A DNA stretch of 42,763 nt from Roseomonas sp. (GTDB taxonomy: Bacteria > Pseudomonadota > Alphaproteobacteria > Acetobacterales > Acetobacteraceae). This document shows positions 1-42,763 of the stretch, piece by piece. Positions within the stretch are counted from its first letter, which is position 1; each line of letters starts with the position of its first letter. The translations under genes and the position numbers were made by a program. The stretch lies in the NCBI GenBank assembly GCA_020249465.1, contig JADCFP010000025.1:1-42763 (forward strand). The letters run 5' to 3'. Below the pieces are notes generated by a model. The model saw only the letters and a list, made by a program, of their open reading frames with translations. It was not told the origin of the DNA and ran no database searches.

Positions 1-705
1 CATATCGTCCGCAGCTATGATGAGGATTTGCGCAGGCTGCGTGACATGATCGCGCGCATGGGCGGACTTGTGGAACGCCAGGTGGCGGATGCCACCCGCG
101 CCTTGGTCCGGCGCGATAGTGATCTGGCTGGCGAAGTGGTGCAGCGCGACGTGCAGATTGACCAGCTTGAACGAGAGATTGAGGCGTTTTGCGTCCGCCT
201 TCTGGCGCTACGCCAACCCATGGCGGCGGATTTGCGCCTGATCATCGCCGGCATGAAGGTTTCCAATGATCTGGAACGCATCGGCGATTACGCCGCCAAT
301 GCGGCGAAGCGGTCCATTGTGCTTGCCTCACTCCCCGGTCTTGGCAGCATGAATGGTTTTGAGCGTATGGCCCATCTGGTGCAGGAAAACCTGAAGGCGG
401 CGATGGATGCGCTGGTGCAAGGTGATGCGGAAGCAGCCGAACGCGTCTGGGGCGCGGATGAACCGGTGGATGAAATCTATAACGGCATTTTCCGCGAAAT
501 GCTGACGCATATGATGGAAGACCCGCGCAATATCACCGCCGCGACCCATTTGCTTTTCATCGCCAAAAATCTGGAACGCATCGGCGATCACACCACAAAT
601 ATTGCGGAGCGCATTCATTTCGCGGTCCGTGGCGAAAACCTGCCGGAGGATCGGCCGAAGGGTGATACCTCGGCCTTCGCCGTGGTACGGGCGCCGGGCG
701 AATAG
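1..705 (+). CDS. phoU: PhoU, phosphate signalling regulator (5' end cut by window)
   Basis: PhoU links the Pst phosphate transporter to the PhoR/PhoB system and damps the Pho regulon when phosphate is plentiful. The reading frame is open from base 1, so the start lies upstream; an internal TTG at 28 is not the real start. The visible 234 residues show the two repeated three-helix PhoU modules, each with the family signature: DLRLIIAGMKVSNDLERIGD near residues 77-96 and the second copy (AATHLLFIAKNLERIGDHTTN) near 180-200. The E/D-rich signatures are the metal-binding faces known in the family. It ends 8 bp before phoB, the usual pst-phoU-phoB order, so the pst genes probably lie just left of the window. 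Identification is secure from the repeated LERIGD motif. Confidence 0.96.
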   Translation, partial: HIVRSYDEDLRRLRDMIARMGGLVERQVADATRALVRRDSDLAGEVVQRDVQIDQLEREIEAFCVRLLALRQPMAADLRLIIAGMKVSNDLERIGDYAANAAKRSIVLASLPGLGSMNGFERMAHLVQENLKAAMDALVQGDAEAAERVWGADEPVDEIYNGIFREMLTHMMEDPRNITAATHLLFIAKNLERIGDHTTNIAERIHFAVRGENLPEDRPKGDTSAFAVVRAPGE

Positions 706-713
706 GCGCAGCC

Positions 714-1442
714 ATGATGGCCGAAAACTACGGCAGCCTTACCAAGCCGACGGTCCTGATCGTGGAGGATGAGGCGCCGCTTTTGACACTGCTGCGCTAC
801 AACCTCGAAAAACAGGGCTTCCGCGTGGATGAGGCGGCAGACGGCCAGGAAGCGCTGCTGCGCGTGGCGGAAGCGCGGCCTGATGTCATGCTGCTGGATT
901 GGATGCTGCCATCGCTCTCAGGCATTGAGGTTTGCCGCCAGCTTCGCCGCCGTGCCGAAACGCGCGATCTGCCGATCATCATGGTAACGGCGCGGACAGA
1001 AGACCAGGATGCGGTGCGCGCGCTTGATATCGGCGCGGATGATTACATCGCCAAACCCTTCGCGATGGAACATGTGATTGCCCGCATCCGCGCCCTGCTC
1101 CGCCGGTCCGGGCGTGTCGCATCCAAGGGGTCGCTGGCCTATGCAGATCTTGCCATGGATCAGGATGCGCATCGCGTCACGCGTGCCGGGCGGCCCTTGC
1201 ATCTGGGGCCGACGGAATATCGGCTACTGGAATTTTTCTTGCAGCACCCAGGCCGCGTTTTTGCGCGCGAACAATTGCTGGACGCCGTTTGGGGCCGTGA
1301 TATCCATGTGGAACCGCGCACGGTGGATGTGCATATCCGCCGGCTGCGTAAGGCGATCAATCAGGGCAATGAGATTGACCTGATCCGTACCGTGCGTTCC
1401 GCCGGCTATGCCTTGGATTCGGACCCGGACAGGCTTGGTTAA
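714..1442 (+). CDS. phoB: PhoB, phosphate-regulon response regulator
   Basis: This is a two-domain OmpR-class response regulator of 242 residues. The N-terminal receiver domain (about 12-128) has the acidic pocket E18-D19, phospho-acceptor D62 in DVMLLDWMLP, switch T92 and conserved K114 in DDYIAKPF. The C-terminal winged-helix domain (about 140-238) contains GPTEYRLLEFF and the recognition helix RTVDVHIRRLRKAI. PhoB family members bind pho boxes when phosphorylated by PhoR. Placement 8 bp after phoU makes PhoB far more likely than another OmpR regulator. Two tandem ATGs (714, 717) could serve as start. No phoR is visible on either side, so the kinase must be elsewhere. Confidence 0.95.
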   Translation: MMAENYGSLTKPTVLIVEDEAPLLTLLRYNLEKQGFRVDEAADGQEALLRVAEARPDVMLLDWMLPSLSGIEVCRQLRRRAETRDLPIIMVTARTEDQDAVRALDIGADDYIAKPFAMEHVIARIRALLRRSGRVASKGSLAYADLAMDQDAHRVTRAGRPLHLGPTEYRLLEFFLQHPGRVFAREQLLDAVWGRDIHVEPRTVDVHIRRLRKAINQGNEIDLIRTVRSAGYALDSDPDRLG

Positions 1443-1510
1443 GCGCCATCTTGGCGTCACGCAGCGCAAGGCGTAATCAACGCCCCGCGAATTGATCAGC
1501 GAGGGGTGCG

Positions 1511-2782
1511 ATGCGCGTTCTGGTGGTGGGCGGCGGTGGCCGCGAACATGCGCTCTGCTGGGCCTTGGCGGCATCGCCGCTGCTGACCAAGCTGTTCTGT
1601 GCGCCAGGCAATGCCGGCATTGCCGAAGTGGCGGAATGTATCGCGATCGGTGCCGAGGATATTCCAGCCCTTGTGACCTTCGCCAAGGACAATTCCATTG
1701 ATCTGGTCGTGGTGGGCGGTGAGCCGCCGCTTGTCGCCGGCTTGGCCGATGCCTGCGCTGCCGCGGGGCTGAAATGCTTTGGCCCTTCCGCCGCCGCTGC
1801 GCGGCTGGAAGGCAGCAAAACCTTCACCAAGGAAGTGGCGGATGCCGCCGGTGCGCCCCCCGCCGCCTGGGCGCGCTTTACCGATGCTGCCGCCGCGCGC
1901 GCCTATATTCGGGAAAAGGGCGCGCCAATTGTGGTAAAGGCGGATGGCCTCGCCGCCGGCAAGGGGGTGGTGGTGGCCGCGACCATTGCCGAAGCCGAAG
2001 CCGCCATCACCGATATCATGGAAGATCGCGTCCATGGCGCAGCGGGCGCTTCCGTGGTGATTGAAGAATGCCTGGTGGGTGAGGAAATCAGCTTCTTCGC
2101 GCTCTGTGATGGCACCACCGCTTTGCCCCTTGGTGCCGCGCAGGACCATAAGCGCGTGGGCGATGGCGATACCGGCCCCAATACCGGCGGCATGGGCGCC
2201 TATTCCCCGCCGCCGATTTTCACTGAGGCGCTGCAGGCAAAGGTCATGGCGCGCATCATCCGCCCGGTGTTGGCCGAAATGGCGCGGCGCGGCGCGCCGT
2301 TTAAAGGCGTGCTTTTCGCCGGCCTCATGATCACGGCGCAAGGCCCGAAGCTGATTGAATTCAACGTGCGTTTCGGCGACCCGGAATGCCAAGTGCTGAT
2401 GCTGCGCCTGAAATCCGATTTGCTGCCTGCCTTGCTCGCGGCCTGTGACGGCGAATTGGCGCGGTTTGATCTCCGCTGGGAAGCCTTGCATGCCATGGTG
2501 GTGGTGATGGCGGCACAGGGCTATCCGGGCGGCTACGCGAAAGGCAGCGAAATTCGCAGCCTGGAAGCGGCGGGTCAGGTGCCCGGCGTGCAAGTTTTTC
2601 ATGCCGGCACGGCGCGGCGCGAAGATGGCGCGCTGATCGCAACCGGTGGCCGCGTGCTGGGCATTGCGGCGACAGGCAAGACGCTGCGTGAAGCGCGCGA
2701 CGCCGCCTATGCCGCGGTGGACCAGCTTGATTGGCCAGGCGGGTTCTGCCGGCGGGATATTGGCTGGCGGGCTTTAAGATAA
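1511..2782 (+). CDS. purD: Phosphoribosylamine-glycine ligase (GAR synthetase)
   Basis: PurD joins phosphoribosylamine to glycine using ATP, the second step of de novo purine synthesis, in the cytosol. The 423-residue protein has the usual length. It opens with the N-domain [19 protein letters not shown] and continues with the ATP-grasp domain: [16 protein letters not shown] (nucleotide-binding loop, about 140-155), the [17 protein letters not shown] strand and the [12 protein letters not shown] loop. The metal-binding signature [14 protein letters not shown] is near 280-293. The start is set by the strong GAGGGG upstream of ATG 1511. It is 68 bp after phoB, a gap holding only a short imperfect hairpin, so it may have its own promoter. 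It probably shares a transcript with the downstream DUF1489 gene. Confidence 0.97.
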
Positions 2783-2828
2783 GGCCCTCTTGCCGACTCG
2801 GGGCGGTTCCGGCCATGGAAGTCCTGTG

Positions 2829-3251
2829 TTGAACCTCATCAAACTCTCGGTCGGGCCCAAGGATGTTGCGGCGCTGGCAGCCTTGCAGGCGCTCCGCCTC
2901 AAGGAAGACCCGCCGCTCCGCGCCTGGACACGCATGTTCCCGAAGCGCGTAGAAGAACTCTGCAATGGCGGGTCCATCTATTGGGTGATCGGTGGCTTTG
3001 TCCGCGTGCGTCAGCGCATTCTGGAAATCCGTGAAGAAGAATGGGACGACCAGACCCCCTGCGCGGCATTGGTACTGGACCCGAATCTGGTGATGGTCGA
3101 AGCGCGCCCGGTGAAGCCCTTTCAAGGCTGGCGCTATCTGAAACCAGAAGAAGCGCCGGCGGATGTGAACCAGGCGCGCCCGCCGACACGCGGCTTGGAT
3201 GCGCTGCCGCCCAAGCTGAGGCGCGATTTGGCCGAGCTTTGCCTGATCTGA
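2829..3251 (+). CDS. DUF1489 family protein
   Basis: This 140-residue protein belongs to DUF1489, a family of unknown function largely confined to Alphaproteobacteria. The characteristic start LNLIKLSVGPKDVAALAALQ is present. The body is rich in the family's aromatic and basic positions (RVEELCNGGSIYWVIGGFVRVRQRI; FQGWRYLKPEEAP). The start was chosen at TTG 2829, 7 bp after GGAAG at 2817-2821, because homologues begin MLNLIKL; GTG 2826 is the alternative. The open frame to 2790 adds a poor-quality N-terminus. It lies 46 bp after purD on the same strand and ahead of a strong terminator, so purD-DUF1489 is a likely transcription unit. No enzymatic motif is visible. Confidence 0.85.
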   Translation: MNLIKLSVGPKDVAALAALQALRLKEDPPLRAWTRMFPKRVEELCNGGSIYWVIGGFVRVRQRILEIREEEWDDQTPCAALVLDPNLVMVEARPVKPFQGWRYLKPEEAPADVNQARPPTRGLDALPPKLRRDLAELCLI

Positions 3252-3388
3252 GCCATCCCCGCCATTCTTGATAAAAATTAAGCTTCCGCTCACGGCGGTG
3301 AGAGATGAGGGCTGCGACACTGAAGTTGTTGCGCGGCTCATTCCCGGCATGCCGCGCCGCAACTGGTCCGTCTTCGGGCGGGTCCTTT

Positions 3389-3425
3389 GGGCTGGCTGGT
3401 TTGATCCGGCCGGCCCTATTTTTTT
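3389..3425 (+). terminator. Rho-independent terminator of purD-DUF1489
   Basis: Arms GGGCTGGC (3389-3396) and GCCGGCCC (3409-3416) form an 8-bp stem with one G-U pair and a 12-nt loop. TATTTTTTT follows on the plus strand. The hairpin overlaps the hyfI stop codon (3416-3418), so the two convergent operons share this stretch. Confidence 0.8.
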
Positions 3426-3943
3426 GCCGATTCCGCTTCCAGCAGGGAAAGCAGCCCTTCCAGCAATTGCGCCGGGGAGGGAGGGCAGCCAGGGATCAGC
3501 AAATCCACAGGCAGCACCGCGGCGATGTCGTTTTCCACCGCATAGGAACCCTTGAAGACGCCGCCATCCACGGCGCAATCGCCAACGGCCACCACCCAGC
3601 GTGGTTCGGGCGTGCTGGCCAGCGCACGTTCCAAGGCTTCACGCATATTGAGGCAGGCAGGCCCGGTCACCAGCAGCACATCGGCATGTTTGGGGGAAGC
3701 AACAAAGCGCAGCCCGAAGCGTTCCAGATCATAGGCGACATTCTGCAGCGCATTCACTTCCAATTCGCAGCCATTGCAGGAACCGCTATCCACTTCACGG
3801 ATCGCGAGGCTGCGGCCAAGCCGCGCGCGGCTGGTCACGGCCAACCTTTCACCAAGCGCCTGGACGGTCTCCTGCGGCACCAGCGGTGCTTGATCCGTGA
3901 GCGGTTTCGCGAATAGCGCGCGGGCGAGCTTGGGCCACAGCAT
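3416..3943 (-). CDS. hyfI: HyfI/NuoB-like [4Fe-4S] small subunit of hydrogenase-4-type complex
   Basis: This 175-residue protein is the small Fe-S subunit of a group 4 hydrogenase/complex-I-like module (HyfI, HycG, NuoB relatives). All four expected cluster ligands are present: C56 and C59 in SGSCNGCELEVN, C123 in VGDCAVDGG and C153 in PGCPPSP. An extra cysteine (C97) lies in the VTGPACLNM loop. In the family this proximal cluster passes electrons to the large-subunit active site. ATG 3943 overlaps the hyfG stop as TGATG; GTG 3946 is an alternative start. It is the last gene of the six-gene operon. The ligands are intact although the partner large subunit has lost its nickel site. Confidence 0.9.
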   Translation of the reverse strand: MLWPKLARALFAKPLTDQAPLVPQETVQALGERLAVTSRARLGRSLAIREVDSGSCNGCELEVNALQNVAYDLERFGLRFVASPKHADVLLVTGPACLNMREALERALASTPEPRWVVAVGDCAVDGGVFKGSYAVENDIAAVLPVDLLIPGCPPSPAQLLEGLLSLLEAESAKK

Positions 3944-5457
3944 CACAAATCCACCCCGCTATACGAACAATTGAAGGATTTATTGCACAGTGGAAAATCG
4001 GCGACGATATTGTCTTCGATGGCTGCCTCCAACAGCGGCCATTGCAGCCAGGAAGGATCGCGCGGGAATAGCGCGCGGATCAGCCCGCCATCATCAAGCG
4101 CAATCCAATGCAGGCACTCACCACGGAAGCCTTCAATCATCGCCATGCCTTCGCCAGCGCGCACAGGTAGAGGCGCCATCAGCTCACCGGGTGGAAGGTT
4201 CGTCAGGATTTGCCTGACAAGCGCAATGGAGTGGCCGAGTTCCAACACGCGAATGCGTACCCGCGCATCCACATCACCGGCCTCCAGCATTGGCGTATCG
4301 AAATGAAAATTCGTATAGGGCAAATGCTGTGGCAGGCGGCGCGCATCGAAGGCACGGCCAGATGCGCGGCCCACATACCCGCCGGCGGCAAAGCCGCGCG
4401 CCAGATCGGGGCGCAAATATCCTGTGGTCACCACACGATCCTGCAAGCTGGCATGCGCCTCATAAATCTGCATCAGCGCTGGGATTTCCGCTTCCACTGC
4501 GTCCAGCGCGGCCAGAATCGCCTCGGTCCCGCGCGGTGCGATATCGGGCGCGACACCGCCTGGCAACACGCGGTCCATCATCAGCCGATGGCCGAAAGCG
4601 GCGGCGATGGCACGCAGCACGCCTTCGCGCAGCAACCCGCAACGCGCATGGGGGAAGGCAAAGGCCGCGTCATTGCAGACAAAGCCCCAATCATTCAAAT
4701 GATTGTGAATGCGTTCTAATTCCAGCATGAGCGCGCGGAGATGTAGCGCGCGCGGTGGCGGCGTGGCGCCAAGCGCGGCTTCGACTGCCGCCGAAAAGGC
4801 CCAGGAATGCGCCACCGTGGTATCGCCCGAAAGCCGCGCCGCATAACGCACCGCCGCACGTGGCGAGGTGCCGAGCATGAGCGAAAGCGTGCCCTTATGC
4901 TTATAGCCAAGCCGTTGTTCCAGCCGCACCACCACTTCTCCCTGCACGGAAAAGCGGAAATGTCCGGGTTCGATCACACCGGCATGAATCGGGCCAACCG
5001 GGATTTGGTGAATGCCTTCACCTTCCGTTGGCAGGAATTCCGGCTGCGGCGCTTCTCCTGCAAAGGGGATGGGCTTGGCTGCCAGCGGATGGCGCAGGGA
5101 CCAGCGGCCGTGATCCAACCATGGGCGCAAATCAACCGCGCCTTCCGCGTGATGGCCCCATAACTCCAGGATCATGCGTTCAAAGCGCACCGCACCGGGA
5201 CGCGCGGGCGAAAGTGCTGCGTAATTCCAACCGGTGGCTGGGGTTGAAGCCAACACGGCTTCATTGCTTGGTTCATGCAGGAAGCAGGCATGCACCTGCG
5301 TTGCATCCGCCCAAAGCCCGAGCAGCGCCAATGTCGTCTCCTGCCGCAAGGCCGCCGGCAATTGCCCCCAGGCGGTGGGTGAAAGCAAGAACCGCTCATA
5401 AGGCTTCGCGCCTTGCGGATTGCCGCTGCGGATCAGGCTGGAAGCCGGCCCCGTCAT
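3943..5457 (-). CDS. hyfG: HyfG-like large subunit (NuoC/NuoD fusion) lacking [NiFe] ligands
   Basis: This 504-residue fusion has a NuoC-like region (about 1-145) and a NuoD/HycE-like region (about 150-504), the architecture of HyfG and HycE. Family blocks include GPIHAGVIEPGHFRF (155-169), LELERIHNHLNDWGF (245-259) and the terminal DFPLCNKSFNCSYSG (487-501). The N-terminal nickel motif RxCGxC is replaced by RLSGDT, with S210 and T213 at the cysteine positions. At the C-terminus C491 and C497 are five residues apart and do not form the CxxC pair. A [NiFe] centre is therefore not expected. ATG 5457 overlaps the hyfF stop as ATGA; an open extension to 5547 is a shadow of hyfF. Substrate is unknown; a NuoD-like quinone role is possible. 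Confidence 0.88.
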   Translation of the reverse strand: MTGPASSLIRSGNPQGAKPYERFLLSPTAWGQLPAALRQETTLALLGLWADATQVHACFLHEPSNEAVLASTPATGWNYAALSPARPGAVRFERMILELWGHHAEGAVDLRPWLDHGRWSLRHPLAAKPIPFAGEAPQPEFLPTEGEGIHQIPVGPIHAGVIEPGHFRFSVQGEVVVRLEQRLGYKHKGTLSLMLGTSPRAAVRYAARLSGDTTVAHSWAFSAAVEAALGATPPPRALHLRALMLELERIHNHLNDWGFVCNDAAFAFPHARCGLLREGVLRAIAAAFGHRLMMDRVLPGGVAPDIAPRGTEAILAALDAVEAEIPALMQIYEAHASLQDRVVTTGYLRPDLARGFAAGGYVGRASGRAFDARRLPQHLPYTNFHFDTPMLEAGDVDARVRIRVLELGHSIALVRQILTNLPPGELMAPLPVRAGEGMAMIEGFRGECLHWIALDDGGLIRALFPRDPSWLQWPLLEAAIEDNIVADFPLCNKSFNCSYSGVDL

Positions 5458-6881
5458 CCGATCATCCCCGCCGCTGCCTTGAGGAAACTGCTGAAGATCG
5501 AAGGCATCGCAAGCCCCAGCAGCAGCGCCACCGCCAGATGCAGCCAAAGCGGCACCAGCACCGCAAGCCCTTGACCAGCAACCGCCACATCAGGCGTTGC
5601 CGCGCCAAAACACAGCGCTTGCAGCGTATGGATCAACGCCGTCATCGCCACCACCAGGCCAAGCGACAGCACCACAGCAAGCCAAGGCTGCGCGGCCATG
5701 GCGGCATTCAGCACGGCATATTCGGACGCAAACAAAAGGAAGGGCGGCAGCCCCGCAATGGCGCCAATCGCCAGGGCAAGCCCCCAGCCGAGCCAAGGAT
5801 CACTCGCCACCAACCCTGAAATATCCGCTAATTTCTGGCTGCCCCTTTGCTGTGCCGCGCGGCCAATGCCAAAGAAGATCGCGCTCTTCACCAATGAATG
5901 GCCGATCATGTGCAGCAAGCCCGCAAGCGTCGCGGCTGGGCCGCCAATCCCGAAGGCAAAGGCGGCGATGCCCATATGTTCAATGGAACTCCAGCCAAAG
6001 AACCGCCTGGCATCGCGCCGCCGCCATAAGGCGAGCGCCGCCAGCAGTACGGAAGCAAGCCCCAGCGCCATCAGGAAGGGTCCAACCGCCAGCGTATCCG
6101 GATGCGCGCCAATAATCGCCTTGGCGCGCAGCACCGCGAGCATCGCGGCATTCAACAAAAGCCCAGACAGCACGGCGGAAATCGCAATCGGGCCTTCCGC
6201 ATGCGCATCCGGCAGCCAGGAATGCAGTGGGACCAAGCCCGCCTTGGTGCCATAGCCCACCAGCAGGAAAACGAAAGCCAGGTCCAGCGTATTCGCATCG
6301 CAGCGCGCCGCCACGCGCTTCAGCGCCACCCAGGACAGCCCGCTTTCCGCATCCAGCAAGGCTTGCGCGGCGGAATAAAGCAGGATGGTACCGAACAACG
6401 CGAGCGCAATGCCAAAGCCGCAAAGCATGAAGAATTTCCAAGCTGCCTCCATCGCCGCCGGCGTGCGATGCACGGCCACCATCAGCACGCTGGCGAGTGT
6501 CGCGATTTCAATCGCGACCCACAACACGCCAAGATTATCCGACAGCAGCGCAAGGTATTGCGCGCCAAGAAACACCTGAAAGGCGCCGTGATAGGCGCGG
6601 ATGCGCCAGTGATCGAAACCCTCATTCGCCAGCGTGGCCGCGGAGAAGATGGCGGTTGTCAAAGCGACAAAGGACGCCAGCAAGACAAAGGGCAGGTTCA
6701 GCGCATCAATCCGCGTCCAGCCCTGTTCGCCATGCGGAAGGGTAAACAGCGCCAGCGCCAATACAAACGAAACAGCCGCGCAGCCGATATTCACCGCCGC
6801 CGCAATGCGGAGCCTCGGCAAGGCCAGCAAAATCAGCGCACCAATCCAAGGGAAGAAAACCATGATCCAGGGTAGCGGCAT
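5454..6881 (-). CDS. hyfF: HyfF-like antiporter-type membrane subunit (NuoM/NuoN family)
   Basis: This is a 475-residue integral membrane protein with about 13-14 hydrophobic segments, of the proton-conducting antiporter-like family (HyfF, HyfD, NuoL/M/N, MrpD). Key charged residues are visible: E125 in the helix WVAIEIATLAS and K213 with H220 in GYGTKAGLVPLHSWLPDAHA. A further GHSLVKSAIFF segment carries the later helix lysine. These match the channel residues known for NuoM. The start was placed at ATG 6881, giving TGATG coupling to the hyfE stop; a GTG lies one codon upstream. In the complex it should move H+ or Na+ in response to redox chemistry in HyfG/HyfI. Confidence 0.9.
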   Translation of the reverse strand: MPLPWIMVFFPWIGALILLALPRLRIAAAVNIGCAAVSFVLALALFTLPHGEQGWTRIDALNLPFVLLASFVALTTAIFSAATLANEGFDHWRIRAYHGAFQVFLGAQYLALLSDNLGVLWVAIEIATLASVLMVAVHRTPAAMEAAWKFFMLCGFGIALALFGTILLYSAAQALLDAESGLSWVALKRVAARCDANTLDLAFVFLLVGYGTKAGLVPLHSWLPDAHAEGPIAISAVLSGLLLNAAMLAVLRAKAIIGAHPDTLAVGPFLMALGLASVLLAALALWRRRDARRFFGWSSIEHMGIAAFAFGIGGPAATLAGLLHMIGHSLVKSAIFFGIGRAAQQRGSQKLADISGLVASDPWLGWGLALAIGAIAGLPPFLLFASEYAVLNAAMAAQPWLAVVLSLGLVVAMTALIHTLQALCFGAATPDVAVAGQGLAVLVPLWLHLAVALLLGLAMPSIFSSFLKAAAGMIG

Positions 6882-7549
6882 CACTCGCCTTCCCCCCTGT
6901 GCGTATCGAGACTTTCCGTATCCAGGCTTTGGAAGCTCTCGCCCATTTGCAGTGCGAAAACGCCCGCAATCACCGCCAACATCAGCACCAAAGCGGCAGT
7001 GGAAAGTTCCATCACCAGCGGCATGCCAGCGACCCCCACCGCTGCCAGAATCAACCCGTTTTCCAGGCTGAGCAGCCCGATCACCTGGCTGATCAGATTG
7101 CGCCGCGTGATCATCATCAGGCCGCCCAGCAGCACCACGGAAAGCGCCAGTGCCAAATCCTCCCGCGCCAAGGCGCGCTGCCCGGCGGTGGCCGGCAACA
7201 CCACCAGCAGCGCGAAGCCTGCCAAGGCGACACCGGCAATCAATGAAGCGCCAATGCCAAGGGCGGGATCAACACCGCGCTGCAAATTGAAGCGCCGCAC
7301 CAGCCGATGCAGCGCAAAGGGGATCAGCACCGCCTTGGCGCCAAAGGCAATCGCTGCTGTCACGTAAAGCCCTGCGGCGCCCTGCACATAGCCCTGCCAG
7401 GCAGCCGCCAGCGCCAGCAGCCCGCCTTGTGTTGCGAAGGCATTGATCACGGCAGAAATGCGCCGCTGATAGAGCAACACAAAGGACAGCAGCAGCACCG
7501 CCCCACCCAATAGATGCGCCAAATCATAGGGAAGCTGCCCGAAACTCAT
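6881..7549 (-). CDS. hyfE: HyfE-like membrane subunit
   Basis: This 222-residue protein is almost entirely hydrophobic, with six to seven transmembrane segments, and matches the HyfE/HycP type, which has a NuoK-like half. Recognisable blocks are GVDPALGIGASLIAGVALAGFA near the middle and the NuoK-like RRNLISQVIGLLSLENGLILAAVGVAGMPLVMELS near 150-185, which holds the membrane glutamates (SLENG; MELS). ATG 7549 overlaps the hyfC stop by 4 bp (ATGA). The polar tail (GESFQSLDTESLDTHRGEGE) is cytoplasmic by prediction. It is membrane-arm structure linking the HyfC-like base to the antiporter subunits. Confidence 0.85.
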   Translation of the reverse strand: MSFGQLPYDLAHLLGGAVLLLSFVLLYQRRISAVINAFATQGGLLALAAAWQGYVQGAAGLYVTAAIAFGAKAVLIPFALHRLVRRFNLQRGVDPALGIGASLIAGVALAGFALLVVLPATAGQRALAREDLALALSVVLLGGLMMITRRNLISQVIGLLSLENGLILAAVGVAGMPLVMELSTAALVLMLAVIAGVFALQMGESFQSLDTESLDTHRGEGE

Positions 7550-8505
7550 GACAGCCCCGTCGAAACAAAAAGGAACACCGCACCCAATAAGCCAAGCAGC
7601 AGCGCCGCACCTAAAAACTCCGGCACACGAAAGACGCGCATCTTGGCGATAGCCGATTCAAACACGGCAAGCGCCAGGACAAGCGCGGCCATTTTCGCGA
7701 TAAACACCAGAAGCCCGATGATCCAGGCGATTGGTCCCGCACCGGGTGCGGCCATGCCAAAGGGCAGAAACACCGCCGCCAGCAGCGCCAACCAAAGCGT
7801 GAGGCGCAAGGATGCTTGGAAATCCCACAACGCCAAATGCCGGCCGGATGCTTCTAGGATCATTGCCTCATGCACCATGGTCAGTTCCAGATGCGTGGCG
7901 GGATTATCCACCGGGATGCGCGCATTCTCCGCCACTGCAACCGCCAGCAGCGCGACAGCAGCGAAGCCAAGCGAGACACGAAGCCCAAGCGCGCCTTCCT
8001 GAAAAATCCCTGTAATCACATCCAGATTCGTCGTACCGGCCAGAATGGCGAAGATCAGCGCCGCCAACACCAAGGCCGGTTCCGCCAGCGCCGCAAAGGC
8101 CATTTCGCGTGTCGCGCCCAAACCACCGAAGGATGTGCCGACATCCATCCCCGCCAGCGCCATGGCAAAGCGCCCCAGCGCCAAAAGCCCAGCAATCAGC
8201 AGCAAATCCGCGAAGGGGGCGAGCAACATGCCGCGCGCAAAACTCGGCACCAGCGCGGCTGCAAGCAATGCAGCGCCGACCGCGACATAAGGTGCCGCGC
8301 GCGAAATGGCTGAGGCGTTTTCCGCCAGCACCGGGCGCTTCTTCAATAGCTTCAACAGATCGCGCCAGGGCTGCAAGGGATGTGGCCCGCGCCTGCCCAT
8401 CAGCCGTGCCTTCAGCCAACGGACGCACCCCGTCAGCACCGGCGCCAGCGCCAGGATCAGCGCCAGATGCAAAAGCTGCGTCACAAGGCCGGTGAGGATG
8501 CTCAT
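7546..8505 (-). CDS. hyfC: HyfC/HycD-like membrane anchor (NuoH family)
   Basis: This 319-residue NuoH-family subunit has about eight transmembrane helices. In the family it sits under the hydrophilic arm and contributes the E-channel and quinone-site loop. Diagnostic blocks are GRRGPHPLQPWRDLLKLLKK (38-57), the loop AENARIPVDNPATHLELTMV and the following HEAMILEASGRHLAL, where the carboxylates cluster. The start was placed at ATG 8505, which overlaps the hyfB stop as ATGA; the open extension to 8571 (MSWTWLCG...) lies within hyfB and is not typical of the family. Presence of this subunit, with the hydrophilic pair HyfG/HyfI, marks the operon as a complete minimal Hyf-like core and not a bare antiporter. 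Confidence 0.9.
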   Translation of the reverse strand: MSILTGLVTQLLHLALILALAPVLTGCVRWLKARLMGRRGPHPLQPWRDLLKLLKKRPVLAENASAISRAAPYVAVGAALLAAALVPSFARGMLLAPFADLLLIAGLLALGRFAMALAGMDVGTSFGGLGATREMAFAALAEPALVLAALIFAILAGTTNLDVITGIFQEGALGLRVSLGFAAVALLAVAVAENARIPVDNPATHLELTMVHEAMILEASGRHLALWDFQASLRLTLWLALLAAVFLPFGMAAPGAGPIAWIIGLLVFIAKMAALVLALAVFESAIAKMRVFRVPEFLGAALLLGLLGAVFLFVSTGLS

Positions 8506-10577
8506 CTCCGTTCCAGCCAAATCAGTAGCGCCATCAGCGCGAGCAGTACCGCAAAGCCAAGTCCAAGACATTGCCTAAGCGAGAAATCGCGCAAGCGTTC
8601 CGCCAGCGCCGCCAGCCGATCACGCGCGCGCGGCAATGGCCCGGAAATCAGCACCAACACAGGATCATGAAAGCCTGCCTGCAAGCGTGCGGGGGCGGTA
8701 TTGCCGGGCGGTGGCGGCATTTCCACTTTCTCTCGTGCCGCCAACAGCGTTTTGCCCAACATGCGGCGCAAGGGCTGCGCCATGCCGGCAGCCGAAACTT
8801 GCGTCGCCGGATTACCGAAAGGCAGATGATGCGGTGGGGCAATAAAACCGCAATCCCAGGCGGGGCCGCGCACAATGCCTGGCGCCTGCCGCCGCGCGAA
8901 CCACACAACGCCACCGCCCAATATCAGCAACAGCACAAAAACGATCAGCGGCGCATAACCCGCACCGCCTTCTGAAACCGTCACCGTCACGCCGCCAAGC
9001 GCGGATAACCCCGCGCCCGCGCCGGTCAGCAAGCGCAGCGCCGGCGCGGCGAGTTCCAACAAAAACCCGGGCGTCAGACCGAAGATCACCGTTAGCGCCG
9101 CGGGCAGGGTCAGCGCGGCACGCGCCGCGCCTGAAAGCTCGGTCGCACCTGCGGCGCGCGGGCTGCGTGGCCGGCCCAGAAACACCATGCCATAAAAGCG
9201 CAGCATCGCAGCGGCAGATAGTGCTACTGCCAAAGCTGCCAAGGCAGTGGCGGCTGCCGCGCCAATCTGAAACGCCAAATCACCCACACGCCAAGCCGCA
9301 ATCAGCGCCTGCAACAGCAACCATTCTGAGGCAAAGCCCGAAAGCGGCGGCAGCGCGGCAGCGGAAGCAGCGCCGAGCAATACCAAGCCCGCGGTCCAGG
9401 GCATGGCATTGATCAAACCCCCAAGCCGATCCATGCGCCGCGATGCCGCGCCATAAAGTACCTCACCGGCGCCCAGAAACAACAGCGTCTTGAACATGGC
9501 ATGGTTCAGCGCATGCAGTAGCGCCGCACCGGCCGCAACGGCCGCCAGCGCCCCCAAATCCGCCGCGCGAAACGCGAGCGCAAGGCCAAGCCCCAAGGTG
9601 ATCAGCCCAATATTTTCGATGGTGGAACAGGCCAGCAGCGTTTTGGTGTCTTCTTCCAACGCCGCACGCAACGCCCCCATGATGGCAGAGGCCAAGCCAA
9701 GCGCCATCAGCACCGCACCCCAGAACAGAGGCTGCGCCGGGCCGGCCAGATCGAAGATCACACGCGCCAGCACATAAAGTGCCACCTTGGTCATGGCGGC
9801 TGACATCAGCGCGCTCACATGGCTCGGTGCGGCGGGATGCGCCAAGGGCAGCCAGACATGCAAAGGTACCAGCCCGGCCTTGGACCCCGCACCAATCACC
9901 ACCAGCACCAATATCGCCAACGCACGCAACCCATCCGGCGGTGTGGCACGCAAGGCAGCGAAACCCGCACCCGCCGAAACGCCGGCCGCGAGTAAGCCAA
10001 AGCAAAGGATCAGCGCCGCACCACCCAAGGCCGCGAAGCCCAGATAAAGCCGCGCGGCACGGCGATTTTCCGCATTTTCATGTTCATGCGCCACCAAGAC
10101 CCATGACGCGAAGGACATGAGTTCAAACCCGAGCACCAGCGTAAAGCCATCGGCGGCGAGCAAGGTCAGCGCCATGCCGGCGAGAAACAGTGGATAGGGC
10201 ACTAAACGGCGCGGCGCTTCAGGCCCCTTCACATGGCCGAAGGCAAAAGCGGAAGCGGCAATGCCACAGAGCCCCAGGATCAGAAGGAACCAGGCGGAAA
10301 GCGGATCAAGCGCGAGGCGCATTGGCCCCCAAGGCGGGCCGAAGGGCAGCGCCAAGGCTTCAGCGGCGGAAACCAGCCCCGCAATCCCGCCCGCCGCAAA
10401 CACCAGGGAAACGCCAGCCGCACCCGCATAAACCACCCGGACGCCAAGCACCGTCCGCGCCAGCAATGGCGCGGCGAGTGACAGCATCGCCAGCGCCACC
10501 AAAGCGAGGGCGAGGGCGATTAGCACGGTATGGAATCGCTGCCTTGCATAATCGAAGGCTAAGCCCGAAGGCGGCAT
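8502..10577 (-). CDS. hyfB: HyfB-like antiporter-type membrane subunit (NuoL family)
   Basis: This 691-residue membrane protein is the first gene of the hyf-like operon. Antiporter-like core: E152 in GFELMSFASWVL, K233 in GAGSKAGLVPLHVWLP, K264 in SAAMTKVALYVL, followed by HALNHAMFKTLLFLGAGEVL. Length and the long C-terminal part (WDCGFIAPPHH then a terminal helix before LIWLERR) match HyfB/HycC and not NuoL. The start is ATG 10577, 44 bp after a small RHH gene on the same strand. In the family this subunit is the distal ion pump. The operon contains two antiporter-type subunits (HyfB, HyfF) and no HyfD. Confidence 0.9.
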   Translation of the reverse strand: MPPSGLAFDYARQRFHTVLIALALALVALAMLSLAAPLLARTVLGVRVVYAGAAGVSLVFAAGGIAGLVSAAEALALPFGPPWGPMRLALDPLSAWFLLILGLCGIAASAFAFGHVKGPEAPRRLVPYPLFLAGMALTLLAADGFTLVLGFELMSFASWVLVAHEHENAENRRAARLYLGFAALGGAALILCFGLLAAGVSAGAGFAALRATPPDGLRALAILVLVVIGAGSKAGLVPLHVWLPLAHPAAPSHVSALMSAAMTKVALYVLARVIFDLAGPAQPLFWGAVLMALGLASAIMGALRAALEEDTKTLLACSTIENIGLITLGLGLALAFRAADLGALAAVAAGAALLHALNHAMFKTLLFLGAGEVLYGAASRRMDRLGGLINAMPWTAGLVLLGAASAAALPPLSGFASEWLLLQALIAAWRVGDLAFQIGAAAATALAALAVALSAAAMLRFYGMVFLGRPRSPRAAGATELSGAARAALTLPAALTVIFGLTPGFLLELAAPALRLLTGAGAGLSALGGVTVTVSEGGAGYAPLIVFVLLLILGGGVVWFARRQAPGIVRGPAWDCGFIAPPHHLPFGNPATQVSAAGMAQPLRRMLGKTLLAAREKVEMPPPPGNTAPARLQAGFHDPVLVLISGPLPRARDRLAALAERLRDFSLRQCLGLGFAVLLALMALLIWLERR

Positions 10578-10621
10578 TCGGACAGCCCCCGCCTGAAATT
10601 TCCCCCAAGCGCGCCGGTGTA

Positions 10622-10843
10622 TTATCGGCCACGTGCATGCGCCAGCGCCGCAAGGCGTAGCGCGCTGGCCAAAGGTAGCCCCTGATCGGACCGCGCGGCA
10701 TCCACCTCTGCCACCAGCGCGGCTAGGCTTCGGCCTTGCTGGCCCGCAAGCGCTTCCAATTCCCCCCAGAACGGACTTTCCAGTGCAACCGAAGTCGCGT
10801 GTCCGGCTAGGCGAAAGGAACGCTTCACCAAATGGTGCGGCAT
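10622..10843 (-). CDS. Small ribbon-helix-helix domain protein
   Basis: This 73-residue protein resembles the RHH_4-type ribbon-helix-helix proteins common in Alphaproteobacteria. The N-terminal strand KRSFRLAGHATSVALESPFWGELEALA is followed by the helix-turn-helix-like QQGRSLAALVAEVDAAR. RHH folds usually dimerise to bind DNA through the first strand, but some members of this group have no shown DNA binding. It is the gene immediately upstream of hyfB (44 bp gap, same strand), so it may be co-transcribed with the hyf-like operon, possibly as a regulator; that is inference from position only. Confidence 0.75.
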   Translation of the reverse strand: MPHHLVKRSFRLAGHATSVALESPFWGELEALAGQQGRSLAALVAEVDAARSDQGLPLASALRLAALAHARGR

Positions 10844-10961
10844 GGCTTTTCCTAAACTATTGGGGTGACTACAAAATCAAATGCTTCGCTCAAACTGCTT
10901 GCAAAGAATGCGAATCTCCATAGCATCACTGCGCCTTTGTCAAATCAGGGAGGAGAAAACC

Positions 10962-11369
10962 ATGAGCTACAAGATCGAAACCATCGAAGGCATCGGCAAG
11001 GTCATGGGCGACAAGTTGCGCGCCAATGGTGTTGCCGATACCGCAGGCCTTCTCGCTAAAGCCGCAACGCCCAAGGATCGAGCGGCGTTGGCCGCCAAAA
11101 CGGGTATCTCCGGCAAGCTTATCCTCAAATTTGCCAATCGTGCAGATCTGATGCGCGTGAATGGTGTGGGCGAGGAATACGCGGATCTATTGGAAGCTGC
11201 TGGTGTCGATACGGTGCCTGAATTGGCCCAACGCAAGGCACAAAACCTGTTTGAGGCGCTTACACAAACCAATGCTGAGAAGAAGCTGGTGCGTCAAACA
11301 CCCTCACTTAACGCGGTGAAGGGTTGGATTGCCACAGCTAAGGATATGCCGCGCATGCTGCACTACTGA
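10962..11369 (+). CDS. DUF4332 helix-hairpin-helix protein
   Basis: This 135-residue protein carries paired helix-hairpin-helix repeats of the DUF4332 type: YKIETIEGIGKVMGDKLRANGVADTAGLLA at the N-terminus and ADLMRVNGVGEEYADLLEAAGVDTVPELAQR near 60-90. The GIG and GVG hairpins usually contact the nucleic-acid backbone without base specificity. The start is certain: ATG 10962 follows AGGGAGGAG at 10947-10954, and an in-frame extension to 10881 is poor protein. It stands alone, transcribed away from the hyf operon. No catalytic motif is seen, and its partner and role are unknown. Confidence 0.82.
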   Translation: MSYKIETIEGIGKVMGDKLRANGVADTAGLLAKAATPKDRAALAAKTGISGKLILKFANRADLMRVNGVGEEYADLLEAAGVDTVPELAQRKAQNLFEALTQTNAEKKLVRQTPSLNAVKGWIATAKDMPRMLHY

Positions 11370-11873
11370 AACCGCGCATGCCAGCTTTGGCCGAAGGTGC
11401 CAAACGATATACCGGCATCTTGAGTTTCCACCCAAAGCTCCGCAGGACCGCGAGGATTCGTCGAAGAAAGTTTGCCGATGTCATACTATCATCACTGGTC
11501 GATCCAGTGCGGCATCGGCAATTCCTTTGGCTTCCATGGTTCCTAGCGATGCGCTTCATGCTGGCCTTTCCCTGCCCCAAAATGCCCACGAGCAGCACTA
11601 GCTACATATGTGGTGGGCCGATTCACGCCGCTGTCGAACCGACAGCAGCGATCGGGACCACCAGATCAGCGCTAAGCCGCGGACTTCGCTGATTTGGAAT
11701 GAATGAAGCGGCTCGATAACAGGCGCTTGCTGGCGCCCCGTATCTGCCGAAACGGAAAAATCTACTATGCCTGACTGGATCAAATGGCAAAGGCAGCGTA
11801 AAGCAGAATGGATCTGTGTCATCGCCCACGCGGTTTTCTACCTTTATCACAGCCCTTCGCAAGGAAGCCCAGC
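11370..11873. other. Gene-poor stretch, nothing recognised
   Basis: About 500 bp between the DUF4332 gene and the flavin oxidoreductase gene hold only short overlapping open frames on both strands, with no ribosome-binding sites and no recognisable protein. Composition is more mixed than in the neighbouring genes. It could be decayed coding sequence, but no family could be assigned. The last 15 bp contain the AAGGAA site used by the next gene. Confidence 0.6.
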
Positions 11874-13043
11874 ATGTCCATGCCCCTTCTGTTCACGCCC
11901 ATCACACTACGGTCTGTAACGCTACCAAATCGCGTGGCACTTTCGCCGCTTTGCATGTATTCGTCCAAGGATGGGATGGCGAATGGTTTTCATTTTTCGC
12001 ATCTGACAGCGGTGGCGCGTGGCCGTGCCGGGCTGATCTTCACCGAAGCGACGGCCGTGGTGCCAGAAGGGCGCATCACGCATGGCTGCTGCGGGCTTTG
12101 GAATGATGCGCAGGTGGAAGCCTATCGCCCCATCGTGGATGCCATCATCGGCTTTGGGTCTGTGCCCGCCATTCAAATTGCCCACGCCGGGCGCAAGGCT
12201 TCCGTGCAGCCGCCCTGGAAGGGCAGCACACCCTTGCGCGCCGAAGATGCCGCCACGGGCTCACCGCCTTGGGAATGTTTCGGCCCCACGGCAGAACCGG
12301 TCGGCCCCGGTTGGCATGCGCCAACCGCGATGACGGAAGCGAAAATCCAGGAAACCGTGCAGGCTTTCGCCGCCACTGCGGCGCGCGCGGCCAAGGCAGG
12401 GTTTCGCGTTTTGGAAATCCATGGCGCGCATGGGTATCTGATACAATCCTTCCTCTCGCCCATCTCGAACAAACGCAATGATCGCTATGGCGGAGACCTT
12501 GCCGGGCGCATGCGCTTTGCCCTTGAAGTGACCGAAGCGGTGCGCGCCGCCTGGCCGGCTGATCTGCCGCTATTCTTCCGCATCTCTGCCGTTGATGGCC
12601 CAGCTGAGGGCTGGAGCCTGGATGATTCCGTTGTGCTGGCCAAGGAATTGAAGGCGCGCGGTGTGGATGTGGTGGATTGCTCGGCTGGTGGCGTCTCCGG
12701 TGCGCCTGCCTTCCGCGCCAATGATGCGGGCCAGCCGCTGCGCACCCGCGCGGAACGCCCGCCAGGCTTCCAGGTGCCTTATGCCGAACGCGTGCGGCGT
12801 GATGCGGGTGTGGCGACCATGGCGGTTGGCGTGATTATCGCGGGCGATCAGGCAGAGGCGATCTTGCAGGAAGGCCGCGCTGATCTGATCGCGGTTGGGC
12901 GCGAATTGATGTATGATCCCTATTGGACCTTGAAGGCCGCTGAAAGCTTGGGTTGTGATCCGGGTGCGAAACTGTGGCCCGATAATTATGGCTGGGCCAT
13001 TCAGCGCCGCGCGGAAATCATGGCATCGGCGGGGCGGCGATAG
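11874..13043 (+). CDS. NADH:flavin oxidoreductase, Old Yellow Enzyme family (YqjM-like)
   Basis: This is a 389-residue FMN-dependent TIM-barrel ene-reductase. N-terminal LFTPITLRSVTLPNRVALSPLCMYSSKDGMAN carries the C/T-M-Y flavin-side motif of the YqjM class. QIAHAGRKAS holds the substrate histidine region (NxxH/HxxH type), FRVLEIHGAHGYLIQSFLSPISNKRNDRYGG is the family signature with the active-site region, and GVIIAGDQAEAILQEGRADLIAVGRELMYDPYW binds FMN phosphate. Such enzymes reduce activated C=C bonds with NAD(P)H. The start was placed at ATG 11874 (AAGGAA 8 bp upstream); ATG 11880 is possible. The TctC gene that follows at 13103 on the same strand hints at uptake plus reduction of an organic acid, but this is only a positional guess. 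Confidence 0.92.
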   Translation: MSMPLLFTPITLRSVTLPNRVALSPLCMYSSKDGMANGFHFSHLTAVARGRAGLIFTEATAVVPEGRITHGCCGLWNDAQVEAYRPIVDAIIGFGSVPAIQIAHAGRKASVQPPWKGSTPLRAEDAATGSPPWECFGPTAEPVGPGWHAPTAMTEAKIQETVQAFAATAARAAKAGFRVLEIHGAHGYLIQSFLSPISNKRNDRYGGDLAGRMRFALEVTEAVRAAWPADLPLFFRISAVDGPAEGWSLDDSVVLAKELKARGVDVVDCSAGGVSGAPAFRANDAGQPLRTRAERPPGFQVPYAERVRRDAGVATMAVGVIIAGDQAEAILQEGRADLIAVGRELMYDPYWTLKAAESLGCDPGAKLWPDNYGWAIQRRAEIMASAGRR

Positions 13044-13102
13044 ACCCAGCGACGCCTCGTTTTCTTGCTGCAATGGCACGAAAATTGCTACAACATCGCG
13101 CT

Positions 13103-14077
13103 ATGAAAAGACGCAGCCTGCTTGTCGGCCTTGGTGCCGGCCTTCTTGCCCAGCCTGGCGCCGCTTCGGCCCAGGCTTGGGCACCCAGCCGCCCCGTGAC
13201 GATCATTCTGGGCTTCCCGCCTGGTGGCGCTTCAGATGCCGCCATGCGCATCATGCAGCCTGTTTTGCAGGCGGCTTTGGGTCAGCCGGTGGTGATTGAT
13301 AACCGTGCCGGTGCGGGCGGCAATATCGGTGCGCAGGCAGTGGCGCGCGCGGCGCCTGATGGGCATACCATCGGTTCGGCCAATATCGGTACACTCGCGG
13401 TCAATCCCGCTTTGGTGCGCAATATGGGCTTTGATCCCATGGCCGATCTCATGCCGATTTCCACCATCTTCAACGCCGTGAATGTGCTGGTCTGCCCGGC
13501 CAATCGGCCCTTCAGATCGGTTGCTGACATCATCGCCGCCGCCAAGGCGCGGCCTGAGACGATCAGCTATGGCACGGGCGGTGTCGGCTCGCCCGGGCAT
13601 CTTTGCGGCATATTGTTTGACCATATCGCGGGCACGCGCACCGTACCGGTACCGTATCGTGGTGGCGGGCCGCAAATGCTGGCACTTGTCGCGGGTGAGC
13701 ATGATTTCGGCTTTTCGCCCATGGGCACGGTGTTGACGCATGTGCAGGCCGGCACCATTCGCGCCTTGGGTGTCGCCACCAAAACCCGCGCGCGTGAATT
13801 GCCCGATGTGCCGAGCATGATCGAAGCCGGACTGCCGGATTTTGAGGTGCTGAATTGGGATGGCTTTGTCCTGCCCGCCGGCACGCCCGCGCCCATCCGT
13901 GCGCGGCTGGGCGATGTGATCCGCGCTGCCTTGACTGATCCTGGCGTGATTGCGGATTTTCAGCGTCGCGGGCTGGAAGCTTGGCCCACCACAGAAGCCG
14001 CTTTTGCGGCGCAATTGGCGGCTGATGCGGCAAAGTGGCAACCGCTGATCCGTGCGGCGGGGATCGAACCAAGCTGA
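13103..14077 (+). CDS. Tripartite tricarboxylate transporter receptor (TctC/Bug family)
   Basis: This 324-residue periplasmic solute-binding protein begins with a signal peptide (MKRRSLLVGLGAGLLAQPGAASAQA, cleavage near 23). The Bug-family ligand loops follow: PVTIILGFPPGGASDAAMRI and VVIDNRAGAGGNIGAQAVARAAPDG, then VPYRGGGPQMLALVAGEHDFGF near 185-205. Bug proteins bind carboxylates or amides and normally deliver to a TctAB membrane pair; none is encoded in this window. Start at ATG 13103; the frame extends to 13073 without a signal-like start. The ligand cannot be told from sequence. It lies 59 bp after the OYE gene and is probably co-transcribed with it. Confidence 0.9.
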   Translation: MKRRSLLVGLGAGLLAQPGAASAQAWAPSRPVTIILGFPPGGASDAAMRIMQPVLQAALGQPVVIDNRAGAGGNIGAQAVARAAPDGHTIGSANIGTLAVNPALVRNMGFDPMADLMPISTIFNAVNVLVCPANRPFRSVADIIAAAKARPETISYGTGGVGSPGHLCGILFDHIAGTRTVPVPYRGGGPQMLALVAGEHDFGFSPMGTVLTHVQAGTIRALGVATKTRARELPDVPSMIEAGLPDFEVLNWDGFVLPAGTPAPIRARLGDVIRAALTDPGVIADFQRRGLEAWPTTEAAFAAQLAADAAKWQPLIRAAGIEPS

Positions 14078-14086
14078 GTTTTGCCG

Positions 14087-14105
14087 GGGCCAGGCGGTCT
14101 GGCCC
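14087..14105 (+). terminator. Hairpin after the TctC gene, weak terminator candidate
   Basis: A perfect 7-bp stem, GGGCCAG (14087-14093) and CTGGCCC (14099-14105) with loop GCGGT, starts 9 bp after the stop codon. No T-run follows, so termination may be Rho-dependent or partial. Confidence 0.45.
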
Positions 14106-14159
14106 TCACGCGAAATCCCCCTATAAGGCGACTGCCCCTTTCAGAAACGCAGAGCCTTC

Positions 14160-15782
14160 ATGATTCGCCTGGATAATATCAGCAAGCAAAATGGCCGGCA
14201 GATCCTTTTCATCGAGGCTTCTGCCGCGCTGCAAAGGGGCGAGAAAACTGGCCTGGTCGGCCCGAATGGCGCCGGCAAGACGACCCTGTTCCGCATGATG
14301 ACGCAGCAGGAACAACCCGATGAGGGTTTGGTGATCGCCGAAAAGGGCCTCAGCATCGGTTTCTTCAGCCAGGATGTTGGCGAAATGTCCGGCCGCAGCG
14401 CGGTGGCCGAGGTGATGGATGGCGCGGGCGCCATCAGCGAAGTGGCAGCCGAATTGAAGACGCTGGAAATCGCGCTCGGTGATCCGGATCAGGCCGATCA
14501 GATGGATCAATTGATCGAACGCTTTGGAGAAGTTCAGGCGCGCTTTGAGGAATTGGGCGGCTATGCGCTGGAAGGCCGCGCGCGTGAGGTTCTGGCGGGC
14601 CTGAGTTTCAGCCAAGACATGATGGAAGGCGATGTAGGCGCCCTGTCTGGCGGTTGGAAAATGCGGGTCGCCTTGGCGCGCATTTTGTTGATGGCGCCTG
14701 ATGTCATGCTGTTGGACGAACCCAGCAACCACCTTGATCTGGAAAGCCTTATTTGGCTGGAAAATTTCCTGCTGGCCTATGATGGCGCGCTGCTGATGAC
14801 ATCCCATGACCGGGAATTCATGAACCGTATCGTCAATAAAATCATCGAAATTGATGCCGGTTCACTCACCACCTATGCGGGCAATTACGAGTTTTACGAA
14901 CAGCAACGCGCGCTGAATGAAAAGCAACAGCAGGCGCAATTTGAACGTCAGCAGGCCATGCTGGCCAAGGAAATCAAATTCATCGAAAGGTTCAAGGCGC
15001 GGGCCTCTCACGCGGCGCAGGTGCAAAGCCGGGTCAAGAAATTGGAGAAAATTGACCGCGTGGAACCACCCAAGCGGCGCCAGACCATCCTGTTTGAATT
15101 TCCGCCCGCGCCACGTTCGGGTGATGATGTTGTCAATCTGAAGAATATTCACAAGAAATATGGCGACCGCGTGATTTATAATGGCCTGGATTTCCTGATC
15201 CGGCGAAAAGAGCGCTGCTGTGTCATGGGCATCAATGGCGCGGGCAAATCAACCTTGCTGAAGCTGGTGACCGGCTTCACGCAACCCGATGACGGCACGG
15301 TCACTTTGGGTGGCAGCGTGAAGCTCGGCTATTTCGCGCAGCACGCCATGGAATTATTGGATGGTGAGCGCAGCATCTTTGAGACCATGGAAGACACCTT
15401 TCCGCGCGCCGGTCAAGGTTCCCTGCGCGCCCTCGCTGGGTGTTTTGGCTTTTCCGGCGATGAGGTGGAAAAGAAATGCCGCGTGTTGTCCGGCGGGGAA
15501 AAGGCCAGGCTGGTCATGGCGCTGATGCTCTATGATCCGCCCAATTTTCTGGTGCTGGATGAACCGACCAATCACCTTGATATGGCGACCAAGGAAATGC
15601 TGATCAGCGCCTTGGCCGCTTATGAGGGCACCATGCTTTTCGTTTCCCACGACCGTCATTTTCTGGCAGCTCTTTCCAACCGCGTCCTGGAATTGACGCC
15701 GGAAGGTATCCATGATTTCGCTGGTGGCTACACGGAATATGTCGCGCGCACCGGCCAGGAAGCCCCTGGCCTACGGAGTTAG
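14160..15782 (+). CDS. ABC-F family ATPase
   Basis: This 540-residue soluble protein has two tandem ABC ATPase domains and no membrane segment, the ABC-F layout. Domain 1: Walker A GPNGAGKT (34-41), signature LSGGWKMRVALARI (162-175), Walker B plus D-loop MLLDEPSNHLD (183-193). Domain 2: Walker A GINGAGKS (357-364), LSGGEKARLVMAL and LVLDEPTNHLD. Between them is the charged linker (about 245-300, QQRALNEKQQQAQFERQQAMLAK) that reaches the peptidyl-transferase centre in ribosome-bound relatives. Family members relieve ribosome stalling or give antibiotic tolerance; sequence here fits the Uup/YheS/EttA-like housekeeping type, subtype not resolved. ATG 14160 starts 82 bp after the TctC gene. Confidence 0.92.
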   Translation: MIRLDNISKQNGRQILFIEASAALQRGEKTGLVGPNGAGKTTLFRMMTQQEQPDEGLVIAEKGLSIGFFSQDVGEMSGRSAVAEVMDGAGAISEVAAELKTLEIALGDPDQADQMDQLIERFGEVQARFEELGGYALEGRAREVLAGLSFSQDMMEGDVGALSGGWKMRVALARILLMAPDVMLLDEPSNHLDLESLIWLENFLLAYDGALLMTSHDREFMNRIVNKIIEIDAGSLTTYAGNYEFYEQQRALNEKQQQAQFERQQAMLAKEIKFIERFKARASHAAQVQSRVKKLEKIDRVEPPKRRQTILFEFPPAPRSGDDVVNLKNIHKKYGDRVIYNGLDFLIRRKERCCVMGINGAGKSTLLKLVTGFTQPDDGTVTLGGSVKLGYFAQHAMELLDGERSIFETMEDTFPRAGQGSLRALAGCFGFSGDEVEKKCRVLSGGEKARLVMALMLYDPPNFLVLDEPTNHLDMATKEMLISALAAYEGTMLFVSHDRHFLAALSNRVLELTPEGIHDFAGGYTEYVARTGQEAPGLRS

Positions 15783-15810
15783 AAAACGATTTCCGTGAAT
15801 GGGACGCGCC

Positions 15811-16773
15811 TTATTCCACCTTGATCTTGCCGGCGCGCGCAATGGCGCCGAATTCTTCCCGCTCTGCCCTGATGAAGCTCAGCATTTCAGCCGGTGTTGT
15901 GAAGCGCGGCGCGGCACCAAGATCACGAATACGGGTTGCGATAGCGTCTTCGCGGAGCGCCTGATTGATCACGCCATTGAGCTTCTCGATGATTTCGTCC
16001 GGCGTGCCCTTCGGTGCCATGAAGGCATACCAGGCAACCCATTCGCGCTGATCAAGGCCAAGTTCCATCATGGTGGGCACGCCGGGCAGCCGATCCGATC
16101 TTTCGCGGCCCGTCATGGCCAAGGCGCGCAGCCGGCCGCCCGCGATATGCCCAGCACTGGCGCCTAGGCTATCCACCGTAATCGGCACCTCATTGGCGAT
16201 CACCGCGGTCAAGGATTGCACGGTGCTGCGATAGGGCACGCCCGGCATATCAATCTGGTGGCGGAGTTTGGCTTCTTCCGCGACCAGATGCGGAATGCTG
16301 CCTGATGATGGATTGCCATAGCGCCAAACGCCCGGCTCCGCGCGGGCGCGCGCGATGAATTCCGGCATACTGCGGAAGGGTTGCGTTGGGTTCAGCAACC
16401 ATACCAAAGGCGAGGTAACGGCCACAGAAATCGAGGCGAATTCCTCCACCGGGTCAAAAGGCATATTGGGATAGATGCTGCTGCCGATGGAAATCGCGCC
16501 GATATGGGCGAACATGAAAGTATTACCATCAGGTCGGCTGCGCTGCAGATCCTGCATGCCGATAATGCCATTCGCACCCGGCTTGTTTTCCACCACAACA
16601 GGGTGACCAAGCAATTCGCCAAGGCGGGGGGCGAGGATGCGCGCATAAACCTCATACCCGCCAGCGGCGCTCGGGACGATCAGGCGGAGCGGACGGTTCG
16701 GCCAATCGCGGCTTTGGGCAAGAACAGGGGGCGCTGCCAAAAGGCCAAGCGCGGCGCGACGTGTGATGCGCAT
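15811..16773 (-). CDS. TctC/Bug family solute-binding protein
   Basis: This 320-residue periplasmic receptor is the second Bug protein here. A short Tat-like or Sec leader (MRITRRAALGLLAAPPVLAQ) precedes NRPLRLIVPSAAGGYEVYARILAPRLGELLG and VVVENKPGANGIIGMQDLQRSRPDG, the two ligand-cleft loops. The second loop reads KPGANG where the other receptors have RAGAGG. Start at ATG 16773 is supported by a strong GGAGGGAG 10 bp upstream; the frame open to 16845 lacks a signal. It converges on the ABC-F gene with only 28 bp between stops. A second receptor gene follows upstream on the same strand. Ligand unknown. Confidence 0.9.
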   Translation of the reverse strand: MRITRRAALGLLAAPPVLAQSRDWPNRPLRLIVPSAAGGYEVYARILAPRLGELLGHPVVVENKPGANGIIGMQDLQRSRPDGNTFMFAHIGAISIGSSIYPNMPFDPVEEFASISVAVTSPLVWLLNPTQPFRSMPEFIARARAEPGVWRYGNPSSGSIPHLVAEEAKLRHQIDMPGVPYRSTVQSLTAVIANEVPITVDSLGASAGHIAGGRLRALAMTGRERSDRLPGVPTMMELGLDQREWVAWYAFMAPKGTPDEIIEKLNGVINQALREDAIATRIRDLGAAPRFTTPAEMLSFIRAEREEFGAIARAGKIKVE

Positions 16774-16885
16774 GAGCGTTACTCCCTCCAAGAACCACGT
16801 CATGGGCCCACGACCCATGCGTTTTTTATGATCAAGGATATGCACCCCTCACAGCGGACAGCAAGCGTGGGATGCTCACCTTACT

Positions 16886-17866
16886 TCATGATGGCGAAAG
16901 CCCCGCAAGCCGTGCTGCGCGTCGAGCATTGGCCAATTCATCGCGCAAGAACTGCGCAAAGCCATCCGGTGTGCGTTGGCCTGGGCTCGCCAGAATGGCG
17001 CCCACTTCGCCGATGCGCGCTTGTATCGCGGCATCATCCAGCGTCGCTGTCAGTGCAGCATGGAGCTTGCCAATAACCTCAGCCGGCGTCGCGGCTGGCG
17101 CCAATAGGCCGCCATAACTGCCGGCGGTAAAGTTGGGCAGACCCGCTTCGATGAAGGTCTGTACGCCTGGCAGATGTGCTGATCTTGCTTCGGTTGCGAT
17201 GGCGATAATGGGCGCCTTGCCTTCCTGATGCAGCGGCAGGGCAGAGGGCAATTCCACCATCCCGGCATCTACCGTGCCGCTGATCAAATCCGGAATCATG
17301 GCGCTGCCGCCGCGATAAGGCACATGGGTTGCGCGCACATTCGCCCCAGCCAGCAATAATTCCAAGGCAAGATGCGCCGCACTGCCTGTGCCAGGCGTTG
17401 CAACAGTCAAGGCGCCATCACGCTGGCGCATCAGCGCAATCAATTCCGTCAAGCTGCGCGCGGGCAAACGCGCAGTGACCTGGCAGATCATGGGCAGAAT
17501 ACCGACAAGGCCAATGGGGCGGAAATCACGCTCCACATCATAGGGAATATTCGCTTGCAGCACTGGATTGGCGGTCAGGGGGCCGCCCGCGCCAAACAGC
17601 AGCGTATATCCATCGGCTGGAGCGCGGGCCACCAATTCAGCACCAAGGCTGCCGCCGGCGCCGGCGCGGTTTTCAATCACGATTGGCCTGCCCAGGCGTT
17701 CCGCCATGGGGCCCGCCACCAGACGCGCCAGGATATCGGTATTTCCACCCGCAGCGAAGGGGACGATCATGCGCATCGGGCGGTCAGGAAAAGCCATGGC
17801 GCTACGGATAATCGAAGCCGCGGCCAACGGCGCTGCCGCACCCAGCAGCAACCGACGTGAAATCAT
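16886..17866 (-). CDS. TctC/Bug family solute-binding protein
   Basis: This 326-residue receptor, third of its family in this window, has the signal peptide MISRRLLLGAAAPLAAASIIRSAMA and the cleft loops PMRMIVPFAAGGNTDILARLVAG and IVIENRAGAGGSLGAELVARAPADG, followed by HVPYRGGSAMIPDLISGTVDAG. ATG 17866 has GAGGGG upstream. It lies 112 bp upstream of the second receptor on the same strand and is divergent from an aldo/keto reductase gene 134 bp away. No TctA or TctB membrane gene is present, so the receptors must use a shared permease elsewhere or act as sensors, as some Bug proteins do. Confidence 0.9.
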   Translation of the reverse strand: MISRRLLLGAAAPLAAASIIRSAMAFPDRPMRMIVPFAAGGNTDILARLVAGPMAERLGRPIVIENRAGAGGSLGAELVARAPADGYTLLFGAGGPLTANPVLQANIPYDVERDFRPIGLVGILPMICQVTARLPARSLTELIALMRQRDGALTVATPGTGSAAHLALELLLAGANVRATHVPYRGGSAMIPDLISGTVDAGMVELPSALPLHQEGKAPIIAIATEARSAHLPGVQTFIEAGLPNFTAGSYGGLLAPAATPAEVIGKLHAALTATLDDAAIQARIGEVGAILASPGQRTPDGFAQFLRDELANARRAARLAGLSPS

Positions 17867-18000
17867 GTGCGTATCCCCTCATACCGCGTCTATGCGCGTA
17901 GGATGGCAGGCTCGCATTGTCGCGCAGGAAGGGCAAGCATGGCTTGCGGATATGGCATCCCTGCCGCAGCATCAGCGCAAGGAAGATGGGAGAATATGCG

Positions 18001-18978
18001 ATGGAACAGCGACCGCTGGGCAAGACTGGCCTGCATGTTTCGGTTCTCGGCTATGGTTGTGGTGCCATCGGCGGTTTGATGGTGAAGGGCAGCGCAGCCG
18101 AACAGGACCGCGCCATTGGTCGCGCCATTGACCAGGGCATCACCTATTTCGATACGGCGTCGGCTTATGGTGACGGCGTTTCCGAAAGTAATTTGGGTCG
18201 CGCGCTGAAAGCGCTCGGCGCAAAGTTGATTGTGGGCACCAAGGTTCGCATCCGCGGGTCGCAACGCCTGGATATCGCGGGCACCATCGCGCAATCCATT
18301 GATGCCAGCCTTGGCCGGCTTGGGCGCGATAGCGTGGATATCTTTCACCTCCACGAACCCATCACCCAAGCAGGTGAGGCGCCAAGTTTCACCGCGGATC
18401 AGATATTGCACCAGGCTGTGCCGGCTCTCCGCAAACTGCGCGATCAAGGCAAGATCCGTTTCTATGGCATTACGGGGCTTGGCGATGCGCCCATGCTGCG
18501 CCGCGTCTTGGATGAGGGCGGCTTCGCCACGGCGCAAATGCCCTACAACATCCTGAACCCAAGCGGTGTGATGCCCCTGCCCGCAGCGTCCGCAATGCCG
18601 GATTTGGGTGGTGTCATTCATCACGCTGGCAAGGCGGGCATTGGCGTGATGGCTATTCGCATTCTTGCCGGTGGCGCCCTGAGTGGGTCTGAAGATCGCA
18701 GCCCCCTTGGTGTTCCGAAAGTGGAACCCATCGCCTCTGGCGCCAGTTATGCCGCAGATGTGCAGGCGGCGCGGCGCCTGATGCCACTGATCGAGGCTGG
18801 CTACGCTAAGGACCTCGTTGAATTGGCGCTACGCTTTTCCGCCATGCCGCGCGAGATCAGCACGGTCTTGGTGGGCACATCGAGTATCGCCGAACTCGAC
18901 CACGCCGTAGCTGCGATCAATCAAGGGCCGCTTCCGGCTGAAGCCCTTGCGATGATCAAACAGCTACAGCATGGCTGA
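18001..18978 (+). CDS. Aldo/keto reductase family oxidoreductase
   Basis: This is a 325-residue TIM-barrel NADP-dependent oxidoreductase. QRPLGKTGLHVSVLGYGCGAIGG is the AKR start. YFDTASAYGDGVSESNLGRALK holds the catalytic D and Y (FDTAxxYG), LGAKLIVGTKV carries the catalytic lysine, and DIFHLHEPI supplies the active-site histidine. The cofactor loop near the C-terminus reads STVLVGTSSIAELDHAV. This resembles the L-fucose/D-threo-aldose dehydrogenase-like branch, but substrate cannot be fixed. Start at ATG 18001 follows GGGAG by 8 bp; the frame open to 17917 is unlikely. It faces the monooxygenase gene tail to tail with 14 bp between stops. Confidence 0.9.
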   Translation: MEQRPLGKTGLHVSVLGYGCGAIGGLMVKGSAAEQDRAIGRAIDQGITYFDTASAYGDGVSESNLGRALKALGAKLIVGTKVRIRGSQRLDIAGTIAQSIDASLGRLGRDSVDIFHLHEPITQAGEAPSFTADQILHQAVPALRKLRDQGKIRFYGITGLGDAPMLRRVLDEGGFATAQMPYNILNPSGVMPLPAASAMPDLGGVIHHAGKAGIGVMAIRILAGGALSGSEDRSPLGVPKVEPIASGASYAADVQAARRLMPLIEAGYAKDLVELALRFSAMPREISTVLVGTSSIAELDHAVAAINQGPLPAEALAMIKQLQHG

Positions 18979-18979
18979 C

Positions 18980-18998
18980 ACATAAGGGGCGCTTATGT
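18980..18998. terminator. Inverted repeat between convergent genes
   Basis: ACATAAG (18980-18986) and CTTATGT (18992-18998) form a perfect 7-bp stem with a 5-nt loop. It spans the gap between the aldo/keto reductase stop and the monooxygenase stop. It could serve both strands, although neither side has a T-run. Confidence 0.4.
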
Positions 18999-20372
18999 CC
19001 CCTTCGGTTGGCCCGCAGCGCGACATTCCGCGGCGCTCGGGCGTTTCAGGCCCATGATGTCGCGCAAAGTGCTGCCCGGATAATCCTTGTGGAATAAGCC
19101 TCGGCGCTGCAATTCAGGCACCACCAGGCGTACGAAATCCTCATAGGCGCCGGGGATATGTGTGGCGGCCATGACAAAGCCATCGCAGGCGCCGCCATGG
19201 AACCATTCTTCCATCTGATCCGCGACCTGCTTTGGCGTGCCGACAAAGGCGTGATGTTCATGAATGGTGCCGCGGCCTGAAACCTCCACAAAATCGCGTA
19301 CACTTGGGTTCTTCTTGCCCGACAGCATGATCACGCGATCACGGAAACCATGCCAGGAAAGCCCCGCGAGTTCCGCATCGGTCAGCGGTTCATCATAGGG
19401 CTTGCTGCCCAAATCCCAGTTCAGCACTTCGGAAAGCAGCGTCAGCCCATCAATGGGCCGCGCGGTTGCTTCGATCACCGCCTGTTTTTCGGCGGCCATA
19501 TCGGCGCTTTCGGCGGGGATGGCGTAGCAGGCGGGCAGGATTTTCACACTATCCGGATCACGCCCTTCTGCGGCGACGGCGGCGCGAAATTCCTTATACT
19601 GCTTCTTGCCATTTTCCAGATTGGGATAGATCACGAATACAGCCTCACCCCAGCGCGCGGCAAAGCTGCGCCCGCGCCCGCTTTGGCCGGCCTGCAACAA
19701 GACGGGATGGCCTTGCGGTGAACGCGGCACAGTGAAGGGGCCGCGCGATTTGAAATACTTGCCCTGGTGATCGAGCCGCCGCACGCCATCAGGCTTGGCG
19801 AAGGCGCCGGATTCCTTATCCACGATCAGCGCATCATCATCCCAGGCGCCCCAATGGCCCATGACAACTTCCATGAATTCATCGGCACGATCATACCGCA
19901 GATCATGTTCCAAGTGTTCGCTGTGGCCGAAATTCAGCGCCTCACTATTGTTCAGCGACGTCACGATATTCCACGCCACGCGCCCGCGCGTCATCAGATC
20001 TGCCGTCGCGAAAAGCCGCGCAACGTGATAGGGTTCGTAATAGGTGGTGGAATAGGTCGCACCCAGGCCAATGCGCTTGGTGGCGGCGGCCATCATCATC
20101 ACAATCGTCAGCGGATCAAGCTTCACCGCGCGTACGCCATGCGCGACCGTATTGCGGAAATCATTGGCGTAGATATCGGGCATTGCCAGCCGATCATCGA
20201 AGAAGGCCATGTGGAATTTGCCATCTTCCAGAATGCGCGCGATGCGCTGGTAGTAATCGGGCGTCAAAAAATCACTCATGGAAGCAGGATGGCGCCAGGA
20301 ACCCGGTAGGTTTGAGCAATTCTGCGCCTGCAAAAAGGCGACCATGGTCATTTGGCGATTGGTGTTCGGCAT
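18993..20372 (-). CDS. LLM-class flavin-dependent monooxygenase (NtaA/SnaA/DszA type)
   Basis: This 459-residue protein belongs to the bacterial luciferase-like NtaA/SnaA/SoxA(DszA) group, which uses FMNH2 from a partner reductase and O2 to attack chelators, sulfur compounds or other organics. Family blocks: the early N-rich MVAFLQAQNCSNLPGSWRHP, FHMAFFDDRLAMP, GRVAWNIVTSLNNSEALNFG with NxGxD-like spacing, RYDRADEFMEVVMGHW, and PQGHPVLLQAGQSGRGRSFAARWGEAVFV. Length fits. The flavin reductase partner is not in the window. It is the third gene of a run with the AtuA-like and DUF4387 genes (18 bp gap), so it probably acts on the same compound. Substrate unknown. Confidence 0.92.
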   Translation of the reverse strand: MPNTNRQMTMVAFLQAQNCSNLPGSWRHPASMSDFLTPDYYQRIARILEDGKFHMAFFDDRLAMPDIYANDFRNTVAHGVRAVKLDPLTIVMMMAAATKRIGLGATYSTTYYEPYHVARLFATADLMTRGRVAWNIVTSLNNSEALNFGHSEHLEHDLRYDRADEFMEVVMGHWGAWDDDALIVDKESGAFAKPDGVRRLDHQGKYFKSRGPFTVPRSPQGHPVLLQAGQSGRGRSFAARWGEAVFVIYPNLENGKKQYKEFRAAVAAEGRDPDSVKILPACYAIPAESADMAAEKQAVIEATARPIDGLTLLSEVLNWDLGSKPYDEPLTDAELAGLSWHGFRDRVIMLSGKKNPSVRDFVEVSGRGTIHEHHAFVGTPKQVADQMEEWFHGGACDGFVMAATHIPGAYEDFVRLVVPELQRRGLFHKDYPGSTLRDIMGLKRPSAAECRAAGQPKGT

Positions 20373-20390
20373 CAGACAAAACCCCTCAGG

Positions 20391-20702
20391 TCAAACGGGA
20401 ATTTCAACATCAAGCAAAGGTGCATGCTGCTGGCAACCATAGACATCCGTATCGCCAATGCCACCTGCCGGCACCAAGCGCGGGAATGTCGCCTTGATCG
20501 CCATGGCGGCATCATAGGGTGTCAGCAGCACATCATCCGGCGCCACACCATAAAGCCGCGCAAACAAGGCTTCGGTAATCACGCCGGAAGCGCGCACCTT
20601 TTGGTAGAGCGCGGGATCGTCGAAGACGATATCAATCGTCAGATCAAACGGCCCGGCATTCTTGCTTTTGCAGACGCGCGCCAATTCACGGATGCTTGGC
20701 AT
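20391..20702 (-). CDS. DUF4387 family protein
   Basis: This 103-residue protein matches DUF4387, typically encoded next to, or fused to, AtuA/DUF1446 proteins. Visible block: ELARVCKSKNAGPFDLTIDIVFDDPALYQKV, then ITEALFARLYGVAPDDV and the C-terminal IKATFPRLVPAGGIGDTDVYGCQQHAPLL. Start at ATG 20702, 8 bp after the stop of the AtuA-like gene; TTG 20714 would overlap that gene. The constant pairing suggests the two proteins form one complex or enzyme. Function is not known. Confidence 0.85.
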   Translation of the reverse strand: MPSIRELARVCKSKNAGPFDLTIDIVFDDPALYQKVRASGVITEALFARLYGVAPDDVLLTPYDAAMAIKATFPRLVPAGGIGDTDVYGCQQHAPLLDVEIPV

Positions 20703-20710
20703 GATCGTCC

Positions 20711-22072
20711 TCAAACATTTTCATAGGTGATGGGGAAAATCTCGCGCGGATTATCAAGCTCCAGCACGTGATGGATGCTGAAGCGATAGACCGGGCCGAC
20801 CGGGATATCGGATGGCGAGAAGGGGAAGGCCATATTGCCTTCGCGGCACAGCCTGCCTGGGAAATCCGTATGGAGCATATTGGTGCGCGCAATGCCCAAA
20901 ACGGCTGCGGCGATTTCCGGCGTTTCAGCGATGACTTCAATGACGAAGCCAACCTCATGACCCGACACTTGCTGCACGGGTTCGCGCGCGCCCATCACGC
21001 CATCCAGCCCATAGGTGCGGATGATGAGCGAATAGCTTTCCGGCGCCGCGCCAAAGGCAGCCGCCTTTTCGCGCACAATCCCGCGCACCTCTTCCAGGAA
21101 CAACGGCAGGCGCGCAATCAGCAGCGGGTCGCGCGTGCCGCAGATGGAAATACAGCGGTGGCCGGCAAACTCTACGCCTTCCAACTTGACTGTGTATTGC
21201 GAAGCCGGCGTCCAGCGCATGCCGCTGATGCGCACGGCACGGTCGCTCAGCGCATCAAATCGGCAATCGGATGTATCCAGCATGCCGCCTGGTTCAATGT
21301 GATGAATGGGGCTGCTGTTTTCATGCAGCGAGTGATTGGCGATCGAAAGCGGTGTGCAGCGCCGGATGGGGTTCATCGGTTCGCATTCCACGCTATCTTC
21401 GCGCACCGTCACCAGCAGGCAATCATGACCCTTGGGAATCGAAGGTGTCGCACCGCATTCCAGCATCTTGCCGGCATACCAGGCAGGCGCGGGCGGCAAT
21501 TGCGCGCGAATGGCGGCGGCGGCCCAGGGCGCGGGATCGCTCGCGCGACCGGCCAGGATGACTTGCGCGCCATTATCCAAAGCCTCCATGAAGGGCTCAG
21601 GCCCCATCATGCCAACTACGCGGCTGGCGCGTTCCAAAGCCTCGCTTGTCAAAGGTGGCTGTTTGCCAAGCGGGCGGATGCGCCCTGCCGCCAGGCGGCA
21701 CTGCAATTCCGCGCGCGGTGGTTCGGCTTCAATCAGCGCCAGGCGGAAATGCAAGCCTTCTTCGGCGGCGATTTCGCGCACCAATCGCGCTGTCAGTTCC
21801 AGATGCGGCGCGCCACCGGCACCGCCCACTGTACCGATCATCAGCGGAATGCGCGCCGTAATCGCCGCGCGTAGCATCAGGCGCAGATCGCGCCGGATTG
21901 CCATAACAGAACAAAACGGCACGCCAGCGCCAAGGTAATAGGGGCCAGGATCAACACTGCCGCCATCAACGCCAATCACATGCGGCGCACGCGCCATGCC
22001 GGCCTGAAGACTCGCTTCCGGGAAGCCGTAACCCAGAATCGCGCTGGTGGAGAGAAGGCGTATTTCCTTCAT
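20711..22072 (-). CDS. AtuA-like protein (DUF1446)
   Basis: This 453-residue protein belongs to DUF1446, named after AtuA of the Pseudomonas acyclic terpene utilisation locus. Features: the N-terminal LLSTSAILGYGFPEASLQAGMARAPHVIGVDGGSVDPGPYYLGAG, a glycine-rich IGTVGGAGGAPHLELT near 80-95, GAQVILAGRASDPAPWAAA near 170-188, and IHHIEPGGMLDTSDCRFD. The biochemical role of AtuA is unproven. It heads a tight operon with DUF4387 and a flavin monooxygenase, consistent with breakdown of a small organic compound. The rest of the atu pathway (carboxylase, CoA lyase) is absent, so terpene catabolism should not be assumed. Confidence 0.88.
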   Translation of the reverse strand: MKEIRLLSTSAILGYGFPEASLQAGMARAPHVIGVDGGSVDPGPYYLGAGVPFCSVMAIRRDLRLMLRAAITARIPLMIGTVGGAGGAPHLELTARLVREIAAEEGLHFRLALIEAEPPRAELQCRLAAGRIRPLGKQPPLTSEALERASRVVGMMGPEPFMEALDNGAQVILAGRASDPAPWAAAAIRAQLPPAPAWYAGKMLECGATPSIPKGHDCLLVTVREDSVECEPMNPIRRCTPLSIANHSLHENSSPIHHIEPGGMLDTSDCRFDALSDRAVRISGMRWTPASQYTVKLEGVEFAGHRCISICGTRDPLLIARLPLFLEEVRGIVREKAAAFGAAPESYSLIIRTYGLDGVMGAREPVQQVSGHEVGFVIEVIAETPEIAAAVLGIARTNMLHTDFPGRLCREGNMAFPFSPSDIPVGPVYRFSIHHVLELDNPREIFPITYENV

Positions 22073-22165
22073 GCCGTTCCTGATCCCTTATCCGCGCTGC
22101 ATCTGCCGCGCTTGGGGTGAAGGCTGCCACGAAGAAGACCGCGCGTATAGCGCCCGAGGCTTCTG

Positions 22166-23293
22166 TTACAGAAGGACCATATCGTCGCGATGGATGATTT
22201 CATCCCGCCCGCGCCAGCCAAGGATATCTTCCAAAGCTTCGCTGCGATGCCCGGCAATCAGCCGCGCCGCTTCGGCATCATAAGCAGAAAGCCCGCGCGC
22301 CACTTCAACGCCCTCGGCATCACGCACACTTACAGGGTCACCGCGCGAAAACTCGCCTTCCACGGCGCGCACACCGGCGGGCAACAGCGAGGAGCCGCGC
22401 TTCAATGCGCGTGCGGCACCGGCATCCACCACCAGCACACCAAGCGGCGCAAGGCTGCCCGCAATCCAGCGTTTGCGCGCGCTACGGCCTTCCGGCAGCG
22501 GCAGAAACCAGGTGCAGCGCGCCCCTTCTTCCAGTGCCCGCAGCGGATGGTCGCGTTGGCCAAGCGCAATCGCCATCGCGGTACCTGCGCCGGTTGCGAT
22601 GCGTGCCGCGATAAGCTTGGTGCGCATACCGCCAGAGGAATAGCCAGGCGGAGGTTCGCCACCCATGGCCATGATTTCCTCGGTTAGGCGTTCCACCACG
22701 GGCAGGTGTTCGGCCTCAGGGTCCTTGCGCGGATCGGCGGTGTAGAGACCATCAATGTCTGACAGCAGCAGCAACGCATCGGCCTGGATCATTTCGGCCA
22801 CACGCGCTGCCAGACGATCATTATCGCCAAAGCGGATTTCGGCTGTTGCAACCGTGTCGTTTTCATTGATCACTGGCACGCAGCCAAGATTGAGCAAGGT
22901 GGCGAGTGTAGCGCGCGCATTCAGGTAGCGGCGGCGATCTTCCGAATCTTCCAAGGTCAGCAGCAATTGCGCTGCCTTCAGCCCATGCGCGGCCAGCGCT
23001 TCCTGCCAGGCGCCTGCCAGGCGAATCTGCCCCACCGCGGCCGCTGCCTGCTTTTCTTCCAACCGCAACCGCCGCCGTGTCAGGCCAAGTGCCTTCCGCG
23101 CCAAGGCAATGGCACCGGAAGACACCACCACAACCTCAGCGCCGCGTGCGCGGAGTGCCGCGATATCGGCAGCAACCGAGGCAAGCCAGGCAGCCCGCGG
23201 CGCGGCAGTGGCGTTATCCACCACCAGCGCAGAGCCGATCTTCACAACAATGCGCTTGGCGTCCTTGAAGCGGGGCTGGGCCGGGTTGATCAT
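22166..23293 (-). CDS. proB: Glutamate 5-kinase
   Basis: ProB phosphorylates glutamate, the first and feedback-controlled step of proline synthesis. The 375-residue protein has an amino-acid kinase domain (about 12-260): [55 protein letters not shown] and [15 protein letters not shown], with [21 protein letters not shown] closing it. A C-terminal PUA domain follows (about 280-360, [24 protein letters not shown]). It follows obgE by 33 bp on the same strand, an obgE-proB order common in Alphaproteobacteria. Assignment is certain. Confidence 0.96.
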
Positions 23294-23326
23294 GGTTTGG
23301 CGCTTACCACGCGAAAGCCCAGCCTG

Positions 23327-24409
<1,083 letters not shown>

Positions 24410-24679
24410 TTATTCCGCGGCCTGCGCCACCGGTTGAACCGTGACGTGAACGCGGCCTTCGGACTTGCGTTCGAACACCACGCGGCCATCCACGGAAGCA
24501 TGCAGGCTGTGCTGACGGCCAGCATAGACATTCGCGCCAGGGATCATCTTGGTGCCGCGCTGCGTCACGATGATGGACCCCGCATTCACGGTCTGCCCGC
24601 CAAACAGCTTGACGCCGAGGCGCTTACCCGCGGAATCGCGACCATTGCGCGAAGAACCGCCTGCTTTCTTATGTGCCAT
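24410..24679 (-). CDS. rpmA: 50S ribosomal protein L27
   Basis: L27 lies near the peptidyl-transferase centre of the 50S subunit. The 89-residue protein begins [29 protein letters not shown], the invariant N-terminal arm, and continues with [32 protein letters not shown]. There is no N-terminal propeptide of the Firmicutes type. It follows rplU by 18 bp and precedes a strong terminator, the universal rplU-rpmA pair. Confidence 0.98.
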
Positions 24680-24697
24680 GGCTTGGTTCCTTTCCGA

Positions 24698-25015
24698 TCA
24701 GGCTGCGTTGATGGAGGCAATGCGCAACACCGTTTGGTGCTGGCGATGGCCATTCTTGCGGCGGCTATTCTGCCGGCGGCGCTTCTTGAAGATCAGCACG
24801 CGGTCGCCGCGGTTTTGCTCAACCACGGTTGCGGTGACGCTGGCGCCAGGCACGGTCGGCGCGCCAATGGCAAGCCCCGCTTCGGTCGCGATGGCGAGAA
24901 CATCATGCAGGGTCACCGTCGCACCCGGTTCGGCTTCAAGCCGCTCAACGGTGAGTACGGCGTCAGGCGTGACGCGATATTGTTTCCCGCCGGTGCGGAT
25001 TACTGCATAGGTCAT
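24698..25015 (-). CDS. rplU: 50S ribosomal protein L21
   Basis: This 105-residue ribosomal protein of the 50S subunit has the typical start [31 protein letters not shown] and the basic [24 protein letters not shown] rRNA-binding tail. ATG 25015 was chosen because L21 begins MYAVI/MTYAVIR; a longer open frame to 25372 runs backward through the tRNA gene and is spurious. A sigma-70-like promoter lies about 95 bp upstream. Confidence 0.97.
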
Positions 25016-25115
25016 GGGGATGCCCCGAAACTCTTTCAAAAAGTGACTGGTCGGTTGGTGCCAAAGGCACAAACCGCCCGCCCCGGGCACAGGGCCCCAG
25101 GCCGGAGGAGGCGGG

Positions 25116-25144
25116 GATATAGACGGGCGGGTCCGGTCCGTCAA
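25116..25144 (-). promoter_or_regulatory. Predicted sigma-70 promoter of rplU-rpmA
   Basis: Reading the minus strand, TTGACG (25144-25139) and TATATC (25121-25116) are separated by exactly 17 bp. The predicted start near 25109 gives a leader of about 95 nt before rplU. The leader contains GC-rich inverted segments (GGGCCCTGTGCCCGG region near 25061-25080) that could fold. Confidence 0.6.
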
Positions 25145-25153
25145 CGCCAGAGA

Positions 25154-25182
25154 TTGCGCCGGGGAGGCGAGGCATTTATAGG
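25154..25182 (+). promoter_or_regulatory. Predicted promoter of tRNA-Ser
   Basis: TTGCGC (25154-25159) and TATAGG (25177-25182) are 17 bp apart, about 40 bp before the mature tRNA 5' end. It lies back to back with the rplU promoter; their -35 boxes are only 9 bp apart. Confidence 0.45.
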
Positions 25183-25221
25183 ACGCGTCTCGTTCCCGGG
25201 GAGTGTTTTCCCTGTCCCGCT

Positions 25222-26056
<835 letters not shown>

Positions 26057-27202
26057 ATGGATCCTACTATGAATAAGGCAAAGGTTCTCGGCGCGATTGC
26101 GCCTCTTAAATCCGCTGATGCAAGCGCTGCGTTCTTTGGCACGCGCAGCAACGCGGGACGCTCTCTTCCTCCATACTACCTTGTATACTTTCTGTTGGTG
26201 AAACTGTTGGGTTTCATAAATCTGGGGCGATCGGAAAAAGTGGCCTGGACCATCCCTGTCGAGATAAATGGAACAGTCTTGATGGTGGAGTATCGCAAGT
26301 TGGGACTTGGGATCTTCATAAAAGATGCCGCCGACGAGGCCGCTGCTGCGGAAGCTACAAGGCGTATCTGCGCTGGCGTGAAAGCCGCTGAGCCATACTT
26401 CGCTTCTCTTGCTGAGGCGGCGGCCAAGGGATCCGCCCTGAATGTGCATAACAATGCTGGAGAGCTCTTCGATCGGCTTATGTATTTTTGTGAGCGTTAT
26501 TCTGAAAAATCTCTGCAAGCCGAAGGCAAGACATATGAGAGCAATGAAAATGAAGTATCACAAGATGGTAACTTCGCCGAAAGGCTCGTGAGGTTCTCAA
26601 AAAAATCGCAGTATCGTCAAGAGGCTCGATGGTATGCAGTAGCGGCGATTGAGGCATTCTACAGTTGGACAGAGCATGTTTTTATTCTTACTGCTATCCT
26701 ACAAGGTCGGATCGCTACAGGCGAGGATGTAGCACAAGTCGCGGGTAAAGATTGGAAAGATAAATTCAAGATTGCCCTTGACATAAAAAATAAAAAAACC
26801 AAGGACTTCTACGATCGGCTACTAAAGCTAAGAACGCAAGTCCGGAATTTTGTTGCGCATGGTGCATTTGGTAAGAATGGCGAGGCCTTAAGTTTTCATA
26901 CCGAGACTGGAGCTGTACCCCTTCTTTTGCCTCAAACGCAGCAGACAAATCAATTTCTCTTCGGAAATGGCGTAGATTTCGTAGCGCCAGATTCGATACA
27001 ATTAATCCACGAGTTCATCGCGCACCTTTGGACTGGGGATTTGTCGCCGGCCAAGATTTATGTCGAAAGCTCCTTACCTGTAATTCTCTCAAAAGTCACT
27101 GATGGGCAGTATGCAGCCGCAATGCAGTCCGACGAGGCGATGATCGAATATGTTGAGTATCTAACCCACGTGTTTGACGAGGCGGCAGACATGAACTGGT
27201 GA
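26057..27202 (+). CDS. Unrecognised protein with a HEPN-like motif, possible defence gene
   Basis: The 381-residue protein is not assigned to a family. The N-terminal half has a hydrophobic helix (PPYYLVYFLLVKLLGFINL, 38-56) that looks buried and not clearly transmembrane. The C-terminal half resembles a HEPN fold: a long helix QEARWYAVAAIEAFYSWTEHVFILTAIL (188-215) and, 48 residues on, the motif R263-NFVA-H268 within LRTQVRNFVAHGAFG, fitting the RNase signature R-x4-6-H. HEPN proteins are common RNases of anti-phage and toxin systems. Codon usage is much AT-richer than in the neighbours, a sign of transfer. ATG 26057 or 26069 could be the start. The stop codon lies within its own terminator. 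HEPN assignment is inference from motif and helix layout. Confidence 0.6.
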   Translation: MDPTMNKAKVLGAIAPLKSADASAAFFGTRSNAGRSLPPYYLVYFLLVKLLGFINLGRSEKVAWTIPVEINGTVLMVEYRKLGLGIFIKDAADEAAAAEATRRICAGVKAAEPYFASLAEAAAKGSALNVHNNAGELFDRLMYFCERYSEKSLQAEGKTYESNENEVSQDGNFAERLVRFSKKSQYRQEARWYAVAAIEAFYSWTEHVFILTAILQGRIATGEDVAQVAGKDWKDKFKIALDIKNKKTKDFYDRLLKLRTQVRNFVAHGAFGKNGEALSFHTETGAVPLLLPQTQQTNQFLFGNGVDFVAPDSIQLIHEFIAHLWTGDLSPAKIYVESSLPVILSKVTDGQYAAAMQSDEAMIEYVEYLTHVFDEAADMNW

Positions 27203-27220
27203 AGCTTTCACCTAATTTTA
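27198..27220 (+). terminator. Terminator of the HEPN-like gene
   Basis: GGTGAA (27198-27203) and TTCACC (27207-27212) make a 6-bp stem with a GCT loop, followed by TAATTTT. The TGA stop codon lies inside the left arm. Confidence 0.65.
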
Positions 27221-27580
27221 AAATGCCAAAAATTCTTTTGCCGCCTCGGCCTTTTTCCAGGCGCTTGTTGTACTTCACATGGCCAAGGATTTATTAAAGA
27301 GCTAGAAAAAATCATCTTCGTTTTATTTGGCGCCTCACATCCCAAATCTTCCTTCTATTTTAGTTACAATATTTATTCCCGAGACGCAGCGCTCCTATGC
27401 GGCTGCCGAGGCCCATCTTGGTCAGGTTTTCCATTTCACCTCGCGGTTTTTTCGTCAATAAATAGGTGTCTAGATCATGGATTCTCATTCCTTGATCAGT
27501 CAATTACGAGTTTCTTAGAGAGCCTCGTTCAGTCTTGAGCTTGGGTATGAAAATTTCAGTGCATCGGGTTTGTGGTGCGA
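27213..27580. other. AT-rich non-coding stretch
   Basis: About 370 bp between the HEPN-like gene and the recombinase operon. No open frame with a ribosome-binding site and no repeat was seen apart from the terminator at its left end. Composition is like that of the HEPN-like gene and unlike the GC-rich recombinase operon, so the boundary between two acquired pieces probably falls near 27550. Confidence 0.5.
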
Positions 27581-27964
27581 TCAATTAAACACCCGCTCCA
27601 TCTGCTCTGCCCAAGGCAGCTTCGCCACCTCCACCATTTCGTTAATCGAAATCGCCGGCGGCAGGCGCTTCACCACCAGCGCCTCCAGCACCTCCGGCGC
27701 CAGAAAGGCCAGCCGGATCATCCGGCCCACATATTGGTCGGAAATCTTCTCGCTGGCGGCGATGTCCTGGATGCCGGCCATCTCCCCCTCCTCCAACTGC
27801 CGCCGCCACTTCCAGGCCCGCGCGATGGCGCGCAGCACATGCGGGTCCTGGCCCTGGCTGCCAGGCAGCCCGGCATCCTCGGGCGGCAGGATCTTTGGCC
27901 GCCCGTTACGTTTGCGGAGGGTCAGCGGAATCACAACCCGAATGCTGGTGGCGGTTTCACTCAT
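27581..27964 (-). CDS. Recombinase-associated protein with ParB/HTH-like segment
   Basis: This 127-residue protein is often found directly downstream of serine recombinases in Alphaproteobacteria, from memory of such loci. The middle segment MAGIQDIAASEKISDQYVGRMIRLAFLAPEVLEAL resembles the helix-turn-helix of ParB/KorB (recognition helix SDQYVGRMIRLAFL). A basic N-terminus (TLRKRNGRPK) could contact DNA. No catalytic motif is seen. ATG 27964 overlaps the recombinase stop by 4 bp, so the two are translationally coupled. It could be a directionality or stability factor for the recombinase; that is inference. Confidence 0.65.
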   Translation of the reverse strand: MSETATSIRVVIPLTLRKRNGRPKILPPEDAGLPGSQGQDPHVLRAIARAWKWRRQLEEGEMAGIQDIAASEKISDQYVGRMIRLAFLAPEVLEALVVKRLPPAISINEMVEVAKLPWAEQMERVFN

Positions 27965-29298
27965 GCAAAGGCCCCCTCTTTCGCGGGCAGCAGCATGTCC
28001 CGCAGGACCAAGCCGAGCCCTTCCTTGCGTAGATCAACCGCGATGCCATTGGTGCCGACGGTGATGCGCTCGACCAGCAATTGGACGATGCGCGCCTGCT
28101 CGGCCGGGTACAGCGTGCCCCAAAGCCGCTCAAACCCGGCAAGGGTCGCGACCACGGCCGCCTCCTCCACCTTCACGCCCTCGCGGCGCAGCGTGGCGAT
28201 GGTGCGGGCGGTGATTTCCGGGGCGCGGATCATGCGGTGGATTTCGCCAATCACCGCGTCTTCCACCATCGGCGCCGGCAGCCGTAGCGGACCCGGGTTT
28301 TCATCCAGCGCCCGGCTGCGGATCACATCCATGGAAACATAGTAGCGATACTGCCGAGTGCCCTTCTTGGTGAACGCCGGCGTCATGGCGCAGCCGGTCT
28401 CGGTGAAAATCAGACCCTTCAGCAAGGCCGGCGTGCGCGCCCGGGCATTGGCGGCACGCAGCCGTGGGCTGTTTTGCAGAATGGTATGCACCTTGTCCCA
28501 TAAGCTGCGGTCAATGATCGGCGCATGCTCGCCGGGATAGGAAGCGTCCTTATGCGTGGCCTCACCCAGATAGACCCTGCTGTTCAGCAGCCGGTAGATG
28601 TAGCCTTTGTCGATCGGCCTACCGCTTTTGGTACGCACGCCCTCCGCCACCAGCGCCTTGGCGAGTTTAGTCGCGGACCCGATGGCCACGAAGCGCTTGA
28701 AAATAATCCGCACGGTTGCAGCTTCGGTTTCGTTGATGATCAGCTTGCGGTCGCGCACGTCATAGCCAAGCGGCACGTAGCCGCCCATCCACATCCCCCG
28801 CTTGCGGGACGCCGCGAATTTGTCGCGAATGCGCTCACCAATCACCTCACGTTCGAACTGCGCAAAGGACAGCAAGATGTTCAGCGTGAGGCGCCCCATG
28901 CTGGTGGTTGTATTGAAGGACTGGGTGACGGAGACGAAGGTGACCTGGTTGCGATCGAAAATCTCAACCAGCCTAGCGAAATCCATCAGCGAGCGTGACA
29001 GCCGGTCAATCTTATAGACCACGATCACGTCAATCAGCCCGGCCTCCACATCGGTCAGCAGGCGCTGCAGCGCGGGGCGGTCCAGCGTGCCACCGGATAC
29101 GCCACCATCATCATAGGGCTCGCGGATGGCCGCCCAGCCTTCCGAGCGCTGGCTCGCGATATAGGCTTCGCAAGCTTCGCGCTGCGCATCTAAGGAGTTG
29201 AATTCCATGTCGAGCCCTTCCTCGCTCGACTTTCGCGTATAGATGGCGCAGCGCAGGCGGCGTGGCGTCTGCAATACGGATCCTGGTGCGCGGTTCAT
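27961..29298 (-). CDS. Large serine recombinase / site-specific integrase
   Basis: This 445-residue protein is of the resolvase-invertase superfamily. The catalytic domain (about 15-165) contains S24 in AIYTRKSSEEG, DGGVSGGTLDRPALQRLL, VYKIDRLSRSLMDFARLVEIF (RLSR motif) and SFAQFEREVIGERIRDKFAASRKRGM. The recombinase domain (about 175-275) has GYDVRDRKLIINETEAATVRIIFKRF and GYIYRLLNSRVYLGEATHK. The zinc-ribbon region keeps only one visible cysteine (ETGCAMTPAFTKKG). It is shorter than many phage integrases (500 or more). It probably moves the element, although serine recombinases seldom use tRNA genes. Coupled by ATGA overlaps to both neighbours. Confidence 0.93.
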   Translation of the reverse strand: MNRAPGSVLQTPRRLRCAIYTRKSSEEGLDMEFNSLDAQREACEAYIASQRSEGWAAIREPYDDGGVSGGTLDRPALQRLLTDVEAGLIDVIVVYKIDRLSRSLMDFARLVEIFDRNQVTFVSVTQSFNTTTSMGRLTLNILLSFAQFEREVIGERIRDKFAASRKRGMWMGGYVPLGYDVRDRKLIINETEAATVRIIFKRFVAIGSATKLAKALVAEGVRTKSGRPIDKGYIYRLLNSRVYLGEATHKDASYPGEHAPIIDRSLWDKVHTILQNSPRLRAANARARTPALLKGLIFTETGCAMTPAFTKKGTRQYRYYVSMDVIRSRALDENPGPLRLPAPMVEDAVIGEIHRMIRAPEITARTIATLRREGVKVEEAAVVATLAGFERLWGTLYPAEQARIVQLLVERITVGTNGIAVDLRKEGLGLVLRDMLLPAKEGAFA

Positions 29299-29801
29299 CG
29301 CGGATCCCGCCCGGCCTCACGCAGGCCGAAAAAGCGATAGCCATTCCATTGCGTGCCGGTGATAGCGCGCGCGACGGCCGAGAGCGATTTGAATTTCCGT
29401 CCCTGCCAATCAAAGCCATCGCGCAGCACGGTCACGCTATGCTCGGCGCCACCCCATTCGCGCAGCAGGCGCGTGCCGGGGACGGGCTTGCGCGGGTCGG
29501 TCATGATGGCCTTGCGGGTGTTCTTGCCCTCAAGTTCCTTGACCAGCAGATCAAGCACGCGGCGCGTGTCACGCGAAAGCCCGCCAAGCATGAGTTCCTG
29601 GATACGATTGCCGAGGCGCACTTCCAGGTAGCTTCGGCTGTTATTCGGCGCGGGCGTGCCAAAGAGCGTTTCCCATCTTTGCTTGAGCTCGACCACGCTC
29701 ATTTTCTGCAACGCTGCAAGCTGCGCGACGACGCTGGCATCGCTTGGGCCGGCGTTCATTCGAACCGGCTCTGCTTCAGGTTTTTTCTTCAGTGCTGCCA
29801 T
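29295..29801 (-). CDS. DUF2924 family protein
   Basis: This 168-residue protein matches DUF2924, a family of unknown function almost always beside a serine recombinase in Alphaproteobacteria. Family blocks: VVAQLAALQKMSVVELKQRWETLFGTPAPNNSRSYLEVRLGNRIQEL and the C-terminal PVPGTRLLREWGGAEHSVTVLRDGFDWQGRKFKSLSAVARAITGTQWNGYRFFGL, which resembles a small DNA-associated fold. ATG 29801 overlaps the upstream stop (TGATG), and its own stop overlaps the recombinase start (ATGA). Likely an accessory to the recombinase. Confidence 0.85.
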   Translation of the reverse strand: MAALKKKPEAEPVRMNAGPSDASVVAQLAALQKMSVVELKQRWETLFGTPAPNNSRSYLEVRLGNRIQELMLGGLSRDTRRVLDLLVKELEGKNTRKAIMTDPRKPVPGTRLLREWGGAEHSVTVLRDGFDWQGRKFKSLSAVARAITGTQWNGYRFFGLREAGRDPR

Positions 29802-30025
29802 CAACTTTCTCCGACGCGGATGGTTGGTTTGCGACGACCAACACGGCGTTTGAGGGCGAGAATGTCGAATGAACTTTCTCTGTTTTCGGCAGATAAAGAA
29901 CTTGCCTCCTGGGCCTGAAGGCGCCTTAGCCCGGTGGCCAGGATGCGCGCGACTTCATCCAGGCGCTCCGGCCCTGAGAGGCATTCGGCAGGGAGAGGAT
30001 TGGGGCCGGAGAGAGCGTTGCGCAT
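29801..30025 (-). CDS. Small protein at the head of the recombinase operon
   Basis: This open frame of 74 residues is not assigned to a family. It has a helical segment (GPERLDEVARILATGLRRLQAQ) and a basic C-terminus (LALKRRVGRRKPTIRVGES). It is coupled by TGATG to the DUF2924 gene, which supports it as real. ATG 30025 was chosen; ATG 30034 and TTG 30040 are alternatives, and none has a clear ribosome-binding site. Confidence 0.55.
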   Translation of the reverse strand: MRNALSGPNPLPAECLSGPERLDEVARILATGLRRLQAQEASSLSAENRESSFDILALKRRVGRRKPTIRVGES

Positions 30026-30177
30026 GGAGACCATCTGCAATCAATGGGAGCAGGCGAACCATCATCGCCCGTTTGATTGACTGAAAATGATCGTGCTTTT
30101 GCGCTGATGAAAGAGGGATTTAGGGGCGCAGGAAAATCGGCTATAAAGAAAGCATCAGAGCGAAAGAGACGACAAAA

Positions 30178-30684
30178 CTACTGCCGCCGCCGCGACTGCC
30201 GCCATTCCCAGGGCATCTCGAACCGCCCCGACCACATGCCCTGCGTGAGATAGCGCGCGAGATTCTCTTCGCTCACATAGTCCACCGAAAAGCGCCGATA
30301 CGCGACAGCCCAGCCATGCGCGACGAGTGATTGGCCGACATCCCGTCCGCCTGCCCAGCAGGTCGCTACAAGGCGCTGATAACGATCACGCTCTCGGCTG
30401 ATGCAGTGAACCTCTCCACCCGACACAGCTGCCGCCAGTTCCGATGCAGCGCGTCGCCCGCAGGCCCAGGCTTCACCGGCGCTATCCTCGCAGGTCTGCC
30501 GAAGCTCTGGCGCATCAATGCCGTGCAACCGCAGCCGCGTATCGCCGACCTGGAGCGTATCGCCATCAATCGCCCGCGCTTCGCCCTGCAGCAGTATGGG
30601 ATCCATGCGCTTGGCTTCAGCGGGCGCCGCAGCAACGCCAATCGCAAGCAGCGCAATAGCGAATGCAGCGTATGGTTTTCTCAC
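30178..30684 (-). CDS. Thermonuclease family protein (SNase-like), probably exported
   Basis: This is a 168-residue staphylococcal-nuclease-fold protein with a signal peptide (MRKPYAAFAIALLAIGVAAAPAEA). Catalytic residues align with the family: R52 and E60 in RLRLHGIDAPE, R104 in RDRYQRLVA, and calcium-binding D40/D42 in AIDGDT. Cysteines C65, C75, C94 and C109 may form disulfides, fitting export. GTG 30684 sits 1 bp after the stop of the SUMF1-like gene, so translation is coupled; the open frame to 30876 lies in that gene. It should cut DNA or RNA outside the cytoplasm. Its place as third gene of a repressor operon is unusual and suggests lysogenic conversion cargo. Confidence 0.85.
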   Translation of the reverse strand: MRKPYAAFAIALLAIGVAAAPAEAKRMDPILLQGEARAIDGDTLQVGDTRLRLHGIDAPELRQTCEDSAGEAWACGRRAASELAAAVSGGEVHCISRERDRYQRLVATCWAGGRDVGQSLVAHGWAVAYRRFSVDYVSEENLARYLTQGMWSGRFEMPWEWRQSRRRQ

Positions 30685-30685
30685 T

Positions 30686-31435
30686 TCAGGACCTGCGATC
30701 CTGTGCACAACGAAACCCGATATACACCACCGCAGTTTCCAGAGGCTTACTGGCGCGATGGTCGTTGCGCATCTGCGCCGCGCCATACCACCAGGATCCG
30801 CCGCGCGTGATGCGCTCACTGCCAAGCGCGGTATCCACCCATTCCCAAACATTGGCGCCCATGTCGTAAAGTCCATTCACGCCTTGCTGCGTGGTGCCAA
30901 CGCGTGCGGGGCCGATGCCGCGATTGAGCCGCGCGGAGCGATCCAAGGCAAAGGGCGTCGGCCCGCAATCACGCAGGCAATTCGCGCCTGTCGGGCGTTC
31001 CCCAGTGGGATAGAGATAGGTCGTGTCAGTCTGGAACGGTGCCGGAGGCGACGCCCGCCTTTCGGTATGCGCGGCTTCAAGCCATTCCGCATCCGTCGGC
31101 AGGCGCTTTCCAGCCCAGCGGCAATAGGCAGCGGCTTCGTCAAAGGTGATGTGCACCGCGGGCTCGCGCTCATCAGCGGGCTCACCGAAAGGCGTGCGCC
31201 AAGTCCAGCCTGGCTTGCGCACCCAGCCGGCCTCGAACACTGAACCACCACCCTGGCGTTCGGCCATAGTCACCATGTTGGTGGCGGCAACAAAGCGACG
31301 AAAGGCAGCAACCGAGACCTCGGTCCGGTCAATGGCAAAGCGGCTGATGGGCTGCATTTCACCATCTGCGCGCGCGGGCGGCGCTGCAAGCAGTGCAAGG
31401 GCGATCAGCAGCGGCCTGCCAAACATGCGCAGCAT
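30686..31435 (-). CDS. SUMF1/FGE-fold protein, exported, catalytic cysteines missing
   Basis: This 249-residue protein has a signal peptide (MLRMFGRPLLIALALLAAPPARA) and a formylglycine-generating-enzyme fold: AIDRTEVSVAAFRRFVAATN, VHITFDEAAAYCRWAGKRLPTDAEWLEAA, GVNGLYDMGANVWEWV, ITRGGSWWYGAAQMRNDHRASKP and the terminal YIGFRCA. In true FGE the stretch after GGS carries the two catalytic cysteines; here it reads GGSWWYGAAQM and has none. It is therefore more likely a structural or ligand-binding member than a sulfatase activator. ATG 31435 overlaps the repressor stop (TGATG), and the thermonuclease gene follows after 1 bp. Confidence 0.85.
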   Translation of the reverse strand: MLRMFGRPLLIALALLAAPPARADGEMQPISRFAIDRTEVSVAAFRRFVAATNMVTMAERQGGGSVFEAGWVRKPGWTWRTPFGEPADEREPAVHITFDEAAAYCRWAGKRLPTDAEWLEAAHTERRASPPAPFQTDTTYLYPTGERPTGANCLRDCGPTPFALDRSARLNRGIGPARVGTTQQGVNGLYDMGANVWEWVDTALGSERITRGGSWWYGAAQMRNDHRASKPLETAVVYIGFRCAQDRRS

Positions 31436-32142
31436 CACAGCTTCTTCCCCGCCCAGATAACGCGGCCGATGATGTTCACTTCCTCAGTCGGGCGCTCATA
31501 ATCGCCATAGATTGGATTGACCGATTTGATCACGATCCGCGATGGCTCCGCGGTCGGGATATGCTCAATGCGCTTGGCAACAATCCCAAGCCCGTCCCAG
31601 ATGACGAAAATGCCAGGCGGCGCCGGCACGCGCTGCGCCGTATCCACCAGCACCCTGTCGCCTGAGGCCAAAAGCGGTTCCATCGAATCCCCATCAACGG
31701 TGATGATCCTGAGATTGGCAGTTCGTGCACGCAATTCATGGCGAATTACGGCATCGGGAAACATCCAGACTGCCTTGATTTCCTCATCACCCTCATGAAA
31801 CGCGCCGTGCCCGGCCGAAGCACGCACATCCAATTCCGGCACCTGCGAGAATCCAGGCATGCCGCCGCCCATGGCAGTTGGTGGCGGTGCGGCAATCACC
31901 GGTGGCAAAGCAGGCTCGGCTGCCGATTCTGTCTTGGGCGGCCGCAGACTTTCTTCAGGCACACCAAGGAAAGCCGCGAGCGCTTCGCGCGCATCTTCAG
32001 GCAGCGTCTTCGGAATCCCGCGATAGAGGTACTGCTGCAAATAGGCGGCGTTTCGCCCGATCGCGAGCGAGGCATTTTTCAGGTCCGTACGCTTTTGCTG
32101 GATCAGTTTCATGACCCTGAGACGCGTTGGATCGAGGTCCAT
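31435..32142 (-). CDS. S24-family phage repressor (CI/LexA-like)
   Basis: This is a 235-residue repressor with an N-terminal DNA-binding region (RLRVMKLIQQKRTDLKNASLAIGRNAAYLQQYLYRG, 7-42) and a C-terminal S24 peptidase domain. The catalytic dyad is S153 in VDGDSMEP and K190 in IVAKRIE. An Ala-Gly pair (A110-G111 in RASAGHG), 42 residues before the serine, is a plausible self-cleavage site. Such repressors hold a prophage silent and are cleaved under RecA/DNA damage. It is divergent from a Cro-like gene across an 89-bp control region. Its ribosome-binding site AAGGAG is part of the GGAGTTAGG word repeated at the putative origin. Two exported-protein genes are coupled behind it. Confidence 0.9.
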   Translation of the reverse strand: MDLDPTRLRVMKLIQQKRTDLKNASLAIGRNAAYLQQYLYRGIPKTLPEDAREALAAFLGVPEESLRPPKTESAAEPALPPVIAAPPPTAMGGGMPGFSQVPELDVRASAGHGAFHEGDEEIKAVWMFPDAVIRHELRARTANLRIITVDGDSMEPLLASGDRVLVDTAQRVPAPPGIFVIWDGLGIVAKRIEHIPTAEPSRIVIKSVNPIYGDYERPTEEVNIIGRVIWAGKKL

Positions 32143-32231
32143 GGTGCCTAACTCCTTGATCTGCCAGTGATAGGTAATAGCCTATTTTAATTATTTGACG
32201 CATGTAAACTGGGTTGTAAATCCTACGCTGC
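32143..32231. promoter_or_regulatory. Divergent control region between repressor and early operon
   Basis: The 89-bp switch region holds an imperfect palindrome with half-sites ATAGG (32170-32174) and CCTAT (32181-32185), a likely operator. On the plus strand TTGACG (32195-32200) and TAAATC (32217-32222) are 16 bp apart. Transcription from there would begin a few bases before ATG 32232, which has no Shine-Dalgarno sequence, so the Cro-like mRNA may be leaderless. CCTAACTCC at 32147-32155 overlaps the repressor's ribosome-binding site. Confidence 0.55.
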
Positions 32232-32462
32232 ATGACGACCCGATACAGCGACGAATTCCAGACCGAAGTTGAAGCCTTCCTGGCCTCCACCCGGATGAAA
32301 GCCACTGATTTTGGCCGTGAATCCATCGGAGACCCCAACTTTATCAGGCATTTGCGCCAAGGGCGATCGCCAACCCTCCTGACCGCCGATCGGGTCCGCG
32401 CCTTCATGGAACTGGTGAGGCAGAGCCGCCAAGCGTTAGGAAAGAGGACAAAACTCCCATGA
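32232..32462 (+). CDS. Small Cro-like DNA-binding protein
   Basis: This 76-residue first gene of the rightward operon has a helix-turn-helix-like segment, TRMKATDFGRESIGDPNFIRHLRQGRSPTLLTADRVRAFMELV, resembling short phage Cro-type regulators of Alphaproteobacteria. Its place opposite an S24 repressor is the classical position of Cro. No ribosome-binding site precedes ATG 32232. The stop overlaps the next start as ATGA. Confidence 0.65.
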   Translation: MTTRYSDEFQTEVEAFLASTRMKATDFGRESIGDPNFIRHLRQGRSPTLLTADRVRAFMELVRQSRQALGKRTKLP

Positions 32463-32665
32463 ATAATAGTCCTATGAATCACCTCAATCAGGTCCATCTC
32501 GCCCGGCGCTGGAACCTAAGCCCGCGCACTCTGGAACGCTGGCGCTGGCTCAATCAGGGGCCGCGCTACCTAAAGATCGGCGGGCGGGTCGTCTATCGGC
32601 TGGAGGATGTAGAGGCCTTCGAAAATGAGGTCGCCCATCAGCCCGACGCGGTGGGGGCGAAGTGA
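32459..32665 (+). CDS. Excisionase-like helix-turn-helix protein
   Basis: This 68-residue MerR-like winged-helix protein is of the HTH_17/AlpA type. The motif VHLARRWNLSPRTLERWRWLNQGPRYLKIGGRVVYRLEDVEAFENE contains the typical recognition helix and the YRLEDVEAF wing. Such proteins act as excisionases or operon activators in prophages and integrative elements. Coupled upstream and downstream by 4-bp and 1-bp overlaps (ATGA, TGATG). ATG 32474 is an alternative start. Confidence 0.8.
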   Translation: MNNSPMNHLNQVHLARRWNLSPRTLERWRWLNQGPRYLKIGGRVVYRLEDVEAFENEVAHQPDAVGAK

Positions 32666-33024
32666 TGGATTGCCACCTGCACCTTCCCCTGCAGCCGATG
32701 GAGAGCGTCGCTTCGGGCGAGGCCGCGCTCAGCGAGAACGGCCTTTGTGACCGCTTTGCAGACGCCAAGCCTGACGAGGTGATCACCTATCACATCGGCA
32801 TGCTGGCGCGTGATCGCGACAGGCTTGCCACGGCGCTCGCTCCTGAGCATCGCGACGCACTGGAACTGGTCGCCCGCCGCGCCTGGGCCATGGCCGAGGC
32901 TGGGCTCTGCCATCTCGTGCAGCGGCGCCTCGGCACCGAACGCTTTGCCTATGTCCTGATCGTGCGGCCGCGCCACACAGGCATGAGCGTCGCGTGTTCA
33001 CCCTCGGCGGACCGCCGGAATTGA
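32665..33024 (+). CDS. Unrecognised early-operon protein
   Basis: This 119-residue protein has no family that I recognise. The middle part (DEVITYHIGMLARDRDRLATALAPEHRDALELVARRAWAMAEAGLCHLVQRRL) is predicted to be helical. ATG 32665 overlaps the preceding stop as TGATG; GTG 32662 is possible. Coupling and GC-rich codon use support it as a real gene. Confidence 0.6.
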   Translation: MDCHLHLPLQPMESVASGEAALSENGLCDRFADAKPDEVITYHIGMLARDRDRLATALAPEHRDALELVARRAWAMAEAGLCHLVQRRLGTERFAYVLIVRPRHTGMSVACSPSADRRN

Positions 33025-33082
33025 ACGGACCCGCGGCATGCCATCGCTCTCCCCTGAACCAATCCCTGATCGGAGGTCAGCA

Positions 33083-33163
33083 ATGACTCATTCCATCCAC
33101 GCGCGTGCTGTCCAAGCCGAAAGGCTTTCGGACGTCCGCCCTTTCCAAAGGGGGCGCGCGTAA
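33083..33163 (+). CDS. 26-residue ORF coupled to the P-loop NTPase gene
   Basis: ATG 33083 follows a strong GGAGG (33072-33076) by 6 bp, the best ribosome-binding site nearby. The peptide (MTHSIHARAVQAERLSDVRP, then FQRGRA) ends at TAA 33161-33163, whose last base is the A of the next gene's ATG (TAATG). The NTPase gene has no good site of its own, so this small frame may load ribosomes for it. No family is recognised. Confidence 0.5.
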   Translation: MTHSIHARAVQAERLSDVRPFQRGRA

Positions 33164-34038
33164 TGGCCCTCAAGATCATCAGCGCCGAAGAGCGTATGGC
33201 AGAATCGCGCGGCATCAAGGCAGCGATTTTCGGTGGTAGTGGCCAGGGCAAGACCAGCCTGCTTTGGACGCTCCCTGCCGATCGCACGATTTTCATGGAT
33301 CTGGAGGCGGGTGATCTCGCTGTCGAAGGCTGGACCGGCGATACGATCCGCCCACGCACCTGGCAGGAATGCCGGGACTTCGCGGCCTTTATCGGCGGGC
33401 CCAACCCGGCACTGCGCGATGACCAGCCCTATTCGCCGGCGCATTACGCCGCCGCCTGCGAGCAATTCGGCGATCCCGCCTCGCTTGATCGCTACGAGAC
33501 CGTGTTTGTGGACAGCATCAGCGTCGCGGGGCGTCTTTGCTTTCAGTGGTGCCGTGGCCAGCCCGAAGCCTTCTCCGAAAAAAGCGGCAAGCCCGATATT
33601 CGCGGCGCCTATGGCCTGCATGGCCGGGAGATGATCGCCTGGCTCACGCATCTGCAGCATACGCGCGGCAAGAACATCATCTTTGTCGGTATCCTCGATG
33701 AGAAACTCGATGACTTCAATCGCAAGCTCTATGTGCCGCAGATTGATGGCAGCAAGACCGGGCTCGAACTACCGGGCATCGTGGATGAGGTTCTGACGCT
33801 CGCCGCGATCAAGGATGAGAACAGCCAACTGCGGCGCGCCCTGGTTTGCCACACGCTCAATCCTTGGGGCTATCCCGCCAAGGATCGCAGCGGTCGGCTT
33901 GACCTGATCGAGGAACCGCATCTCGGCCAGCTGTTTGCGAAAATCCGCGGCCCGGCGCGCCCGATCACTGAACGCCTTGAGCATGCGGCGCCGAGCATCG
34001 CCGCGCCGGAAACCACCACCCCCACCATCAGCGAATAA
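33163..34038 (+). CDS. Phage P-loop ATPase (AAA_24 / Sak4-like)
   Basis: This 291-residue RecA-fold NTPase has Walker A GGSGQGKTS (24-32) and Walker B TVFVD (113-117), of the AAA_24 type that includes Sak4-like phage recombinases. Other blocks: FMDLEAGDLAVEGW, KPDIRGAYGLHGREMIAWLTHLQH and KNIIFVGILDEKLDDFNRKLYVPQIDGSK. Sak4 proteins work with a phage SSB in homologous recombination; the next gene may be that partner. It is TAATG-coupled to a 26-residue ORF. The Pro/Thr-rich tail is probably disordered. Recombinase activity is inferred. Confidence 0.75.
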   Translation: MALKIISAEERMAESRGIKAAIFGGSGQGKTSLLWTLPADRTIFMDLEAGDLAVEGWTGDTIRPRTWQECRDFAAFIGGPNPALRDDQPYSPAHYAAACEQFGDPASLDRYETVFVDSISVAGRLCFQWCRGQPEAFSEKSGKPDIRGAYGLHGREMIAWLTHLQHTRGKNIIFVGILDEKLDDFNRKLYVPQIDGSKTGLELPGIVDEVLTLAAIKDENSQLRRALVCHTLNPWGYPAKDRSGRLDLIEEPHLGQLFAKIRGPARPITERLEHAAPSIAAPETTTPTISE

Positions 34039-34049
34039 GGAGCAGGACC

Positions 34050-34682
34050 ATGGCGACATGGAACGACTATAATGACGCGCGGCAGAACCCCAATCTGATC
34101 CCCAAAGGGACACTGGCGAAGCTTCGCCTCACTATCCGCCCGGGCGGCTTCGATGATGCAAGCCAGGGCTGGCATGGCGGTTATGCGACGCGCGGCACGA
34201 CTGGCGCGGTGTATCTGAATTGCGAGTTCACCGTTCTCGAGGGCCCATACGCCAAGCGCAAGATTTTCACGCTGATTGGCCTTTACAGCCCGAAGGGTCC
34301 CGATTGGGCGAATATGGGGCGTGGCCTCATTCGCGGCATGCTGAATTCCGCGCGCGGCATTTCCGACAAGGACATCTCGCCCAATGCCCAGGCGGCGCGG
34401 CGTATCACCAGCTTTGCCGATCTGGATGGCATTGAATTCGTCGGCAAGATCGAGATCGGCACCGATACCAATGGCGAGGACAAGAACGAAGTCCGCATGG
34501 CGCTGACGCCCGATCATCGGGATTACGCGCACATCATGGGCCGCGTTGCACTGCCTGGCCTTCCGCCTCAGGCGCCGGCCCCTGCGGCCATGGCTCCACC
34601 CGCAGCATATCCTGACGCCTATCTTGCCGCACCACCGCCGCAGGCCGCCAGTGGCGATCCCCGTCCCAGTTGGGCGCGCTGA
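34050..34682 (+). CDS. Possible phage ssDNA-binding protein
   Basis: This 210-residue protein starts MATWNDYNDARQNPNLIPKGTLAKLRLTIRPGG, reminiscent of DUF669-type phage proteins that act as SSB-like partners of Sak/AAA_24 recombinases. The middle is beta-rich (GGYATRGTTGAVYLNCEFTVLEGPYAKRKIFTLIGL; FVGKIEIGTDTNGEDKNEVRMAL), fitting an OB-like fold. The tail from about 170 is Pro/Ala-rich and ends RPSWAR, like flexible SSB tails. It lies 11 bp after the NTPase gene. The call rests on layout and neighbours. Confidence 0.5.
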   Translation: MATWNDYNDARQNPNLIPKGTLAKLRLTIRPGGFDDASQGWHGGYATRGTTGAVYLNCEFTVLEGPYAKRKIFTLIGLYSPKGPDWANMGRGLIRGMLNSARGISDKDISPNAQAARRITSFADLDGIEFVGKIEIGTDTNGEDKNEVRMALTPDHRDYAHIMGRVALPGLPPQAPAPAAMAPPAAYPDAYLAAPPPQAASGDPRPSWAR

Positions 34683-34700
34683 GGCAGGAGCGCCCGACCC

Positions 34701-36377
34701 ATGATGCTTCGCCCCCGCCAGAAGCTTTTCGTCGCGCGCAGCCTGGCTGCGCTTGATAAGCACGGAAATACGCTTGGCATCGCTCCGACCGGTGGAGGTA
34801 AGACGGTTATGCTCTCCGCTACGGTGGGTGAGCATCTTGCGGGGCGCGGCAGCAAGGCGGCGGTCCTCGCGCATCGGGACGAATTGACCCTGCAAAACCA
34901 CGCGAAGTTCTGCCGCGTGAATCCTGGCGTCAGTACCTCCGTGGTCGATGCCAACCAGAAATCCTGGGCGGGTCAGGTCACCTTCGCCATGGTGCCCACC
35001 CTGACGCGCCCGGCGAACCTGGAAAGCATGCCCAGGCTCGACCTGCTGGTGATTGATGAGGCCCATCACGCCATCGCGCAGAGCTATCGGCGCATCATTG
35101 ACCGCGCGCGGGATCAAAACCCCGATTGCCGCATCTATGGCGTGACCGCCACACCCAATCGTGGCGACAAGATTGGGCTGCGGGAGATGTTTTCCAATGT
35201 AGCGGATCAGATCCGGCTGGGTGAGTTGATCGCCTCCGGCCATCTCGTCCCACCGCGAACCTTCGTCATTGATGTCGGCGTGCAGGATGAACTGCGCAAT
35301 GTCCGCCGCAGCGGCGATGATTTCGACATGAATGAAGTGGCCCGGGTGATGGACACCGTCCCGGTGACCGATGCCGTGGTCAAGCACTGGAAGGAAAAAG
35401 CCGGAGACCGACAGACCGTCGCTTTCTGCTCCACCATCGCCCATGCCGAGAACGTGGCGGCAGCCTTCAACGCGGCGGATGTGCCAACCGTCATGGTTAC
35501 CGGCGATATGGGCGAGGCAGAGCGCCGCGCCGTGCTCGCGGCTTATGCCTCGGGCGAGGCGCGCGTCATCGTCAATGTCGCCGTGCTGACCGAAGGCTGG
35601 GACCATCCGCCCACCTCCTGCGTCGTGCTGCTGCGACCGAGTTCCTACAAGGCCACCATGATCCAGATGGTGGGGCGCGGGCTGCGCACCGTTGATCCGG
35701 TCGAACACCCCGGCATCATCAAGCGCGACTGCATCGTGCTGGATTTTGGCACTTCGTCACAAATCCATGGCTGCCTGGAACAGGATGTGGATCTGGACAG
35801 ACAGCCTGGCACTGGTGAGGCCCCCACCAAAACCTGCCCGTCCTGCGAGGCGGAAATCCCCATCGCCGTGATGGAATGCCCGATCTGCGGTCATGCCTTT
35901 GAGGCAGGTGGGCGCGCGGCAGCACCAGTTTCCGATTTCATCATGACGGAAATCGATCTGCTCTCGCGCTCCAGCTTCGAGTGGTGCGACCTTTTTGGCG
36001 ATGACGCTTCGCTGCTGGCCAATGGCTTTCATGGCTGGGCCGGTATCTTTTTTCTAAACGGTGCCTGGCACGCGGTGGGCGGCGCCCGGTGCGAACCGAC
36101 AAGGCTGCTTTCCATCGGCGAACGCATGGTCGCTCTGGCGGCCGCCGATGATTGGCTGAATGAGCACGAGACCGATGAAAGCGCCCATAAAAGCCGCCGC
36201 TGGTTGCGTGAGCCGCCGACCGATCGGCAATTGGCGCACCTGCCGCCCGAACGACGCAGCGATTACGGCCTGACGCGCTATCACGCCTCGGCGCTGCTGA
36301 CCTTCAAATTCAATCGCAACACCATCCGCTACCTGATCCAAAATGCGCAGGGCGCCAATCTGGCGACGGCAGCATGA
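34701..36377 (+). CDS. SF2 DEAD/DEAH-box helicase with zinc-finger insert
   Basis: This is a 558-residue superfamily 2 helicase. Motif I APTGGGKT (28-35), motif II DEAH (119-122), motif III TATPNR (149-154), motif V VAVLTEGWD (293-301) and motif VI QMVGRGLR (322-329) are all present. A four-cysteine zinc site follows: C379, C382, C393 and C396 in CPSC-x10-CPIC. The C-terminal 160 residues are specific to this phage group (LPPERRSDYGLTRYHASALLTFKFNRNTIRYL). Likely a replication or recombination translocase. It starts at ATG 34701, 18 bp after the previous gene, with AGGCAGGAG upstream; ATG 34704 is an alternative. Confidence 0.9.
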   Translation: MMLRPRQKLFVARSLAALDKHGNTLGIAPTGGGKTVMLSATVGEHLAGRGSKAAVLAHRDELTLQNHAKFCRVNPGVSTSVVDANQKSWAGQVTFAMVPTLTRPANLESMPRLDLLVIDEAHHAIAQSYRRIIDRARDQNPDCRIYGVTATPNRGDKIGLREMFSNVADQIRLGELIASGHLVPPRTFVIDVGVQDELRNVRRSGDDFDMNEVARVMDTVPVTDAVVKHWKEKAGDRQTVAFCSTIAHAENVAAAFNAADVPTVMVTGDMGEAERRAVLAAYASGEARVIVNVAVLTEGWDHPPTSCVVLLRPSSYKATMIQMVGRGLRTVDPVEHPGIIKRDCIVLDFGTSSQIHGCLEQDVDLDRQPGTGEAPTKTCPSCEAEIPIAVMECPICGHAFEAGGRAAAPVSDFIMTEIDLLSRSSFEWCDLFGDDASLLANGFHGWAGIFFLNGAWHAVGGARCEPTRLLSIGERMVALAAADDWLNEHETDESAHKSRRWLREPPTDRQLAHLPPERRSDYGLTRYHASALLTFKFNRNTIRYLIQNAQGANLATAA

Positions 36378-36380
36378 GTC

Positions 36381-36749
36381 ATGACGCGCGCTGCCCAATA
36401 CCCCTGCGCCGTCTGCGCACGCCCGGCGCTTGGCTTTGGCTGGTTCGACCCAGTCAAGCAGAAGCAGCGCCGCCCCTCGGTCATGTTCTGCAGCATGGCC
36501 TGCCAGGGCTTCTGGTCGCGCTTGGCGCGGAGATCGCCCGCCATGGTTGATCTGACCGAGCAGGAACAAGCCGCCATGCGTGCTGCCATGCGCAACCTGG
36601 GCGAAGCGATGCAGGAAATCGGCTGGAACACGCGCCTTTGCGATCTGACCGAGGCCCAGGTGCTGACGCTGATTGAGGTCGCGGTCGGCGCCTTTCAGGA
36701 CGCCATGCGGGCCATGGCCCGGCAGGAAATCGGGGAGATACCCTTCTGA
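36381..36749 (+). CDS. DUF6511-like small zinc-finger protein
   Basis: This 122-residue protein has N-terminal cysteine pairs, PCAVCARPALGFGW (C9, C12) and FCSMACQGFWSR (C37, C41), which can bind zinc. A helical C-terminus follows (EQEQAAMRAAMRNLGEAMQEIGW, EAQVLTLIEVAVGAFQDAM). It resembles phage DUF6511 proteins of unknown function. It begins 3 bp after the helicase stop and overlaps the nuclease start as TGATG, so all three are translated together. Confidence 0.7.
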   Translation: MTRAAQYPCAVCARPALGFGWFDPVKQKQRRPSVMFCSMACQGFWSRLARRSPAMVDLTEQEQAAMRAAMRNLGEAMQEIGWNTRLCDLTEAQVLTLIEVAVGAFQDAMRAMARQEIGEIPF

Positions 36750-37516
36750 TGCTGGACTTCAACAGCCGCAGCCAAGCGGGCCTTGTGATCAATGCCGCGA
36801 TTGATACCGCGCTGGAGCAGGACAACGCCGCCCAGGCGCCGCGCAACTATCTGGGTGGCTCGCGCCTTGGCCATGCCTGTGAGCGGGCGCTGCAATTCGA
36901 ATACCTCCAGGCGCCCAAGGATGAAGGTGCCGGCTTTGACGGAAGGCTGCTCCGCATCTTTGCCATCGGCCACGTGCTGGAGGATTTGGCGGTGGCCTGG
37001 CTGCGCGGCGCGGGCTTTCAGTTGTTCACGCGCAAGGGCGATCAGCCCAAAGCACCGCAATTTGGCTTTTCCATCGTGGGTGGGCGCATTCGCGGCCATG
37101 TTGATGGCGTGATCGCCGACGGCCCCGATATTCCCGGCATGGCCTTTCCCGCGCTTTGGGAATGCAAGACCATGAACGCCAAGGCCTGGCGTGAGACCGC
37201 CAGCAAGGGTGTCGCTGCCGCCAAGCCCATCTATGCCGCGCAGATCGCGATTTATCAGGCCTATATGGACGCGGCCATTCCGGGCGTTGCGGATAATCCG
37301 GCGCTGTTCACCGCCATCAATAAGGATACCGCGGAACTGCATCACGAGCTGCTGCCCTTCAACGCGGAATTGGCGCAGCGCATGTCAGACCGTGCGGTGC
37401 GCATCCTACGCGCCAGTGACGCCGGTGAATTGCTCCCGCGTATTGCACTCGCCGCTGATCACTTCGAATGCCGGTTCTGTCCCTGGGCAAAGCGCTGTTG
37501 GGACCAGCCTGCATGA
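36749..37516 (+). CDS. PD-(D/E)XK nuclease with Fe-S cysteines (Cas4/RecB-like)
   Basis: This 255-residue protein is a RecB/Cas4-like exonuclease. The metal-binding core is D119 in GHVDGVIAD and E138-x-K140 in LWECKTMN, with QIAIYQAYM as motif Q-x3-Y. Cysteine C44 near the N-terminus and C241, C244 and C250 in ECRFCPWAKRCW at the C-terminus are placed like the [4Fe-4S] ligands of Cas4 and AddB. No cas1/cas2 or CRISPR array is near, so a phage recombination role is more likely than adaptation. It overlaps the primase start by ATGA. Confidence 0.85.
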   Translation: MLDFNSRSQAGLVINAAIDTALEQDNAAQAPRNYLGGSRLGHACERALQFEYLQAPKDEGAGFDGRLLRIFAIGHVLEDLAVAWLRGAGFQLFTRKGDQPKAPQFGFSIVGGRIRGHVDGVIADGPDIPGMAFPALWECKTMNAKAWRETASKGVAAAKPIYAAQIAIYQAYMDAAIPGVADNPALFTAINKDTAELHHELLPFNAELAQRMSDRAVRILRASDAGELLPRIALAADHFECRFCPWAKRCWDQPA

Positions 37517-38412
37517 CAGTCTGGACTGATTTCAACGATGCAGTGTCGGCGCTGGAGGACCGACTGCCCAGCGAAGGGCAATCGATCGCCACACCTGCCG
37601 CGCCGGATCTGGAACAGATCAAAAGCTTCCTCGCGGTGGCCTTCAGCTATTGCGAGGGGCTGATCCCGGTGCGCGGCTTTGTCGATCAGGGGCAAGGGCT
37701 GACGACCAGGCCGCACAATATCTGGATCCCGGCCGATGCGGCGGCGCCGGAATTGCTCGCCACCTATGCCACCTGGGCTGCGCGCGAAGGTAGCGCTGTT
37801 TATGTCATCCCCGGCACGGTCGCCGAACATGGCCAGGCCCGCGCAGAGCATGTGCTGCAAATGCAGGCCGTGGTTGTTGATCTCGATACCGGCGATATCG
37901 CAGCGAAGCTCGCCCACCTGTTGCAGCACCTTGGGGAACCGACGCTGATTGTCGAAAGCGGTGGGCGCACAGCCGAAGGTGCGGCGAAGCTGCATGTCTG
38001 GTGGAAACTGACCGAACCGGCTGCGGGGGCAGAGCTTGCGCGGCTTTGCGCCTTGCGCGGTGAGATCGCCGATAAGGTCGGCGGCGATCCGCATTTCCGT
38101 TCCGCCCATCAGCCCATCCGCGTTCCCGGCACGGTCTATCGCAAGGCGGGCGCGGAGCGCATCGTCACCATCCGGGCCCACAACCCGGCGCGTGAATTGG
38201 ACCTTGGCGACTTTGCCGAGGCCATTGCCGCCATGCCCTTTCTGCCAGGCCAGGATCGGCCACAGGCGGGCGCACACAGGCCGATAGGCCAGGGCTTGGC
38301 GCCATCCTCACCACACCCGTCCGCGAAGGCGCCCAGGACGCCTGGACGCGCTTTCAGGGCGCGAGTGCCGCCATCGGTCATTTTGTCCGCCAGGTGCATG
38401 AAGGCCGCATGA
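37513..38412 (+). CDS. Phage primase (RepB-like AEP), C-terminus out of frame
   Basis: This 299-residue open frame starts at ATG 37513 (ATGA overlap). The archaeo-eukaryotic-type primase core is seen in VVVDLDTGD (D123, D125), ESGGRTAEGAAKLHVWWKL (H161) and HFRSAHQPIRVPGTVYRK (195-211), as in RepB-type phage primases. From about residue 253 (38269) the translation becomes Pro/Arg/Ser-rich and unlike any domain. From that point the neighbouring frame (-1) reads good protein: GAILTTPVREGAQDAWTRFQ followed by a PriCT-like segment that runs into the next gene. Either a one-base indel or a frameshift event split a primase-helicase fusion. Confidence 0.75.
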   Translation: MTVWTDFNDAVSALEDRLPSEGQSIATPAAPDLEQIKSFLAVAFSYCEGLIPVRGFVDQGQGLTTRPHNIWIPADAAAPELLATYATWAAREGSAVYVIPGTVAEHGQARAEHVLQMQAVVVDLDTGDIAAKLAHLLQHLGEPTLIVESGGRTAEGAAKLHVWWKLTEPAAGAELARLCALRGEIADKVGGDPHFRSAHQPIRVPGTVYRKAGAERIVTIRAHNPARELDLGDFAEAIAAMPFLPGQDRPQAGAHRPIGQGLAPSSPHPSAKAPRTPGRAFRARVPPSVILSARCMKAA

Positions 38413-39887
38413 CGCCCGATGAGGGCTGGGAAGCCATCTGCGGCTACAACGCCGCCTGTCTGCGCCCGACATGGCCGCTGGAACGCCTCAAGGCCGAGGC
38501 TGACGCAATCTGGGCGCGGCATGTCACGCGCAACGGGCCCGCGACGCTGCGTGCGGAGGCACCGTCAGCCGAAATCGTCGCGCACCGGCTTGGCGCCTTG
38601 CTGGATGATACCTCGCCCATGCCTGATGACCTGATCGGGCCACGCCTGCTCACGCCAGGGGGCATGCTGGTGCTGGGTGGCGCGCCCAAGGTCGGCAAAT
38701 CCGATTTCCTGATCAGCCTGCTGATCCATGCCGCCGCCGGCGCACCATTCCTGCGCTTTACCGCGCCGCGCCCCTTGCGGGTTTTCTACCTCCAGGCCGA
38801 GATCCAATACCACTACCTGCGCGAACGCTTGCAGCAGTTGCGGTTGGATCCGGCGATACTGGCGAGGGCGCGCGATACGCTGGTGGTCACGCCAAAGCTT
38901 CGGTTGCTGCTCAATGAAGAAGGCGTGGCGCAGGTAGCCGCCGGCATCCGCAGCGCTTTTCCTGATGCGCCGCCTGACATCATCAGCATCGACCCAATCC
39001 GCAACCTGTTTGACGGCGGCCCCGAGGGCGAAAGCGAGAACGACAACGGGGCCATGCTGTTCTTTTTGCAAAGCCGCGTGGAGGCGCTGCGCGACATGGT
39101 GGCGCCCGAAGCTGGCGTGATCCTGGCGCATCACACCAAGAAGCTCAGCAAGCAGCAGGTGAAGGATGATCCATTCCTATCCCTCTCCGGCGCGAGCGCG
39201 CTGCGCGGGTTCTACACCTCCGGCATGATCCTGTTCCGGCCGGATGAGGAAAAGACCCAGCGCGAATTGCATGTCGAACTGCGCAATGGGCCAGGGATCG
39301 CACCGCTACTGGTCGACAAGATCGGTGGTCGCTGGGTGGAACTGGATCGCCACAGCGAGCGCCTGGTCAGGCAGGAGATCGGCCGTAAGCTCGATGCGGA
39401 GCGGCTGCGCAAGCAGGATGTAATCCTTGGCGTCTTGCTCGATGAGGCCGCCGAAGGGCGCCTCTATTCCATCATGCAGCTGGCCGAGAAGTTCGAGAAC
39501 ACGCTCGGCCTCGGCAGCAAGCACACGATCCGCGAGCGCCTGAGCGTGCTCGCCACCAAGGGCTTTGTAAAATTCCGCCGCGACGGCAGCGAGTTCGGTC
39601 TCGACGTTGTCAGGTCGCGCTTTGGCTACCTCTGCGTCGAGGGCATGACCTTTGGACCGGATATCGAGACCATCGATCCGGACACCGGCGAGGTGACCAC
39701 CAGCGCCCGTCGCGTCCTGCCGAGCCACTTCAAATGCCCCCAAACCGGCAACTGCCTGGACGTCGAAAATCCGGAAATCTGGGTCTACCCGCAGGGGGTT
39801 TTGGACGACCTAACTCCTCCCGAAAATGACCTAACTCCTGAGGAGTTAGGCCTAACTCCTCACTCCTCCCGAAAAATAAAATCATGA
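38409..39887 (+). CDS. RepA-like AAA ATPase/helicase with PriCT remnant and C-terminal winged helix
   Basis: This protein has 492 residues from ATG 38409, which overlaps the primase stop as ATGA. GTG 38394 is an alternative start, and the frame is open back to 38196. Residues 1-45 (MTPDEGWEAICGYNAACLRP onward) are the second half of a PriCT-like helical domain whose first half lies upstream. The AAA_25 ATPase follows: Walker A GGAPKVGKS (90-98), Walker B IISID (191-195), sensor VILAHHTKK (237-245). It resembles hexameric RepA of RSF1010. A winged-helix segment (about 335-400, SIMQLAEKFENTLGLGSKHTIRERL) could bind DNA. The last residues, with LTP every seven codons, are encoded by the 21-bp iterons. 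Confidence 0.85.
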   Translation: MTPDEGWEAICGYNAACLRPTWPLERLKAEADAIWARHVTRNGPATLRAEAPSAEIVAHRLGALLDDTSPMPDDLIGPRLLTPGGMLVLGGAPKVGKSDFLISLLIHAAAGAPFLRFTAPRPLRVFYLQAEIQYHYLRERLQQLRLDPAILARARDTLVVTPKLRLLLNEEGVAQVAAGIRSAFPDAPPDIISIDPIRNLFDGGPEGESENDNGAMLFFLQSRVEALRDMVAPEAGVILAHHTKKLSKQQVKDDPFLSLSGASALRGFYTSGMILFRPDEEKTQRELHVELRNGPGIAPLLVDKIGGRWVELDRHSERLVRQEIGRKLDAERLRKQDVILGVLLDEAAEGRLYSIMQLAEKFENTLGLGSKHTIRERLSVLATKGFVKFRRDGSEFGLDVVRSRFGYLCVEGMTFGPDIETIDPDTGEVTTSARRVLPSHFKCPQTGNCLDVENPEIWVYPQGVLDDLTPPENDLTPEELGLTPHSSRKIKS

Positions 39888-39999
39888 GATCAATCACTTG
39901 CGAGGACAGAGGAGTTAGGTGCCTAACTCCTCAAATTTCCCACCTAACTCCTCTTTTTTTCAGTTGTATCAATCAACTTTCGCATTTGGAGGAGTTAGG
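39809..39999. repeat. Iteron cluster, candidate replication origin
   Basis: There are eight perfect copies of a 9-mer. CCTAACTCC starts at 39809, 39830, 39851, 39922 and 39943; the inverse GGAGTTAGG starts at 39842, 39911 and 39991. Forward copies are spaced exactly 21 bp in two groups (39809/39830/39851 and 39922/39943). Inverse and forward copies abut at 39842-39859 (inside a perfect 22-bp palindrome) and are 2 bp apart at 39911-39930. AT-rich tracts (39871-39882, 39952-39959) and the repeat GTTG(TATCAAT)CAAC at 39963-39977 lie between. The first four copies are inside the ATPase gene. Confidence 0.8.
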
Positions 40000-40195
40000 T
40001 GCTTCATCACCCCCCTACGGGGGGTGTGCGTGCGCGCCAAACAAGGCGCGCGCACACCACACCCGGGGGACTGGGTCGCGCGCACGAGGTCCCCCTCCCA
40101 AGACCCCATCCCAAAAGCCGGGCAGCGACGGTGTGCTCCGCCAAGAACCCCACCGCCGCCGCCCTCACCACAACCATCCCCATCAGGAGACAATC
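39888..40195. other. Non-coding stretch: iterons, hairpins and leader of the resolvase gene
   Basis: About 308 bp between the RepA-like and RuvC-like genes. The left part carries the second half of the iteron cluster, the middle the two strong hairpins, and the right part a C-rich segment leading to the ribosome-binding site AGGAG at 40184-40188. The in-frame extension of the resolvase frame back to 39884 runs through repeats and is not protein-like. Confidence 0.6.
40008..40057. repeat. Two adjacent strong hairpins next to the iterons
   Basis: Hairpin 1 has CACCCCCC (40008-40015) and GGGGGGTG (40019-40026), a perfect 8-bp stem with a TAC loop. Hairpin 2 has GTGTGCG-TG-CGCGCC (40024-40038) and GGCGCGCGCACAC (40045-40057), 13 pairs with a 2-nt bulge and loop AAACAA. 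They share 3 bp and cannot fold together fully. No T-run follows. Confidence 0.7.
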
Positions 40196-40747
40196 ATGGC
40201 TCTCTCGACTCTCCCCATGTCCGCGGCGCTGGCAAGCAGGCCGCCCAGCATCAGCGGCGGCGATATCGGCACCGCGCGCCGCCCAGGCGTCCTGGCGCTT
40301 GATCTGGGCACCATAACCGGCTGGGCGCTGCGCTCAGGTAACGGCGCCATCACCTCGGGCACCATGACCTTTCGGCCCAGCCGCTTCGAAGGCGGTGGCA
40401 TGCGGTTTCTCCGCTTTCGCGCCTGGCTGACCGAGGTCACACAGCTCGCCGGTGAATTGTCTCAAATCGCGTTCGAAGAAGTACGCGCCCATGCAGGCAC
40501 CGACGCTGCGCACCTCTACGGCGGCTTTCTGGCCCATCTTTCGGCGTGGTGCGAGGAACGCGCCATCGCCTACCAGGGCGTCCCGGTCGGCACGATCAAG
40601 CGCTACGCGACCGGCAAGGGCAATGCCGACAAGGCAGCCATGATCGCTGCCATGCGGGCACGTGGCTTTGCGCCGGCTGATGACAACGAAGCCGATGCGC
40701 TCGCCTTGCTGCTCTGGGCCACCGACGTAGAGGGAGGCAGGGCATGA
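40196..40747 (+). CDS. RuvC-like Holliday junction resolvase (phage type)
   Basis: This is a 183-residue RNase H-fold nuclease of the RuvC type. Acidic catalytic positions: D36 in VLALDLGTITGWA, E94 or E95 in IAFEEVRAH, and D163/D167 in ADDNEADALALLLW. Conserved GVPVGTIKRYATGKGNADKAAM (129-150) is shared with phage RuvC-like resolvases. The start is set by AGGAG at 40184-40188 before ATG 40196. It lies behind the putative origin and ends in ATGA with the next gene. It would resolve branched DNA made by the recombination and replication genes upstream. Confidence 0.85.
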   Translation: MALSTLPMSAALASRPPSISGGDIGTARRPGVLALDLGTITGWALRSGNGAITSGTMTFRPSRFEGGGMRFLRFRAWLTEVTQLAGELSQIAFEEVRAHAGTDAAHLYGGFLAHLSAWCEERAIAYQGVPVGTIKRYATGKGNADKAAMIAAMRARGFAPADDNEADALALLLWATDVEGGRA

Positions 40748-40974
40748 GCCTCCTGCACGGCGCCCCGATGCTCGCGCAGAACCCGATGACGCGCCTGCGC
40801 AGCACAACCAACGACACCGAATTGAACGCCATGCGCGCGGCCGCATGGCACCGGCATGGCGTGGCCAGCATCGCGGTGGATGACATCACCGATCCTTGGC
40901 TGCGCCAAGCCATCACCAACGAAGCCAATCGCCGCTGGGGGCGGCGCAATGGAGGAAATAACCATGGCCGCTAA
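40744..40974 (+). CDS. Unrecognised small protein
   Basis: This 76-residue protein overlaps the resolvase stop by 4 bp (ATGA), a strong sign of a real gene. The sequence contains MTRLRSTTNDTELNAMRAAAWHRHGVASIAVDDI, DPWLRQAITNEANRRWG and a basic end. No family is recognised. Its last 11 bases overlap the start of the next gene. Confidence 0.6.
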   Translation: MSLLHGAPMLAQNPMTRLRSTTNDTELNAMRAAAWHRHGVASIAVDDITDPWLRQAITNEANRRWGRRNGGNNHGR

Positions 40975-41584
40975 GCGCAAGGACAAACGCCCCGCTAAGC
41001 CTCGTGAGGATTTGTCAGCGCCATCAAAGTGGCGCCTGCAGCATGGCGATATCGGTCCGGCCACACGCGTAGCCGATCCGGAAAGCAGCACGCCGATCAT
41101 GCAACGGCGTTGCATCGACACGCTCGGCCTCATGCTGGCCAAGGGCAGTATCACGCAGCCCATGCACGACGCCGGCCAGAATTTCCGCGCGACGTTCCGC
41201 ATCGCCGCACTGGATGGCATGCGCACGACGCAGCTGCTTCGTATTCCAAGCAGCACCAGCGACCCACTCACCGAAGGTCAGACTGCAGCAAGACAACGCA
41301 TCGCTGCAATGCTGAGTTTATTCGGTGGCGCCGATAGTGCCGGTGGAAGCTGCCTCTGGCATGTGCTGGGCCTTGAATGCTCCCTGCGCGAATGGGCAAC
41401 ACGCCAGGGATGGTCAGGCCGCTCCGTCCATCACGTTCAGGCGCAAGGTATTCTTCTCACGGCTCTTGGCGTCTTGGCGGTTCATTATGGCCTGCAGCCA
41501 AAGGCGCGTGATGCACAAGCCTTAGCCGAGGGCGGCCTTGAGATCGTTCATCGTGGCCATCAGCATCAGCGGATCGGCAGGTGA
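40964..41584 (+). CDS. Unrecognised phage-like protein
   Basis: This protein has 206 residues from ATG 40964, preceded by GGAGG; ATG 40949 is possible. The N-terminus is basic (MAAKRKDKRPAKPREDL). The central part DAGQNFRATFRIAALDGMRTTQLLRI and the end SCLWHVLGLECSLREWATRQGWSGRSVHHVQAQGILLTALGVLAVHYGL resemble small phage proteins with a possible helix-turn-helix (LREWATRQGWSGRSVHHVQ). No function is assigned. Its 3' end overlaps the convergent GNAT toxin gene by 63 bp. Confidence 0.65.
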   Translation: MAAKRKDKRPAKPREDLSAPSKWRLQHGDIGPATRVADPESSTPIMQRRCIDTLGLMLAKGSITQPMHDAGQNFRATFRIAALDGMRTTQLLRIPSSTSDPLTEGQTAARQRIAAMLSLFGGADSAGGSCLWHVLGLECSLREWATRQGWSGRSVHHVQAQGILLTALGVLAVHYGLQPKARDAQALAEGGLEIVHRGHQHQRIGR

Positions 41585-42028
41585 CGGCGTAAAACCACAG
41601 GCTTGATAGAAACGCTGTGCGTCGGCGTTCAGCGCCTGGACCAGCAAGCCCCGCACGGCAAGTACCTCACCAGCCTGCAAGACGCGCAGGACCGCATCCC
41701 GCAACAGGGCACGCCCAATGCCCTGGCCATGCAGGGTGCGGTCCACCGCCAAACGGCCCAATAACGCCATAGGGATTGGGTCAGGCATGTTGCGCTTGAT
41801 CCGCCCTGGTGCAGCAGCAACCGCCACAGCCCCTGCGGCCAGGCAATAGAAGCCCACAACAAAACTACCGCGGCAAACAACAAAGGTTCGCGATGCACCC
41901 GCTACCTGATTCGTGCGCGCACGCTGCTTGAGCCAACCGTCGAGCGATGGCTCACCGCTATCGAACATCGCAAGTTCGTGCGTGTCGTCGAGAGGAACGG
42001 GAGCTGAAATCTCCCCTCTCACCCCCAT
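41522..42028 (-). CDS. GNAT-family toxin (TacT/AtaT-like acetyltransferase)
   Basis: This 168-residue GNAT acetyltransferase is of the type II toxin class that acetylates the amino group of charged tRNAs. The acetyl-CoA loop is HGQGIGRALLRDA, preceded by LLGRLAVDRTL. The C-terminal QRFYQACGF carries the general-acid tyrosine. The N-terminus (PVPLDDTHELAMFDSGEPSLDGWLKQRARTNQ) is typical of TacT/AtaT. It overlaps its antitoxin gene by 10 bp and is transcribed with it. tRNA target is unknown. Confidence 0.9.
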   Translation of the reverse strand: MGVRGEISAPVPLDDTHELAMFDSGEPSLDGWLKQRARTNQVAGASRTFVVCRGSFVVGFYCLAAGAVAVAAAPGRIKRNMPDPIPMALLGRLAVDRTLHGQGIGRALLRDAVLRVLQAGEVLAVRGLLVQALNADAQRFYQACGFTPSPADPLMLMATMNDLKAALG

Positions 42029-42342
42029 GGCGGCGTTGTCTTGAGTAGTTTCCGCAGCTTTTCATTCGGCTGAGGTGGTGCGTCGAGCATTGCCAAAAAG
42101 CGCGTAAAGGCTGCTGGTTCAAGGCGCAGCAGCGTACGGTCAAGGATGGCATCGGTTGCTGCGCGACGCGCTGCTTCCAGCATGAATTCAGAGCGCGACT
42201 TGCCTGAGAGCACCGCAGCCTGATCGATCAGCGCGCGTTCTTCGGGGCGGATGCGGATATTGACGGCACCAACCGTGACAGAGGGCTTGGCCTTCGTGAC
42301 GCGTCGGCGCGGCGTTGTGATGCGTTTGGCGGTTGAGGGCAT
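42019..42342 (-). CDS. DUF1778 antitoxin (TacA-like, RHH)
   Basis: This is a 107-residue antitoxin. The basic N-terminal tail is followed by the ribbon-helix-helix VGAVNIRIRPEERALIDQAAVLSGKSRSEFMLEAARRAATDAI. The C-terminal segment LEPAAFTRFLAMLDAPPQPNEKLRKLL is the part that wraps and inhibits the GNAT toxin in known pairs. It probably autorepresses the operon through the upstream TGTA/TACA site. Confidence 0.9.
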   Translation of the reverse strand: MPSTAKRITTPRRRVTKAKPSVTVGAVNIRIRPEERALIDQAAVLSGKSRSEFMLEAARRAATDAILDRTLLRLEPAAFTRFLAMLDAPPQPNEKLRKLLKTTPPWG

Positions 42343-42368
42343 TGCTATCTCCTGAAAGGGTTTTACAG

Positions 42369-42384
42369 CAATGTATGTACAATG
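42369..42384. promoter_or_regulatory. Candidate operator of the toxin-antitoxin pair
   Basis: TGTA-TG-TACA (42372-42381), with A/T flanks, is an inverted repeat 30 bp upstream of the antitoxin ATG, where its RHH domain would be expected to bind. Only one site is seen. Confidence 0.4.
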
Positions 42385-42667
42385 TCCACCATGCCGTTCT
42401 TGCCCCGCTCAAAACGTATTGCGGCGTCGGAACCAGATGGGATAGTATTTCGACAGTCGTTGAATTGCGACTGCAGCCGGGTGACGGCATCTGGCAGTAG
42501 ATCGTACAACGGAACGAACATTGTAGAGCAGATAACGCGAGAACGTAAAGTAAAGCTAATTCGATGACAGGTTGATTTCTGATTACATGGTTCCTTCCTG
42601 GCGATTTTGTATGCGGGGGGCGGAAGCGCCCGACCTCTCTAGCGCCAGAATAAAAATATGGGTTGCA

Positions 42668-42763
42668 GTTTGCACCATAGTGACGCGAATTCAATGGCTT
42701 AGGTGCAAACCTAGGCCCCTCAGGTTTGCACTTGGTTTGCACCCAACCCCCGCATGGTTTGCG
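42668..42763. repeat. GTTTGCAC repeat cluster running off the window
   Basis: GTTTGCAC occurs at 42668, 42724 and 42735. Its inverse GTGCAAAC is at 42703, and a further near-copy (GTTTGCG) starts at 42757 and is cut by the window end. The last three begin 11 and 22 bp apart, so they lie on the same face of the helix. Likely binding sites for a regulator or replication protein encoded to the right. Confidence 0.6.

Follow-up and report, generated by a model that had tools for sequence, protein, structure and literature searches.

A repeat array at the end of a RepA-like ATPase gene is probably the replication origin of a prophage-type element, read by the C-terminal winged helix of the element's own helicase and exchanged between related elements as a specificity cassette. 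The array was analysed in one whole contig of 42,763 bases, hereafter the window, and in the relatives of its ATPase. For a large group of prophage-type elements from Roseomonas-like, Paracoccus-like and other alphaproteobacterial records, this would provide a compact replication start recognisable from sequence alone, together with an unusually clear natural record of how an apparent origin specificity passes between elements as a cassette cut at the border of a helicase domain.

The array and its prophage-type element

The right part of the window is a prophage-type element. It carries a large serine recombinase (27961..29298, minus strand; PF00239, E = 2.8e-40, and PF07508, E = 2.7e-14), an S24-type phage repressor (31435..32142, minus strand; PF00717, E = 1.3e-12) and, on the plus strand, a phage-type replication and recombination module comprising a Sak4-like AAA_24 protein, phrog_2300, a DEAD/ResIII helicase and a Cas4-like exonuclease (33163..37516). 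Also on the plus strand are a weak RepB_primase-like part (37468..38412; PF16793, E = 0.014, below the cut-off), the RepA-like AAA_25 ATPase with its C-terminal winged helix (38394..39887; PF13481, E = 8.9e-19; phrog_239, DNA primase/helicase, E = 1.6e-27) and, downstream, a RuvC-like resolvase gene (40196..40747; phrog_159, E = 4.8e-25). No megablast match to positions 26000-42763 was found among 50,697 phage records, and the nearest annotated phage homologues of the ATPase core are AAA_25 proteins of Wolbachia phage WO (nine records, 42-52% identity across roughly half the query).

The iteron-like array of the window (39809..39999, assigned to neither strand) is of type A (CCTAACTCC / GGAGTTAGG), with eight exact copies and one carrying a mismatch. 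An earlier note on this DNA had counted five copies of CCTAACTCC and three of GGAGTTAGG in this interval, and exact matching and shuffles bear this count out. The exact copies of CCTAACTCC begin at 39809, 39830, 39851, 39922 and 39943 on the plus strand and occupy 39842-39850, 39911-39919 and 39991-39999 on the minus strand, the one-mismatch copy being at 39858. Allowing up to one mismatch, the window holds 15 matches, against a mean of 3.0 and a maximum of 9 in 100 dinucleotide shuffles; since none of the 100 shuffles reaches the observed count, the repeats are not a product of chance. The 11-mer CCTAACTCCTC occurs eight times in the 4.07-Mb genome, seven of them inside the array, and the commonest 8-mer occurs 8 times within a 390-bp stretch, a count that is at most 3 in 40 shuffles and is equalled in none of 105 other windows of the contig.

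The final 26 codons of the ATPase gene fall within the array, and its coding part reads LTPPEND-LTPEELG-LTP, that is, LTP every seven codons, as had been pointed out. The AT tracts reported with it are confirmed, AT content being 73% at 39870-39899 and 63% at 39930-39989 compared with 39% window-wide. When the codons of the type A array are compared between the window and 25 loci, 332 of 362 comparisons (92%) show the same synonymous codon, a share that is 52-63% in other parts of the gene; the constraint therefore acts on the DNA. A known RNA family in the array was rejected, no Rfam match reaching the gathering score in 39300-40500; the weak sub-gathering matches to the array region look like chance.

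Judged from their sequences, the relatives encode the primase-like part, the AAA_25 ATPase and the winged helix as one polypeptide. RepB_primase (PF16793) matches below the Pfam cut-off in 11 of 19 members (best E 0.0026), and the primase-like part also matches phrog_10514 (DNA primase, E 6.5e-4); in the PDB it finds no credible match, only unrelated enzymes at E 0.05-0.11. For the helicase, Pfam returned AAA_25 only, with no DUF927 or Primase_Cterm/D5-type core, the helicase profile matched no PDB chain at E up to 0.1, and NCBIfam gave no match for the primase-helicase. The full-length structure model is poor (mean pLDDT 55). An AlphaFold2 model of 39378-39797 (mean pLDDT 83) contains a winged-helix segment at residues 343-427 (39420..39674, plus strand), with helices at 343-353, 360-367 and 379-388 and a beta wing, helix 379-388 being the presumed recognition helix. 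This C-terminal domain alone is matched by phrog_239 (DNA primase/helicase, E 3.8e-9), and LexA_DNA_bind matches below its cut-off in 15 of 29 members, in the window at the third helix; Foldseek with the winged-helix model found no match at E up to 0.001.

In the window copy, the primase-like and helicase parts lie in different frames, with a frame break before the helicase part, against one uninterrupted frame of at least 291 codons upstream of the ATPase in 146 of the 147 relatives with enough upstream sequence. With a single IHF-type site left, itself carrying a mismatch, this gives real weight, somewhat short of even, to the array of the window being a relic of a decayed element in which the origin no longer works. 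However, its eight repeats are intact and the frame break could be a sequencing error; the reading of the relatives would in either case be unaffected.

Repeat types and their exchange with the winged helix

Scans with the ATPase returned at least 595 relatives in IMG/VR, of which the best 80 were kept, and 474 relatives in a one-genome-per-species set, of which 80 were kept, with titles that include Roseomonas, Falsiroseomonas, Paracoccus and Rhodobacteraceae. The ATPase was also present at E up to 1e-60 in 22 of 299 genomes drawn from the order of the window, its own genome included. Of 161 loci (the window plus 160), 12 with fewer than 150 bases after the stop codon were dropped and 149 were typed. 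At the same place, the relatives carry short repeats of other sequence, of nine kinds by our labels, which were defined after inspecting 29 regions and with automatic k-mers, and assigned by motif count plus an A/B rule. These are type A (CCTAACTCCTC, 30 of the 149 regions), type B (CCTNACTCAT, 69), type C (TGGCAACTG, 4), type C2 (TGGCAGCT, 2), type D (CCGAAACTGC, 25), type E (TGCGGAACTT, 15), type F (TTCGTCCTC, 2), type G (TTCNCAACT, 1) and type H (CCTAAGTCCTC, 1). The weakest labels are those of L146 and L149, with 2 copies each, and counts over loci are not independent, the loci being related to each other.

An AACT core is common to types A, C, D, E and G. With one mismatch allowed, 8 to 12 copies are present in arrays of types C, D and E; most arrays of types A, C, D and E spread 7 to 12 sites across ~200 bp. 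Type B arrays are degenerate, with 2 to 6 copies (one mismatch allowed), many of them having 2-3 exact copies and no excess over shuffles or control windows. In 12 inspected regions of types C, D and E the array sits behind the stop codon, so that overlap with the gene is not essential.

The earlier note had proposed looking in related elements for a different but equally phased repeat at the 3' end of the same ATPase gene. Different repeats are indeed found there, but the 21-bp phasing, true of the window copy (21 and 21, then 21 in the second group), is not general. As a key feature, helical phasing at 21 bp was rejected, because same-strand spacings differ both between and within types. Neighbouring same-strand copies of type A are 80 bp apart 29 times, 69-72 bp apart 49 times and 21 bp apart 16 times. 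The commonest short same-strand spacings are 8, 12 and 17 in type C, 8, 12, 17 and 21 in type D (21 being seen 9 times) and 9, 12 and 13 in type E, and spacings of 67-82 bp recur in types C, D and E.

Comparison of the window with relatives of other types delimits a replaced block made of the winged-helix codons and the array, which we call the specificity cassette (39404..40007, plus strand; change-point analysis and sliding identity). The analysis covered the stretch 38400-40700 and four type C/D relatives picked for their close cores, with edges at 39404-40007 (L015), 39404-40009 (L019), 39294-40007 (L016) and 39292-40007 (L023). The left edge thus falls at the helicase/winged-helix border in two relatives and ~110 bp earlier in two, and the right edge, at 40007-40009, just past the last repeat in all four. 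DNA identity between the window and these relatives is 90-94% left of the block, 55-61% inside and 81-91% right of it, and at the protein level the window and L015 share 93-100% identity to residue 330 and 18-70% after. Relatives of the same type (L003 and L004) keep 83-100% identity to the window throughout the block. On these alignments, the winged helix and the array are exchanged between elements as one unit.

The type of the repeats is coupled to the winged helix across the whole set. Five typed loci with an in-frame stop in the matched stretch (L010, L145, L159, L160 and L162) were left off the trees, and types F and H are therefore on no tree. For the seven types on the 144-locus trees, at least 6 type changes are needed; the winged-helix part (residues 341-468) requires 7 and the ATPase core (residues 1-330) at least 26, while core segments of the same length as the winged-helix part give 25 to 34. 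The tree of the primase part has 27 type changes against 7 on the winged helix (120 loci). Scored one type at a time on the 144-locus winged-helix tree, C, C2, D, E and G need one change each, A three and B two; on the corresponding core tree, type A changes 16 times, D 15, E 7 and B 4. Because C, C2, D, E and G change only once each, the extra change above the minimum is located at the A/B border. The repeats of A and B resemble each other, neither type forms one clade on the winged-helix tree, and the A-labelled loci L158 and L161 are nearest to B rows.

Pairwise identities show the same pattern. Among 4230 pairs with core identity of at least 85%, winged-helix identity is 0.72-1.0 in same-type pairs (2652) and 0.44-0.74 in different-type pairs (1578), two ranges that barely overlap. 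Residues 375-384, at the start of the third helix, vary between most types, reading SKHTIRER in most of A and B, GNSTIRER in C and C2, GKD(T/N)IR(E/D)R in D and G, and G(D/N/E)DTI(A/S)RR in E; they fail to separate A from B, which share them, or D from G, in which GKDTIR is common.

Twelve loci outside the species-scan set were also checked. The 33 matches in the genomes drawn from the order gave 29 stretches used as source, of which 15 repeat species-scan contigs, 2 end before the array and 12 were kept. For 11 of these 12, the type assigned from the repeats agrees with the closest winged helix already known; the remaining one, L191, fits none of the listed motifs well but has copies of CACAACT, as does L155, the locus nearest to it. 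Compared with known ones, four of the 12 winged helices are identical and five are at 94-98%, so that these loci add little except for L190, L191 and L192 (0.72-0.87).

At most a few hundred bases separate the repeats from the winged-helix codons, and a single tract of recombination could span both; they might then travel together by adjacency, without any functional coupling. The RuvC-like gene, which lies across the array and outside the exchanged block, served as a control for such linkage, its start being a median of 329 bases behind the ATPase stop codon. On 123-locus trees, it shows 27 type changes and the ATPase core 23, against 7 for the winged helix (minimum 6). The block, moreover, ends just behind the last repeat in the four relatives, and no locus clearly pairs the winged helix of one type with the repeats of another, apart from the blurred A/B border. 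Pure linkage was rejected on the RuvC-like gene control, and we regard it as highly improbable. The earlier note had named the neighbouring ATPase, through its winged-helix segment, or a partner as the reader of the sites. Neither the remainder of the protein nor the following gene tracks repeat type nearly as well as the winged helix does, which makes this domain of the ATPase the best-supported candidate for the role.

Scaffold around the arrays and putative mechanism of initiation

Beyond the repeats, the arrays are embedded in a recurring scaffold. The window has a first IHF-type site at 39888..39900 (plus strand), one mismatch away from WATCARNNNNTTR, a string that appears with IHF in the literature; the window holds no exact site and no second site within one mismatch. 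At least one exact site is present in 114 of the 149 regions, the exact sites all being on one strand. A pair of sites, with up to one mismatch each, is found in 116 of the 149, and in every type that has such a pair the commonest positions of its two members lie 79 to 82 bp apart. Exact sites amount to 0.95 per region against 0.0038 per 400-bp control window (3423 windows), a ~250-fold excess. Misses fall mainly in types D, E and A, and the sole G region has none. The host genome encodes four genes of the HU/IHF family.

Directly behind the array, the window carries two tandem hairpins (40008..40069, plus strand, inverted repeat), the first with a TAC loop (CACCCCCC-TAC-GGGGGGTG). Such a TAC-loop hairpin stands behind the array in most regions (138 of 146) and is rare in control windows (16 of 6026); a second hairpin follows it in 85 of the 138. 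The stems differ (CCCCCC, CCCATAC, CTCCCTAC), the search having required complementarity; in types F, G and H (4 regions), the TAC-loop search did not find the first hairpin. DnaA boxes are not enriched: with one mismatch allowed, they average 0.020 in the 149 regions and 0.018 in the 3423 control windows. Over 72 loci, GC skew shifts slightly, from a mean of ~-0.04 upstream to ~+0.01 downstream, and the 500-bp bin that follows the stop codon, which contains most of the array, stands at -0.17.

Lying between two genes, the array might instead be an operator through which the winged helix regulates the ATPase operon or the RuvC-like gene, replication starting elsewhere. A winged helix can be a repressor domain, in line with the LexA-like match below the cut-off. 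In addition, a single distant exact copy of CCTAACTCC, at 32147, overlaps the ribosome-binding region of the phage repressor, and among six type A records checked a counterpart exists only in that of L003, at the same distance from the array. However, the 7 to 12 sites spread over ~200 bp in most A, C, D and E arrays, with IHF-type sites among them, would be unusual for an operator, and exact sites outside the array are absent from five of the six type A virus records, some of which are fragments. We therefore consider the operator unlikely. A partition, packaging or recombination site (parS, pac or a resolution site) in place of an origin appears less likely still, and decidedly so. ParB-like proteins are encoded downstream in both relatives scanned (L007 and L044), the RuvC-like gene lies behind the array, and IHF sites occur at recombination sites too, but the specificity of the repeats tracks the helicase domain and not the RuvC-like protein.

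The candidate origin put forward in the earlier note is supported by the comparison with relatives, and from the position of the array and from characterised systems we infer how such an origin may work. The winged helix of the primase-helicase protein would bind the repeats, recognising in most types an AACT core together with type-specific flanks. The host IHF, or a relative of it, may occupy one or two sites ~80 bp apart and bend the DNA so that the repeat clusters meet. Helicase subunits would gather on the array, the AT-rich DNA would open, and the helicase could load itself with no dedicated loader. The first primers would then come from the primase part of this polypeptide, perhaps synthesised at the conserved hairpins that follow the array. 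By swapping the winged helix and the array, recombination would change origin specificity while keeping the helicase, the primase and the neighbouring genes.

Possible specificity groups and relation to known systems

Tentatively, the cassettes might represent replication-specificity groups comparable to plasmid incompatibility groups, spread by recombination that allows an element to escape titration or interference by resident origins, with the roughly nine types forming a recognition code. As part of the same reading, and with equal reserve, most of these types could be variations on an AACT-core site that a single winged-helix fold recognises. Plasmid-borne lambda iterons with oop transcription inhibit phages with lambda-type replication (PMC3349717), which suggests a possible reason for specificity to diversify. 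The co-residence data from ten typed genomes do not show such diversification by interference: elements of the same type make up 4 of 21 within-genome pairs, against a shuffled mean of 5.9 (P = 0.24). With these natural pairs of winged helices and repeats, two questions can be put directly to the test: how a winged helix comes to recognise another DNA target, and whether the coexistence of prophages is restricted by replication specificity.

As far as its sequence features can tell, the arrangement would work like the SaPI Rep, P4 alpha and RSF1010 systems, and is placed within none of them. In phage lambda, the iterons likewise overlap the initiator gene O, and related phages pair other iterons with matching initiators. 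Unlike the protein described here, however, O has no helicase role of its own and depends on P and DnaB, and the lambda iterons lie inside the gene and not at its end. RSF1010 combines a RepA-type helicase, a RepB-type primase and iterons in oriV with adjoining hairpins, its iteron binder being RepC; no separate RepC-like iteron binder was found among the window proteins scanned, a subset of its open reading frames. In RSF1010 (IncQ), RepA, RepB and RepC are three separate polypeptides (PMC4234260), whereas the domains are fused in the relatives described here.

P4 alpha and ORF904 of pRN1 unite primase, helicase and winged helix in one protein, as the relatives here appear to do; in P4 alpha the winged helix binds the origin repeats, and pRN1 has its origin, with a stem-loop, immediately behind the gene (PMC4234260). 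In contrast with the present system, pRN1 is described with an SF3 helicase and no iterons, and P4 with another primase type (PMC4234260). SaPI Rep/ori and SCCmec Cch2, as would be the case here, have an initiator helicase whose C-terminal domain binds iterons directly downstream of its own gene, with a primase nearby or fused and with self-loading proposed (PMC7581432). Their helicases carry DUF927 or Primase_Cterm/D5 domains (PMC7581432), against AAA_25 only here, a separation drawn from domain content and not from alignment. Replication of extrachromosomal mycobacterial prophages is also driven by a RepA-like initiator, whose gene contains or adjoins the origin, and the compatibility of these RepA-type origins has been tested (PMC7157519); unlike the ATPase studied here, mycobacterial RepA has 320-350 residues and an N-terminal helix-turn-helix, and that study reports that no repeated motifs were found.

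Membership in Wolbachia phage WO was rejected, the match being to the core only and megablast giving none: the three AAA_25 proteins concerned (both in KX522565, one in MW788656) end after the core, with neither winged helix nor array. No description of such arrays was found in the titles and abstract openings of the open-licence literature searched. Set beside these known systems, the fused protein and its array suggest an RSF1010-like division of labour brought together in one polypeptide.

Reading frame and multiplicity of the primase-helicase module

The primase-like and helicase parts of the gene are kept in a single frame in 146 of 147 relatives, and in the window's copy the frame differs between the primase-like part (37468-38412) and the helicase part (38394-39887). 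Among the ten genomes typed, each carried two to four such elements, with a repeat type common to 4 of the 21 within-genome pairs, a number that is not significantly low. The window's host genome also holds a second sequence distantly related to the ATPase (L164, G000:C35:7607-8110; 30% identical, E 7.9e-7).

Exchange beyond the array and downstream gene content

Similarity between the window and the related locus L004 ends ~860 bases past the stop codon of the ATPase gene, shortly after the resolvase gene, so there are exchange points besides those at the array. Downstream of the origin module, DNA methyltransferases with a fused ParB-like domain were identified in two relatives, as a tandem pair in L007 (8719-12142) and at 9232-10686 in L044.

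Other features of the window

An exact, isolated CCTAACTCC copy lies at 32147-32155, where it overlaps the S24 repressor gene's ribosome-binding region. Among the type A records compared, L003 carries a lone site as far from its array as in the window, and no counterpart was found in five others. Adjoining the large serine recombinase, a small ORF (27581-27964, reverse strand) possibly encodes an accessory or directionality factor. At 40117-40201 (reverse strand), within a stretch that is well conserved when the window is compared with several relatives, there is a weak match to the Rfam symR antitoxin, whose 35 bits fall short of the family's gathering score of 61. Finally, a GNAT acetyltransferase and a TacA-like antitoxin, paired as in TacAT-type toxin-antitoxin systems, lie near the contig end (41522-42342, reverse strand).
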